Source of the DNA: a virus | Virus record (IMG/VR): IMGVR_UViG_3300009320_000007 | Location: 25,167 to 89,166 of that record | Length of the DNA: 64,000 nt | Strand: one strand, 5' to 3' | Shown: positions 1 to 64,000 of the stretch, in pieces | Layout of the letters: every line of letters starts with the position of its first letter | How positions within the stretch are numbered: position 1 is the stretch's first letter | Made by a program: the position numbers and the translations under genes | Notes under the pieces: model-generated | What the model saw: the letters and a program-made list of their open reading frames with translations, nothing else | Database searches by the model: none | Told to the model about the DNA's origin: nothing

Positions 1-1
1 A

Positions 2-124
2 CTGGGGAAGACAACGGCGGAAGTGTTCCCGTACCGGTACCGGTACCACGTGCAGCTGAGCTGCTCCGACCACCACGTCGGGGACGACGGTTGGTCGTTA
101 GCCGGGTGGAAGTTAAGGAGGTAG
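2..124 (+). CDS. C-terminal end of an unidentified protein (partial)
   Basis: The window opens inside a reading frame whose last 40 codons end at TAG 122-124. That stop overlaps the SD of the next gene. Frame 3 stops at 57-59 and frame 1 runs past the next start, so frame 2 is the best candidate. The visible tail is rich in Tyr, Arg, His and Trp and has no recognisable domain. It fits the tight rightward gene packing here. Confidence 0.45.
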   Translation: MGKTTAEVFPYRYRYHVQLSCSDHHVGDDGWSLAGWKLRR

Positions 125-125
125 C

Positions 126-521
126 ATGTTCGAGGTGAAGAGAGCAACCAAAGAGGAACTGGAAGCATTCCTCAAAGGGACGTTCGGTGACGTCCAATGG
201 ACCAGGTACGACAACTTCTGGTGCGCCGTGTCCCCAAAGGACTGGCCGCCAAACCTGCGCGCCGCCATAGAGACTGAGTTCGACCCCGCCAAGGAGCTGT
301 GCAAGGGGGAAGACTGCCCCGCCTGCACATACCTGAGGGAGCACGGCTTCTTTGTTATGGCGGTACGGGTAGGTGTTTTCCTCGTCTTCGCTCCGTACCA
401 GGACGACCTGTTCATCGGGAAGCTCGCCGGCCCCGGCGCCGGGAGGGTACATGAAGAGCTGCGACAGATGACTGCGGAGGACGTCATGACCAACGCCCCG
501 CCTAAGGCGGAGATGCACTGA
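126..521 (+). CDS. hypothetical protein upstream of RecD2-like helicase
   Basis: 131 aa. The start is fixed by AAGGAGG a few bases upstream of the ATG. A central CKGEDCPAC cluster could bind a metal, followed by a hydrophobic strand pattern around VGVFLVF. I do not recognise the family. The stop TGA shares one base with the ATG of the helicase gene (TGATG), so the two are probably translationally coupled. An accessory role to the helicase is only a guess from position. Confidence 0.8.
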   Translation: MFEVKRATKEELEAFLKGTFGDVQWTRYDNFWCAVSPKDWPPNLRAAIETEFDPAKELCKGEDCPACTYLREHGFFVMAVRVGVFLVFAPYQDDLFIGKLAGPGAGRVHEELRQMTAEDVMTNAPPKAEMH

Positions 522-2800
522 TGAAAGAACCTGAGGAGTACACTGGGACCTTCGTCCGGGAAATCTTCCGCCGAGGGGATTTCTGCATAGGCATTGTCAA
601 GCTCTCTCAAGCAGAGGAAGACGGGCCCAACAGCATGAAGATCATTGGCGAATTCGATCTCGTCCAGGAGGGGGAGCAAATTTCCTTCTCCGGGGAATGG
701 GAGAAGGACCGCCGAGGGGACGGTGACATCTTTCGGGTCCACCTCCTTGCTCCCGCTCTCCCGCACGACCAGCAGGGGATGATAGAGTTCCTGCAACGGT
801 TCACGGACCAGATCGGCCCTACCCTTGCGGAGCGCATCGTTGAGGCCTTCGGGTCCGACACCATTGACGTCTTGAATACCGCCCCCCTCCGCCTGCTGGA
901 AGTTGAGGGGGTGGGGGAAGGGCGTGTCACCGCCATTGTCGACGCCTGGCGGGAGCACCAGTACCTCCACGAGTTGCTGACGTTTCTCTGCCGCATCGGG
1001 GTGCCGCCCCGGTTCCTGCGGCGCATCCACGACCGCTGGGGAGAGAAGGCGCAGGAGATCATCAAAGACAACCCGTACAGCCTCATTGAGCTCGATGGGA
1101 TCAGTTTCCGCACGGCTGACAAAGCCGGCCTGCGAGCAGGCATCGACCGGGAGAGCGTCGAACGCATGGCAGCGGCCTGCTGGCACACCCTGAAGACCAT
1201 CGAAAGGAACGGGCACACCTGCTTCCCCCTGACTGAGTTCGAGGACGAAGTCTACTCCACCCTCCAAGACGAAGAGGGGCTGGAAGACCTCCCCCTGCGG
1301 GGGCTGGAGAGGCTCGTCGAGCAGGGGAAGGTCTCCCTGGTCGAGGACGAAGAGGAGGGGGAGGCCTTCGTGTACCTCGCCAGGACCTTGGAGAGGGAGC
1401 AGTACATCGGGAAACGGTTACGGGCACTCTCCCGAGACCGAGGGCACCCCCTCCACTTCAACAAAGCCGCTTGGCAAGAAGGGGTGGGTTCCCTTGAACT
1501 CTCCAAGGGGCAAGAGCAAGCCTTGCACCTGGCTTTGAACCACCATGCCCTAATCGTAACCGGCGGGCCAGGAACCGGGAAGACTACCCTGCTGAAGGCC
1601 CTCCTGATGGCGTTCGAGAGTGCAGATGTGGAGGTCTTCCTGTGCTCCCCCACCGGCCGGGCGGCCAAGCGCATGGAGGAGGTCACCGGCCAGCCGGCCA
1701 TGACCATCCACCGGGCCCTCCACTTCTGCCCCAGCAACCGCAGCAAGAAGGGGGAGAAGACAGAGAAGGAGGACAACCAACTGCAGGGAGGGTGGGGGCT
1801 GAACCGGGATAACCCGCTGCCCCCCGGCGTGGTCATCGTGGATGAAGCGTCCATGTTGGACAACCACTTGACCTTCCGCATTATGGACGCCCTACCGGAA
1901 GACGGGAGCCTCATCTTGATCGGGGACGTCGACCAACTCCCCAGCGTGGGCAACGGCAACGTGCTCCGGGACATCCTCCTCAGTGGGGTCCTACCCACCA
2001 TGCGACTAACGGAAGTCTTCCGCCAGGCACAATCCAGCATGATCATTAGGAACGCCCACCGCATCAACCAGGGAAGAATCCCCCGGAGCAAAGCGGACGA
2101 GGGGCGGCTCGACGACTTCCGCTGGGTCAAGTTTGACGACCCGGACGAGGCCAGAGAGGCCATAGTGAGCCGGATGATCAAGGAGCACCTGTCCGGAGTG
2201 TACAAAGGGGGGGTTCAAGTACTGGCCCCTACCTACGCCGGCCCGCTCGGGGTGGACCTCCTGAACGAGGAGATCCAGAAGCGGCTCAACCCCCACAACC
2301 CGGTCTTGCTGGAACAGCACGGCCACAAGATCAAGCTTCGGGACAAGGTCATCCACACCCGGAACAACTATGACTTGTCCATCTTCAACGGGGACATCGG
2401 CGTGGTTGTGCCGGAACCCTCCGACCTCGCCCCCCTGCAATGGGACATCGACCTGGCCGCCCGCATCAAGGTGCAGCTGCAGTCGAAGAAGGCCCTGGTG
2501 TGGGTGGAGTACCCGGACCGCCCCTTCCCGGTCCCCTACTTCGAGGGGGCTACCGACCAGCTCCGGCTGGCCTACTGCATTACCGTCCACAAGGCCCAAG
2601 GGTCGGAGTACGGCTGCGCAGTCATAGCCCTCCACTCCTCCCACAGCATCATGCGGGTGCGGAACTTGCTGTACACCGCCGTCACTCGAGGGGCCGAGAG
2701 GGTCATCCTGGTAGGGGAGGAGTCCTCCGTCAGGTGGGCTGTCAACAACGCCCGAGTATCTCGGCGCTTCACCCTGCTGGACAAGTGGATCACTGCGTAA
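521..2800 (+). CDS. RecD2-like SF1 DNA helicase
   Basis: 759 aa, the usual length for the RecD2/exodeoxyribonuclease V alpha-like family. An N-terminal OB-like region (about 1-90) precedes helix-hairpin-helix-like DNA-binding segments (about 110-190, with LLEVEGVGEGR). Walker A GGPGTGKTT is at 348-356 and the Walker B DEAS at 441-444. The C-terminal helicase lobe carries the conserved TVHKAQGSEY and YTAVTRGAERV motifs near 685 and 717. RecD2 proteins are 5'-3' helicases that act in DNA repair and recombination. Here it probably serves phage replication or recombination. ATP-binding residues look intact. The start overlaps the upstream stop by one base. Confidence 0.95.
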   Translation: MKEPEEYTGTFVREIFRRGDFCIGIVKLSQAEEDGPNSMKIIGEFDLVQEGEQISFSGEWEKDRRGDGDIFRVHLLAPALPHDQQGMIEFLQRFTDQIGPTLAERIVEAFGSDTIDVLNTAPLRLLEVEGVGEGRVTAIVDAWREHQYLHELLTFLCRIGVPPRFLRRIHDRWGEKAQEIIKDNPYSLIELDGISFRTADKAGLRAGIDRESVERMAAACWHTLKTIERNGHTCFPLTEFEDEVYSTLQDEEGLEDLPLRGLERLVEQGKVSLVEDEEEGEAFVYLARTLEREQYIGKRLRALSRDRGHPLHFNKAAWQEGVGSLELSKGQEQALHLALNHHALIVTGGPGTGKTTLLKALLMAFESADVEVFLCSPTGRAAKRMEEVTGQPAMTIHRALHFCPSNRSKKGEKTEKEDNQLQGGWGLNRDNPLPPGVVIVDEASMLDNHLTFRIMDALPEDGSLILIGDVDQLPSVGNGNVLRDILLSGVLPTMRLTEVFRQAQSSMIIRNAHRINQGRIPRSKADEGRLDDFRWVKFDDPDEAREAIVSRMIKEHLSGVYKGGVQVLAPTYAGPLGVDLLNEEIQKRLNPHNPVLLEQHGHKIKLRDKVIHTRNNYDLSIFNGDIGVVVPEPSDLAPLQWDIDLAARIKVQLQSKKALVWVEYPDRPFPVPYFEGATDQLRLAYCITVHKAQGSEYGCAVIALHSSHSIMRVRNLLYTAVTRGAERVILVGEESSVRWAVNNARVSRRFTLLDKWITA

Positions 2801-2817
2801 TCTCTGCCTTTTCCTGT

Positions 2818-2833
2818 CATAAGAACAGTGACA
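2818..2833 (+). promoter_or_regulatory. TATAAG-class element upstream of 2887
   Basis: CATAAG at 2818-2823 followed by an RTG five bases on. This is a variant of the TATAAG element seen upstream of other rightward genes in the window. The inverted repeat CCTGTCA/TGACAGG (about 2813-2835) brackets it, so the region could also form a hairpin. No -35 box is visible. Confidence 0.4.
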
Positions 2834-2886
2834 GGGTGTACCTGTCCACCAAGCCGGGGGACACTCGGCGAAGGAGGGAATATAGA

Positions 2887-3054
2887 ATGGGTTGTGCAGA
2901 GAGTTACACAAGGAGCTCGGGGGAGTTGTGCTGCTCCATCAAGGAGCAAGACGTGGGTGGCTTCCCCGCCCCGCCCGATGAGGATTGCTTGTGCACTGGA
3001 AACTGCCGGTTCTTCCTCCTCGAGGAGGACCCGGAAGACTCGGAAGAGGAGTAG
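2887..3054 (+). CDS. Cys-rich acidic microprotein
   Basis: 55 aa. The ATG is preceded by AAGGAGGG about nine bases upstream. Six cysteines (residues 3, 15, 16, 34, 38 and a nearby pattern CLCTGNC) suggest metal binding. The C-terminus is very acidic (EEDPEDSEEE). No family is recognised. It is the last rightward gene before a convergent leftward operon and has its own possible TATAAG-class promoter. Confidence 0.7.
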   Translation: MGCAESYTRSSGELCCSIKEQDVGGFPAPPDEDCLCTGNCRFFLLEEDPEDSEEE

Positions 3055-3061
3055 TTGGTCC

Positions 3062-3102
3062 ACCCCCGCCCGTAGTTGGCCCGGCCAGCTGCGAGCGGGG
3101 GT
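3062..3102. terminator. possible bidirectional terminator hairpin
   Basis: ACCCCCGC at 3062-3069 pairs with GCGGGGGT at 3095-3102 between two convergent genes. The loop contains a smaller GGCC-rich inverted repeat. There is no clear T-run, so this is a tentative call based on position and stem. Confidence 0.35.
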
Positions 3103-3123
3103 AGTCCGCTGTCGACCTTCCCT

Positions 3124-3438
3124 TTAGCGTCGACGCTTGGGCGAACCACTACGCCTATGGCGAGTCTTGGCTTGTGCCTGCGCTCTCCTGAGGGCAAACC
3201 TGTGGAAGAGGAGGGCGGTAAGAGGGCCAGCGCTTTTCTCCATCCCCTCCAGGGCCGCTACGGCCCCCGCAGCCCCGGCGTTCTTGCTGATGGTCTCTAC
3301 AGGATCTGACTTTGTCTTCTTGGCCGGGAGCTTCTTGATGCTTTGCCCTTTAGCCTTCATTTCGTCGGCCCACTTCCGCGCAAGTCGAGGTTTCCTGGCG
3401 AACAGGAACCTTTGCTGGGCACGGCTCTCAAATGGCAT
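3124..3438 (-). CDS. small basic phage protein with SRAQQRF N-terminus and EKSAG motif
   Basis: 104 aa. The N-terminus (SRAQQRFLFARKP..ARKWADE) matches a short motif I know from many small phage proteins of the type SxAQxRFMxAxxPxIAKxW, function unknown. A second part carries GMEKSAGP (residues 65-71), the (L/M)EKxA motif recurring in this genome, then a basic Arg/Lys tail. GAGGTAG precedes the ATG. It follows the 3441-3761 gene by two bases. It may be a minor virion or packaged protein (inference). Confidence 0.8.
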   Translation of the reverse strand: MPFESRAQQRFLFARKPRLARKWADEMKAKGQSIKKLPAKKTKSDPVETISKNAGAAGAVAALEGMEKSAGPLTALLFHRFALRRAQAQAKTRHRRSGSPKRRR

Positions 3439-3440
3439 AG

Positions 3441-3761
3441 CTACCTCGCTATTCTCCCTATTCCCTTGGCTGCCAACCCTCCCAGCTCACCACCGCCATA
3501 GCCCAGCATACCCCCCAACACAGTGGCCAACGGGGAGAGTTTACGGGCTACTCGCGTACGCCGGAAGATGCTTCCAGTGCGCTTGGCTACCAGCCGAGGA
3601 TTCAGCAACGCCGCCAGGGCTGCGCCGGTACTTACATTTACTGCTGTGGCATGCTTGGCTCCGTGCCCCCGCTTGTACCCAACTACAGCGGGGATGATGA
3701 ATGACAGGCCGGCTTCCTTGGCCAAGGCGTCTGCAACTCCAAGGGCGAAGTGCTCGTCCAT
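3441..3761 (-). CDS. Gly/Ala-rich membrane-type protein with LAKEAG tag
   Basis: 106 aa. I start at MDEHF because GGAGGTAGG lies just upstream; a longer in-frame ATG has no SD. The N-terminus FALGVADALAKEAG follows the genome-wide F..G(V/F/M)..xx(L/M)xKxAG tag pattern. Hydrophobic stretches (LSFIIPAVVG and a Gly-rich LATVLGGMLGYGGG) alternate with basic segments. Function unknown. Similar tagged proteins lie at 17.2-19.0 and 39.2-40.6 kb. Confidence 0.75.
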   Translation of the reverse strand: MDEHFALGVADALAKEAGLSFIIPAVVGYKRGHGAKHATAVNVSTGAALAALLNPRLVAKRTGSIFRRTRVARKLSPLATVLGGMLGYGGGELGGLAAKGIGRIAR

Positions 3762-3787
3762 CCTACCTCCAGAGGGGAAGTGTACCA

Positions 3788-3904
3788 TTATCTTCGCGGA
3801 CGGTCCAGAAAAGGCTGCTTCTTAAAAAAGGAACGGATCAGGAGGCACACCAACTGTATGGCCGCTTTGACCTCACGAACAAGGGATATGCGCCGTTTAT
3901 GCAC
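3788..3904 (-). CDS. 38-aa hydrophobic/basic microprotein
   Basis: A GTG start at 3904 sits inside the preceding stop region (GTGCATAA) with GAGG about nine bases upstream. The product has a central hydrophobic stretch (AIQLVCLLI) between Arg/Lys-rich ends, as in small membrane peptides. It fills an otherwise empty 135-base gap in a tightly packed operon. No homology claim is possible. Confidence 0.45.
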   Translation of the reverse strand: MHKRRISLVREVKAAIQLVCLLIRSFFKKQPFLDRPRR

Positions 3905-4136
3905 CTGCCCTGTCCTCAACCCAAGCACTGAAGGAGTCTTCAGGAATGTCTAAGTAACTATTGAGGGGGGCGGGAGCTACCGCCCGATGCCACAACTCCG
4001 TGATGTTGACCTCAAGTAGATCGACCCGGCGCCTTGTGCTGCTCAGCTGCTCCTCCAAGAGCTCTTTGTGCTGCCTCAACTGAGCAACTTGCTCCCTCAA
4101 GGCCCGAACTACTTCTAAGGGATCTCCCCCACACAT
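3897..4136 (-). CDS. small coiled-coil protein
   Basis: 79 aa, starting MCGGD. AGGAGG lies 10 bases upstream, which favours this ATG over a longer start. Residues about 6-47 form a heptad-like, Leu/Gln/Arg/Glu-rich helix (VRALREQVAQLRQHKELLEEQL), likely an oligomerising coiled coil. The C-terminus is acidic. Function unknown. It lies just downstream of the SF2 helicase gene, separated by about 116 bases. Confidence 0.7.
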   Translation of the reverse strand: MCGGDPLEVVRALREQVAQLRQHKELLEEQLSSTRRRVDLLEVNITELWHRAVAPAPLNSYLDIPEDSFSAWVEDRAGA

Positions 4137-4252
4137 GACGCTGCCCTCCTGGTTACAGGATAGCAACCTGTATAGGTTTGTCAAGATTACTCGACTTTTC
4201 TGCTGAGGGAGCTCTCCTCCTCAGGGATGTACTTGGCCCAAGAGGCCCAGCA

Positions 4253-6013
4253 CTACAACTCTTTGGGGTACTCGTACTCCCACTCCCCCCGCATAATGTT
4301 CCACGTACGGGAGATGTACTTGTGCGGCCGAGTCAACAACCACATCTCCGGAGTGGGGTCCTCCCCCGGCTTCAGGGGGTGGGCGCCGGACAAAGAGATC
4401 CGCACGCCCTCATTGGTAAAGTGCTTTGCTTTAGCCACGTTGTACACCCACTCATCCGTAGTGTGGTGGGCAGTCCTCCCACTGCGCAGCTTCCGCCAGG
4501 CTTTCACCAGGAAGCCGGGGTTGGGCTCCACCGAGACATACCGCTTCACGATCACTCGACGGTCCTCCGGAGCGAACTGGGCCTGCCCCTCCAAACGGCG
4601 TACCCGGGCTTGGGCCTGACGGATGATCTCGGGGTTGAAGTGCCCCTCCATGGCCTGAAACATGTTGGCGTTCTTGAGGTCCAACCCTTCAGCCCCTGCG
4701 CCTGAAAGCACCAATACTCGAGTCTTGCCTGCTTTGAAGTCCTTGACCGCTTGTTGGCGCCCTTCTTTGCTGATTTCGTGCTCCCCAACCTCCCGGCCGG
4801 CGCCGATAAAAATGGAGTGGGGTATCCCCCGCTGCGTCAACGCATAGTGGACTGCCTCCACACCCCCCTTGATGAAGTTGGAATAGATGACCGTCTTGTT
4901 GCGGGGGTCTGCCGCCAAATGTTCCTCGGCATCACTTGCTACTCGCTCGAGCTTGGTGGAGGTCTCCAGCATCTTGTCGTTCAGCCCAAAACGATTCTGC
5001 GTGGACTGCGCTGCCTGGCGGGCCTTGGTTACCCGAGCGAAGACGTGGTGCCGTTCCTTCCTCTTTGGGACAATGCCGGCAATGATTCGCCGAACAATGG
5101 ACGACGGAACTCCCCGGAGTTCCTCCTGGTAAAAATCCCACTGCTGGGAGGACATCTCCACCGGAATATACTCCGTAGTCACAGGGGGCAGGGACTTCCC
5201 CAGGTCCTCAGTGGAGACGAAGTCTATCCACTGCTCTCCCAACTTCATAAGGGTCTCGGGTTCAGTGACCGCCTTTTGCCCCCGCTCCCGGCCAAACAGC
5301 CCCTCAAACGTCCCCACCTGGGTAGTCACCTGTCGAGACAACCGCCCCTTGGCCGAAATCTCCCCGTCCGACACCGCCGACAATAGCGGCATCATGTCGT
5401 TGGGGGTGTTGGAAACTATCGAGCCAGTCAACAGGAGGCAATGGGGCACCCCCCTCCGCAGCTCCATGAAGGAGCGAAAGTTCTGGGAGTTTGGGTCCTT
5501 CATCCTCTGAGCTTCGTCCGCTATCACCAAGCCCGGGGACAGGGCACTCAGTGCCGCCGCATGACGGCGGACCATGGCCCACCCCAACACGATGTAGTCA
5601 GGGAGGTTGTTCTGCACTTGGAGTTTCTTCAGGAAGGCAACGTCCTTCCCGGTCTGGATAACGAAGCCGTCTCGGTTGGTGAACTTCTCAATGCCCTGCT
5701 CATCAAACTGGGTCTTCAGCCCATCGGGGGTGATCACTACGATCGGCCCCCCACCTTGCTTCAGCACGTCCTCAGCAAGAGCTACCGACACAAAGGACTT
5801 CCCCGTGCCCACGCCATGGGCAAGGATGAGGCGGCCCCCATTCCGCCGGGCTTTCTCCAGCGCCCGCTTCTGGTGAGGGTAGGGAGTGAACCCCACCCGC
5901 AACCCTGGCCGCGAGGGGCGCCCCTCCGCCCACTTCGGGTGGGCCTGGCGAGCCTCGGCTAACTTCCCCAAGCCAGGGTGGTCGAGTATGCTGTTGAGTA
6001 CTGAAGAAGCCAC
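4253..6013 (-). CDS. SF2 (SNF2-like/DEAD-like) helicase-translocase
   Basis: About 586 aa. I choose the GTG at 6013 because GGGAGG lies just upstream; an in-frame ATG at 6058 has no good SD. Numbered from the GTG, PHQKRAL (about 46-52) resembles a Q motif. Walker A HGVGTGKS is near 66-73 and Walker B DEAQ near 166-169, followed by motif III LLLTGS. The C-terminal lobe has VIYSNF, GAGAEGLDL and the arginine-finger region RQAQARVRR. This is the architecture of phage SNF2/UvsW-like ATPases acting on branched or protein-bound DNA. Substrate is not deducible. Confidence 0.92.
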   Translation of the reverse strand: MASSVLNSILDHPGLGKLAEARQAHPKWAEGRPSRPGLRVGFTPYPHQKRALEKARRNGGRLILAHGVGTGKSFVSVALAEDVLKQGGGPIVVITPDGLKTQFDEQGIEKFTNRDGFVIQTGKDVAFLKKLQVQNNLPDYIVLGWAMVRRHAAALSALSPGLVIADEAQRMKDPNSQNFRSFMELRRGVPHCLLLTGSIVSNTPNDMMPLLSAVSDGEISAKGRLSRQVTTQVGTFEGLFGRERGQKAVTEPETLMKLGEQWIDFVSTEDLGKSLPPVTTEYIPVEMSSQQWDFYQEELRGVPSSIVRRIIAGIVPKRKERHHVFARVTKARQAAQSTQNRFGLNDKMLETSTKLERVASDAEEHLAADPRNKTVIYSNFIKGGVEAVHYALTQRGIPHSIFIGAGREVGEHEISKEGRQQAVKDFKAGKTRVLVLSGAGAEGLDLKNANMFQAMEGHFNPEIIRQAQARVRRLEGQAQFAPEDRRVIVKRYVSVEPNPGFLVKAWRKLRSGRTAHHTTDEWVYNVAKAKHFTNEGVRISLSGAHPLKPGEDPTPEMWLLTRPHKYISRTWNIMRGEWEYEYPKEL

Positions 6014-6065
6014 TGAGCGCACCTCCCGGGGCCATTCTACAGCCCCTACCTGGCACATGCAAGGA

Positions 6066-6527
6066 TCAGGGAACCCAATCAGTACGGGCGTCGACGTCGA
6101 AGTCGGGGTACGCCCAGGAAACAGCGAGGTCGGCAGCGAAGGTGACCTTCTCCATCCCCGTATGCGTAGCGGAAGCTATCTCAACCAACCGAGCGTAGGG
6201 GAAGAACAAGCCTTCTTTGTAGTCAGGAGTACTTATGGCGGGGATCTTACCGTGCATCTCCACCCCGTCCCCGAACGGCACCCGCAGGTGCAATAACAAG
6301 CGCCCCTCGGAGAACTCGTAGTCCAGGCGGTCGTACGTGGCCGGCTCTATCCCCATCGCCGCTTTAATGACCGGGCCAGGGTCAATGTCCTCCTGGAAGT
6401 GGCTGAGCGCCAGCTTCCTCCGGAGCTGCAACGGCAGCAGCTCATCCCCCACCAGCTTGATGACGGCCTCGTAACTCCTGATAAGCCGCACCAGCACCCG
6501 GACGTGGTCGGTAGTAACGACAAACAT
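6066..6527 (-). CDS. hypothetical protein
   Basis: 153 aa starting MFVVTT. The ATG overlaps the upstream stop (TGATG), so a longer in-frame start within the neighbour is unlikely. An N-terminal helix (VRVLVRLIRSYEAVIKLVGDELL) precedes a mixed alpha/beta region (SEGRLLLHLRVPFGDGVEMHG). No family recognised. Coupled to 6527-6811 upstream, with the SF2 helicase downstream. Confidence 0.8.
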   Translation of the reverse strand: MFVVTTDHVRVLVRLIRSYEAVIKLVGDELLPLQLRRKLALSHFQEDIDPGPVIKAAMGIEPATYDRLDYEFSEGRLLLHLRVPFGDGVEMHGKIPAISTPDYKEGLFFPYARLVEIASATHTGMEKVTFAADLAVSWAYPDFDVDARTDWVP

Positions 6528-6811
6528 CAGCCGCCCTTCCGCCGGCGCTCGATCTCCTCTCCCACTTCCCGAGCGGCGGTCAGCGCCGCTTCCTGCCGCT
6601 CCCTCGCCGACGTACAAGCCAACCCCTCAGCCTGTGCCGCCATGAACAGGAATCCCATCGGCTGGTAATCGCCGGCAGCAACGCACTTCCCCGTCCTGAT
6701 GTCCTGCACGTACACTGCCTTGCCCGAATCGTACTTCGTAAAACCGGGGGCGATGGGCACCCACTTGTGCTCTGGAATCATTCCGGGGTCAGCTACAATT
6801 GATAAATCCAT
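6527..6811 (-). CDS. hypothetical protein
   Basis: 94 aa. AGGAGAG lies just upstream of the ATG. The N-terminal half resembles a small beta domain (HKWVPIAPGFTKYDSGKAVY then RTGKCVAAGDY). The C-terminal half is an Ala/Glu/Arg helix ending ERRRKGG. No family recognised. It overlaps a possible membrane-protein gene upstream by 19 bases and is TGATG-coupled to the next gene. Confidence 0.8.
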   Translation of the reverse strand: MDLSIVADPGMIPEHKWVPIAPGFTKYDSGKAVYVQDIRTGKCVAAGDYQPMGFLFMAAQAEGLACTSARERQEAALTAAREVGEEIERRRKGG

Positions 6812-6981
6812 CCCACTCTCCTATTTTTTACGGTTGAGGCAGCGACAAACAACAACACCACCAAGAGCCCTACTGAGAGCAACAACCAACCCGAAACCGC
6901 CCAAGCCCAAACCTCTTCCCAGGCCTCGCTACACGAGGGGGGGAGCTCCATCCCAAGCATTTTGCTGAGCTGCGTAATCAT
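6793..6981 (-). CDS. putative single-span membrane protein
   Basis: Up to 62 aa, with one strong transmembrane stretch (VSGWLLLSVGLLVVLLFVAA), a Cys/Pro/Trp-containing N-terminal side and a short basic tail (VKNRRVGW). The start is uncertain (ATG at 6981, 6960 or 6951) because no SD is well placed. It overlaps both neighbours, but without it about 118 bases would be empty. A holin or other small membrane effector is possible but unproven. Confidence 0.45.
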   Translation of the reverse strand: MITQLSKMLGMELPPSCSEAWEEVWAWAVSGWLLLSVGLLVVLLFVAASTVKNRRVGWIYQL

Positions 6982-7387
6982 CGGCGAGCTTCTTCGCCTC
7001 CTTTTGTGACTGCACTTCCAGGATTCCCCGTACCGGGTGCTGAATGACGTACACGGGCGCCTCCTCGCGCTCCTCTCCCGCGAACGGAAGGGGCATAATG
7101 TGAAAGCCGGAGAGGATTGTCCCGGCGTGCTTTCGGTACCACGTGTACGGAATTACGTAACCCTTGATGCACAAGTTGGTATAGAAGTCTCCTTTCCCCT
7201 CCACAACCAATTGATTGTGGAACAGCGCAATGCCGATTCTCAACTTGTCGACTGGGATGTGGACGCCCAGCGCCTTCCCACGAGCCTCTACCCACCGCCT
7301 CACTTCCCACACGATATCGTCAGCGGTGGGGCTCCTCTTGGCCAGGGCGTTCCTCACTACCTCAGCAAGCCCCTCTGACCACCTCAT
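6929..7387 (-). CDS. hypothetical protein
   Basis: 152 aa. The ATG overlaps the methyltransferase stop (ATGA). An N-terminal helical region (EVVRNALAKRSPTADDIVWEVRRW) is followed by a beta-rich middle (IPVDKLRIGIALFHNQLVV; GYVIPYTW) and an acidic/helical end (QKEAKKLADDYAAQQNAW). I do not recognise the family. Position suggests co-expression with the methyltransferase, but no functional link is evident. Confidence 0.8.
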   Translation of the reverse strand: MRWSEGLAEVVRNALAKRSPTADDIVWEVRRWVEARGKALGVHIPVDKLRIGIALFHNQLVVEGKGDFYTNLCIKGYVIPYTWYRKHAGTILSGFHIMPLPFAGEEREEAPVYVIQHPVRGILEVQSQKEAKKLADDYAAQQNAWDGAPPLV

Positions 7388-9249
7388 GTTCTGGCTTCTC
7401 TTTGAAATAGCAAGATCGCCTCTTCCTGAATGATCCTATCCTGCCACGGCACCTGCGAATTGCTATTGTTCGTCTTCAGCTTGTGTCTTATTGCGCCCGT
7501 CGTCCGCAAACCAACAGATGCGAACACCTCGCAGATAATCTCATCGGTAGGAATCACCCTATCACCGAGCCTCTTGTTTCCAACGACGAAAGCTACTTGC
7601 CCACCATCGTCCAGCCACTCAGACATCCGCTCTCCAACGGACAGCATGTCCTGGAAAAACTGCATCATCGCTCGCCGGCGGGCTTCCATCTTGGGGGCGA
7701 CTTCTTCAGCGCCAAAGAACTCATGGAATGTGGGAGAGACCTTTCGCACGCCAGGCCTATCCCCCACGGCGAGTGGTTCTACATACTCGGATCCAATCGT
7801 CTTGTCCCGAGTCTCGTAGGGGTCGTGCTTGAGTTCAGCCACAAGGGCCCGATAGGAGAGCAAGTGCGTTCGGAGGTAGCTCAATGCCTCTACGCCATAT
7901 GGTGGGGACGTGATGACGTGAGTAAGAGAGCGGGCACCAAGATCGACGTCAAGGACCGAAGCCTCATGCACGGTGACAGCATTTGGGGGGCCAACAAGAT
8001 CGCCGTGCGAATGAACCGATGCGTCAATGCTATTCGCCATTCTGTTGATGTGCTTGGCCACAATTTCACCTACGTTTACGTCCGTTCTGGGAGTGGCTCT
8101 GTATTCCGCTCGAACGACATCGACGTCAACATTGCCGATGCTCCTCATCCTCGCCGAGAGTGCAACGAGGAGAGCATCCCTTGCAAACCCGGACTCCTTC
8201 AAGGCGAGTTCAACAGCGATCGAGACACCAAGCAAGGCTTCTTGAGTGAACCAACGCTCCACATTGGAGAAGGCAGGCACGGGATTGCCGGGGCGTGCGA
8301 GTATCGCCGAGTGGTCCAGAGAATGAACATCCCTGCCGCCAAGGAACGAATTCCAGCCCCTCCAATAGTCCCGCACGAACTGCTTGGCGCCCTGACGCAG
8401 CAACTGAGGGTCAAGTGGAAACGCAGCCTTGGTCCAAGACAGGAGGGCGGAAAGCGGACAGACCTCGATTCCCACGAAAGGAATTCCGAGCAGGCGGCAT
8501 TCGACGGCCGTAGTCCCGCTACCGAGAAACGGATCGCACACGACGTCCGATTTGCCTGCTCCGAAGTAGTTCAGCAAGGTGCGAACGACATGTGGGGGGA
8601 AACGCCCTACGTAGCGATGCCATCCATGCGAGCCGTAGTTCGAATTCCAGGACACAGCGGTGGGTTTTGGCTTCTCAAGTTGGAATTGAGCAGTGAACTC
8701 TCGTTCTCCAATCTTCTCGACGAGGGAAAGCCTCCGTACTGCGGTTCTCCGAGGGAACGGGCGGAGCCCCTCAACCTGCATGCTGAGTAGAGTTTGGTGG
8801 AACTCCAACTGGTCCGGCGGTCCATTTCGCATCCAAGGCATGGGAACGGCTTGAGCAGTTCCCCATGGGAATTGCAGTGGTAACAGCGATTCAGCTTTGA
8901 GGGCAGCCGCCCTCTGGAGGGCAGTGGGCCCCGTACGTTCGGTGAGCCGAGGAATGGAGGGATCACGCAGCCCTTCGGCAAGGTCTCTCTCGGAGGATCC
9001 TGGCAGAGGGAAAAGCATGCCTCCGGAGAAAGAATTACTGGGTGCTTTGGCCTGCCGGACATCCTGCAACTTCTTGTCGGGAGGCGAATGTGAAGTCAGC
9101 TCGCGCATCGGAGTTCTGACTGAGCGTACTCCCTTCTGCGCCTCTTCTAATTCCTTCAGCGTGATCTTCTTGACGTCCAAATCTACTCCTTCGTATCGTG
9201 CCCGTTCTCTTCGGGATTTGTTCGACCGGCTGCATCGCCCGAGCGTCAT
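7384..9249 (-). CDS. DNA methyltransferase, N4-cytosine/N6-adenine type
   Basis: 621 aa if the ATG at 9249 is used. A TTG at 9180 with AAGGAG just upstream is a credible alternative start. The SAM-binding motif DPFLGSGTT is at 239-247, preceded by the typical GRFPP element. The catalytic SPPY motif (TSPPYG) is at 447-452. The roughly 200 residues between them may be the target-recognition domain, an alpha-like order. Such enzymes modify exocyclic amino groups of A or C, often to evade restriction. No restriction endonuclease gene is nearby. Its DNA has fewer C/G runs than its neighbours, suggesting separate acquisition. Confidence 0.93.
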   Translation of the reverse strand: MTLGRCSRSNKSRRERARYEGVDLDVKKITLKELEEAQKGVRSVRTPMRELTSHSPPDKKLQDVRQAKAPSNSFSGGMLFPLPGSSERDLAEGLRDPSIPRLTERTGPTALQRAAALKAESLLPLQFPWGTAQAVPMPWMRNGPPDQLEFHQTLLSMQVEGLRPFPRRTAVRRLSLVEKIGEREFTAQFQLEKPKPTAVSWNSNYGSHGWHRYVGRFPPHVVRTLLNYFGAGKSDVVCDPFLGSGTTAVECRLLGIPFVGIEVCPLSALLSWTKAAFPLDPQLLRQGAKQFVRDYWRGWNSFLGGRDVHSLDHSAILARPGNPVPAFSNVERWFTQEALLGVSIAVELALKESGFARDALLVALSARMRSIGNVDVDVVRAEYRATPRTDVNVGEIVAKHINRMANSIDASVHSHGDLVGPPNAVTVHEASVLDVDLGARSLTHVITSPPYGVEALSYLRTHLLSYRALVAELKHDPYETRDKTIGSEYVEPLAVGDRPGVRKVSPTFHEFFGAEEVAPKMEARRRAMMQFFQDMLSVGERMSEWLDDGGQVAFVVGNKRLGDRVIPTDEIICEVFASVGLRTTGAIRHKLKTNNSNSQVPWQDRIIQEEAILLFQREART

Positions 9250-9276
9250 GCACGCCCGAGAGCCGATCCCCCGGAG

Positions 9277-9465
9277 TCAGCACCCCTTAACTTTGCCAGA
9301 CTGTCCTCCCGGCATCAAGGATTGTTTCCGAGTTTTCTTTGTCCCATCCCTTTGGCGAGCGGCATCTTGGCCCAGTGAGGCCAACGGAAATGTCTCCACC
9401 CCCGGGAGGGTACCCCGGTCCCCGATGGCAGCGTCCCCTACGGGGGGTTTGGCCTTCTTACCCAT
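9277..9465 (-). CDS. small basic hypothetical protein
   Basis: 62 aa. The ATG overlaps the upstream stop (ATGGGTAA), and GGGGGAGG sits six bases ahead, a convincing start. The sequence is Lys/Gly/Gln-rich (MGKKAKPP, QRDGTKKTRKQS, GGQSGKVKGC) with little secondary structure, like small nucleic-acid-binding proteins. It lies between the XRE regulator and the methyltransferase genes. No homology is claimed. Confidence 0.6.
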   Translation of the reverse strand: MGKKAKPPVGDAAIGDRGTLPGVETFPLASLGQDAARQRDGTKKTRKQSLMPGGQSGKVKGC

Positions 9466-9841
9466 TGGCCTCCCCCATCGTCAGCAGTACCTGCAACATC
9501 TGGGGCTTGTTGAGTTCCTTCACCGACTCATAGGCCCTACGCCGCTTCTTAGGGGGCATTTGCTTGACGCCTTGCACGGCCAGGTCCCACACCGCCGCAG
9601 CACTCGTCAGCAAGTCAATCGCAGGGACATCCAGCGCTTCAGCGTGGCGAACCAAGGTGAGCAGTCGAATATCCTGATTGTCGTGCCGCTCCATCTTGGA
9701 CACTGCGACCGGGTGCACCCCCATCCGCTCCGCCACCTCCACCTGGGTCATCCCTTGCTGCTCCCGGAGCAGCCGCATGGTGTAGTACACAGCGGTGCAC
9801 AACGACAAGCCCAGTTTTTCTATTACCTCGTCAGCTTTCAT
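9458..9841 (-). CDS. XRE-family helix-turn-helix regulator
   Basis: 127 aa. Residues about 23-62 form an HTH_3-type domain (REQQGMTQVEVAERMGVH...VSKMERHDN), the Cro/CI/XRE fold that binds operator DNA. The N-terminal 20 residues and the C-terminal helix (AAAVWDLAVQGVKQMPPKKRRRA) may mediate dimerisation. The ATG is preceded by GGAGG at nine bases and lies inside the end of the upstream gene. It is a plausible transcription regulator of the phage or of the adjacent methyltransferase. No matching operator was identified. Confidence 0.9.
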   Translation of the reverse strand: MKADEVIEKLGLSLCTAVYYTMRLLREQQGMTQVEVAERMGVHPVAVSKMERHDNQDIRLLTLVRHAEALDVPAIDLLTSAAAVWDLAVQGVKQMPPKKRRRAYESVKELNKPQMLQVLLTMGEANG

Positions 9842-10010
9842 CAAGGAGGTCCTCCGTTATCGTCTCCGCCTCTACCTTGTCCCCCGGCCCCAACGTGATG
9901 CTGATCGTCACCTTCTTCTTAGGTACGGGGAAGACCCCGTCGAAGCCAGGAGCAACCCTGAAAGGGACGGTCCCTCCCAAATCCACGTGGTCGTCACTCC
10001 GGTAGCACAT
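9831..10010 (-). CDS. small beta-strand protein
   Basis: 59 aa starting MCYRSDD, with the ATG overlapping the upstream stop (TGATG) and an AAGGGG SD. Alternating residues (VPKKKVTISITLGPGDKVEAE) suggest a small beta sheet. The end is acidic (ETITEDLLDES). This resembles short phage proteins that end with a KVxxEAEG-like strand, but I cannot name the family. It overlaps the XRE gene by 11 bases. Confidence 0.7.
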   Translation of the reverse strand: MCYRSDDHVDLGGTVPFRVAPGFDGVFPVPKKKVTISITLGPGDKVEAETITEDLLDES

Positions 10011-11089
10011 CACGCCCCTTCGTTTTTTTGCCCCAACAGGGGGGCAACGACCCGCACAAGCATACCCTTGTCCACAACGAGCACGGGCACATCCTCCAAC
10101 TCCCCGTCTTCCCGAATGAGCGCTACTCCCCGCAGCAGCACGACGTCCTCCTCCTCTGCAACTTCCTCCACGGAGACGATGGTCTTTGCCAAAGGCGGGG
10201 GTTCCTCCCCCGACGGGGACGCCGTTTTGCAGCGCTCCCCCACGCCCTCTGTTGTGGAGGGTTCAGGCTCCATCCCCGGCAAATAGGGCTCTTCATCCTC
10301 TTCTCCCAACTCGGAGCGGGAGTGTTTCCCCGCTATATCCCTCAAAGTTTTGGACACGTCATCGTGAGTGCCCTTGCACCGCCACACCAACTCTCCTTCC
10401 AGGGTGAGGGAACCGATCATGTCGCCCGGGTCTGTGGACTCCGGGTCGGACATGATGACCGCAGTGTATATTCTCTCCCCCGTGCCTATATCCTCAGCCA
10501 ACTCCAGTCGTGTGACGGTGGTGGTGACCGGGGACACTTGCCCTGCCTCCCCCACTACGCCCACCTCCCCCTCGAATTCTTCGCAGTCCAACAAGCGATT
10601 GTACCTGTAGCCTACCTGGCGGATCAACGCCACCGTGATGTGCTCTAGCAATTCAAGGACAGGGAAGGCGTACACCACCTTCTTCAAGGAGGTTTCCTCA
10701 AACAACGGGTCCCGCTTGGGGGGGCGCTGCCCCACGGAGCGGCAGCGGTCGAGTGCATCAGTTACCACCTCCTCCAGGGCCTCCAACCCCCGCTCCTCGG
10801 CGCCCTCGGCGTCGGACTCGCTGCGAATAGCAGTGTTACGCGAAAAGCTCAGGATGGCTGCGCCTTGCAAAGCATCCACCACTCGGCAAAGGATGAGATC
10901 CTGCACTCGAGAAGCCTCCTCCTTCGTAAACGTCCTCCCCTTCACCTTCTCGGCGATGCCCGCCACCCCTTTCAGCTCGTCCGCTACCGCCAACAACAGG
11001 GGCGAAACTGCCCCCTGCCGACGAATAAGCTCATCCTCGAAGGCCACTTTTCCCGCCAACGCTGACAACAACTCAGCTTTCTTCTTCAT
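10010..11089 (-). CDS. acidic protein of unknown function
   Basis: 359 aa starting at MKKKAELL, chosen because GGAGG lies eight bases upstream; another ATG at 11104 has no SD. The N-terminal half is helical (VADELKGVAGIAEKVKG; ALEEVVTDALDRCRS). The middle carries a beta-rich segment (TTTVTRLELAEDIGTGERIYTAVIMSDP). After a Glu/Pro-rich linker, the C-terminus has another strand-rich domain (VVLLRGVALIREDGELEDVPVLVVD). No enzyme motif seen. Confidence 0.8.
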   Translation of the reverse strand: MKKKAELLSALAGKVAFEDELIRRQGAVSPLLLAVADELKGVAGIAEKVKGRTFTKEEASRVQDLILCRVVDALQGAAILSFSRNTAIRSESDAEGAEERGLEALEEVVTDALDRCRSVGQRPPKRDPLFEETSLKKVVYAFPVLELLEHITVALIRQVGYRYNRLLDCEEFEGEVGVVGEAGQVSPVTTTVTRLELAEDIGTGERIYTAVIMSDPESTDPGDMIGSLTLEGELVWRCKGTHDDVSKTLRDIAGKHSRSELGEEDEEPYLPGMEPEPSTTEGVGERCKTASPSGEEPPPLAKTIVSVEEVAEEEDVVLLRGVALIREDGELEDVPVLVVDKGMLVRVVAPLLGQKNEGA

Positions 11090-11107
11090 CACCTGTTCCT
11101 CCATTAG

Positions 11108-11602
11108 TTACTCAGTCCATGTCACCGGCCGGTACATTGGCGGCCCCTCACTCCAGGGGGTGAACAGCACCCCCGAGTTCGGGACCTGGGCCGTGTGCTT
11201 CGCTCCGTCAAACTTCACCCTTGGGTCGAGGGGGAACACCGTATCCGACATCGGTACCGCACAACGCCACCACTCCGTCTCGTGCCTGGAGTAGCATAGC
11301 ACGAACACGAGAGTGTTGGGCCACCGGCTCTCCTCGTACGCCCTTCGCACCCACAGCCCGTTCGTTCCCCGGCTGTAGGGGAAGTTGAGGAAGATACGAG
11401 TCCCCAGCTCGTGCCAGGGCAACGCCAACGCATCCTCTCCCAACGGGGACCCCGGCCCCAACCACCGCTCGCACTTGTGGTTCCCAGCATGGGCGGCGGC
11501 GTCCAGGTCGAACCTGAACACATGGTCGAAATAGTCGTACAGCTCCTGAGGAGTACCATAGTCCTCCTTGCCGCCGCCCGAAGGCTCTAAAGGGAAACCC
11601 AT
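11108..11602 (-). CDS. phage Dam-type N6-adenine DNA methyltransferase with altered catalytic motif
   Basis: 164 aa, typical length for the phage Dam family (PF05869-like). The hallmark segments are present: YGTPQELYDYFDHVFRFDLDAAA near 14-36, a following N-x-K-C element, and an IFLNFPYS motif at 71-77. Family members normally have NPPY or DPPY; here it reads NFPY (73-76), with the first proline replaced. The enzyme may be active, altered or dead. Such proteins usually modify phage DNA against restriction. A second, unrelated methyltransferase lies 2 kb away. Confidence 0.85.
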   Translation of the reverse strand: MGFPLEPSGGGKEDYGTPQELYDYFDHVFRFDLDAAAHAGNHKCERWLGPGSPLGEDALALPWHELGTRIFLNFPYSRGTNGLWVRRAYEESRWPNTLVFVLCYSRHETEWWRCAVPMSDTVFPLDPRVKFDGAKHTAQVPNSGVLFTPWSEGPPMYRPVTWTE

Positions 11603-11603
11603 A

Positions 11604-11762
11604 CTAGAACTCTTCGTTGTCGTTGAGGGTATCCAACATGACGTCGATGCGGCCGGCGATCTCCTCCAGTGAGTCCCGGGTTTGCCTTTGGCTCACCGAC
11701 GTGTCTCCGAACACCTCCTCAATGGCGGCTTTGGCCGCTTCCACTTTGTCTGCGTGTTCCAT
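11604..11762 (-). CDS. small acidic hypothetical protein
   Basis: 52 aa, ATG preceded by AGGAGGG at nine bases. It is almost entirely helical and Glu/Asp-rich (HADKVEAAKAAIEEVFGD, DSLEEIAGRIDVML). It ends two bases before the Dam-type methyltransferase start, so the two are probably co-translated. Function unknown. Confidence 0.7.
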   Translation of the reverse strand: MEHADKVEAAKAAIEEVFGDTSVSQRQTRDSLEEIAGRIDVMLDTLNDNEEF

Positions 11763-11810
11763 TGCCAAACTCCCTCCTAAGTAATAAGCACCCCCCGAAC
11801 TACTTCTCTG

Positions 11811-12548
11811 CTAAAGGGCATCTTCCGCCTCTCCTACTTCATCTTCGTCAAGGAAAAACCCCCTCCTGGTAGCTTCCTCCTCCTGCGCCTCGGAGATGTC
11901 GAACCCCTCCAACACTCCGTCGTTCACCCACGCCCATCCATTTGACTTGAGCTCCCAGGAGGAACTCTCGAGAACCCACATAGCGTATTGGTCCTTCTCA
12001 GTGCCCAGGCACCCCTGGAACTCCCCCTTTGGGTCCATCCACCCATGCTGGGAATCGGGGACCTTCAAGTGGTCCCAAGACAGGTCCGAGAAGAACTCCG
12101 CCTCCATGCGTTGCAAGACCACGTGGTCCGAGCACTTGGGCATGTACCCGCCGACATCGTTCACCCAGGCTTTCTCAGACTCTAGGAACCATGACGTGAT
12201 CGGAATCCCTCGAGCTGCTGCGTAGGTCACTAGGGCAAACACCTTCATGTTAACGTTCTTCTTCCCCCTTTTGATGCCTCGCATTACCCGATTCACTGTG
12301 GCAAGTCCATCCCCGCCGAGGGCTCTCTTCATACCCCGCAACAGCTCATCCAATTGCCGCACCAGGCCCTCCACCCCCAGGGGGTCCCTTTGGGACATCT
12401 TCGCCACTTCCTCAGCCAACTCAGCCAGCCGCCCCACCAAAGCGTCCCGCTCCTTGCGCCAATCCTTGGGGGGAATGCGCTGCTTCAACCCCTTCACAAC
12501 GATGCGCAGCTTCCGGTTCTCCCGGCGCAGGTCTTCAAGCTCTCCCAT
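11811..12548 (-). CDS. coiled-coil hypothetical protein
   Basis: 245 aa. AGGAG lies nine bases before the ATG. Residues 1-60 form a coiled coil (GELEDLRRENRKLRIVVKGL, then LAELAEEVAKM). A basic segment (RVMRGIKRGKKNVNMK) and a Trp-rich globular part follow (WVNDVGGYMPKCSDHVVLQ; LKSNGWAWVNDGVLEG). The C-terminus is acidic. No family recognised. The coiled coil plus basic patch could allow oligomeric DNA binding, which is speculative. Confidence 0.8.
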   Translation of the reverse strand: MGELEDLRRENRKLRIVVKGLKQRIPPKDWRKERDALVGRLAELAEEVAKMSQRDPLGVEGLVRQLDELLRGMKRALGGDGLATVNRVMRGIKRGKKNVNMKVFALVTYAAARGIPITSWFLESEKAWVNDVGGYMPKCSDHVVLQRMEAEFFSDLSWDHLKVPDSQHGWMDPKGEFQGCLGTEKDQYAMWVLESSSWELKSNGWAWVNDGVLEGFDISEAQEEEATRRGFFLDEDEVGEAEDAL

Positions 12549-12713
12549 CTACTCAAACTCCTGGTCGTAGTGCTCATCGGCGGCCTGAATGACCGCCTCG
12601 GCCGCAGTGCTCCCCTTGCTGATCACGCCGCCAGTGACGTGGCAGTACACCTCTCCAACGTTCTGCATCACTCCAGCCCCAGGACAGCCCAGAATCTTCT
12701 GCTCACTCCCCAT
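12549..12713 (-). CDS. small hypothetical protein
   Basis: 54 aa with GGGGAG five bases before the ATG. It overlaps the end of the upstream gene by 11 bases and abuts the next ATG. Two cysteines (GCPGAG, VYCHVTGG) and a short Ala/Glu helix are the only features. Function unknown. Confidence 0.65.
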   Translation of the reverse strand: MGSEQKILGCPGAGVMQNVGEVYCHVTGGVISKGSTAAEAVIQAADEHYDQEFE

Positions 12714-13110
12714 CGTTCTCCCCGCTCAGCACCGAGCACTCGTGGAAGTTCATTTCGTCGATGACCGTGACGTCCCCCTCCTGGTGGGACTTCTTTATGG
12801 CGCCCCCGAGCCCCATAGGTAGTGTGCCCATCGGCAGCACTCTCGAGTGGTCGGGGGACTCACGCATCTTGCGGAATTCCTCCCGCATCACCCCCAGTTG
12901 GTCCTTGGTGTACGCCCGCCCATCATGGGTGAATATCCTGTTCCCGCCGAAAGAATGCACCCGCACCTTCAGGGGGTCCAAGAGGCGGTACATGGTCCCC
13001 TCCGGCGTCTCCACCTCCAAGGAGAGGGCGTTCCCGTAGAACAGCAACTCCAGCTCCATGAGGGCGTCGAGCTCTACCTTGGTGTGGAGCTTCGTGTACT
13101 TGTCAGCCAT
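12703..13110 (-). CDS. hypothetical protein
   Basis: 135 aa, ATG overlapping the upstream stop (TGATG). The first half looks alpha/beta (LHTKVELDALMELELLFYG, LSLEVETPEGTMYRLLDPLK). Then comes RVHSFGGNRIFTHDGRAYTK and a Gly/Met-rich segment (LPMGTLPMGLGGAIKKSHQ). No recognised family or catalytic motif. Confidence 0.8.
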   Translation of the reverse strand: MADKYTKLHTKVELDALMELELLFYGNALSLEVETPEGTMYRLLDPLKVRVHSFGGNRIFTHDGRAYTKDQLGVMREEFRKMRESPDHSRVLPMGTLPMGLGGAIKKSHQEGDVTVIDEMNFHECSVLSGENDGE

Positions 13111-13631
13111 CAGTTGTCCAGCTTTTCCGGCTTGGCCTGCTTGGCCTGCTCCAAGACGGCCATGAGGAAAGTACGTATCCCGTGCCCCACATGGCTAGGT
13201 GGAAGCAGGGAGCACACCTTCGTGATGAAGGAAGTCTGCTTGCTCAACCGGGGGAGCGCTACCTTGAGCTCCAGTGTTACCTGACGAGAATCGCTCACCG
13301 CCTCTTTCCGGGCCGTCTCCGCCGCTGCCAACTCGTTGATGAGGGCCTCCATCCCCTCCGGGACATCCTGCACCGCCAAGTCGACGTACTTGTAGAGGCA
13401 AACGGCCATCGCCATCCCCTGATAGAACCCGATGGCCCGCTCACTGGCGCCCCGCGCCCCACCCCCAACAAGAGCCTCTCCCAGGTAGTCCTTGATTTTC
13501 CCTACCACCCCCGGGGGTATCCGGTAGTCCTTGACGAACTGCCAGTTCAACGTGCGCAGCTTGTCAATACCACTCTCCTCGTCGACGATGGCCAGTACCC
13601 GCTCTACGAACTCCATCAGCTCAAATGACAT
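13110..13631 (-). CDS. helical hypothetical protein
   Basis: 173 aa. AAGGGGGA lies upstream and the ATG overlaps the previous stop (TAATG). Predominantly helical, with an Ala/Glu-rich middle (EALINELAAAETARKEAVSD) and a Gly/Ala loop (LVGGGARGASERA). The C-terminal helix ends QAKQAKPEKLDN. No family recognised. Confidence 0.8.
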   Translation of the reverse strand: MSFELMEFVERVLAIVDEESGIDKLRTLNWQFVKDYRIPPGVVGKIKDYLGEALVGGGARGASERAIGFYQGMAMAVCLYKYVDLAVQDVPEGMEALINELAAAETARKEAVSDSRQVTLELKVALPRLSKQTSFITKVCSLLPPSHVGHGIRTFLMAVLEQAKQAKPEKLDN

Positions 13632-13987
13632 TACGATTCCCCCTTAGGGCAATTGCCCTCCGGTAGCAGATCCGCACAGAGTCGGGCTAGTCGGACACCC
13701 TCTTCTGTCGGTTCGAATCTGGCCAGCACTGGATGCCCACCCCCTAAGAAGTGGGGGTCCAACTTTCCATTGTCCTTGTAGACGCCTCGGGTGAGGAGGA
13801 GCTTTCGGCCATCGAAGGTGGTACATCCTTCGTAGTCCACCACCAGAATCGAATGGCCGTTCCGGTCCTCTTGGGCTACTATCGTGTACTTGAAAGGATT
13901 GGGGTTCGGCGGCTCGGGGGGAGGGCAACTGCACTGGGTTTGGCAGGTACAGCTACTCCCTCCGCTGAATAACGTTATCGCTCCCAT
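13631..13987 (-). CDS. Cys/Pro-rich N-terminus hypothetical protein
   Basis: 118 aa from MGAITLF, with GGGAGGG ahead of that ATG. Residues 12-18 hold a tight Cys cluster (CTCQTQC) followed by a proline linker (PPPEPPNPNP). The rest is a small alpha/beta domain containing HSILVVDYEGCTTFDGRKLL. The cluster could bind metal or anchor the protein. Function unknown. Gene order is coupled on both sides. Confidence 0.75.
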   Translation of the reverse strand: MGAITLFSGGSSCTCQTQCSCPPPEPPNPNPFKYTIVAQEDRNGHSILVVDYEGCTTFDGRKLLLTRGVYKDNGKLDPHFLGGGHPVLARFEPTEEGVRLARLCADLLPEGNCPKGES

Positions 13988-14069
13988 CAGGACCCTCCCA
14001 TTTGTTGGTGAGCTAATGATACCCACCCGATAAGGTCTGATCCCGGGAACTCCACGTAGAATTCGTTCG

Positions 14070-14729
14070 TCATTCCTCCTCCGACCCCTTGGTGGGCATG
14101 TCCAACAACGCCTCCAAGGACCTGGTCCCATGCAAGGAAATATGGGAGTCGTAGTCCTCCATAGTCTGCAACAAGTGCCTCAAGCAGTCCCGCACTTTGT
14201 CCTGAGTGTTGCAATTCGGGCACGGCGCCCCCAACCGTCTCGCTTCCTCCCGAGTGAGTGGGCAGCCCTGGATGAATTCGTCACTTTCCGCCAACGCCCG
14301 CAGCTGGGCCTTCCGGCCAGCTCGGTCCACCACTGCCTCCGGCAACTTTTGCTGCAGGCGCTCCGCCAAATCCGTAGGGGTCTGGAAATACTCCCCCGGC
14401 AATGGGGGAGGCAGCACCACCCCGACGCCCTCAAGGATGTCCCCCGCCTCGAGCGTCATCCCCCGCTCCCAAACGGCCTTCAGGGCGTCCCATCGCTTGC
14501 GGCACTCCTTGCAGCCAGGGGGTTTGTCCGTGTAGCGCACCCTGTGCGGCTCAGCCGGAAGGCCGTACCTACCGAATAGGGCGCCCTCCTTGCAATCCAA
14601 ACGAACGAACCTCGCCAACGGGGGAGCCGAGTTATTCAGGCGCTCCTTGAGACTCATCCCATAGTAGGAGGTCACCAGGTGCCAAGTGGCGTCCCTGCGG
14701 GGGTGCCATTGCAAAGTCAGGAACTTCAT
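14070..14729 (-). CDS. hypothetical protein with CxxC motifs
   Basis: 219 aa starting MKFLTLQW; the ATG overlaps the upstream stop by four bases with GGGAGGGGG ahead. Paired cysteines (CKEC near 73-76; CPNC near 177-180 with a further downstream Cys) suggest a zinc site. The linker LPPPLPGEYFQTPTDL separates two domains. No family recognised. Confidence 0.8.
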   Translation of the reverse strand: MKFLTLQWHPRRDATWHLVTSYYGMSLKERLNNSAPPLARFVRLDCKEGALFGRYGLPAEPHRVRYTDKPPGCKECRKRWDALKAVWERGMTLEAGDILEGVGVVLPPPLPGEYFQTPTDLAERLQQKLPEAVVDRAGRKAQLRALAESDEFIQGCPLTREEARRLGAPCPNCNTQDKVRDCLRHLLQTMEDYDSHISLHGTRSLEALLDMPTKGSEEE

Positions 14730-14956
14730 AGCACCCCCTCCCGTTCCAGCAGCCACCTGGTCACGCTGAGGTCCACTACCTCCCCTTCGGTGTAGCCCTC
14801 GTCCCCGTGCTCCAACTGAGAATGAGGTATCCACACCTCCGTGTCAACCTGGGTGATGCCGTCGGCTACCTCGATGTCAACCAGGACGGCGGCGTCGCTG
14901 GGCGCCACCACTACTCCCCGAACTGCTACATACTTGTCTTCGTCAAACCCGCTCAT
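14726..14956 (-). CDS. first gene of the 15-kb leftward operon, small beta protein
   Basis: 76 aa, GAGGGA nine bases before the ATG. Strand-rich sequence (YVAVRGVVVAPSDAAVLVDI, VDTEVWIPHSQLEHG) with an acidic tail, resembling a small SH3/OB-like barrel. It is the first gene downstream of the TTGACA/TAGAGT promoter near 15.08 kb. Function unknown. Confidence 0.8.
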   Translation of the reverse strand: MSGFDEDKYVAVRGVVVAPSDAAVLVDIEVADGITQVDTEVWIPHSQLEHGDEGYTEGEVVDLSVTRWLLEREGVL

Positions 14957-15064
14957 GTCTCATTCCCTCGGCAGCACAGGCACCCTGAACTCCAGAGTGC
15001 CGAAACCACTTCTGCTTCTGCCAGCATCAAGTAACCCTCCGGTGCTGCACTAACCCTACAGGCT

Positions 15065-15093
15065 ACTCTACGTCGAAGGGGGAACCCTGTCAA
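15065..15093 (-). promoter_or_regulatory. sigma70-like promoter of the 15-kb leftward operon
   Basis: On the minus strand, TTGACA (15093-15088), a 17-base spacer and TAGAGT (15070-15065) form a near-consensus promoter firing left about 100 bases before the 14956 start. The element ACTAACCCTACAGG just downstream (15049-15062, plus-strand reading) and a GTTTAAC block upstream also occur at the 31.36-kb promoter. Confidence 0.7.
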
Positions 15094-15136
15094 GCTTTTT
15101 TTGTTTAACATCATTCAATTCCTCGCCCGTATGTGC

Positions 15137-15162
15137 TATAAGGACCATGGACCAACATACGG
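15137..15162 (+). promoter_or_regulatory. TATAAG promoter-like element with leader hairpin
   Basis: TATAAG at 15137-15142 upstream of the rightward gene at 15171. CCGTATGT (15127-15134) and ACATACGG (15155-15162) are perfect inverted repeats around it, next to the SD. The leader text GGACCAACA is shared with the 31.4-kb element. TTCAAT lies 17 bases upstream as a poor -35. Confidence 0.55.
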
Positions 15163-15170
15163 AGGGAAGA

Positions 15171-15506
15171 ATGACAAAGACACCGAGGGTAATCCTGGGG
15201 GACTCAACCCCGAAACCATGCAAATACCACCTCTCATTCGAAGGGGGGGTATTCTGTTGTACCTTCGCCCCGAGACATAAGGGGGAAGCCCCACAAGCGC
15301 TGGCGTCCTGGAACCGTAAGGGGGGAGGGTCCTACACACTACGACCCTACGGGGTAAGTATCACCCAGACAGCCCCTGGCGCCGTCCTGGACTGGGAAAA
15401 AGTACCGGGGGTGTCGCTCTGGCTCACCGAAGCAACGCCCAAGATCGGGGGGGCCTGCAAAACGGGCTTCCCGCAAAAAAGAAAGGGGGAGACAAGTGAA
15501 GAATAA
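15171..15506 (+). CDS. hypothetical protein, tandem paralogue A
   Basis: 111 aa starting MTKTPRV, with GGAGGGAAG before the ATG. It shares a domain with the next gene: YHL, F(A)PRH, LRPYGV and DWEKVPG.SLW.T occur in the same order. The repeated strand/turn pattern suggests a small beta-sandwich. Function unknown. It opens a four-gene rightward cluster behind the 15137 element. Confidence 0.8.
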   Translation: MTKTPRVILGDSTPKPCKYHLSFEGGVFCCTFAPRHKGEAPQALASWNRKGGGSYTLRPYGVSITQTAPGAVLDWEKVPGVSLWLTEATPKIGGACKTGFPQKRKGETSEE

Positions 15507-15825
15507 CTTCCAAGAGTGGCCCCGGGAAAATGGGAGCCCAAAAGGCGTTGGCTACCACCTGGAGGATGCCGGGTGGACCTTCTATGCCTCCTTCGCCCCC
15601 AGACATGAGGGGTCGGCCAAGGAGACAGAGGGGAACCTCAATGGAACTGAAGGGAGGACCTTCGAGTTGCGTCCCTACGGGGTCAACTTCACCGGCCCAA
15701 GTGACGAATTCGGCGCCATTGCGGAAACGGACTGGGAGAAAGTCCCCGGTTTTTCGCTGTGGTTCACCCGGGACTTGGCAGTAGCCAAAGGTATAGCGAC
15801 CTTGGCAGGGAAGGGCGATGCCTGA
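15496..15825 (+). CDS. hypothetical protein, tandem paralogue B
   Basis: 109 aa with a GTG start preceded by AAAGGGGGAG, overlapping the end of paralogue A by 11 bases. GYHLEDAG, SFAPRHEG, ELRPYGVNFTG and DWEKVPGFSLWFT align with the same blocks in the upstream protein, so the pair arose by tandem duplication. Function unknown. Confidence 0.8.
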   Translation: MKNNFQEWPRENGSPKGVGYHLEDAGWTFYASFAPRHEGSAKETEGNLNGTEGRTFELRPYGVNFTGPSDEFGAIAETDWEKVPGFSLWFTRDLAVAKGIATLAGKGDA

Positions 15826-16156
15826 AAAGATTGAATTCCACCCCGGATTCGGGGATGAACTGTGGGAGAACCTCCCCAAGGTAGTTCAGGGGGCCTTCAT
15901 GGCCTCCGGACTGAGCCGCAAAGACTTCATCCGGGGCTGGGCGCAGTCGCTGTCCTGGCCCCGCAGGGAGCGGGAGCACGCCATTATGGCCGTCACCTCC
16001 GCCGGCCAACTCTGGGTCGCTGCCATGAGCTCCGGCCTGTGGAAGGGCGCAGCGCTGGTCAAGGACGTCCCCGTCAAGCTCTCACCGGGCAGTAGCTTGG
16101 AGAGCGGGGTTCGGGCGTTCCTGGAGGCCGCCCACGCCACCATGAAAGGCACTTAG
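15818..16156 (+). CDS. hypothetical protein
   Basis: 112 aa. The ATG lies just before the upstream stop with AGGGAAGGG ahead. Mostly helical with a conserved-looking core (LPKVVQGAFMASGLSRKDFIR) followed by an Ala/Ser-rich segment containing GQLWVAAMSSGLWKGAALV. No family recognised. It sits between the paralogue pair and a mini P-loop protein. Confidence 0.8.
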   Translation: MPEKIEFHPGFGDELWENLPKVVQGAFMASGLSRKDFIRGWAQSLSWPRREREHAIMAVTSAGQLWVAAMSSGLWKGAALVKDVPVKLSPGSSLESGVRAFLEAAHATMKGT

Positions 16157-16178
16157 CAAGGGGGGATAGGAGAAACCA

Positions 16179-16538
16179 ATGCAAAAAATACTAGTAGTAG
16201 GCAGACCCATGACAGGAAAGACCTCGTTCGCCCGGGGTCTCAAGGGGACAATTGAGAGTACCAGCCATGCCTCTGGTAGAGAATTGCGGGTCGCTACCTA
16301 CGACCCAGACGTCTACCCCAACCGGGGGGACATCGAGGCCTGGCTCAAGATGGTGGAGGGGCAAGGATTCGACGCTGCCATCGTCACCGCCCAGCTCTCC
16401 GCCAGGGAACCTCCTACGATGCACCACGAAGGGGAGCACTACGAGTGCCATGCGTGGCCGCTCATCGACCAGTTCAGCTCAGTGTACCGAGTGGAGCGGG
16501 TGCGCCTGAAGAAGGCCGCCGTGGACGACCGCCTGTAG
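16179..16538 (+). CDS. mini P-loop protein
   Basis: 119 aa, AGGAG before the ATG. The N-terminus KILVVGRPMTGKTSFARGL has a clear Walker A (GRPMTGKT, about 8-15) after a beta strand. TYDPDVYP and GFDAAIVTAQ could form the second strand region. The protein is far shorter than normal kinases or ATPases and lacks an obvious Walker B. It might be a reduced nucleotide-binding protein or kinase-like regulator. Confidence 0.8.
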   Translation: MQKILVVGRPMTGKTSFARGLKGTIESTSHASGRELRVATYDPDVYPNRGDIEAWLKMVEGQGFDAAIVTAQLSAREPPTMHHEGEHYECHAWPLIDQFSSVYRVERVRLKKAAVDDRL

Positions 16539-16565
16539 TCCGCGCACATCCCCGCAATTTCCAGC

Positions 16566-16579
16566 TATAAGAGTAGTGA
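16566..16579 (+). promoter_or_regulatory. TATAAG promoter-like element
   Basis: TATAAG at 16566-16571 followed by AGTG, upstream of the gene at 16647. This is the same element class as at 15137, 31427, 55932 and 62943. No -35 consensus is visible. Confidence 0.5.
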
Positions 16580-16646
16580 GGAGGAACGCCGAAGGAAACA
16601 TAGCGTTCCTAGCGACTCCCCTACGGGGGAAAGGAGGTAAAGCGAA

Positions 16647-16955
16647 ATGCTTACCCTGGTCATGCTGACCTTGCAGCTGAATTTGCCAGTCCAGCTGCCT
16701 GTGTCAGTGCATGTCCCCGCCACCATCTCCCAAGCCTGCATTGTGGTTGTGGAGCCACTCGCCGGCCCGGAAGACGAGAGCATTCCCCGGGAGCATCCCA
16801 GGGATCTCGGTGACGGAAGCGAGGGGACTGGCATCATTCCCAATGCGCAGGCTTGCGGCGCCTGTCTGCAACTGGGTATGGCTAGCCGGGACCCCACAAC
16901 CCCGCGGCCGGTCCAGGCCGGTGTCCCTATGGCACGGGGCAAGGCAAACATGTAA
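16647..16955 (+). CDS. hypothetical protein
   Basis: 102 aa. AAAGGAGGT lies about eight bases before the ATG, among the best SDs in the window. The N-terminus alternates hydrophobic residues (LTLVMLTLQLNLPVQLPVSV), more like beta strands than a membrane helix. The rest is Gly/Pro/Ala-rich with two cysteines (ACGAC). Function unknown. Strong hairpins follow. Confidence 0.65.
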   Translation: MLTLVMLTLQLNLPVQLPVSVHVPATISQACIVVVEPLAGPEDESIPREHPRDLGDGSEGTGIIPNAQACGACLQLGMASRDPTTPRPVQAGVPMARGKANM

Positions 16956-16967
16956 GAGCACACAAGA

Positions 16968-17018
16968 CGAAGGGGGGGGTCCGGCGTTAGTCGGAGGCCC
17001 CCCTTCGCGCTCCTCCTT
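16968..17018 (+). terminator. rho-independent terminator
   Basis: CGAAGGGGGG (16968-16977) pairs with CCCCCCTTCG (16998-17007), with an inner TCCG/CGGA extension. A T-run (about 17017-17021) follows. It ends the rightward 15.1-16.9 kb cluster. Confidence 0.65.
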
Positions 17019-17036
17019 TTTAGCTGCGAGGACACA

Positions 17037-17071
17037 CCAACCCGGGGAGGGAACTGGTCTCCCCGGGTTGG
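17037..17071. terminator. 13-bp hairpin between convergent genes
   Basis: CCAACCCGGGGAG (17037-17049) pairs perfectly with CTCCCCGGGTTGG (17059-17071) across a nine-base loop. It lies between convergent transcription units. No T-run is attached, so it may be a bidirectional stop or an RNA-stabilising structure. Confidence 0.5.
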
Positions 17072-17156
17072 TACAAGGAAGAAACAAGAACGGCACACCC
17101 ACTGAAGGGGGTGTAGGGGGCTGAGTGGACCTGTGCGAGAGAGGCCCCAACCCCCG

Positions 17157-17182
17157 CTCCACTTAGAAGTGGAGGACTTTTA
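17157..17182. terminator. hairpin near end of leftward operon
   Basis: CTCCACTT (17157-17164) and AAGTGGAG (17167-17174) with a two-base nominal loop, then ACTTTTAT. It lies just beyond the stop of the 17197-17952 gene. Third hairpin in a 200-base convergent zone. Confidence 0.4.
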
Positions 17183-17196
17183 TCAACGTGCTCCCC

Positions 17197-17952
17197 CTAA
17201 CTGAGAGCCGCTCCGCCCACCAGGCCGGCGCCGGCGCCGACAGCGGCAGGAACGAAGTACGGGTGCTGTGTTACTTTACGAGCTCTGCCCATGAACCCGG
17301 CCAGCATCCCCCGCTGCATGGGGGAGTAAACCGGGCCTCGAGTATAAGAGCGCACCGGCGCACCGGCGCCGGCCCGAGTAGTGGTCACCGCTGTCGGCGC
17401 TCCTGGGAGCGCTGCGGTGGGCCTGGTGGCGGCTAAGTGCTGCTGGTAAGCGGGAGCCCGGCCCCGGTACAGCCCCACCTGCCGGCCGGTAGCGAAACCT
17501 TCGCTCTGGCGGAAAGCCGTCCGCTGCTGCTTTGCCGCTCGTTGAGTCAGCTGCCCAGTACGGGCGCTGGCCACCGGCCTGAGCCGCTGCGCCCCGGCGG
17601 CTGCCGCCGCCTGCTCCACCCGGACGGCCTTCTGGGTACCTACGGCACGGGCCGTGGTGCCCTTGATGCGCCGAGCGCCGGCGCCTCCGGCCTTACCGGT
17701 CCCCTTGAGGGCAGCAACGCCGGATTTGTTGAACTTGGCCATGCCCCCCTTGCCGATCTTACTGATCATCTGAGCTTCCAGGGCAGCGAGGCGCTTGGCC
17801 TCCATGCCCGCCAAGGTGCCGGCCTGGCCCAAGGAGCGAAGCTTCAGGATGGCCCGGCCGAGGGATTGGAGGCCCCCCGCTTCCTTCTCCAGGCCCTCCC
17901 CCATTGCCGCCAACATTCCCTGCCGAAATTCCTGCAACAGGCTGCTGCTCAT
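17197..17952 (-). CDS. Ala/Gly/Arg-rich tagged membrane-type protein
   Basis: 251 aa; the ATG overlaps the upstream stop and follows GGGAGG. The N-terminus FRQGMLAAMGEGLEKEAGG carries the F..GM...LEKxAG tag (EKEAG at 22-26). The middle is very basic and low-complexity (Ala, Gly, Arg, Thr, Gln). The C-terminus has a Gly/Ala membrane-like segment (FVPAAVGAGAGLVGG). It could be a packaged or head-internal protein, by analogy with other tagged proteins here. Function unknown. Confidence 0.75.
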   Translation of the reverse strand: MSSSLLQEFRQGMLAAMGEGLEKEAGGLQSLGRAILKLRSLGQAGTLAGMEAKRLAALEAQMISKIGKGGMAKFNKSGVAALKGTGKAGGAGARRIKGTTARAVGTQKAVRVEQAAAAAGAQRLRPVASARTGQLTQRAAKQQRTAFRQSEGFATGRQVGLYRGRAPAYQQHLAATRPTAALPGAPTAVTTTRAGAGAPVRSYTRGPVYSPMQRGMLAGFMGRARKVTQHPYFVPAAVGAGAGLVGGAALS

Positions 17953-18272
17953 CGCGCCTCCCCAGTCAGCATCTTCTTACCTTTCACCCCCAACCAAGCG
18001 AGGGCTGCTCCTGCTGCCGCCCCGCCGCCGAGCATTCGCCTGTGGCCTACGGCCTTCAAGGTCTTGGGGTTCTTGAGGAGGTCCCCCAGCCTTCTGGTCC
18101 AACGGGACTGCCTGCGGTACCGGCGGTTCATAAGTAAGGCCTTGCCCGCCCCGTAGACGGCGCCGGCGGCGCCGCCTCGGGCCATCCACTTGGCCTCGTC
18201 GCTGACGCCTCTTTTTTCCAGGGCCTTCTCCCGCAGGTACCCCCGAAGGGTGTCGGTATTTACCGTCTTCAT
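17949..18272 (-). CDS. small Ala/Gly membrane-type protein, possibly leaderless
   Basis: 107 aa from MKTVNTD. The ATG at 18272 has no SD. Instead a TATACT -10 box ends six bases upstream, so the start codon would coincide with the transcript start. The sequence contains LREKALEKRG (a weaker relative of the EKxA tag), two Gly/Ala hydrophobic stretches (GGAAGAVYGAGKAL; LGGGAAAGAALAWLGV) and a basic middle. Function unknown. It overlaps 17197-17952 by four bases. Confidence 0.7.
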   Translation of the reverse strand: MKTVNTDTLRGYLREKALEKRGVSDEAKWMARGGAAGAVYGAGKALLMNRRYRRQSRWTRRLGDLLKNPKTLKAVGHRRMLGGGAAAGAALAWLGVKGKKMLTGEAR

Positions 18273-18278
18273 GTCGTC

Positions 18279-18306
18279 AGTATACACTATGAAACGGGGT
18301 TGTCCA
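18279..18306 (-). promoter_or_regulatory. sigma70-like promoter giving a leaderless transcript
   Basis: Minus-strand TGGACA (18306-18301), a 16-base spacer and TATACT (18284-18279). The ATG at 18272 lies about seven bases downstream of the -10 box, the expected position of +1. Confidence 0.5.
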
Positions 18307-18347
18307 GTACTTCAAAACAAGGCAGGGCGGGTGTTCAGCCTCAGCGG

Positions 18348-18962
18348 CTACCCAGCGCTTACCGCCACCTCTATACGCCCCGGCAACTTCTCCCACCAGG
18401 ACACCCACCCTTTCTTTCCTTTCCATAACTTACTTGCAACGCAAATACGCCTCTCCCCCCGCATCCCTATGTCAGATGAGCAGTAGACGCCGGGGATGTC
18501 TGCAAGCTGCTGCACAATGCCGCTGTGATTTCTTTGCCCGCCGGGAAGACGGAACACTACTGCCGCCGGCCGCAAGGCGTTCTTCCCGGCCTCCGTAGAC
18601 CTGATCTCCACGGGGAGGGCGTTGATGCTCTCCAGCCACTCGTCCTTAAGGTCCTTGTCCACGGAGAGACCCCGCCACAGCTTCTTAGGGGCGTTCGTAC
18701 GCCCACGCAGAAGCCCGGGAGGGTCCTTTTTATAGACAGTCCTATAAGCAAGAGTGGGAGAGTTTACCTTTCCTTCCAAGAGCATCCGCAAGCCCAATCC
18801 CCGGCCTATCCGGCCGATCAAGCCACGGGGGCGCCTCTCCCGGTCCCCCCGCCAGTACCCTTTCACCTGCGATTGTTCTCGCTGATGAGGGCGGACGTAA
18901 CCGGCAGTTTTCTCAAAGGCGGCAAAAAAACCTCGTTGGAATGGGCCAAACTGGTTTCTCAT
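18348..18962 (-). CDS. basic protein with FxxGFFAAFEKTAG N-terminal tag
   Basis: 204 aa starting MRNQFG, with GGAGGAAG ahead of the ATG. The N-terminal F8QRGFFAAFEKTAG21 is one of the clearest copies of the recurring tag. A basic linker follows (REQSQVKGYWRGDRERRPRG), then a C-terminal alpha/beta domain with NALPVEIRSTEAGKNALR and an end near WWEKLPGRIEVAV. Function unknown; likely packaged with the other tagged proteins if the tag hypothesis holds. Confidence 0.75.
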   Translation of the reverse strand: MRNQFGPFQRGFFAAFEKTAGYVRPHQREQSQVKGYWRGDRERRPRGLIGRIGRGLGLRMLLEGKVNSPTLAYRTVYKKDPPGLLRGRTNAPKKLWRGLSVDKDLKDEWLESINALPVEIRSTEAGKNALRPAAVVFRLPGGQRNHSGIVQQLADIPGVYCSSDIGMRGERRICVASKLWKGKKGWVSWWEKLPGRIEVAVSAG

Positions 18963-19050
18963 GGCTTCCTCCACCTGGAAGCAGGATACCACTACTGCGG
19001 AAAATGTCCAGCAGCGGGCAACGCACTAAGAGACAGCCACCCACCGAGCA

Positions 19051-19818
19051 CTAGACTCCCCGTTGTCTCGCTGAAGGTCGATGCGTCTGCCAAGCAGAGA
19101 TTCGCTTCTCCACCCTCCTGTCTCTCACTCGGGCTCCTGAGCATCCTACAATCGCTGCTACTTTGGCATCCGACATGGTTCCCAACAGATGATCATATTT
19201 GGCCCAATCAAAGCGAGAAAAGTGCCACTTGCGGTAGGGGGCAATCCCAAGACGGCTCCGCCGGGCCGTTACGGTTCGGGTCGCGCAGCCTACCTTTTGC
19301 GCTACTCTGGCATCCGACGTTGTGCCCAGGAGGCAGTCGTAGGTGGCCCAGTCATAGCGCTCGGGGCGCGTACAAGGGGGTATGCCCTTCTGCTTGCGGT
19401 GGCTGTAAACCGTCGACGCAGAACAACCTAGAATTTGGGCAATTACTGTGTCAACCTCTTTGCCCAGGAGGTGCTGCACTCTATACCACTCATACTGAGG
19501 CTTTCGCCCAATTTCCCGCATTGAAAGCGGCGCCATCGGGATGCCGAGTAGCGCACGTTCTTGCCTGATTCGTTCTCGACTGCACCCGAATCTCTTCGCA
19601 AGCTGGTTGTCCGGAACCTTCCCCAGGAGAGGCGTGATCTTTGCCCAGTCGAGTTTGGGTTTTCCCCCTCTGTAGGGTGCCCGCCCTCCAGTGTAACTGG
19701 GGGATATTCCCCGCTTCTGCCGCTGGTATGTTACTACGCTTTGAGGTACTCCAAGGCGCTCAGCGATGAATCGATCAGTGTACTCGCCGAGCGGGATCTG
19801 GTCCCAAGTTACGTTCAA
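19051..19818 (-). CDS. tandem helix-turn-helix repeat protein (five repeats)
   Basis: 255 aa from a TTG start with GGAGGTG six to seven bases ahead. Five copies of a homeodomain-like HTH unit occur at about 5-39, 58-94, 111-147, 157-193 and 205-241. Each reads W-x6-LLG-x3-D-x3-A-x3-GCS-x3-V-x3-R-x3-GI with variations. Basic linkers connect them. Such an array probably binds DNA along several major-groove sites, as a regulator or chromosome-organising protein. No catalytic domain is present. Not a known operon regulator to me. Confidence 0.8.
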   Translation of the reverse strand: MNVTWDQIPLGEYTDRFIAERLGVPQSVVTYQRQKRGISPSYTGGRAPYRGGKPKLDWAKITPLLGKVPDNQLAKRFGCSRERIRQERALLGIPMAPLSMREIGRKPQYEWYRVQHLLGKEVDTVIAQILGCSASTVYSHRKQKGIPPCTRPERYDWATYDCLLGTTSDARVAQKVGCATRTVTARRSRLGIAPYRKWHFSRFDWAKYDHLLGTMSDAKVAAIVGCSGARVRDRRVEKRISAWQTHRPSARQRGV

Positions 19819-19863
19819 GGTGCACCTCCAGTGCCTCTCGGAGGCGGAATGTCGGTTCGGACT

Positions 19864-20247
19864 CTATCCACCATCTTCGTTCTCCCCGAGGGCCTCCCGT
19901 ACCGTCTCGAAGGTCAGTTCGCAGCACCGCTCTTCCCCGCACTTGGGGCAGATGTTGTCAACTCCAGGGAAGTAATTCCCGGCGTCGTCCCATTCTTCGG
20001 GGATGTTGCCTAACTCCCCCCATGGGAAGTACGCCAGGCACCGCCAGCATTGAACGGCGAAGTCCTTGACGTACTCGAAAAAGTAGGAGGGCTGCCCCTT
20101 ACTGCCGATCTCGTAAAAGGGGACTTGTTGGATTACCCTGGCGCCCTCCTCCTCCGTAGCCCTCCCAGGCACGTAGTAGGGCTCCCCCGCATGGGGGTTT
20201 TTCCGGAGCGTGCCCTTGTCTATCCTAATGTAGAAGTTACCCTTCAC
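19864..20247 (-). CDS. zinc-ribbon-type hypothetical protein with PYY module
   Basis: 127 aa from a GTG start preceded by GAGGAGGGAGA, overlapping the upstream gene by 11 bases. The N-terminal part includes GEPYYVPG....EEEGARV...VPFY, resembling GKPYYLGAEAPEKAPRVTPFY in the 28593-29501 protein. The C-terminal half has CWRC and CPKCGEERCC, a likely zinc ribbon. Function unknown. Confidence 0.75.
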   Translation of the reverse strand: MKGNFYIRIDKGTLRKNPHAGEPYYVPGRATEEEGARVIQQVPFYEIGSKGQPSYFFEYVKDFAVQCWRCLAYFPWGELGNIPEEWDDAGNYFPGVDNICPKCGEERCCELTFETVREALGENEDGG

Positions 20248-21118
20248 TCTCTCCCTCCTCTTCCTCAAACTCCCGATTCTGTCCATCCCCCCCTCCGTCA
20301 GTAGCATCCGACTTCTGTGGTAGCCCAAACAGGTAGCGGAGCTTGGCCTCCAAGTTCTCCTTGAGCTCCACATGTTCGGCAAGTACTTTCTGCAACCGCT
20401 CATCGTTGAGGGCCTCCCGCGCCTTGTCGAGCCTCTCTTCCACCTCCAGGCAGCGGGCTTTCCAGCCCGTCGCCCCTCCGTCGTACACCGACTGGGTGCG
20501 GACCTCCCAGGGTTTCGCCGTACGGTCCAGCATGGCCTCGCAAGCCCGGAGCCGCAGCTGGTCGGCGTAGAACTGCGCCAGCTGTCCCACCCAGCCGTTG
20601 AAATAGTGGACTCGCTTCGCCGTAGGGGAGGAGTACTTGAGGGTGAGGTTGCTCCAGGCGTTGGCCGAGAGTTCCCCCTGCACCCGGTCCAGGAAGCTGG
20701 ACACGGTACACCTGTACGTGCAGTCGTGTTTGTGCCAGTGAGTGACGTCGCAGAAGATCTCGAACACCCGACCGGTGGGGAGGTAGCCCACCATCAAGCC
20801 GTAGAGAAACTCCGCCAGGTAGTCACGGGGCAGACTGATTCCCCCCGAGCTCTCCTTGAGGGCCTGATTCATCGCCATGATGTGCTCCGACGGGGTAACC
20901 ATCTTCTGGCCAATCTCGTCCGCCGCCTCTTCGGCCGGCGTCCCGCCTTGGAGCGCCTTCAGGAGGGAATGCAGGTCTTCCATAGGCAACTGAATTGCCC
21001 CGGGAGCCTCCTGCCCCTCCGGAAACTCGAGGGCGACATCCCTGAGGATGACCACGCTCCCCCGCTTTTCTATGCCGCCGATGTGAGTCACAACGATGTT
21101 CGGTTTGCTCGTCTTCAT
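20237..21118 (-). CDS. hypothetical protein
   Basis: 293 aa starting MKTSKPN with AAGGAGGAG ahead. Beta-rich N-terminus (KPNIVVTHIGGIEKRGSVVI), a helical middle (DEIGQKMVTPSEHIMAMNQ), a possible HxHxxC cluster (THWHKHDCTYRC), and a C-terminal coiled coil (LEVEERLDKAREALNDERL). A 28-base piece of it (encoding ADEIGQKMV) recurs just upstream of its start. No family recognised. Confidence 0.8.
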   Translation of the reverse strand: MKTSKPNIVVTHIGGIEKRGSVVILRDVALEFPEGQEAPGAIQLPMEDLHSLLKALQGGTPAEEAADEIGQKMVTPSEHIMAMNQALKESSGGISLPRDYLAEFLYGLMVGYLPTGRVFEIFCDVTHWHKHDCTYRCTVSSFLDRVQGELSANAWSNLTLKYSSPTAKRVHYFNGWVGQLAQFYADQLRLRACEAMLDRTAKPWEVRTQSVYDGGATGWKARCLEVEERLDKAREALNDERLQKVLAEHVELKENLEAKLRYLFGLPQKSDATDGGGDGQNREFEEEEGESEG

Positions 21119-21188
21119 TTGCTCCTCCTTTTCTTTAGCCAGGCGTACCACCGCCTGGGCAACCATCTTTTGGCCAATCTCGTCCGCC
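20899..21188. repeat. 28-bp direct microduplication
   Basis: The 28 bases at 20899-20926 recur at 21161-21188 with a single difference. One copy is coding (ADEIGQKMV in the 20237-21118 product). The other lies in the 75-base gap upstream of the same gene and would encode the same nine residues after a stop. A local duplication is the simplest reading. Confidence 0.6.
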
Positions 21189-21193
21189 AGTTC

Positions 21194-21664
21194 CTAAGTG
21201 TCACTTACGTCGTTTGACTTCTCTCGCATCTCTTCCTCCTGCGCCTGCGTGGTATCCGGTACGTGGATCTCAGTAAACGGCACCATCGGACCTGGGGGGT
21301 CTATCAGCCGAGTAATCTCAAACGTCTCCCCCAGCTGATCCAGAACGTGTTGCTGGTACATCTCCTCTGGTGAGGGTAGGTCGTTCCCAATCGTAATGAG
21401 GCGGTCCATTGGGTACTCCCGGGCAGTCTCCCGGTGGAACAAAGAAGACAAGCAGGCGACTACCTTGAGGCGGTTTTCGTCCTCCTCCTCCGGCGGTTCA
21501 TCGGGGAGGGCCGCTAGCATGAGTGCAGCGAAGTCATGCTGCGTCACTTTCATCACTGGGAGTTTCTTCCCCTCCTCCCTTATGTACTTCGCAGCCGCCT
21601 GGAGATCCTCAATGCTCTTCGCCCCCCATACCCCGAACACTACTTCCTGTTTCCCTTCTACCAT
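21194..21664 (-). CDS. hypothetical protein
   Basis: 156 aa starting MVEGKQE with AAAGGAGAAGG ahead. Alpha/beta pattern (QEVVFGVWGAKSIEDLQAAA; MKVTQHDFAALMLAAL), an acidic loop (DEPPEEEDENR) and a helical middle. No family recognised. The gene ends 75 bases before the next start. Confidence 0.8.
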   Translation of the reverse strand: MVEGKQEVVFGVWGAKSIEDLQAAAKYIREEGKKLPVMKVTQHDFAALMLAALPDEPPEEEDENRLKVVACLSSLFHRETAREYPMDRLITIGNDLPSPEEMYQQHVLDQLGETFEITRLIDPPGPMVPFTEIHVPDTTQAQEEEMREKSNDVSDT

Positions 21665-21677
21665 CTTCCCTTCTCCT

Positions 21678-22148
21678 TTACTCTTCTTTGCTAGACAGTT
21701 CGAGTTTCTTGATTCCCGCCAGGTTCCCGCCGAACAGAACAGCCCAAAATTTCGTCGGCTTGCGGGGCCAGCCCATGAAGGAGTCGACATACTCCAGGAA
21801 CCACCCAGTTCCCTCAAGTGACCCAGCCATTCCTTTCTTCCCGTCGATGCTGATAACCGACGCAATCGCCAAGTGACCAGAAGAGGTGACTACTACCACA
21901 CGGTCCCCCACCTTCAGGTCGTCTTGCTCCAAAATGGCCCACAAGTGGCGCTCCCGCCACATTGAGTGGAGGGTCGTTGCGTCCTCCCCGGTCACTTTCC
22001 CGTCCTTGATGAGCTCGGGGGGCACCTTGAGGATGGGGGAGTACTTGTTCTCCCAACAGAAGAGCTCAACTTTGGACTTCCCGCCTTCCGTTGTCGTAAC
22101 GTGCACTGTTCTTCCTTGGGTAGGTTGCCCTACTTTACTCTTCTGCAT
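21678..22148 (-). CDS. hypothetical protein
   Basis: 156 aa starting MQKSKVGQ, GGGGGAAG ahead, overlapping the upstream gene by 14 bases. Strand-rich (GRTVHVTTTEGGKSKVELF; DRVVVVTSSGHLAIASVIS) with two Trp-rich segments. It looks like a small barrel or SH3-like protein. No function assigned. Confidence 0.8.
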   Translation of the reverse strand: MQKSKVGQPTQGRTVHVTTTEGGKSKVELFCWENKYSPILKVPPELIKDGKVTGEDATTLHSMWRERHLWAILEQDDLKVGDRVVVVTSSGHLAIASVISIDGKKGMAGSLEGTGWFLEYVDSFMGWPRKPTKFWAVLFGGNLAGIKKLELSSKEE

Positions 22149-22542
22149 CGTCTTCCCCCTTGGGCGCATCTGCCTCAAAGCCGGAATGGGAGATAGTGAA
22201 CTCCAGTTGAGTATTGTCTGAAAGCTTGACGTCGAAGAGAGCTTCGGCGCAAGGCTCGTGGTCTCTGTCGTCCTCCGGCGTGGGAGGCTCAAAGCCCTCT
22301 GGGAACTCGAATCCCTCCTCGACCAGCTCCAAGTACTGCCGATAGGGGCCGATGGACATCCTCGGCTCCATAAAGGGGGTGATTGTCCCCTTGCGGCCGT
22401 CCAGGAGCTCAATCTCCTGCCCAAACGGCATTCTTGCCCAAATGTCCTGGAGGATCTCCAACGCCGACTTCCCCGCCTTCGCTTTCTCCCTCACGTACGC
22501 CTCAAGGACCTTTTCGAATGGTGGCTCTTTATTCCTCATCGC
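22135..22542 (-). CDS. hypothetical protein
   Basis: 135 aa starting MRNKEPP, GGGGGAGCG ahead, overlapping the upstream gene by 14 bases. N-terminal helix (KVLEAYVREKAKAGKSALEI), a central beta hairpin (GQEIELLDGRKGTITPF) and an acidic C-terminus. No family recognised. Confidence 0.8.
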   Translation of the reverse strand, partial: AMRNKEPPFEKVLEAYVREKAKAGKSALEILQDIWARMPFGQEIELLDGRKGTITPFMEPRMSIGPYRQYLELVEEGFEFPEGFEPPTPEDDRDHEPCAEALFDVKLSDNTQLEFTISHSGFEADAPKGEDDAEE

Positions 22543-22804
22543 GCTCCCCCTTGCACGTGTCCAAGTGGCGGCGGAAGTTGTTCCACGCCGCCAACTTGAA
22601 GTACTGCTCCCCCCTGCGAGACCTGCTGGAGTTCTTCGTGGTCCGCACATATTGATCGGGGAACCGGCGCCCGCACTTCTTGCATTCGAATACGCCCCTG
22701 CCGTGGGCAGGGCAGTAACAAATATACCGAGGGAATTCTTCTCGGTGCCACCTGGCGACACCCACTTCCTGTGCCCACTCTTTTCTAAATTGTCTTTCCT
22801 GCAT
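22529..22804 (-). CDS. C2HC-type zinc-finger protein
   Basis: 91 aa. Cysteines 41 and 44 (CKKC) with His80 and Cys84 (RRHLDTC) form a probable C2HC finger. A second Cys/His set (CYCPAH, 29-34) lies ahead. The Arg/Ser/Lys-rich intervening segment suggests nucleic-acid binding. GAGGAAAACTGA precedes the ATG. A small DNA- or RNA-binding regulator is plausible. Confidence 0.8.
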   Translation of the reverse strand: MQERQFRKEWAQEVGVARWHREEFPRYICYCPAHGRGVFECKKCGRRFPDQYVRTTKNSSRSRRGEQYFKLAAWNNFRRHLDTCKGERDEE

Positions 22805-23260
22805 TCAGTTTTCCTCATTAATCTTGATTAGTGCACTGCAGCCTTCCTCGCGGTCCTCCATTAGCAAGAACAAGTTTTTGTCGATCCCCCAGCCCGTACC
22901 GGGTAGCCTCCTTTCCAACGTCGCCTTGACCCAATTCAAGAGCTTCTCCTTATTGGCCAGGTTGGCCCCGAACAACGCTAAGTTCCATTGCAAGACCCAC
23001 GCCTCCTTAAAACACAGGAGGTCACCCATCCAGTTGATGGTGGTGAGAATGCGGAATTCCTCCTGCCACCGCAGCAGAAATTCAGCAACCTTGAACACGT
23101 TTGTGCCCCGCATCATCCGCTCCGAACCAACAATGGGGGTTCCTCCCTGCGGGCAGCTAGCCAAGGCATACCGAATCTCCAAATCCACTATGTCCGAGTT
23201 CTTGAGGGGGTTACTCCGCAAACGGTAGAACCAACGTGTCTGCCCGATCTGTGTCTCCAT
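22805..23260 (-). CDS. hypothetical protein
   Basis: 151 aa with GGAGGAC before the ATG. Mixed alpha/beta with aromatic-rich middle (FLLRWQEEFRILTTINWMG; EAWVLQWNLALFGANL). C-terminal strand segment KNLFLLMEDREEGCSALIKI. No family recognised. Directly upstream of the zinc-finger gene. Confidence 0.8.
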   Translation of the reverse strand: METQIGQTRWFYRLRSNPLKNSDIVDLEIRYALASCPQGGTPIVGSERMMRGTNVFKVAEFLLRWQEEFRILTTINWMGDLLCFKEAWVLQWNLALFGANLANKEKLLNWVKATLERRLPGTGWGIDKNLFLLMEDREEGCSALIKINEEN

Positions 23261-23263
23261 TGC

Positions 23264-23875
23264 TCAGTCCTCCTCTCCTAGAATCTCCCGTTTGTGGTTC
23301 ATCACCACCCGAGCGACATACTCCACCATGTATGGCTCACGAGGCGGCGCCGGCGGCGAATACGCTGAACGGTCGGGATAGTGGGGGTACATCTCAAGCA
23401 ACGCCCGCCCGTCCGGCGGCCCCAGCAAGGAAGGCCTCTCCGACTGGGAGATGATGAATGCAGCATTGAGCATCCCTATCTTCATCCTCCCCGAGAAGTC
23501 TTGCAACAAGCGGTCTATCAGTTCGCTCTCCTTGGCCGCCAAAGCCTCCTCCTTCCGCTTCTTCTTCCACGCCTCCGGCGGCCACAAGGCAGGGTCGGGG
23601 GAGGGCTCGGCGAACCGCTGCATCACAGCGTCATACGGTTCGTCCGCCGGCAGGACAGTCTCCAACACGCCGTCCCGAATGACTACCCAAAACTCTTCCC
23701 TGTCCTGGCCAGTTCCGCTGTAGATGCCGTCCAGGAGATACCCCCTCCCTGCTCCCTCGAACACCCGTACGGGGAGTTTCTCCCCCTCCTTGAAGCTCTC
23801 ACAGCAGTCCCCCCTGCCGGTATTGAACTGGACCTTCGCCCCTTCCTCAGTGATTACCGTAGTGAACATCCCCAT
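23264..23875 (-). CDS. hypothetical protein
   Basis: 203 aa, GAGGAGG eight bases before the ATG. An N-terminal beta-rich domain (FTTVITEEGAKVQFNTGRGD; VRVFEGAGRGYLLDGIYSGT) is followed by a Lys/Glu-rich helix (WKKKRKEEALAAKESELIDR) and a Pro-rich C-terminus. No family recognised. Confidence 0.8.
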   Translation of the reverse strand: MGMFTTVITEEGAKVQFNTGRGDCCESFKEGEKLPVRVFEGAGRGYLLDGIYSGTGQDREEFWVVIRDGVLETVLPADEPYDAVMQRFAEPSPDPALWPPEAWKKKRKEEALAAKESELIDRLLQDFSGRMKIGMLNAAFIISQSERPSLLGPPDGRALLEMYPHYPDRSAYSPPAPPREPYMVEYVARVVMNHKREILGEED

Positions 23876-23878
23876 TCG

Positions 23879-24223
23879 CTAGTCCTCCTCTTCCGGCGGG
23901 GCAGCTTCCAATGGCTGCACCTCGTTGTCAGTCTCCTCCCAACCCGCCCAAGGCACCAATATACACATATCCCCGCTGGGAGAATCCACCACGGCGCTGT
24001 TGGCCATGTGCTGTTGAAGGGAGAAACGGGACACCAGCATCTGGTAGTCGTCTGTGCAGCTGCGGACAGCCCCTTCCTTCAGCAACGTACAGTGCCGGCA
24101 GGAGAAACGCCACAGCCCCTTGCAGTACTCCAACTGGTACTCCCGGTTCTCGTGGGTATCTACGACGTGGTAGCTCCCCTCTCCCGACACTCTCATCTTC
24201 TGCACAATCTCCAACAGGGTCAC
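23879..24223 (-). CDS. hypothetical protein with Cys pairs
   Basis: 114 aa from a GTG start with GAGGAGG six bases ahead. CKGLWRFSCRHCTLL and a further Cys (RSC) could form a zinc site. The C-terminus is acidic. It follows the 495-aa gene by one base. Function unknown. Confidence 0.8.
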   Translation of the reverse strand: MTLLEIVQKMRVSGEGSYHVVDTHENREYQLEYCKGLWRFSCRHCTLLKEGAVRSCTDDYQMLVSRFSLQQHMANSAVVDSPSGDMCILVPWAGWEETDNEVQPLEAAPPEEED

Positions 24224-24224
24224 G

Positions 24225-25712
24225 CTATTCCTCCTCGATGAAGTAACTGTCCCTATGTTCCACTTCCCGCCAGTTCTGGGTAGCGTCCTCCGAACCCATA
24301 TCCACCGGTACCAGGTTGTCTTTTTCGCTACTTTCCCCTACTCCCGTGCGGCCGTAGAGGAGGGTGTCGACCTCACCGACGATACGCATATGCTCCCCAT
24401 TGAGGTGGCGGTAGGTCTTGCCCACCTCAAACTTGAAACCGCCGGCCTTGTGCTCGTCCTTGTGCTCGTCTTTGATGACAACCACGGTAGTTGGGCCCAA
24501 CGCCAACGGGGAGCTCTCCCCCCTCTCATCAAGCGTCCAGGGGTGCTCCTGCACCTCGTCCGCCAACTTCTGGGGGATGCGGCCCTCTTCGGCCCTGAGC
24601 TTGCGCTCCTCCCCCTTGTGAACGACAAACGAGCCGGCTGCGTTGCGTAAGAGCACAAGCCCCGACTGCAACAGGTAAATGACCCGGTCTACCGTCCACT
24701 CCTCGAGCTCGTCCACACAGACGTGGTCATAGGACTCCCCCCGTATCTGCCCAAGCTCCCAGCTCACGAGGTCCTTCCGCAACGCCTCCAGGCGAGCCTT
24801 GCGGGCAACGGGCGGGGCGGAACGCAACCACTCCTTGACAATGCCCATGATACCGGAACGGGTGTGCAAGGCGGCACACAACTGCGCCAGTAAGGGGGAA
24901 CCCTTGCAGCCCGCCCCCCGGCCGAGCTTGTGGAGTTCGTCCCAGGGGCGCTTCTCTGCTCCCTGAGAGACGCCCTCCCTAGCGGCCACAAAGAAGCGCT
25001 CCAGTTCCTCGTACACCGACTTGGGCACAGTGTACCTAATTTCTCCCGTGCACGGGTTCTCCGTCTTCCCTACCCCTGGCCAGGGAGGTATCCCCATAGC
25101 CTTGTACAGGCTCTCCCGGACTAGGTCGCCGGGGATGGCTAAATTGACCCCCTCGGTTCGGCCACAATGAGAGGCGGGAGCCTCCTCCACCGTCATCACC
25201 ACGTTCCCGTCCTTGTCCCTGTGATCCCCCAACGCCAGTCCCCTGTGCCCCACCACCCGGGCGTCCTTGAAGACGGCCCGATTGCCGTCCTCGGTGTCGA
25301 TGTGGAGGTCCGCCCCATGCCAAGTCATCTCCCTCACCTTGCCGAAGAAAGTGCCCTCCGTTGGAATTGGAACCTCCGGAGCGGGTATTCTCAACCCTTC
25401 CTCCGACCCCTCCTCAATCCCCCCAGGGGCCAGAGGAACTAGGTAGGTTCGCAACGCCTTGCCATAGTGGGTGAACCCCTCCCTCGCCTTCTCGAGGTCT
25501 TCTACTACCTGCGCCTCGAAGTCGTTGAGTTCGTCCGAGTGCTTGTGCCACCACGACCCACCCTGGACGAACATCCCCCAGGTGGTGACGATGAGCCCAA
25601 GCCCATCCGCCGATAGGCCCAACGGGTAATGGACGTCCTTACCGGGGTTATTCTGATCCAGCACTCTACGGGCGACCGCCGCCCGGACTTCTTGTTCTGC
25701 TGTCAACTGCAT
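24225..25712 (-). CDS. large hypothetical protein, multi-domain
   Basis: 495 aa with AAAGGAGG ahead. An N-terminal domain (about 1-95) contains GLSADGLGLIVTTWGMFVQG. The middle has a strand-rich piece (LHIDTEDGNRAVFKDARVVG) and a helical region with Arg/Lys. The C-terminal 80 residues (FKFEVGKTYRHLNGEHMRIV..) resemble a short domain I have seen at the ends of many phage proteins, of unknown role. No catalytic motif found. Confidence 0.8.
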   Translation of the reverse strand: MQLTAEQEVRAAVARRVLDQNNPGKDVHYPLGLSADGLGLIVTTWGMFVQGGSWWHKHSDELNDFEAQVVEDLEKAREGFTHYGKALRTYLVPLAPGGIEEGSEEGLRIPAPEVPIPTEGTFFGKVREMTWHGADLHIDTEDGNRAVFKDARVVGHRGLALGDHRDKDGNVVMTVEEAPASHCGRTEGVNLAIPGDLVRESLYKAMGIPPWPGVGKTENPCTGEIRYTVPKSVYEELERFFVAAREGVSQGAEKRPWDELHKLGRGAGCKGSPLLAQLCAALHTRSGIMGIVKEWLRSAPPVARKARLEALRKDLVSWELGQIRGESYDHVCVDELEEWTVDRVIYLLQSGLVLLRNAAGSFVVHKGEERKLRAEEGRIPQKLADEVQEHPWTLDERGESSPLALGPTTVVVIKDEHKDEHKAGGFKFEVGKTYRHLNGEHMRIVGEVDTLLYGRTGVGESSEKDNLVPVDMGSEDATQNWREVEHRDSYFIEEE

Positions 25713-25807
25713 CTTTTCCTCCTTTATGCTGCCTCAATTTCCCAAGTAGGCTCTGCTCCGCCGAGGGCCGGTGCCCGCCCCTTCGCTCCTCACCGGGACA
25801 CCTAAAG

Positions 25808-25921
25808 TCACCCCCCCGCCAAGAAGACGTGCCCCTTGTGGTGCAACAAATACCTCAAACATGCACAAAACCGGCACATCGGGCAGCTGCCCTCGCAGCC
25901 GCAAAGCTCGTCGTTGCTCAT
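25808..25921 (-). CDS. 37-aa Cys-rich microprotein
   Basis: The ATG overlaps the upstream stop by four bases (ATGA). The product has six cysteines in CGCEGSC and CRFCAC arrays within its first 22 residues, a likely metal-binding knuckle, then a short hydrophobic end. The 95 bases between its stop and the next start show only the SD of the 24225-25712 gene. Confidence 0.55.
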   Translation of the reverse strand: MSNDELCGCEGSCPMCRFCACLRYLLHHKGHVFLAGG

Positions 25922-26469
25922 GTTATCTCCACGTAGTCGTCCGTCACAGTCACACAAACGTCGATAGTTGCCAAGTCGTCGGGGTCGAACCGCTCATTGC
26001 GCACGTCTATTGTAAAAATAGCAAGGCCGTTTCCCCCTCCCTGCTCCGCGATTCTCGCATCCACGTACGCCTTGAACTCCCCCCAGGTCAGGGAGCGGTA
26101 GTTAGAGTAGTCCTTCTCCGACGGCCGAATGGGGTAGTTCCCGGCCACGCTGACCCCCCTCAGGTAGCCGATGCACCCGTCGTTTTTGCACTGCCACGAG
26201 GAAGCGTCGAACGGGAACATGAGATGGTTGCAGTACTTGCAAGGGGGGATGGGGGGATCTGTCTTCCGCTGCCTCCCCGAGGCCCTCCTCACACAGTCGG
26301 GACAGACATCAGTCGTAGCGTTGAAAAGCCATCCCGCAAGCAGCGCCTGATTGCGCAAAGTCCCGGGGAGGCCGCAGGGCTCCTCGGCGCAGTAAACGGA
26401 GTTGCATCCTATGATGTCGCACAGCACCATCTCGAACCGCTCTCCTCCCCGTTCTCTTTGAACAGCCAT
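25918..26469 (-). CDS. multi-zinc-ribbon protein
   Basis: 183 aa, GGGAGGGGG ahead of the ATG. Ten cysteines fall in pairs: C17/C22/C27/C32, C56/C59 (CPDC), C77/C80 (CKYC) and C94/C99, giving at least two probable zinc sites. The C-terminal third is strand-rich with GLAIFTIDVRNERFDPDDL. The gene starts directly after the truncated methyltransferase. Function unknown. Confidence 0.8.
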   Translation of the reverse strand: MAVQRERGGERFEMVLCDIIGCNSVYCAEEPCGLPGTLRNQALLAGWLFNATTDVCPDCVRRASGRQRKTDPPIPPCKYCNHLMFPFDASSWQCKNDGCIGYLRGVSVAGNYPIRPSEKDYSNYRSLTWGEFKAYVDARIAEQGGGNGLAIFTIDVRNERFDPDDLATIDVCVTVTDDYVEIT

Positions 26470-26472
26470 TGG

Positions 26473-26802
26473 TTACCCCCTCCCTATCCCAATGAACGGG
26501 TCCAGGACGTACTTCCCCCCCGGGCAGTGCTCATTGAGCAACCGAGCAAGAACGTCAATGATGGGGGGTGGGAACGCCGCCGGGTGGGACGCCATCAGCT
26601 CGCCTCCGCCGCCGGGGGCAGGGTAACCGTCACCACCACCCCATGCTCCGCTTCGTACGCCGTGCTGCGTCCCCTCGTCCTCGTCCGGGCGCTCAGTGTG
26701 CAGGTAGAAATTCACCCTGCCCGGAAGATTGGGGTGCCAATCAGAGGTTATCTTCACTCCCCCCAAGCGGCAAGCAAGAGAGAGGAACTCCTCCTTGGTC
26801 AT
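26473..26802 (-). pseudogene. truncated DNA methyltransferase-like protein
   Basis: 109 aa starting MTKEEF, GAGGGGGAGA ahead. Residues 73-79 (HPAAFPP) and 101-107 (DPFIGIG) are the paired hallmark that opens the SAM-binding core of N6/N4 DNA methyltransferases. The frame ends immediately after at GRG, before motif II. No SPPY catalytic motif follows in any obvious continuation. It is either a decayed remnant or a reused fragment. The reading frame and SD remain good, so it may still be translated. Confidence 0.6.
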
Positions 26803-27161
26803 TCTCCCCCTCTTAGACCGAGTTCGGTCGGTCCTTCCTTTTTCTGTGGCCACGTTTGGGCATCACTTCTCCGTATATTCTCAATCCGGGAGCCCACCGG
26901 CAGCTCCGCATCCTTTCCTGCACACTCCTCCATCTCCCCGTCCTTGTCGAAGACTATGTCGAGCCGGAAATACAGTGCTGGTACCACCAACTCGGCGAAG
27001 TGCTGAAGGGCCTGACCGCACCGGGGGCAGTTGCATAGCAAAGTAAGAGCCACCTCCTCATGCGCACAGGCGGGGCACATACCCCGCATGGTCCCACCCA
27101 CATGGTTAATAGTGAAACGGATAGTATGCTCTCCCCCAACCTCCCCTTCTAGCCAAATCAT
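26799..27161 (-). CDS. zinc-ribbon hypothetical protein
   Basis: 120 aa; ATG overlaps the upstream stop by four bases. C29/C32 (CPAC) and C45/C48 (CPRC, plus C43) form a probable zinc ribbon. After it comes LVVPALYFRLDIVFDKDG and an Arg/Lys C-terminus. Function unknown; one of a run of zinc-motif genes here. Confidence 0.8.
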   Translation of the reverse strand: MIWLEGEVGGEHTIRFTINHVGGTMRGMCPACAHEEVALTLLCNCPRCGQALQHFAELVVPALYFRLDIVFDKDGEMEECAGKDAELPVGSRIENIRRSDAQTWPQKKEGPTELGLRGGE

Positions 27162-27673
27162 GGACCCTCCGGTATCGCAATGTCATCCGGTATTGCCTCA
27201 GTTGCATTTGTTGCCTCTGTGGGCTCAAGGGCCTCTGTGGCCACCATTGCCTCTGCGGCGCCCCCTTCCTCAGCCTCATACAAGGCCGCCATCTCCCGAG
27301 CAGGGCCTTCGAATTCCAACCGCACCTCCTCCCCGCCCAGCTCCTCCCACTCCGCAATTACCGCTTGCAACGGGGCCACCAAGTCTGGGTCCAGGACCGT
27401 AATGTGTCCGAACGGGTTAATGACCGCCGACATCTCCTTCCGAGGAATGCGCATCATCTGGCTACTCCCCAGAGACATCTGGTAAAGGCGGTTTTTCACC
27501 CTCGCCCCGAACGTCCACTTCCTCCGGGCGTAGAGGACTGGGCAGTCCATATCGCCGGCGTTGCAGTAATACCCGTGCAGCATCACCCAACCAGGGTAGC
27601 TCGGGAGGAAGTTGTCCTTGAGGAACTGCACCAAGTGGTCCGAACAGTCTAGGGTTGCCTGCTGTGCTTTCAT
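27158..27673 (-). CDS. hypothetical protein
   Basis: 171 aa; ATG overlaps the upstream stop by four bases with GAAGGG ahead. Contains GWVMLHGYYCNAGDMDCPVLY, a basic middle (RRKWTFGARVKNRLYQ), and an acidic Ala/Glu/Thr-rich tail of about 45 residues. No family recognised. Confidence 0.8.
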   Translation of the reverse strand: MKAQQATLDCSDHLVQFLKDNFLPSYPGWVMLHGYYCNAGDMDCPVLYARRKWTFGARVKNRLYQMSLGSSQMMRIPRKEMSAVINPFGHITVLDPDLVAPLQAVIAEWEELGGEEVRLEFEGPAREMAALYEAEEGGAAEAMVATEALEPTEATNATEAIPDDIAIPEGP

Positions 27674-27909
27674 CCCTTCGTCTCCTCGGTGCTGTCCCGC
27701 GAGAAGGGGGAGGGGGTCCCCATTGTGTCGCCGTTATCCATCTCCCTACGCAACGGGCAGTCGTTTGGGGGGGAATAATGGTACACCCATCTCTTGGTCA
27801 GCAGTATCTTCCTTCTTGGGACTTGCGGATGGCGGCATTCGCACACCTTCGAGGGAGGACCAGCCCGATCAATGTGGGCACACTCGCTACAGTGACGGGG
27901 GATTCTCAT
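27670..27909 (-). CDS. small Cys-rich protein
   Basis: 79 aa starting MRIPRHCSEC, ATG overlapping the upstream stop with GAGGAG ahead. C7/C10, C23/C25 and C51 with nearby His residues resemble a short treble-clef or iron-sulfur-like pattern often seen in phage proteins (C..C......C.C). Function unknown. Confidence 0.75.
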   Translation of the reverse strand: MRIPRHCSECAHIDRAGPPSKVCECRHPQVPRRKILLTKRWVYHYSPPNDCPLRREMDNGDTMGTPSPFSRDSTEETKG

Positions 27910-28370
27910 GACCACTCCTCGGTGAGGTGGTACACCGTCGTCACCTCGGTTCGCTTCTCCTGCCGCACTACCCCTTTCCGGACCAAGGCGTTGACAGTGC
28001 GCCAGCCCACCCGGATGCCACTGATACGCTCCTCTTTGGCTGCGTACAGGTAGGCCCCAAAGAAGTCCGTTATGAATTCCCCACCATTGCGGAGGATTTC
28101 CACCACCTTCCGCTGAACCCGGGTGAGCTTGGCGTAGCTGATATCTATTCCGGCAGCTTCCAACTCTTTCAGACACCTCTCGCATCCCGGGAAGGTCCTG
28201 TTCGGAACCTCCCTGGCTCGGGACTTGGTGTAGTCGGTGACGATAATCACCTTCCTGCACGCAGTCGTATAGTCCTTCCGTATAGTGAACAAGTCCTGCT
28301 CCGTAACCACGAATGACACGACGTGGCACCACCTTCGGCCCGGGGCCTTTTGCACCTGAACCCCCCTCAT
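27906..28370 (-). CDS. putative winged-helix protein
   Basis: 154 aa. The C-terminal half (LTRVQRKVVEILRNGG...RVGWRTVNALVRKGVVRQ...VYHLTEEW) has the helix-turn-helix plus beta-wing layout of small MarR-like or phage winged-helix proteins. The N-terminal half has CRKVIIVTDYT and FPGCERC. ATG overlaps the upstream stop. A DNA-binding role is likely but unproven. Confidence 0.75.
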   Translation of the reverse strand: MRGVQVQKAPGRRWCHVVSFVVTEQDLFTIRKDYTTACRKVIIVTDYTKSRAREVPNRTFPGCERCLKELEAAGIDISYAKLTRVQRKVVEILRNGGEFITDFFGAYLYAAKEERISGIRVGWRTVNALVRKGVVRQEKRTEVTTVYHLTEEWS

Positions 28371-28600
28371 CGTTTCTCTCCTAAGGCTTCAAACACCTCC
28401 TTCCGAGCTTGGCGTGCGCACTTAGCCACCCCCACTGGACTGAGGGAATATGTCATAGTAATGAGGGTAATCGTGCTCTCCGCTATCTCTGCCTCCGTCC
28501 GCCAGTAGCACACGTCACAGAGGGCCTCATGCTTCCCCTTCTCCCGCCCGTGGGCGTGTAGATTGATTGCCGCACTGTGGCACCTGGTGCAATTATTCAT
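28367..28600 (-). CDS. zinc-ribbon microprotein
   Basis: 77 aa with GGGAGGG before the ATG. C4/C7 and C28/C31 (CTRC, CDVC) form a four-Cys site with a His-rich loop. A helix (EAEIAESTITLITMTYSLS) and a basic end follow. Coupled on both sides by short overlaps. Function unknown. Confidence 0.8.
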   Translation of the reverse strand: MNNCTRCHSAAINLHAHGREKGKHEALCDVCYWRTEAEIAESTITLITMTYSLSPVGVAKCARQARKEVFEALGEKR

Positions 28601-29501
28601 TTTCCCTCCCCAGTCGTATCTTCAGCCCGAACCCCAAACAGCAAAGGTAGAGGTTCTTCTTCTCCGCGTCGTAGTAGGCCCCCACCCACAGGTCGTACCA
28701 GCGGTAAAAAGGGGTGACTCGAGGGGCCTTCTCCGGCGCTTCTGCGCCCAGGTAGTAGGGCTTGCCCACCCGGGGGATGTACTGCTTGGTGTAGGTCACC
28801 CCATTGTAGCCGAAGTCACAGGTCGACCCATCCGGCCGGGGGATCTGCACCCGAAACCGGCCATGGCGCCTCAGGGCATCGCTAAGCTTATCGCACACCC
28901 AGTCCACGTCGGCGTTGGCCTCAATGCTCACGTACCCTTCCCACCTAGACTGGACGCCGGAGCGGCGCTCATCGGACGGGCCACAGGTGAGATCCACTAC
29001 GCAGTTCCTCAAGTCGTACTGCACCCGCTCGAACAGGCCGTCCTCCACCTCGTAGACGTCAAGGAGGTAAAAGAAAATCTTCCGGCGAATAGGTCCCCCC
29101 TCCCCCGCCTTGATCTCGTGCTGGTTACGTACACCCCCTGCACAGGGCTCAGGGATCAACAAGTCCGTCTTCTCCGTCTTCTCCCACACCTTCATCTCCC
29201 CCACCTTGGATACGGGAGACGCAGCAAACTTGACGACAACTTGGGGGCGGTCTGTCGCCACTACCCCCTCGACACCTACCCCCAACATGCGAGTCCAGAT
29301 GTCCAACCACTCCAGCCATTGCGGGATCTGGTCATCGCCCTCCAACTCAAGTTGCCCAAACCAGCTATTGCTGGAGTTGACACAAGCCTCCCGTATTGGC
29401 CAAGGAGAACCCTCCACATACTTCAGAACTTCGAGTTCCCGCCCAACCGGGACAAACCCAAGGAGAGTAAAGGTGAACGGGCGCGAGTGGCAGCAGCTCA
29501 C
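28593..29501 (-). CDS. hypothetical protein with C-terminal PYY module
   Basis: 302 aa from a GTG at 29501 that overlaps the upstream TGA, with GAGGGGGAAATC ahead. Strand-rich throughout. The C-terminal part (YIPRVGKPYYLG...APRVTPFYRWYDLWVG) parallels GEPYY...VPFY in the 19864-20247 product. Possible domain duplication. No enzyme motif. Confidence 0.75.
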   Translation of the reverse strand: MSCCHSRPFTFTLLGFVPVGRELEVLKYVEGSPWPIREACVNSSNSWFGQLELEGDDQIPQWLEWLDIWTRMLGVGVEGVVATDRPQVVVKFAASPVSKVGEMKVWEKTEKTDLLIPEPCAGGVRNQHEIKAGEGGPIRRKIFFYLLDVYEVEDGLFERVQYDLRNCVVDLTCGPSDERRSGVQSRWEGYVSIEANADVDWVCDKLSDALRRHGRFRVQIPRPDGSTCDFGYNGVTYTKQYIPRVGKPYYLGAEAPEKAPRVTPFYRWYDLWVGAYYDAEKKNLYLCCLGFGLKIRLGRENE

Positions 29502-29752
29502 GATTTCCCCCTCGGCCACACTTTGAGCCTCCCCCGGTGCAACAACGGCGCCTTCAGGTCGTCCCCGCCCCACACTGTTACCTCCCCATGCCCAAGGTAC
29601 AGGAGGAACGCCAAGAGCGCCCCCATTTTCGCACACCACCGCCACCTGAAGGGGCCAACGGCGTAAGCGGTCCGCCACCTGATGGGGGAAGGCTCTACAA
29701 CTACCAGGTAGTACCTGGCCTTCTGCCCCTGTTTGTTCGTCTGCCAACTCAT
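29498..29752 (-). CDS. small protein with hydrophobic segment
   Basis: 84 aa; ATG overlaps the upstream stop. An N-terminal basic/strand part (KQGQKARYYLVVVEP) precedes AKMGALLAFLLYLGHG, a short possible membrane helix, then a basic tail (HRGRLKVWPRGKS). Function unknown. Confidence 0.75.
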   Translation of the reverse strand: MSWQTNKQGQKARYYLVVVEPSPIRWRTAYAVGPFRWRWCAKMGALLAFLLYLGHGEVTVWGGDDLKAPLLHRGRLKVWPRGKS

Positions 29753-30468
29753 CGTCTGTACCTCCTCCCTTTCTGCCGGTCCATTATCTTCTCATGGCAA
29801 GGCGGGCAGCGGTTGCTCTCCCACCCCTCCGGCGGCTTGAACAGCTCTCCGCAACTCTTGCACCGGGGGAGGGGCTCCACAATGACGTTCAAGTACTCCT
29901 GCCTGAACATGTCGGGACCGCAACGCATGGACTCAAATAGTTCCTGCGTTGTAACGCCCTCCATGGGCTCTGGTGACGGCCCCTCAAACGTGGGCCATAT
30001 CGTTTGGTCTTGCTTCAACCAGTCCCGCCCCCAAGCCTGCTCAACAGTGCACACCAGGATCAATTCTCCTTTACGTACGTACGCCTGGGAGACCTCCCCC
30101 ACTACCTGGTCGCCCCGGCGGATCTCGCTGCCCCGCAGCCGCGCCGCCAGTTCCTGGTAGTCCACCTCGAACCGGTCACTGGGAAAAGTGGCGGTGAAGT
30201 GCCCCCACTGGGAGGCCTGGGTGAGGTGCTCCCTCACTTTCTCCTCCGCTTTCAACAACGCCCCCTCCTTGCGGAGCTCCTCGTAGTCGTGCCTTGTCAT
30301 CATCGCCCGGGTTGCGCCGGTGTCCCTGTCAACCAGGTGGACCACCCCGCTCTCATCCTCGTGGGCCTCCAGGTCCCCCGTCAACTGGAGCTGCTCACCC
30401 TCCCGAGACGAGAAGGCGCTACGCAGAACTTCCATATCGAGGGGGTCGTCTTTGCTGGGCTTCTTCAT
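29749..30468 (-). CDS. hypothetical protein with C-terminal zinc ribbon
   Basis: 239 aa starting MKKPSKD, overlapping the upstream stop. The N-terminal half is charged and helical. The C-terminal about 35 residues carry CKSC...CPPC, a classic zinc ribbon followed by a basic tail (KGRRYRR). A nucleic-acid-related role is plausible. No family recognised. Confidence 0.8.
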   Translation of the reverse strand: MKKPSKDDPLDMEVLRSAFSSREGEQLQLTGDLEAHEDESGVVHLVDRDTGATRAMMTRHDYEELRKEGALLKAEEKVREHLTQASQWGHFTATFPSDRFEVDYQELAARLRGSEIRRGDQVVGEVSQAYVRKGELILVCTVEQAWGRDWLKQDQTIWPTFEGPSPEPMEGVTTQELFESMRCGPDMFRQEYLNVIVEPLPRCKSCGELFKPPEGWESNRCPPCHEKIMDRQKGRRYRR

Positions 30469-31001
30469 GCCTCTCTCCCCCACTTCTCCAGGTAGGTGCG
30501 CCCCAACAGCTTGAAGCGGCGGTACATCTTCGCCTGCTCCTCGTCCCCCTCCGCCGTAGCATCGACCAGCTCCCGCAAGAATACCAGCCCCTCACGGAGC
30601 TTGTCCATCACGTTGCGGGCCCGTTTCTCAGTACCAGCACACTCCTGCTCCAAGGACGCCTCCGGCCGGGGGATGGCGCCGAGAATGGCCTGCACTCGGT
30701 AGAAGGCACTCCCCACCTCTACGTCTGCGCCCCACTTGCCCGGCTTGCAAGGGAGGGAGAAGACCTGGCCGGTGGCCCTGCTTATCTCCAACAGCTCCCG
30801 GGAGATGTCGTCGACGTTGAGCTTGAGGTTGGCCAACCGCACCCGGGACTTATCTCGGCACTCCATCTCCACCTGCTGGAACACTAGACAACGCCCCCTT
30901 GGCTCAATGGAGGCGAACTCGGCCACCCCCGCCTCCGTCACGTAAAGCTCCAATGGAGGGACAACCAGTCTCTCCGGCTTCGTCGGGAACGTATCCTTCA
31001 A
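30465..31001 (-). CDS. hypothetical protein
   Basis: About 178 aa from a TTG at 31001 with GGAGG seven bases ahead; a GTG at 31034 is possible but its SD is too close. Strand-rich N-terminus (ERLVVPPLELYVTEAGVAEF), a helical C-terminus (KLREGLVFLRELVDATAEGD) with a basic end. No family recognised. Confidence 0.75.
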   Translation of the reverse strand: MKDTFPTKPERLVVPPLELYVTEAGVAEFASIEPRGRCLVFQQVEMECRDKSRVRLANLKLNVDDISRELLEISRATGQVFSLPCKPGKWGADVEVGSAFYRVQAILGAIPRPEASLEQECAGTEKRARNVMDKLREGLVFLRELVDATAEGDEEQAKMYRRFKLLGRTYLEKWGREA

Positions 31002-31067
31002 CCTTCCGCCTCCACGTAGCAGTGCCGGGGGCACTCCCCTGCCCAGATGGGGGAGTGCCTTCGTAGT

Positions 31068-31274
31068 TCACTTCGCCCCCATATGCTGCCTCCAAAACTC
31101 CGGGTGGAAGTCGCAGACATCATCGGCACTTACCAGGTCGTACCAAATAGGCATCGACTTCCTACCGGGCAATCTGAGCAGACACCGCAACTTCTGCGGG
31201 TCCCCCGTACCTCGGTCAACCGAGGATGGGCAGCTAGCGCACGTGGGTGGGGTTTTTTTCTTTTCTTTCGACAT
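31068..31274 (-). CDS. first gene of the 31-kb leftward operon, zinc-type microprotein
   Basis: 68 aa starting MSKEKKK, AAGGAGG ahead of the ATG. C12/C15 (CASC), C30 and C54 with DFHPEFW nearby suggest a single metal site. It is the first gene behind the TTGACA/TAGTAT promoter at 31351-31379. Function unknown. Confidence 0.8.
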   Translation of the reverse strand: MSKEKKKTPPTCASCPSSVDRGTGDPQKLRCLLRLPGRKSMPIWYDLVSADDVCDFHPEFWRQHMGAK

Positions 31275-31350
31275 AGGTGCCTCCTTGTCTTTATCCTTCT
31301 CCAAGCAGGAAAGGGCCTCAACAGCCCATTCCGGCCGCCCTGCACTCCGA

Positions 31351-31379
31351 ATACTAACCCTACAGGTTTTGCCTGTCAA
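31351..31379 (-). promoter_or_regulatory. sigma70-like promoter of the 31-kb leftward operon
   Basis: Minus-strand TTGACA (31379-31374), a 17-base spacer and TAGTAT (31356-31351). Close to consensus, firing left toward 31274. The shared 14-mer ACTAACCCTACAGG (31353-31366) and the GTTTAAC block also occur at the 15-kb promoter. Confidence 0.75.
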
Positions 31380-31426
31380 GCACTTTGTTTAACGTTTTTT
31401 CTTGCACGATTGGGGACGTTCTCTGT

Positions 31427-31450
31427 TATAAGAATAGTGGACCAACAACA
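31427..31450 (+). promoter_or_regulatory. TATAAG promoter-like element
   Basis: TATAAG at 31427-31432 then AGTGGACCAACA, upstream of the rightward gene at 31463. The same GGACCAACA leader occurs after the 15137 element. It forms a divergent pair with the 31351-31379 promoter. Confidence 0.55.
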
Positions 31451-31462
31451 TGGAGGCTTGTC

Positions 31463-31747
31463 ATGCTTGTAACCTACGTGTCACACAAGACCCAGGTAGG
31501 GTGGGGAGACTACGAGCTGGACGAGCTCGACGCCGTCCGCATCGAAGTAGCCAACCAGGGCGACCCCCTCCTCGGGGCCGTTCTCCTACTTGACAAGGCC
31601 GAAGCAATCCAGCTACTGGGGGACCTGGTAGTGACGCTGCTGAGGGACGAAGCAGGGACGCTCCCCCCGGCGCAGAACCTGCGGGAACTCGCCCACCACA
31701 GCCAGCTGTTCCGGGACCTCCTCGCAATGCTGCGGGGGCACCGATGA
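31463..31747 (+). CDS. hypothetical protein
   Basis: 94 aa starting MLVTYVS with TGGAGG ahead. The pattern VRIEVANQ...LLLDKAEAIQLLGDLVVTLL resembles VVSNP...LTLPEATQLHREITDAL in the next protein, suggesting distant tandem paralogues. The C-terminal helix is Leu/Arg-rich. First gene of the 31-35 kb rightward cluster. Confidence 0.8.
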   Translation: MLVTYVSHKTQVGWGDYELDELDAVRIEVANQGDPLLGAVLLLDKAEAIQLLGDLVVTLLRDEAGTLPPAQNLRELAHHSQLFRDLLAMLRGHR

Positions 31748-31956
31748 AGCTCATACAGAGCCACCGCCCACTGGACACGCACGCCACGATCTACGCCGCC
31801 CCCACTGAAGTAGACGAAGGAAGACTGCCTCCCGAGATCTGCCTTGTGGTGAGCAACCCCCACTCGCAACTCACGAAGGTCATGATCTATCTGACTCTAC
31901 CGGAGGCTACCCAACTGCACAGGGAAATAACCGACGCTCTGGAGGCGGCGCAATGA
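31744..31956 (+). CDS. hypothetical protein, related to upstream gene
   Basis: 70 aa; ATG overlaps the upstream stop by four bases. A strand (ICLVVSNPHS) and a helix (EATQLHREITDALEAA) parallel the preceding protein. Function unknown. Confidence 0.75.
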   Translation: MKLIQSHRPLDTHATIYAAPTEVDEGRLPPEICLVVSNPHSQLTKVMIYLTLPEATQLHREITDALEAAQ

Positions 31957-32339
31957 AGACCAACGACGTCAGCTGCACCAAGCGGAGCATCCGCAAGCAC
32001 TGGGACACCGGCGCCGGCCACCTGCTGTTCCGGGTGGACCGGGAGGACCAACACGTCTCCCTGCGGGTGGACTACCACAGCGTCACGGACCCCTACCAGG
32101 ACTCCCGGCCTCGGGACTACCCCACCATGCCCCTGCTGGCCATGGACGCCCACTTCGCCCTCTGCCTGAACGGCACCCCGATAGGGTTCATCGGGCAATC
32201 GTGCTCCGTGCAGCAGTGGCGGGACGGGAAGAAGCCAACCTACTACCCACTCTGCAACGAGCACGTCGCCGTGTTGCTCCACCGTCCGCCGGAGCACATA
32301 CTGAACTTCCTGGCGGGCAAACTGAGAAAGGAGGAATAG
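31953..32339 (+). CDS. hypothetical protein
   Basis: 128 aa; ATG overlaps the upstream stop. Strand-rich core (HLLFRVDREDQHVSLRVDYH) followed by a helical C-terminus (HILNFLAGKLRKEE). Three cysteines (SC, LC, LCNEH). No family recognised. Confidence 0.8.
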   Translation: MKTNDVSCTKRSIRKHWDTGAGHLLFRVDREDQHVSLRVDYHSVTDPYQDSRPRDYPTMPLLAMDAHFALCLNGTPIGFIGQSCSVQQWRDGKKPTYYPLCNEHVAVLLHRPPEHILNFLAGKLRKEE

Positions 32340-32342
32340 CCA

Positions 32343-32528
32343 ATGGCTACGATCTACAACTACTTCGTTCAGCGGCGCTTCGGCAGGTACTGGGGCTATC
32401 CGGCTCTGGTCAAGCCTTCGGAGTTCATGCACCAACTGACGGAGAAGGAACAGGGGCAACTCCGATCCGGCGAAGCCGTAGAGAAGGAAAACAACCGCTT
32501 CACCGCCGAGCCAGGGGGAATGTTGTGA
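32343..32528 (+). CDS. small hypothetical protein
   Basis: 61 aa, AAGGAGG eight bases before the ATG. N-terminal aromatic-rich stretch (TIYNYFVQRRFGRYWGY), then a Glu/Gln-rich helix. Its stop TGA shares one base with the next ATG (TGATG), upstream of the PolA-motif protein. Function unknown. Confidence 0.7.
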   Translation: MATIYNYFVQRRFGRYWGYPALVKPSEFMHQLTEKEQGQLRSGEAVEKENNRFTAEPGGML

Positions 32529-33022
32529 TGAGCAACGACATCCACCGTAAGACGGCCGCCGAACTCTTCGGGATTCCGGAAGAGGAAGTCACCGAAAAGC
32601 AACGCCAGCTGGCAAAGACCCTTAGCTGCTGGAGGCTCTATGGAGCCCGCAGCAAATTCGGAGTAAAGGCGGGCAGAGAGCCGATGTCCCGCAAAAGCGC
32701 CCGCCGCTGCCCACTCTGCGAAGCGGAGGTAACCCCCGAAGAGGGCAAACCAGCAGCACGGCTCCTTTCCAGCATCCCCCTCAGGGACACCGAAGTACTC
32801 GAGAGTCTACCTGACGTCCCCCTTAGCGAAACGGGGGAAACGCTCAGGATGTCCCTTACCGGGCGTCCACGCGCCTCGGAACCAGCTCTCCAGAACATCC
32901 CCATCCGGACGGAGGAGGGCAGGAGGATACGGGAAGCCTTCGTGCCCGGCACCCCCGACCAGGGGCGGGAGGAGGAAGGCCCAAATGACTCCAAGCCGGG
33001 AAAGAAAAAGGGAGGGGGGTAA
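32528..33022 (+). CDS. protein made of two family A DNA polymerase motifs in swapped order
   Basis: 164 aa. Residues 4-45 (DIHRKTAAELFG...VTEKQRQLAK...YG...FG) match the segment of DNA polymerase I running from after motif A into the O-helix (motif B), keeping the Arg, Lys and Tyr-Gly positions. Residues 111-138 (TGR..S.P.LQNIPIR, EEGRRIREAF) match the motif that normally lies before motif A. In real polymerases the second block precedes the first, with the catalytic Asp segment (DYSQIELR-type) between them. Here the order is reversed and that segment is missing. A CPLC pair (61-64) and a basic tail complete it. It cannot polymerise DNA alone. Its role is unknown. Confidence 0.85.
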   Translation: MSNDIHRKTAAELFGIPEEEVTEKQRQLAKTLSCWRLYGARSKFGVKAGREPMSRKSARRCPLCEAEVTPEEGKPAARLLSSIPLRDTEVLESLPDVPLSETGETLRMSLTGRPRASEPALQNIPIRTEEGRRIREAFVPGTPDQGREEEGPNDSKPGKKKGGG

Positions 33023-33025
33023 GAC

Positions 33026-33211
33026 ATGGCGATGTACAAGATGTACTGGTGCACCAACCAGGACGGACAAATCCGCACCTTGTTGGTGCACGCAGAGTGC
33101 AAAGATGCCCCTGAGAGTTTCTTGGTCTACCCTGACGAATGGGATGTTGAACTTCGGAGGGAAGTAGAAATAGACCCGGACCCTCAAGTTGAGGGGCTAT
33201 TCGAGGTTTGA
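33026..33211 (+). CDS. small hypothetical protein
   Basis: 61 aa with GGGAGGGGGG before the ATG. Strand-rich (YKMYWCTNQDGQIRTLLVHA) with an acidic end. It lies four bases after the PolA-motif gene, so it belongs to the same transcript. Function unknown. Confidence 0.75.
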   Translation: MAMYKMYWCTNQDGQIRTLLVHAECKDAPESFLVYPDEWDVELRREVEIDPDPQVEGLFEV

Positions 33212-33220
33212 ACTACAAGC

Positions 33221-33250
33221 GCCGGCCGGGGCCTTGTGCCGGCAGGAGGG
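33221..33250 (+). promoter_or_regulatory. hairpin/SD leader element, copy 1
   Basis: A GCCGG/CCGGC stem with a nine-base loop GGCCTTGTG sits directly against AGGAGGG before the 33256 start. Near-identical copies precede 34796 and 35040. Differences among copies fall outside the 5-bp stem. Confidence 0.6.
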
Positions 33251-33255
33251 AGACG

Positions 33256-33650
33256 ATGAAGATTTTGAATCTAACGCAACATCCGGCTTCATCTGAACAG
33301 AGACAGGCGGGAGTCATTGACTTACCGCCTGAGTTGAAGCGGAAGCTGGCAGAGTTCCTGACTTTCGAGGAGCTCCCGAGAAGAAATGAAATCCGCCTTC
33401 GGGCGGAAAAGATCGCCGACTTGGCCTATGGATATATCATGGGTCAAGGGGGATGGGGCGACGCCATTATAGGTCGGGCCATGATAGGAGGAGCCCCCTA
33501 TTTAATGGCCCCCTTGAGGACGTGTTACTAAGTCTCTCAATTCGTCCTCTCTACGCGTTCTCCCGTCGGGAGAGCGTAGAAGAGACACTTCCAGATGGAA
33601 GCGTCAAAAAGGTCCAGGTGTTTCGGCACCTGGGCTTTGTGGATGCGTAA
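33256..33650 (+). pseudogene. conserved hypothetical protein interrupted by a -1 frameshift
   Basis: Frame 1 (33256-33531) reads MKILNLTQHP...AMIGGAPYLMAPL then goes out of family and stops. The continuation (IRPLYAFSRRESVEETLPDGSVKK, ending FRHLGFVDA at 33650) lies in the -1 frame. I recognise the joined sequence as one conserved bacterial/phage protein of unknown function. The junction is a run of five C at 33509-33513. Causes may be mutation, a sequencing error in the homopolymer, or programmed -1 slippage. SD and hairpin leader are intact. Confidence 0.75.
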
Positions 33651-33666
33651 AACCGGGATTATCCTA

Positions 33667-33719
33667 CCCGCACCCGGCGATCACGCTCAAAGGGTGCGGG
33701 CCACGGGGCAGGGTGCCCC
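33667..33719 (+). promoter_or_regulatory. double hairpin before the 33737 gene
   Basis: CCCGCACCC (33667-33675) pairs with GGGTGCGGG (33692-33700). A second hairpin GGGGCA/TGCCCC (33705-33719) follows next to GAGGAGG. Different sequence but the same stem-then-SD layout as the 33221 element. Confidence 0.45.
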
Positions 33720-33736
33720 AGAGGAGGAAGACATGA

Positions 33737-34135
33737 ATGAGTAGATATCGTAAGTGCGCTATCGACATCGACACCGACATTGACGTCGGCGACGCTGTAT
33801 ACGTCTCGACGTGGGAGGATGTGGGGCCAAGTCCACGTCGTCGTTTTGGTGGACGACCGACGCACAAAGGGACGGAGTGCTCCCACACGCCATACTGCAC
33901 CAACATGAGCCACGAGGCTCGGCTGCATGGCTGGCTTGGAACCACGTGCGACATCTCCCGATATGCAATCGGGGTTGGTGTTGTCGTGGCCTGTTGGCTG
34001 TCGTTTGACGGTGAGGAAATCGCCACCGTGAGGATGGCAGCGGAAGGTAGCCGTACCGAGAAGACGCTGCTGGTGAAATTGGGAGCGTATTCACGGCGCC
34101 AGTCGGGGGCTCGTGCCAACGGAGGGGACCATTGA
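33737..34135 (+). CDS. hypothetical protein
   Basis: 132 aa with GAGGAGG ten bases before the ATG. Contains Asp-rich IDIDTDIDVGDAVYV near the N-terminus, a Cys/His region (GTECSHTPYCTNMSHEA) and a hydrophobic strand (IGVGVVVACWLSF). Its DNA has fewer G/C runs than the operon genes, like others in this accessory zone. Function unknown. Confidence 0.65.
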   Translation: MSRYRKCAIDIDTDIDVGDAVYVSTWEDVGPSPRRRFGGRPTHKGTECSHTPYCTNMSHEARLHGWLGTTCDISRYAIGVGVVVACWLSFDGEEIATVRMAAEGSRTEKTLLVKLGAYSRRQSGARANGGDH

Positions 34136-34644
34136 AGTACAAGCTAGAGCTCGCAGACCAAAGCGGCACAGAGGAAACCATCCTCACTGCCGAGAATCTG
34201 GGCGAAGCTGTTGTCCTGGCCCGTAAATGGGCCCGGGCACTCTACGCCCACGTAGAAACAGATGTAGGCGAAACGGTGTGCTTGACAGTCCAGGGGCTTG
34301 CTGTAACAGGAGAGCCTACCACCGGCTTTGCCGACTATTGGACCGGGCGAATTGACGTTGGGAGTCCGGATGAAGCCTACGTCGCAGCCGATTGGGAGGC
34401 CACCTTGGAAGTAGAGGGTGGCCTTGTTGAGAATCCGGGTGTGTGGTGTCTCGGTGGGACAAAAATGACCTTTGCGACCCACCATATTCGGGACTCGGCA
34501 TACCGGCGTAAGGAGACATCTGAGTTGGGGGCGGACAACCGGGTGTGGTACTGGCACACCACTGACGGTGTGGATGTGGAATACCCCACGGCCCGAGAGC
34601 TGTTCGAGGCGCATGGGGACCTAGTGGAATCTGCGGACGAATAA
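34132..34644 (+). CDS. hypothetical protein
   Basis: 170 aa from a TTG start with GGAGGGG ahead, overlapping the upstream stop by four bases. The N-terminal pattern (KYKLELAD..GTEETILTAENLGEAVVLARKWARALYA) resembles small bacterial domains that modulate A/W-rich helices. Later strands include TVCLTVQGLAVTG. No function assigned. Confidence 0.75.
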   Translation: MKYKLELADQSGTEETILTAENLGEAVVLARKWARALYAHVETDVGETVCLTVQGLAVTGEPTTGFADYWTGRIDVGSPDEAYVAADWEATLEVEGGLVENPGVWCLGGTKMTFATHHIRDSAYRRKETSELGADNRVWYWHTTDGVDVEYPTARELFEAHGDLVESADE

Positions 34645-34674
34645 GCCGGTAAGGTACGGGCCCGACCCCCGAAT

Positions 34675-34730
34675 CAGCAAGCTCTTTCCATCGACGCCAT
34701 TGCGTCGGTATCTAGTCTAGGTGCTTGCTG
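34675..34730 (+). promoter_or_regulatory. nested intergenic hairpin
   Basis: CAGCAAGC (34675-34682) pairs with GCTTGCTG (34723-34730), enclosing CGACGC/GCGTCG (34692-34707). The RNA could be a terminator-like barrier or leader structure before the 34796 gene. No T-run follows. Confidence 0.4.
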
Positions 34731-34760
34731 GGGCACCCAGGCGCTCGGGTAAGAAAGAGT

Positions 34761-34790
34761 GCCAGCCGGGGCCTTGTACCGGCAGGAGGG
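34761..34790 (+). promoter_or_regulatory. hairpin/SD leader element, copy 2
   Basis: Same GCCGG/CCGGC stem, loop GGCCTTGTA and AGGAGGG as at 33221, before the 34796 start. Relative to copy 1 it has two substitutions, one in the base before the stem and one in the loop. Confidence 0.6.
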
Positions 34791-34795
34791 AAAAC

Positions 34796-34996
34796 ATGAT
34801 CACAGAGAAAATAGAGCAAATCCGGGCGGATGCCCAAGAGATTTTCAACCTTCCCGGTGCGGACGGTCGCTTTGCCTTCGATAGCGACCGGTGGACGGCT
34901 TCCATCGAAGCCGCCCTGTATCAGGGCGGGTATTGTCGCGGTAAGGCATTTGAGCGCCTGTTTTGGACGCTCAAGAAAGAGTACCCGAATACCTAA
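34796..34996 (+). CDS. small hypothetical protein
   Basis: 66 aa starting MITEKIE, AGGAGGG seven bases ahead. Alpha-helical at both ends with a central FAFDSDRWTASIEAALYQGG. No family recognised. Preceded by the repeated hairpin leader. Confidence 0.75.
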   Translation: MITEKIEQIRADAQEIFNLPGADGRFAFDSDRWTASIEAALYQGGYCRGKAFERLFWTLKKEYPNT

Positions 34997-35005
34997 CCAA
35001 CCAGA

Positions 35006-35035
35006 GCCGGCCGGGGCCTCGTGCCGGCAAGGAGA
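35006..35035 (+). promoter_or_regulatory. hairpin/SD leader element, copy 3
   Basis: Third copy of the GCCGG/CCGGC hairpin, here followed by AAGGAGA, before the 35040 start. The loop reads GGCCTCGTG. Confidence 0.55.
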
Positions 35036-35039
35036 AAGT

Positions 35040-35519
35040 ATGAGTAACCACACGAAAGGGCCCTGGAAGGCCCGAGATGGTATCGTCCAGGTAGTCGGGG
35101 GCGGCCCTGACTACACCTTCTACGCCCCCGGCGAATCGGCCGGAGAAATGAGAGCCAACGCTCACTTGATAGCGGTGGCACCCGAGATGTATGAGGCAGC
35201 GTCCATGGCCGCCCGATACCTGCGGCAAGCGCCGCAACCGCCCGACCGGAGGTACGAAGCGGTACTCATGGCGCTCGATAGAGCGCTCAAGAAGGCCGCA
35301 GGCAGGACGTTGCCCTCTGCTCCGTTGGGCAAGCTTCTTTGCTCCAGTGCCGGGGAACCCGGGTGCTTCTCTGAGTGTGAGCACGCTGAGGTCCACACTG
35401 AACTCCCGGCCTACCCCTGCCGAGGGGCCTACTCTTGCCCCAGCGTAGGGAGGGAAGTTCTCTGCATGCCCGTAGCAGAGACGCCTCCTGCGGATACCCC
35501 GCTCAGCCAGGAAAAGTAA
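35040..35519 (+). CDS. GPW/NAHLIA-type phage protein with Cys-rich tail
   Basis: 159 aa. The N-terminal about 60 residues (HTKGPWKARDG..., RANAHLIAVAPEMYEA) match a widespread short phage protein type of unknown function (GPW...NAxLIAxAPE). The C-terminal third is Cys-rich (CFSEC, YPCRGAYSCPS, VLCMP) and unlike that type, perhaps a fusion. GGAGA precedes the ATG at 35040. Confidence 0.8.
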   Translation: MSNHTKGPWKARDGIVQVVGGGPDYTFYAPGESAGEMRANAHLIAVAPEMYEAASMAARYLRQAPQPPDRRYEAVLMALDRALKKAAGRTLPSAPLGKLLCSSAGEPGCFSECEHAEVHTELPAYPCRGAYSCPSVGREVLCMPVAETPPADTPLSQEK

Positions 35520-35530
35520 CTGGGGGTTAC

Positions 35531-35587
35531 ATGACAAACAAGCGCAAGCCGCAACGAAGGAAAAAACAAAGGAGATGTGCCCCCTGA
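35531..35587 (+). CDS. possible 18-aa basic peptide
   Basis: A short frame of mostly Lys/Arg/Gln (MTNKRKPQRRKKQRRCAP) after GGGGG five bases upstream, ending just before a terminator. Such short basic ORFs arise by chance, so support is weak. Confidence 0.25.
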   Translation: MTNKRKPQRRKKQRRCAP

Positions 35588-35596
35588 ACGGGGGGC

Positions 35597-35616
35597 AAGG
35601 GGAGGAAACTCCCCTT
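35597..35616. terminator. terminator hairpin with GAAA loop
   Basis: AAGGGGAG (35597-35604), GAAA tetraloop and CTCCCCTT (35609-35616) form a perfect 8-bp stem followed by TTA. It lies between convergent genes and overlaps the stop of the 35616 gene, so it may serve both directions. Confidence 0.65.
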
Positions 35617-35927
35617 TAGGTTCGGGGGCTCTCCTCCGGCTCTTCGGGGACCATCATCTCTGTCTCCCCAATCTGCGCCAGCATTCGCTGGTCCTCCCTC
35701 CCCCGTTTGTACCACTGGTACTCCCCGGGCGGTATCACCCCGCCGCACTCGGCGCAGCGGTACTTGGTATCCATCGGCCGCGTCCCCTCCCTCTTCTCGA
35801 AGCGGTGAAGGGGGCAGTCGCGCAAGGCGTCAAGGTTGGCCTTGACTTCATCGTAGATCTTGCGGGCCTCCCCCGGCGGGAGGCCGGAGATGTCCTCCAG
35901 GATATCAAGGAGGGACTTCTTGCTCAT
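35616..35927 (-). CDS. zinc-motif hypothetical protein
   Basis: 103 aa; ATG overlaps the upstream stop. C38, H41, C58 and C61 (CPLH...CAEC) form a likely zinc site between an N-terminal helix (SLLDILEDISGLPPGEARK) and an acidic tail. Function unknown. Confidence 0.8.
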   Translation of the reverse strand: MSKKSLLDILEDISGLPPGEARKIYDEVKANLDALRDCPLHRFEKREGTRPMDTKYRCAECGGVIPPGEYQWYKRGREDQRMLAQIGETEMMVPEEPEESPRT

Positions 35928-36376
35928 TCGCCCAAACGGGAAAGGAGCTCCGCCCGCCTCTCGGGGGGGCTAGTGCCGATTCGCTCCGCCTCGAAGAAGA
36001 GTTGCGCCGGATTGTGCACCCGGTGCTCAGGGGCCTCAACGTAGATCCCCATGACGTAGGGAACGCCTGGGCGCCTTGACAGCTCATCAGTGAACAGGAG
36101 TTTCTTGGCCCACTCCACCTCATAAGCCATCTCCACACCGTCTTCCTCCCAGGTGAAGAAAAGGTAGGTGCCGCCGTTGTAAGGCGGCGCCACCAAGACA
36201 TAGTTTAGGGCCCCCTCATCGGCAAGCGTGAGCGCCTTCACCTCCTCCGCCGGCTTGGCGGTGAAAGTGGGGAAGGACGCCACGTACCCATCCAAGACCA
36301 GGGCGGCCAACTCCCGCTCCTCGTTCGAGTGGTGTTCATGGCTGAGTAGAATCGCCCGTGCTTCTGTTGTGTTCAT
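35924..36376 (-). CDS. hypothetical protein
   Basis: 150 aa; TGGAGG lies twelve bases before the ATG. Alpha/beta pattern (LNYVLVAPPYNGGTYLFFTW; VEMAYEVEWAKKLLF; VPYVMGIYVEAPEH) suggests a small globular fold. No motif. Coupled to 35616. Confidence 0.8.
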   Translation of the reverse strand: MNTTEARAILLSHEHHSNEERELAALVLDGYVASFPTFTAKPAEEVKALTLADEGALNYVLVAPPYNGGTYLFFTWEEDGVEMAYEVEWAKKLLFTDELSRRPGVPYVMGIYVEAPEHRVHNPAQLFFEAERIGTSPPERRAELLSRLGE

Positions 36377-36445
36377 GTCCGTAATGCCTCCATGTTAGAT
36401 GCGCTCTCGTCGACGGGCGCCTCTCAAGGGGAAACGCCTCTCTCT

Positions 36446-36742
36446 TCAGGCTCCCTCCTCGGGAGGCGGTTCCCACGACCTCACACGGGTGAAGGCTTCC
36501 CTGGGAAGCTCTCGCCACGTCGCCCCATCCTTAGCCAAGGTGGCGGAGAAGAAGTTTGTCGGTCCCGCCTCCGCCCGGCGGCCCCCCTCCCAGTCGAAAC
36601 GCTCGATCACCGACCGGGACTGCCTGACCACCAGGTCCCACCCCGGCTCGCTGATGTATCTCTTCCGGAAACTACTCAGGATGGCTACTACCGTATCGAA
36701 GTGCTCCGCCCGTTCTTTCGGCGTAAGTTCGTGCTCGCTCAT
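36446..36742 (-). CDS. hypothetical protein
   Basis: 98 aa starting MSEHELT with GGAGG ahead. A helical N-terminus (PKERAEHFDTVVAILSSF) and a C-terminal region with TNFFSATLAKDGATWRELP. No family recognised. About 70 bases follow its stop with no visible gene. Confidence 0.75.
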   Translation of the reverse strand: MSEHELTPKERAEHFDTVVAILSSFRKRYISEPGWDLVVRQSRSVIERFDWEGGRRAEAGPTNFFSATLAKDGATWRELPREAFTRVRSWEPPPEEGA

Positions 36743-36744
36743 GA

Positions 36745-37734
36745 TTACTCCTCCAGGTTGGGCGGCGCCAGGCAATCCCAATGCAAGATGTCGCCGGGAG
36801 GCCGCTTGGGGCTATCCGTGTAAGGAGGACCTACCCGGCCTTCGGCCAGCTCGGGAGGGCCGTAATTGAGGTAGTACTCAAGGCGGGTGGCGGCAGCCTG
36901 CCGCTCAACCTCCTGCACGTCCACATCCGGGGGGAGTGGTCGACACCGGCTGCGTTGGACGTCTATGATGGAGTAGTGCCGAAGGACGTCCACCATCACC
37001 CGGGCTCGGGCTTCTGTGGCCTCCCAGCACTCCTTGTAGTCCGGGTACTCCGTCTTCACCGTGCCCAATATCTCCCGCAGACGGACGTAGGCTTGGGAGA
37101 GCTCGGCCTCCGCATCCCGCATCCTGTCGAACTCCCCCTGCAAGACCCGGAGCTCCTTCTCCTTTGAACGCAAAGCGTCGGCCAAGGAGGGCTCAGTGAT
37201 AACGGCAGGCACTCTCCCCTCGCCGAGGAGGTTGGCTTCGCTGATCAGCTTCGCACACACAGAGCCCCAAAACTCCATCACCCGCATGGCGGGAAGGAAG
37301 ACCTTTTTCTGCGTACACCCCCCCGGTAACTCGTGGATCACCCCCAAGTGAGGGAGTTGCGGCGTCCTGGTCAACTCCTCCAGGTAGAGGAAGTGATTTT
37401 TCCATGTGACCTCGTAGACGTCGCACTCCCCGTCCTGCACGTTGCGGGCGATCTGCGTCACCAAAACGTTGTAGAGGGAGGAGCGGTAGTTGCGGTAGTG
37501 AGTGTCGGTGTGCGGCTCGTACCGCCACTGCGGGTGCTCCTCAAGTTCGCTGAGCGTCGCCTTCGCCTCCTTGAACTGGGGGACGGGGACCACGTAAAGA
37601 TCCAGCAGTTTCACTGCTTGCGCCGCCGCTCCGCCCTCTTCCAGGGAACCCAGAAGCAGCTCCCGCAAGTCCCGGGAGGAGGGGGACTTCCCCAACGTCT
37701 TCCGTCCGCCTCTGCCTTCTCTCTGTTCCTCCAC
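36745..37734 (-). CDS. hypothetical protein with coiled coil
   Basis: 329 aa from a GTG start with AGGAGGG ahead. A central coiled-coil-like helix (KEKELRVLQGEFDRMRDAEA) separates an N-terminal alpha/beta half with VYEVTWKNHFLYLEELTR from a C-terminal half with EYYLNYGPPELAEG. No catalytic motif. A terminator-like hairpin lies between this gene and the next upstream one. Confidence 0.8.
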   Translation of the reverse strand: MEEQREGRGGRKTLGKSPSSRDLRELLLGSLEEGGAAAQAVKLLDLYVVPVPQFKEAKATLSELEEHPQWRYEPHTDTHYRNYRSSLYNVLVTQIARNVQDGECDVYEVTWKNHFLYLEELTRTPQLPHLGVIHELPGGCTQKKVFLPAMRVMEFWGSVCAKLISEANLLGEGRVPAVITEPSLADALRSKEKELRVLQGEFDRMRDAEAELSQAYVRLREILGTVKTEYPDYKECWEATEARARVMVDVLRHYSIIDVQRSRCRPLPPDVDVQEVERQAAATRLEYYLNYGPPELAEGRVGPPYTDSPKRPPGDILHWDCLAPPNLEE

Positions 37735-37802
37735 GACTCCCTCCTATGGTCTACTGCAATGACACACACCCATATACGACGCACCGCCACGTGCCCCGAA
37801 AG

Positions 37803-37850
37803 GGGGAGCCCCTGTAGGGAGAGCGGAATCACCCCCTGCAGGGGCTCCCC
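37803..37850 (-). terminator. 12-bp terminator-like hairpin
   Basis: GGGGAGCCCCTG (37803-37814) pairs with CAGGGGCTCCCC (37839-37850). On the minus strand it follows the stop of the 37914 gene and is followed by CTTTC. It may terminate or attenuate the upstream operon before 37734. Confidence 0.5.
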
Positions 37851-37913
37851 ACTAGCGCACAACTACTTTCTACCGCACATGCCCCGACGTGTAAAGGGAA
37901 ATGTTAAACAAAG

Positions 37914-38471
37914 TTACTGCAACGACGCCATCAGTCCCTCGCGGGCCTTCAGCCAGCCTTTGCGGGCCTTGCCCCCGACAGCAAAGTCGCCGCTGCCGGA
38001 CATCCAGATGACAGCGTCCCGGAGCTCGTGAAGCAGCGCCTCCCGGCACACACTGTCCTCGAGCCCCCGCTCCCAAGCCCGGACGTTGGCCGAATCCAGG
38101 TCCAACCCCCGGGCCTGGGCGAACTTCCGGAGGAGGGTCACCAAGATGGAGGGGGAGTGCTTCTTCCCCACTTTGATGGTCTTGCCCCCGCTCAAGTAGG
38201 CAGCGAAGTCGAAGAGGGCGCCGGCGACGTCCGCGTCCCTGGTTTCCTTGGTGGTGGGGAAGAGCTTCAGGGCAGCCATAAGGGCCCCCCTGTCAATGAA
38301 GATGCGGGTTTTCCTGCTCAAAGTGCGAATGTCCACGTACCTGTCGGTGGGGGACTTGGAGGCCTCCAGGTCCCCGCCAATGTGGGACCAGCGCCGCTTC
38401 CTGGCCGCCGCCAGGCGGTCCCGGAGCTTGTCCTGGAGGATGTCCGCTACAGCGCCGAGGTTGTAGCCCAT
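37914..38471 (-). CDS. hypothetical protein
   Basis: 185 aa starting MGYNLGA with GAGGGTGGA ahead, overlapping the upstream gene by 25 bases. Helical with basic patches (LRDRLAAARKRRW; VLTLLRKFAQARG; GGKARKGWLKAREGL). No family recognised; the basic helices could bind nucleic acid. Confidence 0.8.
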   Translation of the reverse strand: MGYNLGAVADILQDKLRDRLAAARKRRWSHIGGDLEASKSPTDRYVDIRTLSRKTRIFIDRGALMAALKLFPTTKETRDADVAGALFDFAAYLSGGKTIKVGKKHSPSILVTLLRKFAQARGLDLDSANVRAWERGLEDSVCREALLHELRDAVIWMSGSGDFAVGGKARKGWLKAREGLMASLQ

Positions 38472-38680
38472 TCCACCCTCGCTACCAATGGCGCCCAGAT
38501 AACCTGGGCGACGAAGTCGATGAAGGCCCACATCTCCGGGCTCATCCTCCCTGAGGCGTAGTCTACCTCAACCTCCAGGGGATGTCCGGAATGGGCAAGG
38601 TTACTGCCGTGCAGGCGGTCGTACTCCCGCACAAAGTCCTTGTTGCCAAAGCAGTGCTGGACACACTCGGGGAAGGTCAT
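38447..38680 (-). CDS. short conserved-type protein
   Basis: 77 aa starting MTFPECV; ATG overlaps the upstream stop. The pattern F.ECV..C......FVREYDRLHG.NL....V.YASG......FI.FV..(V)W resembles short bacterial/phage proteins I have seen without known function. Function unknown. Confidence 0.75.
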   Translation of the reverse strand: MTFPECVQHCFGNKDFVREYDRLHGSNLAHSGHPLEVEVDYASGRMSPEMWAFIDFVAQVIWAPLVARVEWATTSAL

Positions 38681-39168
38681 GCCCGCCCCTTCTTGCGCCG
38701 TTTCTTCGGCTGCAACCATGGTGCCGGAGCAACTACGGACAACGGGGGGTTCGTTACCAAGGAGGCGCAGAAGACAGAGCCCAGCTCCCCCTCTCCCCGC
38801 TCCTCCCTAGTCTCCCCGCCGACAAAAGGGAAGCGCAACTGCGCCATGAGGCCCTTCCCCGCCTCTTGACACACAAGAAGTGCGCTCGCAAACCCCAATG
38901 TCTCCTGCAAGGACGGGCCGCTATACTGAACCTGCCGAAGCTCCAACTCGCACCTCGTCGGCCCGTTCTTCACGGAGAACTCCCGGCACAAGCCGAGGGG
39001 GTAGTACTTCTTTCCCTTGTAGGAGGGCTCCCCCTTCATGAATGGGGGATGGGCGTTACCTTCATACTCCACCGCCACCAAGAGGGTGGTGAGGGGCGAA
39101 TCCCGCGAACTCCACTCCAGGCTCCCTTGAATCTCTTCGAAAAGGGTGCATGTGCCTGCTTGCGTCAT
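38677..39168 (-). CDS. hypothetical protein
   Basis: 163 aa with TGGAGG ahead. Strand-rich (SPLTTLLVAVEYEGNAHPPF; CELELRQVQYSG) and a basic C-terminus (LQPKKRRKKGRA). A KGEPSYKGKKYYPLG segment faintly recalls the PYY module. Function unknown. Confidence 0.75.
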   Translation of the reverse strand: MTQAGTCTLFEEIQGSLEWSSRDSPLTTLLVAVEYEGNAHPPFMKGEPSYKGKKYYPLGLCREFSVKNGPTRCELELRQVQYSGPSLQETLGFASALLVCQEAGKGLMAQLRFPFVGGETREERGEGELGSVFCASLVTNPPLSVVAPAPWLQPKKRRKKGRA

Positions 39169-39248
39169 AACCTACCTCCATCGACTTCCTATCCTGCTCC
39201 TTGAGCCACAATGGCTACGTCTACAGGTACGTCTTCCTTGTTGAAGGT

Positions 39249-39806
39249 TCAAGCTTTGCCTCCATTTTTTCGCATTCTCTTGTACGCCCGGTACGCCCCG
39301 TACCCCAAGCCTCCCTCCAACGCGAACCGCCCTGGACGGGACACCGGGCCGAGGGCGTTGACGAGGACGCCCTTCCCGCTGCCTGTAGCTACCCCCACCC
39401 CGGCGCCGTAAAGGTGGGCCAGGACCTCCGACGTGCCCACAACGGGAAGAAGATGGAAACGCTCGTGCTCACGCAAACTGGCGGCTACTTTCTTGCCTTT
39501 AAGGCCTCGATGCAAATAGATACCCCTCCCCTTCCCACGACGTACTACAGTACCAAGCACACCCCGAGAAAACTTATCGGTGACGGCCCGCAACTGCCGC
39601 TTACTCCGCCAGAGCCGCACACGGCCAGCAAGCCCGTCCGACTTGTGTCTCTTGAGCAGCAGGCGAGCTATACGCCCCTGCAACACCTGCCGCTGCACCG
39701 CCTTGCTCAACCCTTTTCGCCCCACGTAACGCACCTTGGGGTTGGCTGCATGCTTAATTCCGGCAAGCATCCCCTGAAAGACGGCCTCTTTGGCTAAGTC
39801 TCCCAA
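39249..39806 (-). CDS. EKxA-tagged protein with HExxH motif
   Basis: 185 aa from a TTG start (weak GTAGGTGA ahead). The N-terminus reads GDLAKEAVFQGMLAGIKHAAN, containing two relatives of the recurring tag. A Lys/Arg-rich middle follows. HERFH (114-118) is an HExxH zinc-protease motif, with a downstream Glu at 127 (SEVLAHLYGAG) that could be a third ligand. Gly-rich C-terminus. A virion metallopeptidase-like domain is possible, unproven. Confidence 0.7.
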   Translation of the reverse strand: MGDLAKEAVFQGMLAGIKHAANPKVRYVGRKGLSKAVQRQVLQGRIARLLLKRHKSDGLAGRVRLWRSKRQLRAVTDKFSRGVLGTVVRRGKGRGIYLHRGLKGKKVAASLREHERFHLLPVVGTSEVLAHLYGAGVGVATGSGKGVLVNALGPVSRPGRFALEGGLGYGAYRAYKRMRKNGGKA

Positions 39807-39810
39807 TCAC

Positions 39811-40329
39811 CTACCTACGCACTAAAGCAAACCCTGACCGGCTCCGTTCCGCTTCCTTTCGAGCCTTCTCCGCCAACGCCGTATCCGCTTTGCCGAAAAC
39901 CTTCCCCCCCGCCCGCAACGCAGACACCCCCGGGATGCCCCCAAGGAAGTTGGAAAGGATCGGGTGCCGGGGGGTGAAGGACCCGGGCTTGCCCCTGATT
40001 TTCTCCTTCCACCCCTTCCCGTGCTTCGCTGCGGCGGCCTGACGCAACCTCACCGTGGCGCCGATGCCGCTCAGAAGGGAGAGCACCCCCGCTGCCGCAA
40101 GGGCCTTGTACGGCGCCCCCCCTTTCAGTTTCTTGAGGGCCCTCACGTAGCCCTTACGGGTCAAGTGCTTCTTCCGCTTGAGCCGCTGTACCATACGCAG
40201 CTGCCCAACTCCGGCGGGGAGTCCCAGGAGAGCGCCTACGCCCAACGCCTTCGTCGTAGCATCGCTCTCCCCCACTTTCTCAAGGTCTTCCTGCGCTGCC
40301 AGGAAACCTCGCATGAATTCATTACTCAT
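39811..40329 (-). CDS. tagged two-span membrane-type protein
   Basis: 172 aa starting MSNEF, AGGAGG ahead. The N-terminus FMRGFLAAQEDLEKVG follows the tag pattern. Two hydrophobic stretches (KALGVGALLGLPAGVG; ALAAAGVLSLLSGIGATV) flank a very basic middle (LKRKKHLTRKGYVRALKKLK). Function unknown, probably the same class as 17197-17952. Confidence 0.75.
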   Translation of the reverse strand: MSNEFMRGFLAAQEDLEKVGESDATTKALGVGALLGLPAGVGQLRMVQRLKRKKHLTRKGYVRALKKLKGGAPYKALAAAGVLSLLSGIGATVRLRQAAAAKHGKGWKEKIRGKPGSFTPRHPILSNFLGGIPGVSALRAGGKVFGKADTALAEKARKEAERSRSGFALVRR

Positions 40330-40406
40330 TATTCCTCCTGTAACTTCTCCACTTTCTCCGCACAAGGAGAATACACCGCCGGCGGGGGGTAGTCAACTTC
40401 GGGGGG

Positions 40407-40598
40407 CTACTTTTTCTTGAGTTGAGCAGCCAGCTTCCTCCTCAACGCCAACAACTTGAGCCTCAACGGCACCCCAATCGGCCCCGTGCCCTTGCCTCGG
40501 GCGAGGCCTCTACCTTGCCCCCAGCTGCGAAGCTTTTCGCCGGGGGTGGGGCACCCCGCCAGTTTCTCCAACTCCACCATAAACAGCTTGTCTTCCAT
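40407..40598 (-). CDS. short basic tagged protein
   Basis: 63 aa starting MEDKLFM, GGGAGG ahead. LEKLAGC at 10-16 is a clear EKxAG copy. The rest is basic and Leu-rich (RLKLLALRRKLAAQLKKK), probably an amphipathic helix. Function unknown. Confidence 0.7.
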   Translation of the reverse strand: MEDKLFMVELEKLAGCPTPGEKLRSWGQGRGLARGKGTGPIGVPLRLKLLALRRKLAAQLKKK

Positions 40599-40611
40599 GA
40601 CCAACCTCCCT

Positions 40612-40881
40612 TTACTTGAGTTTTAACCCCTTCCACAAGCTCATCCACCCAGCACGGGTCCAGAACTCTATCCTGTCGAGGGCCGCTTCTGAGCGTACCG
40701 TGTCCACGATGCGCACAACGGGGGCGTCTTCCGTTTGCTCCACCTGGTGCTTGAAGCGTAGCTTCTCCAACGCAATCTGGCTCTGCACCAACCTCAACCG
40801 GCGTTCCGCCCAGGTGCGTGAAAACAGCAACCCCAACACTATTACGGCCAAAATGACTACGGTTACCGCCATGACTTCCAT
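40612..40881 (-). CDS. small membrane-anchored coiled-coil protein
   Basis: 89 aa with GAGGG ahead of the ATG. A transmembrane helix (AVTVVILAVIVLGLLF) is followed by a charged helix (RRLRLVQSQIALEKLRFKHQ) like an anchored coiled coil. Resembles small phage spanin or holin-associated proteins only in layout. Confidence 0.7.
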   Translation of the reverse strand: MEVMAVTVVILAVIVLGLLFSRTWAERRLRLVQSQIALEKLRFKHQVEQTEDAPVVRIVDTVRSEAALDRIEFWTRAGWMSLWKGLKLK

Positions 40882-40907
40882 GAATCCCTCCGCAAATTAA
40901 CCATTCT

Positions 40908-41029
40908 GAGGTCCCCTTAAGGGGACCCCAGACCCTAGTCTGGCGAAACAGCCCGGGGTCTGATTCCGCCAATTCTGAGGTCCCCGGCGCTTTAACGGCC
41001 CCTACGGGGCCTAGCGCCTTAAGGGGCCC
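40908..41029. repeat. hairpin-rich intergenic block
   Basis: A perfect palindrome GGTCCCCTTAAGGGGACC (about 40910-40927). A TTCTGAGGTCCCC motif is present twice. A nested GGCGCT...AGCGCC stem around GGCCCC/GGGGCC is followed by a CCTTTTTT run on the plus strand. Probably terminator-related, or RNA-processing structure between 40612 and 41030. Confidence 0.45.
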
Positions 41030-41236
41030 TCAGGCCTTTTTTCTGGGGGCCATCTTCCCCGTAGCGCAGGTTTCGGCTTCCCCCTCCGTGTCGAACGGGC
41101 CGTACGTCCCGTCGCCACAGACCACTTGACGGGCGTGAATAAGCAGCCACTCCTCCCCGTTCCTCACTGCCCACCACGCCATCTTCCCGGCGGACATGAT
41201 TGCTACTGCCTTTCCAGCCAACGTTCTTGCCTGCAT
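41030..41236 (-). CDS. hypothetical protein
   Basis: 68 aa; AAGGAGG directly abuts the ATG, closer than usual, so the start may lie slightly downstream. Two Cys and Trp-rich core (MAWWAVRNGEEWLLIHARQ), basic end. No family recognised. Confidence 0.6.
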   Translation of the reverse strand: MQARTLAGKAVAIMSAGKMAWWAVRNGEEWLLIHARQVVCGDGTYGPFDTEGEAETCATGKMAPRKKA

Positions 41237-41620
41237 CCTCCTTACCCCCTATTGTTCGTGTCCTACTGCGAGTGCCCTACTACTATAAGGAGTAGGGCAC
41301 TCCCTATATTGGGGTGTCTTACTACGGGGACCTCCTGAGGAAGCCCTCATTTTCTTCCTCCCCAGTAACCTGGGCAAGGTGTTCGTCGACGGGGGTAAGC
41401 GCGGGGGTTGGTCTATTCCCCGTCCCCTGGGTACCCCTTTCCCGTGTTTCCTCAGTCATAGCAAGCACTTAACCCCTGTTTTCCATTAATAAAGGGTCCC
41501 CCTCTAAGGTGTAGAAGGTGAGCGTATACACACTACGTGTATACGCTCACCTCCTCACCTAGTTTTCGCCAAAAGTACCCCATTATGTAGGACACCCCCT
41601 ACGTTGAAGTATCCTGAAAA
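41237..41620. other. structured intergenic region
   Basis: 384 bases without a supported gene. It holds two strong hairpins: a 12-bp stem (41270-41302) and a perfect 15-bp stem GGTGAGCGTATACAC (41517-41551). It also has an AT-rich patch near 41485 and an inverted copy of a GGGGTGTC/GACACCCC sequence at its two ends. It separates the 35.6-41.2 kb block from the virion-type block. It could hold terminators, a regulatory site or a replication-related structure; none is proven. Confidence 0.5.
41517..41551. repeat. perfect 15-bp inverted repeat
   Basis: GGTGAGCGTATACAC (41517-41531), five-base loop ACTAC, GTGTATACGCTCACC (41537-41551). No T-run. Symmetry suits a protein-binding operator or a hairpin terminator for the leftward block. 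Confidence 0.5.
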
Positions 41621-42964
41621 TCAATTACTGGAGCCAACGCTCCGTACACTGCGGGGGTTCTGCCACTGAAACTCAAAACAGCCACGGTCCATCTCCCGCC
41701 CACTAATCGGATTGTAATCGAGATCGTGGTCTCGCCCTGTAGCCCACAGCCCCGTATCCACACAGGGGCTATCCCCCCGCAAATGATAGTCATCCCCGGA
41801 AGCATCCACAAACAGCGGATCTACAGACAGATCTGAGGCGTCCACGGGCCAATTGCCCGAGTAATCACCATTGGCGGCGCAGTTATTAAGACTGACTGCC
41901 ACAGCACCCACTCCGCACGAGAACTCGTCAGTAGTGCCTCCATCCGAAATGCAGTTTTGAACGGTGCGTCCTCCTGCTACGGGAACGTCCCCGATATAGA
42001 ATCCCCGGGAGCCGCCGACCATAGTGCAGTTCTCAATGGTGCTGTCCGGAGCCGCCGGGTCTACGAGTGTGCCTCCTATTTCAATCCCCCGGTCTACCGC
42101 TCCCACGGAAACGAAATCGTATGCCGACAGGTTGCTGAAATGAACACTGCGGCCATACGCCCCGAATCCAATGGTACGCCCATCCGCTGTGAGGCCATGC
42201 ACGGTGCTGTCTGAGATCGTGCCGTACTCGCCGGGCATAGCTGCCCAGGGCCCTGTGAAATAGATGCCGTAAACGCGGTCCTCGGCGTACGAATTGCGGG
42301 CGATGCAGCCCCTTACCGTAGGGGCGACAGTCGTGGAATTGGCGTAGATCAAAAAGGCATCTTTCCCCGCCCCGGTGATGGAGGCCCCCTCAACAATCGA
42401 CAGCTCAATCACGGTGGAGGTGCTGCCCTCACATCTGATCCCGTACCAGTTCTGGTTGGTGGGGTCTACCGGGGAGTCCACCAGAACTTGCCTGATCGTG
42501 TTGCCCGTCCCTGTAATCACCAGAGTGGACTGGCCAACACCGACGGCCCCGTTGGCAGTCATCCTCAATCCGGCGAAGGTGTTCCCCGTACCCCCCACGG
42601 TGAAGGGCGTGGCTCCAATGTAGCCCGTCACCGTCAGCCGCCCTGTGGTGCTCTGAACGTCCACGTCCCATGTATTCGCTCCCGCTCCCCATGCCATGCA
42701 AGTGGCGGTCGCCCCCGTCCCATCGAGCGTGTAGTCCGCACCATAGTGACGCCAGGTGATACCGGTGACGCCCACCGGGGTAGTGAGAGACTGGTTCAAT
42801 TCAGTATAGGGGCCGTACGTCTCTACCGTGTCCCCGTTCACCAGCGCCGCAAAGCAAGTAGCAAGCGAGGTGTAGTCCTTCCCGGCTCCGACTGTGCGGG
42901 TAAGGGCGGCTGCTGATACAGGCAGCAGACAGAGAAACAAGAGTAAGATTACCGTCCGTCTCAT
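41621..42964 (-). CDS. secreted right-handed beta-helix protein
   Basis: 447 aa with GGAGGG seven bases before the ATG. A Sec signal peptide is clear: basic start, hydrophobic core (VILLLFLCLLPVSA), AxA cleavage near residue 20. The mature part shows repetitive short strands with Asn/Gly/Ser turns (ENCTMVGGSRGFYI; VQNCISDGG; RGCIARNSYAED), typical of right-handed parallel beta-helix (pectate-lyase-like) proteins. No catalytic residues identified. Last gene of the virion-type block. Export of a phage protein of this kind is unusual. Confidence 0.85.
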   Translation of the reverse strand: MRRTVILLLFLCLLPVSAAALTRTVGAGKDYTSLATCFAALVNGDTVETYGPYTELNQSLTTPVGVTGITWRHYGADYTLDGTGATATCMAWGAGANTWDVDVQSTTGRLTVTGYIGATPFTVGGTGNTFAGLRMTANGAVGVGQSTLVITGTGNTIRQVLVDSPVDPTNQNWYGIRCEGSTSTVIELSIVEGASITGAGKDAFLIYANSTTVAPTVRGCIARNSYAEDRVYGIYFTGPWAAMPGEYGTISDSTVHGLTADGRTIGFGAYGRSVHFSNLSAYDFVSVGAVDRGIEIGGTLVDPAAPDSTIENCTMVGGSRGFYIGDVPVAGGRTVQNCISDGGTTDEFSCGVGAVAVSLNNCAANGDYSGNWPVDASDLSVDPLFVDASGDDYHLRGDSPCVDTGLWATGRDHDLDYNPISGREMDRGCFEFQWQNPRSVRSVGSSN

Positions 42965-43356
42965 GGCATCCCTCCAGGCGGCTCAACCGGGTCCGGCAGT
43001 GGTTCAGTATCCGGCATTCCGGGCACCCATACCATTTCGCCCTCTCGATACTCCCACCGTTGGAGAGGGACATCATCCGGCTCGAAACCCGCCGGCAACT
43101 CAACTTGGGCAACGCCAAAAGGAGAGACTCTTTCCGCCGGTCCCCACTCGTGGTCTTTTGGCTGTACGGTAACCACCAGCCTGGAATCTACCAGGAAGCA
43201 GATGGAGTGAGTGTACTGCTCAACTGCCCCTATTTCCTCTACGGCATCAACACTGCCGGAAACAACCAGGTCGGCCGGGGCTGTTACGACGGCTACAGCG
43301 CCCAGAATACCGGCGATGCCCAAGGCTGCTATCGTGGCTGTTTTGCTCTTCTTCAT
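42961..43356 (-). CDS. secreted or membrane-anchored small protein
   Basis: 131 aa; ATG overlaps the upstream stop with GAGGTCCTG ahead. A Lys start and hydrophobic segment (IAALGIAGILGAVAVV) form a signal peptide or anchor. The rest is strand-rich (DSRLVVTVQPKDHEWG) with a Pro-rich end. Function unknown. Middle of three consecutive exported-type genes. Confidence 0.75.
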   Translation of the reverse strand: MKKSKTATIAALGIAGILGAVAVVTAPADLVVSGSVDAVEEIGAVEQYTHSICFLVDSRLVVTVQPKDHEWGPAERVSPFGVAQVELPAGFEPDDVPLQRWEYREGEMVWVPGMPDTEPLPDPVEPPGGMP

Positions 43357-44360
43357 CACAGGACCTCGTCACTGGCGTTATAGCTCTTGATGCGGACCAG
43401 CTTACCTTGAGCTGGAGCTACTGTGGTCGTCGGGACAATAACGATGAAGTATTTTGCCCTCGACCGAATCAACGAGTGCGCAACAGTGATAGTGGCGTAG
43501 TTCCTGGCCACTGTGAACGAAGGCACGAGCAAATACCCCACACTCATGTAGTCAGCAAGAGCGAAGGCCCCCGGCAAAACGTCCATGCCCAAGACCATGT
43601 AGGTGAACTGGTAGTTAGCAGCATCGGCCGCAATGCCGGTGATTGATATGTCGTGAAACTCCTTGGTGGTCGGCACTTCGTAGACCTTGCCCAGAATCGG
43701 GACTGCTGGACCACCCGCCACGAAGTCGGCAACGGTAATGGTGCCCTTATCCCCATCCGCCCCACCCGGCGCTGTGGGTTCGAGCCAACTTGCATCTTGC
43801 CCGGCGTCCAAACTGTCAACCAGTATCCCACGTGCGATATTCACAGGCATGGACGCTCCCACAGCAGCAGCGCCCATAACAGGAGTTTTGCTGTCGAGGC
43901 TCGTAGTGTCCCCTGCAATGACTCCCGTGTCTGTATCAATGGTTGCCAGGGTAGCTTGGGTTGCGAGTGTTGCAGCTGTTGCTTCTGTTGCCAGCGTTGC
44001 AGCTGTTGCTTCAGTGCAGACACCGAGCAAGGTGGCTTCAAGGGCAAGTGTGCTCAAAGTTGCTTCTGTTCCGAGCGTCCCAACTGTTGCCTCCGTTGCC
44101 GCACTTACCAGGTTCCCCGAACCATCCTCCTGTACTACAGAGAGCGCACCGGTACGACTGTCGATTGGGTTGTTCGCCCCATCGTGCACATTGGCGTCGC
44201 TGCCGGCGGCCGGGGATGAGCACTCAACCTTGGGCCACCCGGTGACGGGGTCAAATTCCAGGTAGTGCTGAGTGCCGTCCGTACCCCGAACAGATCCAAT
44301 GTTCTGCCCGTAGGCTGTAGCGGAAAAAAGCACGATAAGCAGTGCAATAATGTACCTCAT
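43356..44360 (-). CDS. secreted tail-fibre-like repeat protein
   Basis: 334 aa, AGGAGG ahead. Signal peptide MRYIIALLIVLFSATAYGQ with an AYG-type cleavage site. Residues about 88-140 repeat TEATxxTLxTEAT units. Such EAT/LAT heptad-like repeats occur in phage tail-fibre and neck proteins, forming trimeric helices. A beta-rich C-terminal domain follows (FTYMVLGMDVLPGAFALADY; VAHSLIRSRAKYFIVIV). The Sec signal combined with a fibre-like repeat is odd. Confidence 0.8.
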   Translation of the reverse strand: MRYIIALLIVLFSATAYGQNIGSVRGTDGTQHYLEFDPVTGWPKVECSSPAAGSDANVHDGANNPIDSRTGALSVVQEDGSGNLVSAATEATVGTLGTEATLSTLALEATLLGVCTEATAATLATEATAATLATQATLATIDTDTGVIAGDTTSLDSKTPVMGAAAVGASMPVNIARGILVDSLDAGQDASWLEPTAPGGADGDKGTITVADFVAGGPAVPILGKVYEVPTTKEFHDISITGIAADAANYQFTYMVLGMDVLPGAFALADYMSVGYLLVPSFTVARNYATITVAHSLIRSRAKYFIVIVPTTTVAPAQGKLVRIKSYNASDEVL

Positions 44361-44396
44361 GAAACCACCTCCTCTAAAAATGTGTGTGTGTACGTC

Positions 44397-45188
44397 CTAG
44401 ACATTCTCCATGCAGACAGTAAGGACCTTGTCTGCCCCCGCAGCAGCGCTGTCGAGTCTGTACCACCCGGCGTGGGGGTTGACCAAGCGGATGTTCCCCA
44501 TTACGTCTTCAAGCATGTCCATGGCGTAACTCCCCTCTGCTACGGGATTCGCCGCCAGGATGAGTGCCTTCCCCGCCGGCCACTGCTCCCAGTCTGCGGC
44601 GACGTTGGGGAGGAGCACCGCATCCCCCACCGCCAGGCTCAACCAGTCGCCGTGGTACCTGTGCACCTCGATGTTGGCGTTGTGGGTGAATGGTAGTTCG
44701 ATGGTGACCTTGGCTTTGCCGGGGGGGACGTAGAAGGGGAAGGACCGATTCCTCGCTGCCACAGGGGCGCCGGTGGCCATGAGCCACGCTACCTCCTGCC
44801 TGAATACCTCCGTCTCCCGCTCAATGGCGTCGTCCATCCGCACGTAGAGTACCGGTGTCCCCCGCTCAAACGCCACGGCCTGGACATCCACCGGCAGAAT
44901 GGGCGGAGAGAAGACCTGGATGACCTGCGTAGCCAAGGTGTTGATCCACTCGTCCAGGACCAAGGTCTCCTGCGCCGGCGTGACCACCCGAGCGGCCTTG
45001 CCGGTGGTGAGGTCCCGAACGATACATCCGGCGACGACCCCGTCGTCCAGGAAAGTAGCCCCCGTGACCGTGACCGTCTTGGTGCCGGCGTTCACCGCTG
45101 TAACCGCTGCGCGGGCCAACTGCTTGCCCCGCACCCGGTCACGAAAGTCGCCGAAATTGGCACATTGAATCTCGCTAAGTCGTTTCAT
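44397..45188 (-). CDS. virion-region structural protein candidate
   Basis: 263 aa; ATG overlaps the upstream stop. Strand-rich throughout (TKTVTVTGATFLDDGVVAG; KAKVTIELPFTHNANIEVH; GSYAMDMLEDVMGNIRLV), as in tail or baseplate components. No specific family recognised. Position between the 155-aa protein and the exported trio supports a structural or adsorption role. Confidence 0.75.
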   Translation of the reverse strand: MKRLSEIQCANFGDFRDRVRGKQLARAAVTAVNAGTKTVTVTGATFLDDGVVAGCIVRDLTTGKAARVVTPAQETLVLDEWINTLATQVIQVFSPPILPVDVQAVAFERGTPVLYVRMDDAIERETEVFRQEVAWLMATGAPVAARNRSFPFYVPPGKAKVTIELPFTHNANIEVHRYHGDWLSLAVGDAVLLPNVAADWEQWPAGKALILAANPVAEGSYAMDMLEDVMGNIRLVNPHAGWYRLDSAAAGADKVLTVCMENV

Positions 45189-45652
45189 CCCATTCTCCTA
45201 GTTTGGTGCTGCCGCTTCCGCAACGCTGCCAGGGCGCGATGCCTCCTGATGACCTGAGGAAGAGGCATGGGCTCATCTAGCAACAAGCGCAAACCATTGG
45301 CTGCGAATTTGTCCAAGTACTGCTTCGCCATCATCACCGGCCGCTCCTCGAAAGAAATGGCGAGGAACCAAGACGACGCTTCCATCGTCCAGTCCAGGTA
45401 GAAAGGCAACTGCGTGGGGCCCACCGACCGCAGCAACGCCTGCTCCGCCGTCAACGGGAACGGAATGTCCTGCTCCGCGTAGAACTGAAAAATACCCCAC
45501 CTCTTCTGCAACTTGTATCGCACCAGGAACGGTAGGGTGGTGAGGACATGGAAGTCTTTCGCCGTCAAGTCCCTGATGAGGTACTCGTCCTTATTGAACA
45601 AAGGGAGCCTGTTGAACGCCTCAGGGGCTGCTCTCTGCGTCTTCTTTAGCAC
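45185..45652 (-). CDS. hypothetical virion-region protein
   Basis: 155 aa from a GTG at 45652 with GGAGG six bases ahead, overlapping the upstream gene by 32 bases. Contains FLVRYKLQKRWGIFQFYAEQ, a helical C-terminus rich in Arg/His (RRHRALAALRKRQHQTRR). No family recognised. Confidence 0.75.
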   Translation of the reverse strand: MLKKTQRAAPEAFNRLPLFNKDEYLIRDLTAKDFHVLTTLPFLVRYKLQKRWGIFQFYAEQDIPFPLTAEQALLRSVGPTQLPFYLDWTMEASSWFLAISFEERPVMMAKQYLDKFAANGLRLLLDEPMPLPQVIRRHRALAALRKRQHQTRRMG

Positions 45653-46481
45653 GTTGGGCCTCCGTAATGTCTGCCAGCATGGCAATGCCGCGAGTGAGCC
45701 CGGATATGGACTCGAGTTCAGTATAGGGCACCGCTTCGATCCGCTCCCGCGTGGGCTTGACCAGCTGTACCCGGGCAATGAGTTTGCGTATCACATCCAT
45801 TGGGCCCAGTTGCTCATTGGCCGCAGTGAAGATGTGCATCCACCGCTTCGCCGCCGCCGAGCCGGCGATCGCATCCCGGGTGACCACCGCCTCCCGGTAC
45901 TTGGCCGCCGCCGCTGCCCGCATGAACTTCAACTCCTCCTCCTTGTCGATGTCCACTACCGCTCCGGAGTAGAGCAGGGCCACCTGATGCCCCATGCTGT
46001 AAAGGACTCGGTAAGTAGTCCCCGCCCGATGTAGCTCAAACAGCATGTCCAGTTCCCATCTGGAGAGGGACTTCAAGTCCCAAACCAGGTGGGAGTACAT
46101 CCGGATAACCGACTCGGGGATGACCTTGCGGTGCAGCTCCATGACAGCGTTGCTGACCAACTGGTGATTGCCGTCTGCGGCGAGCAGGGACTCCACCGCA
46201 AACCGGAGCTCCCCCGAGTCCACAACGGCGCGGACCGTGCCGCACATGGCATCGTCGTGCCATACCCTGGACAAGAGGTTGTTGGCCACGAAATTGCTGA
46301 CCGTTCGATCGTTGGTCAGGGGCTGTTGCACCCTTACATACAGGTCCTTAACATACCTCTCCAAGGCCTCTGACGGGTCGGTCTCCACGTACCCCAACTG
46401 CGCCAGGACGCGTAGGACATACTTCTGCGTCATCCCCTTCAGGAATAGGAGCAGAAGGTACCGTTCGCAGGGCAACTTCAT
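45621..46481 (-). CDS. helical virion-region protein
   Basis: 286 aa; ATG overlaps the upstream stop by four bases. Mostly helical with repeated Leu/Ala/Arg segments (YLLLLFLKGMTQKYVLRVLA; KFMRAAAAAKYREAVVTRD). No domain recognised. Coupled to the 656-aa protein upstream. Confidence 0.8.
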   Translation of the reverse strand: MKLPCERYLLLLFLKGMTQKYVLRVLAQLGYVETDPSEALERYVKDLYVRVQQPLTNDRTVSNFVANNLLSRVWHDDAMCGTVRAVVDSGELRFAVESLLAADGNHQLVSNAVMELHRKVIPESVIRMYSHLVWDLKSLSRWELDMLFELHRAGTTYRVLYSMGHQVALLYSGAVVDIDKEEELKFMRAAAAAKYREAVVTRDAIAGSAAAKRWMHIFTAANEQLGPMDVIRKLIARVQLVKPTRERIEAVPYTELESISGLTRGIAMLADITEAQRAKEDAESSP

Positions 46482-48448
46482 GCTTGGCCGGCCCCCATAC
46501 TATCCAGCTGGGTCAACTGGTCGGCTACCTTCTGCACGTTCTTGGTCGCCAAGAACGCGGTATCGGGGTCGACCGGCTCTAGCCCGATCTGCGCCGCCAA
46601 GGTGAGCTTGGCTAAGCTGTCAGCCAAAGCATACAAGGCAGGCAGCTGCTTGACAAACATGTCCAAAGTCTCACTCCCCATCAACTGGAGGGCCATCAGC
46701 TCGTCCTGCTGCTGGGGAAGCGCCGCCGCCAACTTGAGGAAACCCAAGTCCACGTCGTACTCAGTGTTCACCGTAGCCAAAGTCCTGGTCACCAGGAGGT
46801 CCTGCGGCCCCCTCCTGGAAGCCGCCACCTTCTGTAAAGCAGTGGGCTCGCCCACCCCCAGGGCCCCCAGGATGAACACAGCGTCGGGCAGGGATACAGC
46901 CTGCTTCTCCAGCGGCTCCCCTTCCCACTCGGCGTGCTCCACAGGCATTCCGGAAAGCGAGTAACCCAAGTGGTTCCTGGTCACGGTCACCCGCCTGGTG
47001 GGGAAGGAGCGGGACGCTACCTTCTCCAGGCTCATGTCGAAGTAGGACGCATCCTCCGTTACAAAGAATACCTGGGCGTCCTTGGGCAGGTACAATCGCC
47101 CGCTAAGCAGCAGCGGCTTCACCACCGTGGAGGAAATAACCACATCGGCCGCTTGCTCCGGGTGGTCCATGATCGAGTGCGTGGAAAAGTGGCGGCCCAG
47201 GTAAACCCGTCCCTTCTTGATCACGCCCAGCGGGCGGTAGATGGTGTTCTTTCCGGCAACCACCACCATCTTCTTGCCGGGGTGCCGCCACATGTCCTCC
47301 ACCGAAGTCATCTTGATCGCCGGAGCCCGCCCTTTTACGTACTTGGTGGTGGGGTGCTCAGTCAACCTGTAAATCACCCCCTTGCTGGAGGTCGCCACGA
47401 GCCGTTCGGGGTCGTCGTCGCCCCACCCGATTTGCTTGAGCACCCGCATGTTGAACTTGTTGCCGTTCTGGGAAGCTTTGATGCCCATCCCAGGCCTCAA
47501 CTCACCTCGTTCGTACAGCGTCACAGTCCTTGCGGCCTGCTTCTCCAACTCGAACACGCCGGGGTCCCTGACGATGGTGGCGAAGGGCTTACGGGAGAAG
47601 GCGTCCATCACCGCAGCCGGCACTTTACCTACCGGCAACTCCCGCACGGCGGGGCGGAAATCGCCGGCGTACGCTGTTTTCTCCATCACCCCAAACGGCA
47701 CCCGCTCAAACTGCACTACCTCCTCCGGCACGGCGAGCAAGTCGCTCACTTTGCGGCCGAAAGGGGTACCACTGAGGTAATCCAACAAGGACGCTTGCTT
47801 GGGGAGCTCCCCCAACACGGCCCGGCGGGAGTTGTTGGCCGAGTTGTCGATGTTGCCGCCGTCCGGGCCCTTGGCGATGTTCTCCTGGTCCGGGGCGGTC
47901 TGCTGAGTCGGCATCAATTTCTTATTGGAGGAGGCGCCGATCACCGGCGCCGGCGCCCCAACCAGGTGGGAAAAGCCCATCTCCGTAGTAGGTATGGCGT
48001 AGTACTCACCGTCTATGGCGACCGCCACAGGGGGCTCCAGGGTGCCGTCGTTCACCACGAAGGGCACCGCCACGTTGCGCTGCTGGGGAGTAGCAATCAT
48101 CACGCTGCCGACAATGATGTTCCCCTCGTCCTTGTCAATGCGGGGCTCCATAGGCAACTGCGAGAGGTAGTCGAACTCGTTGACCACGGCCTCCAACGCT
48201 GCGGCCATGACAGCGTTGTGGTCCCGCATGTTCAGCGTCATCCGGCGGTTGGGGAAGGCGCCGACCTTGGGGCCTACCCATGGTTGCTGCCCCTGCTGGT
48301 GTTGGGGAACACCCGCCTGGCCCGGGGGTACCAGGCCAGCGTCCATAGGCGGCGAGGCGGGGGCCGCCAGGTCCGCCGAAGGCTGCGGTTGCTGCACGTC
48401 GGCCCTCTTCTCCATCCCCGGGTTCAGTTCCTCGAATACATGCTCCAT
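46478..48448 (-). CDS. large multi-motif virion-region protein
   Basis: 656 aa with GAGGTAG ahead. An N-terminal Pro/Gln-rich stretch (about 18-60) precedes a strand-rich body. Eight (L/M/V)xKxA motifs occur at 12, 215, 255, 301, 474, 513, 538 and 638, often at apparent segment boundaries. This supports either repeated binding modules or processing sites. Other parts (MRDHNAVMAAALEAVVNEFD; TKYVKGRAPAIKMTS) have no recognised family. Probably a structural or head-associated protein. Confidence 0.75.
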   Translation of the reverse strand: MEHVFEELNPGMEKRADVQQPQPSADLAAPASPPMDAGLVPPGQAGVPQHQQGQQPWVGPKVGAFPNRRMTLNMRDHNAVMAAALEAVVNEFDYLSQLPMEPRIDKDEGNIIVGSVMIATPQQRNVAVPFVVNDGTLEPPVAVAIDGEYYAIPTTEMGFSHLVGAPAPVIGASSNKKLMPTQQTAPDQENIAKGPDGGNIDNSANNSRRAVLGELPKQASLLDYLSGTPFGRKVSDLLAVPEEVVQFERVPFGVMEKTAYAGDFRPAVRELPVGKVPAAVMDAFSRKPFATIVRDPGVFELEKQAARTVTLYERGELRPGMGIKASQNGNKFNMRVLKQIGWGDDDPERLVATSSKGVIYRLTEHPTTKYVKGRAPAIKMTSVEDMWRHPGKKMVVVAGKNTIYRPLGVIKKGRVYLGRHFSTHSIMDHPEQAADVVISSTVVKPLLLSGRLYLPKDAQVFFVTEDASYFDMSLEKVASRSFPTRRVTVTRNHLGYSLSGMPVEHAEWEGEPLEKQAVSLPDAVFILGALGVGEPTALQKVAASRRGPQDLLVTRTLATVNTEYDVDLGFLKLAAALPQQQDELMALQLMGSETLDMFVKQLPALYALADSLAKLTLAAQIGLEPVDPDTAFLATKNVQKVADQLTQLDSMGAGQA

Positions 48449-48457
48449 CTGTCTACC

Positions 48458-48766
48458 TCATTTGATCCGGCCGGTTCCCTGTACTTCCCCCGTGAGAGGA
48501 GGCACGATCGCCTTCAACCCGGGAGAAGGAAACCAGACGAGGGCCAACGCTAACTGCTCCAGGACTACTTTTGCCACCCCTTCGGCAATTGCATCAACCA
48601 GGTCCATATTCATTTCCGAAGCTACCGGCGCGCCCGGCTTGACGTCCAGGGATTGCCCCTGCGCTGTGATATCGACAGTGGGTACGGTGGGGACACTGGC
48701 TTGATACGCAGCAACGATGGCGGCGGAAATCTTGCCCTTGAAAACAGCCGGGTCGTCTAACGGCAT
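48458..48766 (-). CDS. small hypothetical virion-region protein
   Basis: 102 aa, GGAGG eight bases before the ATG. Hydrophobic Ala/Val-rich helix patterns (ISAAIVAAYQASVPTVPTVD; AIAEGVAKVVLEQLALALV) and a Pro-rich end. No family recognised; layout resembles small tail-assembly proteins. Confidence 0.75.
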   Translation of the reverse strand: MPLDDPAVFKGKISAAIVAAYQASVPTVPTVDITAQGQSLDVKPGAPVASEMNMDLVDAIAEGVAKVVLEQLALALVWFPSPGLKAIVPPLTGEVQGTGRIK

Positions 48767-48829
48767 GTGCGAGTCCTCCGGGTGTACCTCGAGGTAATCA
48801 TAGCAATGACCGGGCTACTTTACAAGAGG

Positions 48830-49804
48830 TTACACCTGCACTTTGAAATTCAGCACACCAGGGAAGGTCAACAAACAGGAGGGGTTGATCGTCCCGGCCG
48901 GGGTGACCAGAAAGTCGGTTGTCAACCACTGCATGAACTTGACCCCGTCAATGACGAACCCGTCCTCCTCAGTCAGTATCAGCCGCTGCGTATCGAAACG
49001 AATTTCAGGCGCCTCAAAGGTCACCGAGAGCTTGGCGTACCAGTACACGGTCTTCAAGGTGTTAATATCTACCGCCTCAGTCTCCAGCGTCATGGAGTCC
49101 TTAAAGGTGCCGAAAGTGTGTCCTTCTACATCGGTGTAGCTGTCCCCCTTGACCGAAACCCCCCGCGTCTGGGCCTCCTCCGAGTAACTGCCGTCAGCCG
49201 CAATTTCGGCGTGGAAAGCCCCGCACACGACGCTCGAGTACACGGCTCCCCCCTCCCCTGCCCAGTCCTTGACTCCGAAGTCCTTGCCGGTGCTCCCAAA
49301 CCGCATGTGGAGGGTAGACTCACCTAAGTCGTGACCAACCACGAAGTCCAACACCGCATCCTTCCAGGACATCTTCCCCTGCGGCGTAACCAGCTCGTAA
49401 TTGCTGGTGAGGATCTGCACTAAGTCCTGACTGGGCACTAAGTAAATGGACGCGGTGGCTTTGCTATACAACTCGATACGCCCGTTCTTGCGGAGCACTA
49501 TGCGACTGCCCAGGGGGAGCACCCACCCATGGTCGCCGGGATCAAGGTCAGTGTTCATCGTGCCTTCATGGTCCCGCGGCTGCAGCAGGAACCATTGCTC
49601 AGCTGACTCGGAAGTCCTCAACGCCAACCAAGGCTCGCCCTCTTCCGGCATGGCTCCGGAGGCCTTCCCCCCCTTGAACGCATTGAGGCGCACATCCGGG
49701 ATGATAACCGGGTCCTTGGCCGTGCCGTAGTCCAAACGGACAGTGGCCAGCTTATTCTCCGGGTCCACCGAAACAATAGTGACTTCTCTTATTTCTGCAG
49801 CCAT
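48830..49804 (-). CDS. baseplate spike-like protein with N-terminal OB fold
   Basis: 324 aa. The N-terminus (VTIVSVDPENKLATVRLDYG ... GEPWLALR...) follows the OB-fold layout of gpV/gp5-type tail spike or puncturing-device proteins. The rest is repetitive short strands (FGTFKDSMTLETEAVDINT; KMSWKDAVLDFVVG) compatible with a beta-helical spike body. No lysozyme domain visible. It sits directly downstream of the RNA polymerase gene. Confidence 0.65.
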   Translation of the reverse strand: MAAEIREVTIVSVDPENKLATVRLDYGTAKDPVIIPDVRLNAFKGGKASGAMPEEGEPWLALRTSESAEQWFLLQPRDHEGTMNTDLDPGDHGWVLPLGSRIVLRKNGRIELYSKATASIYLVPSQDLVQILTSNYELVTPQGKMSWKDAVLDFVVGHDLGESTLHMRFGSTGKDFGVKDWAGEGGAVYSSVVCGAFHAEIAADGSYSEEAQTRGVSVKGDSYTDVEGHTFGTFKDSMTLETEAVDINTLKTVYWYAKLSVTFEAPEIRFDTQRLILTEEDGFVIDGVKFMQWLTTDFLVTPAGTINPSCLLTFPGVLNFKVQV

Positions 49805-49812
49805 TGGAAACC

Positions 49813-52800
49813 TCAGTACCCGGGCCTACCTTCTCGCTTGGGCTTGCCGAACTCCGCCCCGCTCAACCAGGCAGGGACAGGGTGCAGCCCATGAACTTCA
49901 GCCCTCTCCCCGGTCGCCCCGGCCCTGATGAGGGTCTGTTTGACGCCCCGATAACCGAGGGACTCCAACCAGGTATCTCGATGCTGCGGCAACGCCGTCA
50001 CCCCCTTCAACACAGGAGTTACCCTCAACGAGTTGTCGTGGGAGCGATTCCAAGCCCGGGCTTGGTAGTAGGGGATATACTCCCCCTTGATCTTATTGGA
50101 AGAGCCGGGGTCGTCCACCACCGCTAAGTTGGTAACGGCCCTGACCAACACTTCCACGTTCCGGGGGTCGATGCCATACTTGCCGTAGACAGCCATCAAG
50201 CTGTCCGCCATCGACCGCTGAGCGGCTGGTAAGCTCTTGGTCACGGCAAGCACCTCCCTCGGGTCCACCAAACCGGTAGTGAGGGCCTCCCCCAACTTCA
50301 CGGACTGACCCCGTTTGACCACAACCGCGCGGCCCACCGGAGCGAAGTACTTCCCCTTCCCTTTACTCCCCGTTACATGCACGTATGTGCCGTCGGGGAC
50401 CTTCTCAACCGAGGCCACCTTCCCCGCCAAATGGGAAAGAGTGGCCTTACCAGGCAAGTTCTGGGGCAAACGGAGAAGGTTGGTAACCTGGTCCAGGGGG
50501 GGGAGCTCCCCGAAGCCGCCGAGGTGAAAGCTGCGAAGCGTCAATTGGGTTCCCCGCTCCCCCAGGGCCTGGGCGGCCTTGATACCGACGTTGTCCCCCA
50601 ACTGGGCCGGCCCATGCTCAGTCTGCCCGAAACACCTGGCGCAGATCCCTTCCCCGTTGCGGCAGCTCAGGGGGGAACGTACCCTTACCTGCTTTACTCC
50701 CTTGCGCCGGAAAATATCTACCTCGGCTGGAGTGATGATAGTGCCTGCTCTGACCCCCGCGGTGCTTTCCCCCAGCACTCTGTCCACGGCATCGGACACC
50801 GGGCGTACGCTGCCGGTGCTCCCACAATCACGGGTGGCGATGACCGAGCTCATGGTGGCGGCCAACATCTGCTTGGTGATGTCTCCAGGGATGCGTACGG
50901 ACCGCACGGACTGCACCACTGCTTTGCGGGCCGTCGGCGCCGTGGACCAGTAGTCCATACTGTTCATTCCCTCGGCGTACCCCCTCCTCACCGGCACGAG
51001 GTTGCCCTCCCCCCAGTCTCCAAACAGGGGAGAAAGCAGCATTTGCTGCAAATTTGCCTTGGCCGGTTTCAACCCCGCCCGATTCATCCGGGTAAACGTG
51101 CTCCCGGGGGGGTATTGCTGTCTCTCCAGGGCTCTTCCCACGTCCCGCACAGCTTTTTCCTTGTTTTTCGCCCCCTCCAACTGCCTCAAGTACCTCCGGC
51201 GCTCAGCCCTCAATGGCGTCAAATCCCCCAAGGACACCGACAGGCCTGAACGGTAGGAGTATTCGAAGCCCAAATTCTTCAAGCCGTCCATGACCGCCCC
51301 GTAACGGGCGGGCGAGACCACCCCCAAGGTCTCTGCGAGGGCTTGGAGGCGCTTTTTGTCCAACTGGGGAGCGCCAACAGCCAAAAAACTCGCCATTTCG
51401 GGAGGTAAGAGGCCTTGAATCATGCTCCGGCCGAGGGTGGTCTCCTTCCCTGCCACCCGAATGCGGTCCGTGACCCCGATCTCCCCTCTTTTTTGGGCAG
51501 CAATGGCCTTTTTGAGGTCCCCGAAGCCCTTTTTTGCCTTTTTTCCCCTCACCGCAGTCATGTCGAAAAGCCCCATCAGCGCTTCATGGGTCGGAGTGTA
51601 CAGGTAATCGCCGCTGGAGGGACTCCTGAGCAGCCTCGAGGGCATGCTGCGCTTGGCTTCGATGACCGCTTCGTCGGAAACGGGGACGAAGAGAGAGCAG
51701 GTGTCCCCGTCGAAGTCCGCGTTGTACACGCTGGTCACCAGGGGGTGTAATTCAATGACGTTTTCGTTGGTCGGGCGGGGAAAGAAGGCCATAACGCCGA
51801 ACTTGTGAAGCACCGGGTCCCGCTTCAGCCACACCGGGCGGTCAGCAATAGCCCGTTTCAGGGCGGCTTCAACCAGGGGGTCCTCAGGACGGTCCTCGGT
51901 GAGCTTCTTAGCTACCAAAGGGGTTAATCCCAAAGTAGCAAGCTCTCGGACAATGAAGGGCTGGTACATCTCCCGCAGCATCTCCCGCGGAACTCCTACC
52001 TCATCCAGGTGCAAACCGGGCCCGGGGACAATCACGGCTCTCCCGGACAAGTCCTGCCGACGCCGCATGATGTTGCGGTGGACCATGCCCAACTTCACCG
52101 AGCCGGTCCCGTGCAGCTGCTGAAAGATGCCCTTGGCTTCCCTGTAGTGTTCCGTCTTGCCTAAACCGAACAGGGCGGCTACGTCGGCGTAAAGCTTACC
52201 CCGGGCGTTTCTCCCCTCCTCGAAAGCCATGAGCTCAGGGGTTTCCTTTTTCAACCCCTTAAGTGAGTTGCCAGTGGCAATAAGGTCGCCGTACAGGAGG
52301 TTCAGGTCCGAAATAATCAGCCGCCCCTTCATAGAGGTAACCGGCCGAAAGACCGGGGGTATCACAGGGACGTTGCGGAGCATGTATACGTCCGCTCCCT
52401 CGCCCAGCTCATCCAGAGCCCGGAGGAACCTCTGACGTAGGGGGTCGCCTCCCTTGCTCAGCTCCTTTCGGACGTCCAATTCCCTAAGGGCCTTACCTAA
52501 CGTGGTGTTGCCCGGCCCATCTACCGCCGTGTACTTCCCGTCCTCGTACTGAAGGCCCTTTTGCCCGCTGCCCACAGCGATAACGTGCGCACGGGTCAAG
52601 CCCAAGATCTTGGAGATGGGGGAAATGAACACTGGGTTGGGGACTTCGTAAGGGAGACGAATATGGCCCCAGCCCGAGCCGTCCAAACCACCCGTAATCT
52701 TCGAGTCGAAGAGCTCCCCCGCCTTTGCCTTGCCGGTCTTGCCGGAGAACATGGTGGGCTTGGTCAATTCACCGTTGGAACGAGCCAGGATCTCCTTATT

Positions 52801-55800
52801 GGTCATGGGTAAGAGCCACATCTCGTCCCCTTCCCTCTCCAGCTTCAACCCGGCCGCATTCAGGTAGGCTTCGAACTTGTGGTACACCTTGGGGACCCGA
52901 GGAGGGGGTAGGGTTTGCCCCAGTTGAATGGCGGTCCACACTGCATCGTTGTCCTTGTCACCACGATAGCTGAGCACCTCACGCATGTTCTCGCCAGCAC
53001 CGTGTGCAAGTAGGGCCATGGCCATCCCCCGGTCGGCAGACTGGGCTTTCCCTACTTCGCCTTCTCCGGCCTCCCCACCTTTTACCGGGGTACCTTCAGC
53101 GGAGTACGCGTAGGGGTAGCCGGCACCTCGAGCATTCATCTTGTGCTCGGCCTGGTGGATGAGCTTCAGCAAGTACTGGTACCCCACCAGGACGTCCCCC
53201 ACCTTCTTGCCGTCAACGAAGACCTCCTCTGTGTCGGACATCCCGTTCTTCTTCAGGAGCTCCGCCACTTCCTCAACGAAGTCCCGCTCGTAGCTGTAAG
53301 CTTCGATGTGCTTCTTGATCGGCCTGCGCTCCTCCCCCCTCCCAACCCAGTAGGTGCGCTCATGCGCCGGGACATCAACAATACGGACACCTCCGGAGAA
53401 GCTGCTGACCGCAATGGGGTGCCCTTTCTTCTTGGCAACTTTGCCTACCAGAGTCTCGTACATCTGGGAGGGATTTGTACGCCCCCCGATTCCGACAGGA
53501 TTAAGCAAGACATCAAGCGGTCTCCCGTCCCTGGTGGTGGGCATCTCCGAATCCGGTTTGATCTTTCCGCATACGCCCTTGTTGCCATGCCGGCCACTGA
53601 GCTTGTCGCCCAGCTTGGCCACCTCTTCCACCGCCACAGCGATGTAGTACCCATCCGGCGTCTTCTCCACCTCTTGCACGATTCCGGGGGTCTGCCGATC
53701 CCACACCACCGAGGCGTCTCTGAGCGTCTCCATCCCCAACTTCTTGCCCAGTAGGCGCTCCTCTTTGGACATGGCCTGCTTCTTCACCCCGGCCACCAGG
53801 ATTTGCCCCTCTCGGACCAAAGTACCTGGCTTTACCACCCCATCCTCCAACGTCGCCCGCTCCTCCACCGACAGCGGCCGTACAGTGCGGGAGAACAACG
53901 CGGCGTCCACCTCAGCGTCTTCGCTATAGTGCTTCTGCACAATAGCTGTAGAAGTGAGCTTGGCGGCAAAGGACTCGCTGATGGTGATGGCGTCCTCGAA
54001 GTTGAACCCGTCGGCCATGTAGCCTACCCGGGCGTTCACCCCCATGGCGATGAGCCCGTCCCGAGTAGTGTTGGCCTCTGTGAGGCGGTCGCCCTTCTTG
54101 ACCTTGTCCCCCTTCTTCACTACGGGCTCGTGGTGCTCCACCGATCGGCCGTCGTTCAAGGGGAACATATGGGGGATGAAGACCTTGTGCTTCCGCCCGT
54201 CCTCCCCGTTCACCAGAATGCGGTCTTTGTTCACGGAAACCACGGTTCCGTTCACGGGAGAGCGCATCACCACCATGTCTCCAATTACTCGCTCCACTAT
54301 TCGACCGTTGTCCGTGGCCGTCAGTACTAGCGGAACCTCCCGGTCCCGCAAGGCAATAGCGGAAGTCAAATGACGGTACACCATCTCCAAGCGGTTGGGG
54401 GAGGTGGCAGTGGCAAACGGGGTGGACAGGGTCACCTCTGAGAAAGTAGTAGCCGGGTCGATAACGTACTTCACGCTCCCGGCCGGCACTTCGACTACCT
54501 TGCCGCCCTTGATGGCCCGTACGTTCCGCCCAGCCTTCTTTGCCTGAGCATACTCATCAGTGAGCGCGTACGGGGTATTGAGCAGCTCCCGCACCGTGAA
54601 CGTGTGGGGCTGGCCCGTCTTCACTTCGCGTACCCTGAGAGCAGGCTCCCGGTTCTTCACCGTACCACCGATAGAAAGGGGGTACACCGCCCCCGCTTTC
54701 TCACTCTCCGGCGTCACCACCGGGTCGATGACGCCCACAAACGTGGGGTAGACGGAGCGGGCCGCCTCAGTGATGGCGTCGGGGTTGGAGATGCCCCCCT
54801 CCCCCATGATGCTGACCCGGCCCACTGCGCCCAATTCCGCATAGGGGTTGGTCTGCGGCGCCCGGTCGGCCAGGCCGGCGGAGGTGAAAATGCTCCACAC
54901 CGACTTGTCGTACGGGGAGGACCCACCCATGATAGCCGTCACATCGTCACTTTTGGCCATTCGGTACTTGAGCTTCCCGGTCACTCCCGCTCGGCTGATC
55001 CGCTCATGCACGAACGCAGGCATGTTCATGAACCAACGGTACTCCAACGAGTCTCTCCGGTCCGGTGTGTCCTTCCCCCGCACCACGTTCAGCAACTTCC
55101 GAGAAGAGAGGAGCATCACCTGGGAGGAGACCTTGGTAGTCTTCAACCCAATAGTCTTCTCCGGCACTTCAGGAGTGCTCATCTCCATGGCGGAGAACAT
55201 CTCCCGGACCAACAGGGGGGCCCCGCTCTCGTTGGAGTCCACCCCCGCCGCTGCCAGCAACCGGACCAACTTGGGCTTAGTCGCTGCATTCTTTTGGAGC
55301 ACTTCTGCACCCCAGGCGGACCGCATGTCACCGTCATCCACCCCCAAGGCCTTCATGACATGGTAAAGAGGGACATTGGTGTCCCCGTACTTCAAGGTGT
55401 AGAGCTGCCGCTCCGGGCTGTACAGGACCTCAAAGTTCCTCCCCCGGGAGAGGTTGAAAGAGGCAACGGTATCCCCTGTCTGCTTGCGGTGAATAAACAC
55501 CCCCGGCTTCAGCCGGTTCTGAGTAATGGGGTAGTACTCACTGTTATTGACGATGTAGCTCCACCTGGAAGTAGGCACGGGCACATTCACCAAGCGCAGC
55601 CGTTGCTTGTCTACAAGCCTCCCCTCTTCATACAGCGCCACGGTCCCCCGAATACCTACGCCCCACTTCTTCCCCTGCACCCGAGCAGCTTTCTGGGCGC
55701 TGACATCAGTGGGGTCCTTGGGGGTTTCCACCTCTACTTCGGACAGCCGCAACTCCCTCTTCCCGTACTTGACCGGGAACTGCCCCTCAAGGGCGCGCAT

Positions 55801-55851
55801 GGCAGCGTTCAAGTTCTCCGAGTAGTCCCGGGGGAGCGTCCTGTCCGGCAT
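49813..55851 (-). CDS. single-chain beta-beta' RNA polymerase
   Basis: 2012 aa with GTGGAGGG before the ATG. The first half (to about 1015) is beta-like: GRHGNKG at 753-759 with LNPVGIGGRTNPSQ after it, and the ADRG..AL.AHGA element near the end. The second half (from about 1016) is beta'-like: GELFDSKITG, the catalytic NADFDGD at 1377-1383, a zinc site (C1676 with C.....CxxC near 1735-1750), and the trigger-loop element GTQLTLRSFHLGG (His1776). The usual N-terminal beta' zinc domain is absent. Alpha, omega and sigma were not found here. Location among virion-type genes suggests a packaged polymerase, unproven. Confidence 0.96.
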   Translation of the reverse strand: MPDRTLPRDYSENLNAAMRALEGQFPVKYGKRELRLSEVEVETPKDPTDVSAQKAARVQGKKWGVGIRGTVALYEEGRLVDKQRLRLVNVPVPTSRWSYIVNNSEYYPITQNRLKPGVFIHRKQTGDTVASFNLSRGRNFEVLYSPERQLYTLKYGDTNVPLYHVMKALGVDDGDMRSAWGAEVLQKNAATKPKLVRLLAAAGVDSNESGAPLLVREMFSAMEMSTPEVPEKTIGLKTTKVSSQVMLLSSRKLLNVVRGKDTPDRRDSLEYRWFMNMPAFVHERISRAGVTGKLKYRMAKSDDVTAIMGGSSPYDKSVWSIFTSAGLADRAPQTNPYAELGAVGRVSIMGEGGISNPDAITEAARSVYPTFVGVIDPVVTPESEKAGAVYPLSIGGTVKNREPALRVREVKTGQPHTFTVRELLNTPYALTDEYAQAKKAGRNVRAIKGGKVVEVPAGSVKYVIDPATTFSEVTLSTPFATATSPNRLEMVYRHLTSAIALRDREVPLVLTATDNGRIVERVIGDMVVMRSPVNGTVVSVNKDRILVNGEDGRKHKVFIPHMFPLNDGRSVEHHEPVVKKGDKVKKGDRLTEANTTRDGLIAMGVNARVGYMADGFNFEDAITISESFAAKLTSTAIVQKHYSEDAEVDAALFSRTVRPLSVEERATLEDGVVKPGTLVREGQILVAGVKKQAMSKEERLLGKKLGMETLRDASVVWDRQTPGIVQEVEKTPDGYYIAVAVEEVAKLGDKLSGRHGNKGVCGKIKPDSEMPTTRDGRPLDVLLNPVGIGGRTNPSQMYETLVGKVAKKKGHPIAVSSFSGGVRIVDVPAHERTYWVGRGEERRPIKKHIEAYSYERDFVEEVAELLKKNGMSDTEEVFVDGKKVGDVLVGYQYLLKLIHQAEHKMNARGAGYPYAYSAEGTPVKGGEAGEGEVGKAQSADRGMAMALLAHGAGENMREVLSYRGDKDNDAVWTAIQLGQTLPPPRVPKVYHKFEAYLNAAGLKLEREGDEMWLLPMTNKEILARSNGELTKPTMFSGKTGKAKAGELFDSKITGGLDGSGWGHIRLPYEVPNPVFISPISKILGLTRAHVIAVGSGQKGLQYEDGKYTAVDGPGNTTLGKALRELDVRKELSKGGDPLRQRFLRALDELGEGADVYMLRNVPVIPPVFRPVTSMKGRLIISDLNLLYGDLIATGNSLKGLKKETPELMAFEEGRNARGKLYADVAALFGLGKTEHYREAKGIFQQLHGTGSVKLGMVHRNIMRRRQDLSGRAVIVPGPGLHLDEVGVPREMLREMYQPFIVRELATLGLTPLVAKKLTEDRPEDPLVEAALKRAIADRPVWLKRDPVLHKFGVMAFFPRPTNENVIELHPLVTSVYNADFDGDTCSLFVPVSDEAVIEAKRSMPSRLLRSPSSGDYLYTPTHEALMGLFDMTAVRGKKAKKGFGDLKKAIAAQKRGEIGVTDRIRVAGKETTLGRSMIQGLLPPEMASFLAVGAPQLDKKRLQALAETLGVVSPARYGAVMDGLKNLGFEYSYRSGLSVSLGDLTPLRAERRRYLRQLEGAKNKEKAVRDVGRALERQQYPPGSTFTRMNRAGLKPAKANLQQMLLSPLFGDWGEGNLVPVRRGYAEGMNSMDYWSTAPTARKAVVQSVRSVRIPGDITKQMLAATMSSVIATRDCGSTGSVRPVSDAVDRVLGESTAGVRAGTIITPAEVDIFRRKGVKQVRVRSPLSCRNGEGICARCFGQTEHGPAQLGDNVGIKAAQALGERGTQLTLRSFHLGGFGELPPLDQVTNLLRLPQNLPGKATLSHLAGKVASVEKVPDGTYVHVTGSKGKGKYFAPVGRAVVVKRGQSVKLGEALTTGLVDPREVLAVTKSLPAAQRSMADSLMAVYGKYGIDPRNVEVLVRAVTNLAVVDDPGSSNKIKGEYIPYYQARAWNRSHDNSLRVTPVLKGVTALPQHRDTWLESLGYRGVKQTLIRAGATGERAEVHGLHPVPAWLSGAEFGKPKREGRPGY

Positions 55852-55931
55852 CGGTTCCCTCCACTAGTCCGTAGTCTAACCTACCCGGCGCTAAAAAGAA
55901 AGAAGCGTAGCAAAGGGCAGCCAAATCCCGC

Positions 55932-55976
55932 TATAAGAACAATGTACAGTGCCGAGAAAAACACCAGGCACTGTGG
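55932..55976 (+). promoter_or_regulatory. TATAAG element with downstream hairpin
   Basis: TATAAG at 55932-55937, then CAGTGCC (about 55947) and GGCACTG forming a 7-bp hairpin in the leader. Upstream of the rightward gene at 56016, between two leftward genes. Confidence 0.5.
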
Positions 55977-56015
55977 AATTGGGGAGAAAACCGCATAAGA
56001 CAGGAGGTAGACAAT

Positions 56016-57116
56016 GTGGCACTAGACATCACAAGTGTGACTCGCCAGGTAGCACATCGGCTTGACGAGACACAACTCGACGGGAGGGTGATCGGAGGAA
56101 GGGGCGGATTCTCCCGATTCTTCCGAGACCACCTGCCAGAGGGGATGGTCCTCATCTCCAACGCCCAATCCATAAAGCTCTTTGAAGCCCACTACGGAAA
56201 GGCCCCCTGGGAAGCCTATGGCTGGGGGAAGGAAGAAGTGGGGCGGAGCGAAGCCGGGCGGGCAGTACTGAAAGAAGTTGAGGACACCGGAGTCATCCCC
56301 TACATGTTGGCCTGGGAGTACATCGTACCCCCGGATTGCGAAGTCACCCTGGTCAACGCCGAAACCGTAAGTAACTCATTCTTCGGTGCAAGTTTCAAAT
56401 CGGCCATCCACCTCGTTGGGGACCCGTTCCGATCCCCAAGGCCGGGGGCGATGTCGAATCTGCTCATGAACGCCGCAGAGAACGAGGTCTCTCTGCCTTT
56501 CACGATCGTGCGGAATCTACGAGAGCTGGGGTTCCACCCGGACCAGTGGCTGCCGATAGATGAGGATATCATCCAAGTGGTGGACGCCATCGAGGAGGAT
56601 GCCCGAATGATTACGGTCGTCGTGCCAACTTGGGCAGATATGGAGTTGATTGATTGGGCAACGCCCAATCGCTTCCCCAAAGATGACTTTGGGGTGTTTG
56701 CCACTACCGTGGCGGACATAGCACGGCATGGCCCCAACCGAGCTTACGGGCTCATCCTGGAAGCCTGCCAAACGAAGTTCACTCGGGAACGGTATCTCCG
56801 GAGAGGCACGCCGGAAAAGACCGCTGAGGAACTCGCCAAGTGTGACTACGTGTCGGACTTTGCCAAGGACACGGTACCCATGGATGTGCTGGAAAAGGAC
56901 CTCAATGCCGTATGGTCCCCCACCGGCCTGAATTACCCCCGTGGGAGCGACCGCCGCATCATGACGGTCTACACACTGAACGACACCGACTGGGTTGTGC
57001 TGCTCCCGCCCCCAGCCTGGTGGAAAGATCACGAGAGGGCATGGTACCTGTACCGTGCCGCCACGTCCGCAAGGGAGGGCATACTTGTCGTGGACGAGGA
57101 GGAGGAAGGGTTCTGA
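56016..57116 (+). CDS. hypothetical protein in a rightward insert
   Basis: 366 aa from a GTG with CAGGAGG ahead (an ATG two bases earlier hits a stop). Mixed alpha/beta (GMVLISNAQSIKLFEAHYG; MITVVVPTWADMELIDW) with an acidic end (VVDEEEEGF). No family recognised. It has its own TATAAG element and terminator, so it is an independent unit inside the leftward virion block. Confidence 0.85.
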   Translation: MALDITSVTRQVAHRLDETQLDGRVIGGRGGFSRFFRDHLPEGMVLISNAQSIKLFEAHYGKAPWEAYGWGKEEVGRSEAGRAVLKEVEDTGVIPYMLAWEYIVPPDCEVTLVNAETVSNSFFGASFKSAIHLVGDPFRSPRPGAMSNLLMNAAENEVSLPFTIVRNLRELGFHPDQWLPIDEDIIQVVDAIEEDARMITVVVPTWADMELIDWATPNRFPKDDFGVFATTVADIARHGPNRAYGLILEACQTKFTRERYLRRGTPEKTAEELAKCDYVSDFAKDTVPMDVLEKDLNAVWSPTGLNYPRGSDRRIMTVYTLNDTDWVVLLPPPAWWKDHERAWYLYRAATSAREGILVVDEEEEGF

Positions 57117-57201
57117 AAAAGAGAGCCCTCACAGCCCGACCAGGCGACGCAAACTGGTGGGACTGAGAGACATCGGCAACCTCAACCTATGAGGTAATCC
57201 G

Positions 57202-57303
57202 ATGTTCAACGCTGTTCTACTGGGGCTGGAGGTGGGCTGGGAGCTGTGGGAGCTAATCGACGGGTTTCTGGACCCGGAAGGTGAAATTCCACTGTTCGGC
57301 TGA
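57202..57303 (+). CDS. 33-aa acidic microprotein
   Basis: ATG at 57202 with GAGG seven bases ahead. The product is Leu/Trp/Glu-rich (LGLEVGWELWELIDGFLD), likely a short helix. Between the 366-aa gene and a terminator. Modest support. Confidence 0.5.
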   Translation: MFNAVLLGLEVGWELWELIDGFLDPEGEIPLFG

Positions 57304-57318
57304 CTTCCGGCAAAGGGA

Positions 57319-57360
57319 GGGGGACGGTTCTGGGGACCGTCCCCCTTTCCCCCTTTTTTA
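57319..57360 (+). terminator. rho-independent terminator
   Basis: GGGGGACGGT (57319-57328) pairs with ACCGTCCCCC (57336-57345), followed by TTTCCCCCTTTTTT. It ends the rightward insert and lies beside the portal stop codon. Confidence 0.75.
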
Positions 57361-59295
57361 GCTGTACCCCGCTCTGCGTGGCGGGAGCTGCTCAGGGAGG
57401 GGCCTTTCAATGACCGGCTGCATGGGGTTGAATTGCTCCATCAGCGCCCGGTGCATATCAATGTTCTTGTTGGCGATGTCCTGCAACACCATAGCCCGCT
57501 GCAAGGGGGACTGATGCTTCAGCGCCATGCTGATCTTGTGTACTGCCCCCGGGTCCACACCTTCGGGAGGCACCATAGCGAGTATCTCCGGCGTTCCCAT
57601 CACCCCGTGCGTTCCCGACAACTGGTCGGGGGGAGGCGCTAAGGGGGATTCCCCCGGTTGAGCCTCCTGGCCGGGTTGAGGCTGTCCCTCTCCAGGGGCT
57701 CCTCCCGGCGGTGCTTCCTGGCCAGGTTGAGGCTGCCCAGGTTGAGGCTGCCCCGGTGGAGGGCCGAGCCCCAATTCCTCCTGCAACCGCTGAATCGCCG
57801 CCTGGTTGCGCACTCGCATCTTCTGCTCCTCGAGTTGTGCTTCCCAAACGGCCTCACTGTCAAGGCCCATTCGCTCGTGCACCACCCGGTACGCCAGGCC
57901 GCCCTGGGCCGCCATGCCGCTCAGGATGGAGAGCTTCTGGACCTCGTCCCCGGACATGATGGGTTGGAGGAAGACCTCGTTGGGCAGCCCCCAGCCCAGA
58001 ATGGAGGCGCACTTCTTCATCACGAACCGAATGAACCGCTTGTGCAAGTGCATCAACGCTATGAACTCGGTGTCCAATGCCCGCAGAGAATGGGAAGCGC
58101 CCGACCACGACTTGCCGCCCCACACGAACTCGACCGGTGTGCGCGCTCCAATGAGGATACGCTCCATCAGCAACCTGACCTGCTGGTCAGGCATGAGCAG
58201 GCGATTGGGGTCCCCGAACTGGAGCAGCTGCGACGGGATGGGGGAAATGGCCACCGAGGCCGGGTCCTGCTCCCAAGTCTCCAGCTGGCTGCGCATCTTG
58301 TCCATCCACATCTTTGCGGCGCCGGACAGGTTCACACTGTGCCCAGCATCTCCGGAAGCGGCCGGGGTGATCATCCGGAAAGGGATGAGCTGAGTCATCA
58401 CCAGCGCCTCCTCCGCTTTCAAAACAATCTTCATATGGAAGCAGTCAGGCAACGTCCCGGCCAACGTCGGCCAGGGCCACCCTTCCCTGGTCTGCACGGA
58501 CTTCTTGTAGGTGGAAGGAGTCAGCGCTGTTTCCTCAAAGATGAACACCTGGTCATTGAACAGGTTCATCTTCTTATTACGGAGGATGGCCTCAACAAAC
58601 TCCTGCGGGGTGTCGGCAATGGCCTCCCGCTTCCCTAACTTGACCTGGTTCCGAAACTCTTTGGAGAAATCCACCTGGTACTTAGGCTGCAACGAGAAGC
58701 CGACGCGCCTCACCGACAGCTCAAAGGGGTCCCACCGCCGTAGGGTGATGCGATTCCCCGCCTTGATGTAGAAATCCCTGACCACTGCTCGTTGGTAGCT
58801 CTTGCAGACCACACAACGCACCCGGAAGGACTTGTCCCACGGGTCCACCTTGAACTTGGCGATCTTGGCTAAGTGAGGCTTCCCGCACTTCTTGCAGAGG
58901 AAGTACTTGTTGAACGGGGCGATCACCGACACTGCAGCGTGCCCGTACACATAGAGGTCAAGGTTGATCTGCACCCGCAACGCCTGAATATCCAAAAACT
59001 CCGTCAGGAGCTCCACCCAGTCGTCTATTTCAGACTCCCGAAGCCCGCCCCGCAAAGTGAGATCGGTAACCGGGTACAATGCTTTGCGGACAATGGCAGC
59101 ATTGAGTAGGGGGTTGAAGATGGCGAAGTAGGCGCACCACCGCCATACCTCATGGAGGGTGTCGGGGAGTACTGTACTGGCGTAATCCAAAAAAGGCGAC
59201 GGGGGCTTGCTCAACGTCAGCCGGGACCGATCGTAAGCGGCCAGTTTGGAAGGCGGCCGCCTCTGCGGCAACGATTTGACTCTGCCTTCACCCAC
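57358..59295 (-). CDS. phage portal protein with zinc ribbon
   Basis: 645 aa from a GTG that overlaps the upstream stop, GGAGG ahead. The middle and C-terminal parts show the portal pattern: FDP-like starts, GARTPVEFVWGGKSWSGASHS near residue 380, and helical segments with basic/acidic residues. C134, C137, C161 and C164 (CKKC, CVVC) form a zinc ribbon inserted in the N-terminal part. The C-terminus has a Gln/Pro/Gly-rich repeat (GQPQPGQ units, about 515-570). The portal forms the DNA-entry dodecamer at the capsid vertex. Confidence 0.85.
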   Translation of the reverse strand: MGEGRVKSLPQRRPPSKLAAYDRSRLTLSKPPSPFLDYASTVLPDTLHEVWRWCAYFAIFNPLLNAAIVRKALYPVTDLTLRGGLRESEIDDWVELLTEFLDIQALRVQINLDLYVYGHAAVSVIAPFNKYFLCKKCGKPHLAKIAKFKVDPWDKSFRVRCVVCKSYQRAVVRDFYIKAGNRITLRRWDPFELSVRRVGFSLQPKYQVDFSKEFRNQVKLGKREAIADTPQEFVEAILRNKKMNLFNDQVFIFEETALTPSTYKKSVQTREGWPWPTLAGTLPDCFHMKIVLKAEEALVMTQLIPFRMITPAASGDAGHSVNLSGAAKMWMDKMRSQLETWEQDPASVAISPIPSQLLQFGDPNRLLMPDQQVRLLMERILIGARTPVEFVWGGKSWSGASHSLRALDTEFIALMHLHKRFIRFVMKKCASILGWGLPNEVFLQPIMSGDEVQKLSILSGMAAQGGLAYRVVHERMGLDSEAVWEAQLEEQKMRVRNQAAIQRLQEELGLGPPPGQPQPGQPQPGQEAPPGGAPGEGQPQPGQEAQPGESPLAPPPDQLSGTHGVMGTPEILAMVPPEGVDPGAVHKISMALKHQSPLQRAMVLQDIANKNIDMHRALMEQFNPMQPVIERPLPEQLPPRRAGYS

Positions 59296-59809
59296 CGTGC
59301 GCCTCCATCTGGGCGATCAACACCCGGTTCAACTTCCCCACATACTCCGCAGCTTCCTCGCGGAGACCGGGGGCCCTTATTGGTACCTTTACATACTCCG
59401 AAGACTTTTTCAACGGTTCCGGTAAAGTCCCCGCCCCATGCAGGTCGCTCACGGCCGCTGCGTACCGATAAACTTCGGGGGCGAACTGCTTATCCGTGTG
59501 CAACGCGAGCAACATCACCATCTGCGCCCCACCCACCAACTCAGGGATGCTCGGGGGCTCCAACAGCAAGAAGTTAGGGGTCCTGCCGTTGAGTGCCTGC
59601 ACCACGTGAGAAAAGACCCGAAAGTCATCAAATGCGGCGTGGGAACAGCGAACGGTCTTTGCCCCTTGAATCTTGTTCCAATTGCCCTGGGAGCAAGGGC
59701 CGACAAACGACCTCAGCTTCGCTGCCCCCCACTCAACCCACCCAGCACCCCCTTCGTCCAAAAGGAACGCCAAGAACACTGGGTGGAGTGCGGGATCAGT
59801 CAGCTTCAC
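59288..59809 (-). CDS. virion-region hypothetical protein
   Basis: 173 aa from a GTG (weak SD). Upstream of the portal and overlapping it by eight bases, a position that often holds a head or terminase-related gene, but no such motif is present. Contains HPVFLAFLLDEGGAGWVEWG and KLNRVLIAQMEAHGG. Function unknown. Confidence 0.7.
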   Translation of the reverse strand: MKLTDPALHPVFLAFLLDEGGAGWVEWGAAKLRSFVGPCSQGNWNKIQGAKTVRCSHAAFDDFRVFSHVVQALNGRTPNFLLLEPPSIPELVGGAQMVMLLALHTDKQFAPEVYRYAAAVSDLHGAGTLPEPLKKSSEYVKVPIRAPGLREEAAEYVGKLNRVLIAQMEAHGG

Positions 59810-59818
59810 CTGTCGTCT

Positions 59819-60574
59819 CTACTCGGCGCCCTCGGCTTGGGCAAGGTGGTGGAACTGCATGAGCTGGCCGTCGTTCCACACTTCAACCACAAGGGTGAGG
59901 GGCAAGAAAGCGTCCAGCGCCGTGCTGAACTGGTCGGCCAGGATGTGCAGCATGGCCCAGTTCGGCTCCAACCGGGAGAAGTACAGGTCGGCGAGCATCG
60001 CCATTCCCGCCACGCCGGTTCCCCAGGTGCCCGGGGCAGTGATGGCAGTGGAGGCCATGACGTCGGCGGCAACCAAGGTGACCGCATCCGTGCCGCTCAC
60101 GGCAAACATCTCCCGCAAGGTGGCGTCCGCCAGCAAGGCGGTGCGCAACCCAGCCAAGGTCCCGGACTCGTCGTTCGGGATGGAAATGGTCAAGGTCTCG
60201 GTGGCAGCGGCCCACGCCAAAACAAAGGCGGCGCCGGCAGCAACGTTGATGACCAGGTTGTAGTCCTTCCCCGTGTTGCCCTCCAAGGCGTAAAGGCGGA
60301 AGCCGGCCTTCGGGGCCCAGTAACCCAGGCCATAGTTGATCTGGTAGGCTCCGATGTAAATCTCGTGCGAGGCCACAGCGTCCACAATGATCGGGTGCTG
60401 GTCATCCCCGGCGGGCCCGTCCCCCAGGCAGAAGAAGGGGATGGTGTTCCGCTGGAGGCCACCCTCGCTGTTCATGAACGCCCGGTCGATGTAGCTTCGG
60501 ACGTCCTTCAGGCGCTCAGTGAACCAGCCGTGGTAACTCATCGACAGGAACGCTCCAAAGTTGTTGCTCGGCAT
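59819..60574 (-). CDS. virion-region structural protein candidate
   Basis: 251 aa, GGAGG ahead. Alanine/Gly-rich strands (VNVAAGAAFVLAWAAATETL; VTLVAADVMASTAITAPGTW) and aromatic segments resemble major tail or fibre-type structural proteins, but no family can be named. Upstream of the 173-aa and portal genes. Confidence 0.75.
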   Translation of the reverse strand: MPSNNFGAFLSMSYHGWFTERLKDVRSYIDRAFMNSEGGLQRNTIPFFCLGDGPAGDDQHPIIVDAVASHEIYIGAYQINYGLGYWAPKAGFRLYALEGNTGKDYNLVINVAAGAAFVLAWAAATETLTISIPNDESGTLAGLRTALLADATLREMFAVSGTDAVTLVAADVMASTAITAPGTWGTGVAGMAMLADLYFSRLEPNWAMLHILADQFSTALDAFLPLTLVVEVWNDGQLMQFHHLAQAEGAE

Positions 60575-60576
60575 GT

Positions 60577-61527
60577 CTACTCCTCCATGATAGTTGTGAG
60601 CACCCTACGGTGCTCACGGCTCAGGATTCCTATGTTCCCCGTGGCTACGGCGTTGCGCACGGTGGCGCCCATCACCGCCGCCACTTTCTCCAAGGTGTCT
60701 TCAGGGACCTCCTCTTTGGGCGGCACCTCCCGGTGACCGAACGTGGTCAAGAAAGCGTCCGGGTGCCCCTTCAAGCACACCTCCTGGTCCAACTGGTCCA
60801 ACATACTGGCGTGCTTCTCCAAGTCCTGCTCTCCCAGGATGGTGTCAAAAAGGCTCAGCGCATCCGGCCGATGGGCCTCTAAGAACGCACGGCGCCGATC
60901 GAGCAGGAACTGGCGACTGGTGTTCTCATCTACGGCAGCGTACTTGCTCAATGGGTCGGGGGCCTCTACTCCGTGCATCAGCAGCTGCAAAGCCACCGAC
61001 CGCCTCTCGCAGGGGCGCAAAGCGCCTATCTGGCCGGCCAAGCTAGCGGCTAGCTTCTCCAGTTGGTCTCTTGAGTCAAAGCCGACGTTGGCCCCCCGCA
61101 CCACGATGAAGTTTTTCGGCTGAGGCCGAGCCTTTGGCTCTCGTACCTCGTCAAACTCCGCTGAGGCAGTCTTGGAAAGGTCGGCCCCGCCCTTCACTTT
61201 GAGCCCGAACTTCCTCAACGCCGTCAAGAGTCGAGCGCTGACCTCATCCCTGACTTCTTCGGGGAGCTTCTTGCCCGTGTGTAGGAAATAGAACATGGAA
61301 ACCAAGGCGTTGGCCTGGTCCGAAATCGGGTAGTACCTTCCCACAACCTTGCCTTTCTGTTTCCGCACCAGGGCGAACTCCTGGTCGGGGAACTTCTTAT
61401 GGTCCGCCTTGTCTACCCGCACCCCCTTAGAGATCCCACGAGCGGCGACCTTGGCAAGTTCCCTTCCCTCACCCACAGTCTGGGCCAAGAACTCACCGCC
61501 GTCATCGTAATAATCCAACTGTATCAT
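60577..61527 (-). CDS. multi-EKxA protein
   Basis: 316 aa starting MIQLDYY with GGAGGCG ahead; a longer in-frame ATG at 61569 lies in the -10 region of the promoter and is not used. Six (L)xKxA motifs (24, 117, 156, 193, 236, 279; LEKLA, LEKHA, LEKVA among them) are spaced about 40 residues apart over the C-terminal part. No family recognised; possibly a scaffold, or a substrate of a head protease. Confidence 0.75.
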   Translation of the reverse strand: MIQLDYYDDGGEFLAQTVGEGRELAKVAARGISKGVRVDKADHKKFPDQEFALVRKQKGKVVGRYYPISDQANALVSMFYFLHTGKKLPEEVRDEVSARLLTALRKFGLKVKGGADLSKTASAEFDEVREPKARPQPKNFIVVRGANVGFDSRDQLEKLAASLAGQIGALRPCERRSVALQLLMHGVEAPDPLSKYAAVDENTSRQFLLDRRRAFLEAHRPDALSLFDTILGEQDLEKHASMLDQLDQEVCLKGHPDAFLTTFGHREVPPKEEVPEDTLEKVAAVMGATVRNAVATGNIGILSREHRRVLTTIMEE

Positions 61528-61567
61528 GTAGCGCCTCCGCCGAGCGGGGTTGCCTTTCTCACCCCCC

Positions 61568-61605
61568 ATAATACCCGGTTAAATCAAGCCGTCAAGAAAT
61601 CGCAA
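61568..61605 (-). promoter_or_regulatory. leftward promoter within 35-bp repeat, copy 1
   Basis: Minus-strand TTGACG (61595-61590), 16-base spacer, TATTAT (61573-61568). Starts about 41 bases upstream of the 61527 ATG. It sits in the 35-bp direct repeat 61571-61605. Confidence 0.6.
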
Positions 61606-61701
61606 TCGGGGGGTGTGCCCGCAGTACTTCCATGTTAGTTACGACTCCGCCAGCAGCGGACACCCCCCGCCTTCAGGCCACCGAGGAGACGCCCAACTTG
61701 C

Positions 61702-61730
61702 TTGACATCTACAGTTTACATTGGTAGTGT
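61702..61730 (+). promoter_or_regulatory. rightward sigma70-like promoter
   Basis: TTGACA (61702-61707), 17-base spacer and TAGTGT (61725-61730), upstream of the peptidoglycan-binding gene at 61824. Confidence 0.55.
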
Positions 61731-61742
61731 GTGGACAGGAAT

Positions 61743-61762
61743 CCCCCACCGTGAGGTGGGGG
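61743..61762 (+). promoter_or_regulatory. leader hairpin with GTGA loop
   Basis: CCCCCACC (61743-61750), loop GTGA, GGTGGGGG (61755-61762), a perfect 8-bp stem in the leader of the 61824 gene. Could stabilise the mRNA or attenuate it. Confidence 0.5.
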
Positions 61763-61823
61763 AGGAGGCCAAGATACCTGGTTAAATCAGGCCGTCAAGA
61801 AATCGCAAAAGGAGGGACCACAC

Positions 61824-62894
61824 ATGATTCTTAAGCACGGAACGATTCACGCGGAAGTGCGGGTGTTACAGGGAAAGCTCAACAGGGCGGGTTATCCTGT
61901 AGGGCCCGAGGACGGAAAATTCTTCAACATGACGGATTTCGCAGTGCGGGCGTTCCAGGCTGCCTACGGGCTCGCAGTCGACGGGCACGTAGGGGTGGGG
62001 GACCACGCCGGCGAAACCATCCAGACGCTGGACGGCATCCTGGCCGCAGCACAGTCGCACATCACCAATGAGGTCGTCGACACCTTCGAGGAGGCCGCTG
62101 CCCTCCCCTTCGGGCTGCCGGCCAACAACTTCGACCGGCGCATCTCCGCCGCTGTCATGCAGCAGCAGAACTGCGACGGCGGGCAGGGATGTCGGTACGG
62201 GGGGTGGATCGACCCCTACCAGTTCGACAAGGAGCAGTTTGACAACAACCAGGTCTTCGTCGTCCCCAAGGTGGGGAGGCTAGTCCCCGGCCATGAACTG
62301 GAAGCGCCCGTTCACGGCGGGACCTGCTCCCCCTGGGCGGGGCTGATGGTGGGCGGCATTGTCTGCGTCAACCAGGACTACAACTTCCGCATCGGCCGCA
62401 GCGGGCGCAAAATCGCCACTTCGAAGCATGATGCCAAGGTAGGTCGCCACGTCGTTCCAGGGTACGGGGACTATTTCGAAGTGCACGGGAAACTGCGCCT
62501 GGAGCAGCGCCCGCTGAACATCCTGTACCAACATTGGGACTGGCTCAACAAAGTCAACCTCGTGGAAATGGACCACCACGTCATCCTTATCCTCAAAGTA
62601 GGGGGGGAGGACGGACTGCGGCTAGAGGACCCCCACAACCCAGGCCAGCCTCTTCCGTCCGGGTTGTACCGGTGGGCGGCGGATGGGTACTACCCCAAGG
62701 TGGACACGGACGGGGACGGAGTAAGGGAGAAGTTCTACTCCGGCACCAAACAGACCTTCCGGCGCATCAAGGAAGTGGACAAATGCCGCCAGAGGTGGGA
62801 CTTCTACCGCCTCCAGGACATGGACCCGGACACCTGCTCCCCCACCGACGGGCCATGGGCAAGCCGAGAACCGTGGCCGTTCGAGCTCGAGTAG
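61824..62894 (+). CDS. peptidoglycan-binding-domain protein (lysin candidate)
   Basis: 356 aa, GGAGGG seven bases before the ATG. Residues about 9-75 form a PG_binding_1-like domain (EVRVLQGKLNRAGYPVGP; TDFAVRAFQAAYGLAVDG). The C-terminal 250 residues contain HGGTCSPWAGLMVGG and CDGGQGC, with no recognised amidase or lysozyme motif. The Cys/His elements could belong to a papain-like or other peptidase. Cell-wall degradation at lysis or entry is a reasonable hypothesis. Own promoters upstream. Confidence 0.75.
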   Translation: MILKHGTIHAEVRVLQGKLNRAGYPVGPEDGKFFNMTDFAVRAFQAAYGLAVDGHVGVGDHAGETIQTLDGILAAAQSHITNEVVDTFEEAAALPFGLPANNFDRRISAAVMQQQNCDGGQGCRYGGWIDPYQFDKEQFDNNQVFVVPKVGRLVPGHELEAPVHGGTCSPWAGLMVGGIVCVNQDYNFRIGRSGRKIATSKHDAKVGRHVVPGYGDYFEVHGKLRLEQRPLNILYQHWDWLNKVNLVEMDHHVILILKVGGEDGLRLEDPHNPGQPLPSGLYRWAADGYYPKVDTDGDGVREKFYSGTKQTFRRIKEVDKCRQRWDFYRLQDMDPDTCSPTDGPWASREPWPFELE

Positions 62895-62942
62895 TTCGGT
62901 CCTTTGATGGCCTGGCTGCCTCAAAAACTTTCCTTATTTTGC

Positions 62943-62956
62943 TATAAGTACTGTGA
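62943..62956 (+). promoter_or_regulatory. TATAAG promoter-like element
   Basis: TATAAG at 62943-62948 followed by a TG five bases on, upstream of the 63022 gene. A palindromic ACCCCCGGGGGT lies in the leader. Confidence 0.5.
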
Positions 62957-63021
62957 AGAAAAGCAGCTTGACCCAACCCCCGGGGGTCATCGACCGGGGC
63001 ACTTCCTTTAGGGAGGAAATT

Positions 63022-64000
63022 TTGAACACGCTGGATTTTGGTGCGGTCATGGAGCAGGAAAACTGGCAGGAGGACATCGACCTCTCCTGCCCATTCTGCG
63101 ACGGCGAGAACCATCGGAAGTACGAAGAGTTGGACGAAGACGAGGTCTTCCAGGTCGTGTTCAGGTACTGCAAGGAGCAGATGCTCATGCCTCTGGGAGA
63201 CTTCTTCACCGAGAACGCCGGGCGCCTCGGCATGACAGGGGAGTACGAAGAGCTGGACGACGACGCCAAAGCCACAGTGGTCCAAGCGTTCATCGACGAC
63301 TTCGGCGTCGACGAAGAGGACGTAAAAGAGTACTATGCCCACAACGCCTACGAGTTCGAATTCGAGCCCTGCGAGGAGTGCTATGAAGGGCATGTCGACC
63401 TCGACGTCATCTGGAACACCGCCTACGAAGTGGACGTGCCCTACACATGCACGGCCGGGTGCATGGCCGGGGGCTACTACGAGGACTTGCGGAAGAAGGC
63501 TCTGCAGTTCGGTTTCCTGCTCATCGAGCACGGGCAGAGGTACTGGTTGGTCATGCTCAGCTGCGGCCAGGACAACACCTGGCGCATCCACTACACCCGC
63601 TACGTCATCCAGGGATACCTGGAACTGGAGGACATAGAAGCCTGCTTGGGCAACTACGGCGCTCACGTCTTCCTGGAAGGTGAAGAGAAGAGGAAACTCC
63701 TGGCGTACTTCAAGGAACGACTCCCTTCCCCCCTGCAACGGGTCCACCGCTGCGCGCTTCGAGAGAAGGACTTTGCCCGAATCGAAGATGCTGAAGTCGA
63801 CCGGGCGCTGCACAACCGGGAAGTACAGGAAGAAGATCTCCCCAACCGGTACTTCATAGTCCGCTCTGCGGTAGTATTGGAAGGGGAGTACACTGTCATC
63901 GCCAGGACCAGGGGGGAAGCACTCCACAAGCTTGAGGCGTTCATTGCGAACCCGCAAAACCCCGACGTGACATTCAACGACGAGAAAATCGTCGGCGAGG
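63022..64000 (+). CDS. zinc-motif protein (partial, runs off the window)
   Basis: At least 326 aa from a TTG with AGGGAGGAAAT ahead (an ATG at 63049 is possible). C23/C26 (CPFC), CEEC and CTAGC clusters suggest two zinc sites. The rest is acidic and Tyr/Phe-rich with several strand segments (RYWLVMLSCGQDNTWRIHYT). The 3' end lies beyond the window. No family recognised. Confidence 0.7.
   Translation, partial: MNTLDFGAVMEQENWQEDIDLSCPFCDGENHRKYEELDEDEVFQVVFRYCKEQMLMPLGDFFTENAGRLGMTGEYEELDDDAKATVVQAFIDDFGVDEEDVKEYYAHNAYEFEFEPCEECYEGHVDLDVIWNTAYEVDVPYTCTAGCMAGGYYEDLRKKALQFGFLLIEHGQRYWLVMLSCGQDNTWRIHYTRYVIQGYLELEDIEACLGNYGAHVFLEGEEKRKLLAYFKERLPSPLQRVHRCALREKDFARIEDAEVDRALHNREVQEEDLPNRYFIVRSAVVLEGEYTVIARTRGEALHKLEAFIANPQNPDVTFNDEKIVGE

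Follow-up and report, generated by a model that had tools for sequence, protein, structure and literature searches.

A gene of an uncultured virus whose reading frame seems to hold both large subunits of a bacterial RNA polymerase (RNAP) raises the question of whether beta and beta' are truly joined in one chain or only appear so in one assembly and, if they are joined, what kind of enzyme such a chain would form and when the phage would use it. The gene lies in the window, by which is meant the whole 64,000-nucleotide stretch analysed here (IMG/VR record IMGVR_UViG_3300009320_000007, positions 25,167 to 89,166). As far as sequences can tell, the answer consists of one chain with its catalytic residues and domain set, a common junction, recurrent split positions, a portal neighbourhood and a sigma-like gene, with no alpha or omega found; the best reading is an alpha-less, sigma-dependent and probably virion-packaged RNAP, whose catalysis, packaging and promoter use are inferred.

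One frame for two subunits

The gene and its parts are as follows.

49813-55851 (circle 120176-126214), minus strand: RNAP gene, beta-beta', 2012 aa; from open reading frame, Pfam and Foldseek
55857-55862, minus strand: Shine-Dalgarno-like GGAGGG of the RNAP gene, 5 bases upstream of the start
52828-55851, minus strand: beta-homologous part, residues 1-1008; Pfam PF04565 and PF00562, AlphaFold
49816-52827, minus strand: beta'-homologous part, residues 1009-2012; Pfam PF00623 and PF04998, AlphaFold

The frame opens with ATG and runs through 2012 codons, first beta and then beta', without an internal stop. The Pfam domains follow in the same order, namely PF04565 (2.1e-7), PF00562 (1.2e-48), PF00623 (4.5e-25) and PF04998 (3.9e-12), those of beta spanning residues 331-911 and those of beta' residues 1157-1782. 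With the 2012-aa protein as query, phmmer matched bacterial beta' chains (best 4e-91), and the identity of the chain to RpoB and RpoC is 22-24%. A preliminary description of this DNA had placed beta and beta' motifs in one stop-free 2012-aa frame and had read the product as a single-chain beta-beta' enzyme; both claims are borne out, the motifs lying where it had put them and the single chain being supported by the Pfam order, the lack of a stop and Foldseek matches to RpoB and RpoC. The strand, which it had left out, is minus for the RNAP gene as well as for the neighbouring portal and downstream genes.

The IMG/VR record from which the window is taken has 89,166 bp. It shares with a twin contig, IMGVR_UViG_3300013120_000767 (134,075 bp), identical stretches of 22,049 bp at one end and 17,419 bp at the other, so that record and twin close into a circle of 183,773 bp (Arash, 180,819 bp; Vibrio phage D69, 186,708 bp). 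Given the 100% overlap at both ends, the listed 89-kb record represents about half of the genome, and the closed circle makes most of that genome searchable, with own and crude gene calls. The twin contig was the only match of a single-sequence IMG/VR scan, its RNAP gene being 100% identical; relatives needed alignment-based scans, and in those at 32-38% identity the gene is unbroken. A frame error at the junction, which according to the preliminary description would have refuted the fusion, is excluded by the identical twin copy and by the unbroken gene in these relatives and in dozens more contigs. Likewise, an assembly artefact can be rejected because about 70 further contigs bear the same one-chain gene. 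The fusion of full beta and beta' in one frame is therefore real.

Catalytic core, fold and zinc sites

The sites on which function would depend are the following.

53575-53610, minus strand: beta active-site motif GDKLSGRHGNKG, with K750 and K758
51703-51723, minus strand: beta' catalytic motif NADFDGD, with D1379, D1381 and D1383
50524-50553, minus strand: trigger-loop GTQLTLRSFH, with R1773 and H1776
50632-50826, minus strand: C-terminal zinc site, C1676, C1730, C1737 and C1740

Lack of the functional core, the other finding that would have told against the preliminary description, was not met with: all core catalytic residues are there. In a residue alignment of 33 one-chain, 19 two- or three-chain and 11 bacterial sequences, D1379, D1381, D1383, K750, K758, R1344 and H1776 are invariant throughout. 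The trigger-loop position of R1773 varies: the window has R, K or R predominates among one-chain members, and S or G among split ones. Structure prediction, proposed as a check at the outset, gave two overlapping AlphaFold models, of residues 1-1190 (mean pLDDT 82) and 820-2012 (82.1), which match bacterial subunits nearly over their full length: the N-terminal half resembles Thermus RpoB (Foldseek E 7.6e-66, TM 0.65-0.69) and the C-terminal half an RpoC model (E 1.7e-60, TM 0.75). By the assignment made here on the models, the 36-residue helix 1631-1666 fits the bridge helix, helices 1755-1776 and 1786-1794 the trigger helices, and the pair 1182-1203/1211-1228 the clamp helices, the docking place of sigma. 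The core features of a bacterial RNAP are met (two double-psi barrels, the Asp triad, two lysines, bridge helix and trigger loop); its layout of separate beta and beta' chains with an alpha dimer and omega is not.

The two zinc sites, of which the N-terminal one of beta' had been described as missing and the C-terminal cysteines as kept, were both judged correctly. Alignment to Salmonella and Staphylococcus beta' finds no N-terminal zinc domain: where bacterial beta' has a Cys-rich insertion between FCARIFGP and RRERMGHIEL, the window has instead the short turn GGLDGSGWGHIRL, and the domain is missing clade-wide, in all aligned one-, two- and three-chain members. The C-terminal site, with its four cysteines in place, is retained in the window and in most aligned members.

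Gene neighbourhood, sigma-like gene and packaging

The RNAP gene is flanked by two genes of the same strand.

57358-59295, minus strand: portal gene of 645 aa on the upstream side of RNAP; similar to gp204, the portal of Arash
48830-49804, minus strand: downstream gene of 324 aa; weak similarity to the structural gp238 of Arash

The portal matches Arash gp204 with E 1.7e-32, Vibrio phage D69 being matched as well, and in about 120 loci the RNAP gene is preceded by a portal homologue. The downstream gene is weakly similar (E 4e-4) to gp238, which precedes the PAAR spike of Arash; apart from the twin contig, 7 related loci have matches to it. No Pfam or PHROGs family was found for the portal of the window and its neighbours. 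The proposed location between spike-like and portal genes, within a virion gene block, is borne out by the portal on one side and the gp238-like gene on the other, and by the adjoining portal homologue in those other loci. A 366-aa gene on the opposite strand (56016-57116, plus) lies between portal and RNAP; it occurs only in a 68%-identical relative (L019) and in the twin contig, and has no Pfam or PHROGs family match.

The search for small subunits in the rest of the genome, which had also been suggested, turned up a sigma-like gene of 317 aa outside the window, on the twin contig (circle 53565-54518), in the tail/baseplate block. Its product matches Pfam Sigma70_r3 (6.6e-9, above the Pfam cut-off) and a PHROG sigma family (7.7e-12), has a C-terminal helix-turn-helix and is homologous to the virion sigma gp10 of Arash (E 3e-10), the match to region 2 being weak only. 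Sigma was matched in 20 of 25 records and not found in five, among which is the partial record to which the window belongs; alpha was found in none of 25 records and omega in none of 21. The beta' catalytic domain occurs at one place per record (21 of 21), without a second RNAP. The controls came out as expected, with the caveat that a divergent small subunit could escape Pfam.

As to packaging, virion proteomics of Arash, comprising 116 proteins, recorded 3516 spectra for Gp206 (beta-beta'N), the most of all proteins, 1210 for Gp216 (beta'C) and 467 for the sigma Gp10 at 100% coverage, which its authors relate either to early transcription or to carry-over of abundant infection proteins (PMC10585845); these counts are without length normalisation. 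In the phage of the window, packaging of the RNAP in the virion is probable, an inference by homology to Arash and from gene position only.

A lead on promoters comes from GCTATAAG, of which the circle has 7 copies. None is on the strand of the structural genes, and 6 are intergenic; CTCA(A/T) stands some 17 bases ahead of several, and one (window 55930-55937, plus) precedes the divergent gene at 56016-57116. Located before presumed early or non-structural genes, it is a candidate promoter and resembles a sigma70-type extended -10, the polymerase that reads it being unidentified. Upstream of structural-strand genes, no motif rose above shuffles. The single-chain enzyme could be genuine and yet unpackaged, made during infection for middle or late genes while the host enzyme serves the early ones; that host RNAP could read this motif and that the searched records have no second RNAP have been counted for such a division of labour, and carry-over was named as an alternative by the Arash authors themselves (PMC10585845). 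The motif is, however, equally readable by the phage enzyme, the RNAP gene lies inside the portal/spike block in about 120 loci, and in Arash particles the RNAP chain has the top spectral count and the sigma is fully covered; an unpackaged polymerase remains possible, but unlikely.

Relatives and the history of the chain

Two IMG/VR scans gave some 150 loci, most of those in the second scan being one chain. The one-chain gene of the roughly 70 further contigs is usually 2,010-2,180 aa long, reaching about 2,660 aa with inserts or inteins, and contigs of the clade measure up to about 150-208 kb. Among cultured phages, the nearest relatives found were Salmonella phage Arash (OQ632216) and the Vibrio phages D69, D148 and D181, all with the enzyme in two chains. 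Two-chain loci, including Arash and D69, encode beta-beta'N (about 1525 aa) and a separate beta'C (about 606 aa), with a break at about residue 1468, across which the gene of the window is unbroken. In many uncultured relatives a three-chain form has an extra break at about 1110, some 100 residues inside beta', so that the N-end of beta' is still attached to beta; in one locus (L050) a break falls inside beta, at about 482.

Two one-chain relatives, L030 (RNAP frame 7902-14024) and L143 (7929-14000), are readable only with TGA as sense; they have 4 and 11 in-frame TGA codons respectively, several at conserved tryptophans, for which reason TGA probably codes for Trp in both phages. Insertions that look like inteins interrupt conserved RNAP motifs in L019 (7926-11432), L021 (8894-15049) and L149 (7845-15626), at GDKL|C, LNP|C, TPE|C and inside beta'; they contain LAGLIDADG, and L149 has in addition an intein-splicing match below cut-off. 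The host of the phage was not found; a scan of genome contigs gave seemingly cellular RNAP genes, which served as outgroups; the rpoB and rpoC of OR844998 (L004), filed as a Staphylococcus phage, also look cellular and are probably host DNA.

The junction itself is compact.

52807-52848, minus strand: junction hairpin, residues 1002-1015, LKLEREGDEMWLLP; from models and bacterial alignment

Its strands, 1002-1007 and 1010-1015, are present in both overlapping models, and alignment to the bacterial beta C-end and beta' N-end places the subunit border at the hairpin. From residue 985 to 1070, each of the 52 members compared, whether of one, two or three chains, has 86-92 residues, as opposed to 134-177 in most bacteria, gene border included. 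As the junction is common to the 52 members and the splits lie elsewhere, the fusion is ancestral and the split forms are re-fissions; the three-chain form, broken inside beta' with the junction intact, descends from a fused one.

The trees agree. In a mixture-model tree (31 rows, 1751 columns), built along the line of phylogeny that the preliminary description had recommended, the phage clade is supported by 100/100; the split clade (100/99) is nested among one-chain members, with L132 at 96/95, and the three-chain forms (100/99) sit inside it. A larger quick tree likewise nests three-chain in two-chain forms, L050 excepted, and has the two-gene phages as the next group (SH-aLRT 93, long branches). 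The exact place of the window is uncertain because of its long branch (1.58 in the mixture-model tree). On this sequence evidence the gene is no isolated oddity but a member of a large phage clade with a common fused junction.

An ancestor with two or three chains, which were joined into one only later and perhaps repeatedly, could be accommodated insofar as deep branches are short and L145, L150 and L132 shift between the two trees. It is nonetheless most improbable: three-chain members retain the fused junction and split about 100 residues inside beta', which presupposes that their ancestor was fused, both trees show the split forms as nested, and beta' is unsplit in bacteria and in the two-gene phages. 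Scarcely tenable is processing of the chain, by proteolysis or by an internal start at codon 1011, into the beta and beta' of an ordinary two-subunit RNAP, since that codon, although an ATG preceded by the purine-rich, Shine-Dalgarno-like GGGAAGGGGACGAG, is not conserved as Met1011 in the one-chain relatives L018, L020 and L073, while the junction keeps its length in 52 of 52 members and is modelled as a compact hairpin rather than a flexible, cleavable linker. A conserved internal start at the junction was accordingly rejected.

A proposed course of events

The reading preferred here, a single ancestral fusion followed by re-fission, suggests the following course. Beta and beta' would have been joined once, in the ancestor of a tailed-phage lineage, with a tight hairpin in place of the beta C-end and the beta' N-end and with loss of the N-terminal zinc domain of beta'; with one chain, the alpha/omega assembly platform may have become unnecessary. 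The phage sigma-like factor of 317 aa would most likely dock on the retained clamp helices and flap and confer promoter specificity. The RNAP would be made late, with the head and tail genes, packaged together with sigma and delivered into the host, there to transcribe early phage genes, and some relatives would later have cut the chain at about 1468 and then at about 1110.

It is quite likely that the gene encodes a complete and active single-chain RNAP core, the product of one ancestral fusion, that depends on sigma and is packaged and delivered for early genes, although catalysis, sigma partnership, packaging, delivery, early role and promoter use are inferred. The balance tilts only slightly in favour of a broader picture, in which an ancient and widespread lineage of phages of about 180 kb would possess a virion-delivered two-protein machine, a single-chain RNAP plus a phage sigma without alpha or omega, fused once and then cut anew, away from the old border between the subunits, into one-, two- and three-chain versions.

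The lineage offers a natural one-, two- and three-chain series of a nearly full bacterial-type RNAP core, on which it can be tested whether one polypeptide is able to stand in for the alpha/omega assembly platform, which role the N-terminal zinc domain of beta' plays and for what reason the polymerases of phages come apart so easily behind the catalytic barrel. If soluble, a sigma-dependent RNAP made of one chain would also be an uncomplicated enzyme tool. In addition, an orphan group (Arash) is linked to about 150 uncultured contigs, with the RNAP as a marker gene beside the portal.

Comparison with known systems

Natural rpoB-rpoC fusions, with beta and beta' in one chain, are found in Helicobacter and Wolbachia; unlike the enzyme of the window phage, these are cellular and contain alpha and omega.

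The mReC group (Weinheimer and Aylward 2020) likewise consists of tailed phages with a deep-branching bacterial-type RNAP, and was described as encoding beta and beta' subunits and having capsids of PF07068 (PMC7481178). The window clade encodes beta and beta' in one protein, and PMC7481178 is silent on counting such proteins for mReC. Among the records searched, 4 of 5 from two-gene phages contained PF07068, against 0 of 17 from the window clade, so that the clade is without that mReC feature. A viral RNAP gene "encoding beta and beta prime" has been placed at the base of the mReC clade (PMC10159854) and may be a fused relative reported without comment, and cellular-clade derivatives with fused barrels are mentioned, unnamed, in the available part of PMC10770324. 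Literature coverage being partial, no paper was found that describes the clade as fused, fused members among the 97 mReC contigs of PMC7481178 not being excluded.

The RNAPs of phiKZ/AR9-type jumbo phages are also phage-encoded, lack alpha and omega and exist in a virion form, but have beta and beta' each split, come as two paralogous enzymes and use no sigma (PMC7598289, PMC7824862), whereas the phage of the window has a single enzyme per genome, made as one chain, and a sigma-like gene. In the relatives, the split at about 1468 comes behind the catalytic barrel, in line with descriptions of beta' in jumbo phages. A phiKZ-type jumbo phage was rejected on the grounds of one chain, one RNAP, a sigma-like gene, a genome of about 184 kb and Arash and D69 as closest kin.

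A two-barrel RNAP in one polypeptide is shared with crAss-like gp66, the P23-45 RNAPs and YonO, which are highly divergent from cellular RNAP, gp66 and P23-45 gp96 being virion enzymes (PMC10770324, PMC7481178); gp66 has no recognisable similarity to cellular beta/beta' models (PMC7481178). In contrast, nearly all domains of bacterial beta and beta' are retained in the window enzyme, at 22-24% identity, and a crAss-like or QDE-1 single-chain two-barrel RNAP was rejected on the Pfam matches of 1.2e-48 and 4.5e-25.

The nearest likeness is to Arash and to D69, D148 and D181, which share the RNAP lineage, the junction and the position of the RNAP gene after the portal; Arash has, in addition, homologues of terminase, capsid, portal and virion sigma. 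Arash and the Vibrio phages are also alike in size (about 180-187 kb) and in the absence of the N-terminal zinc domain of beta'. Arash and D69 differ from the window in AADYDGD instead of NADFDGD, in S or G at the position of R1773 and in beta'C as a separate gene, where the window has one chain.
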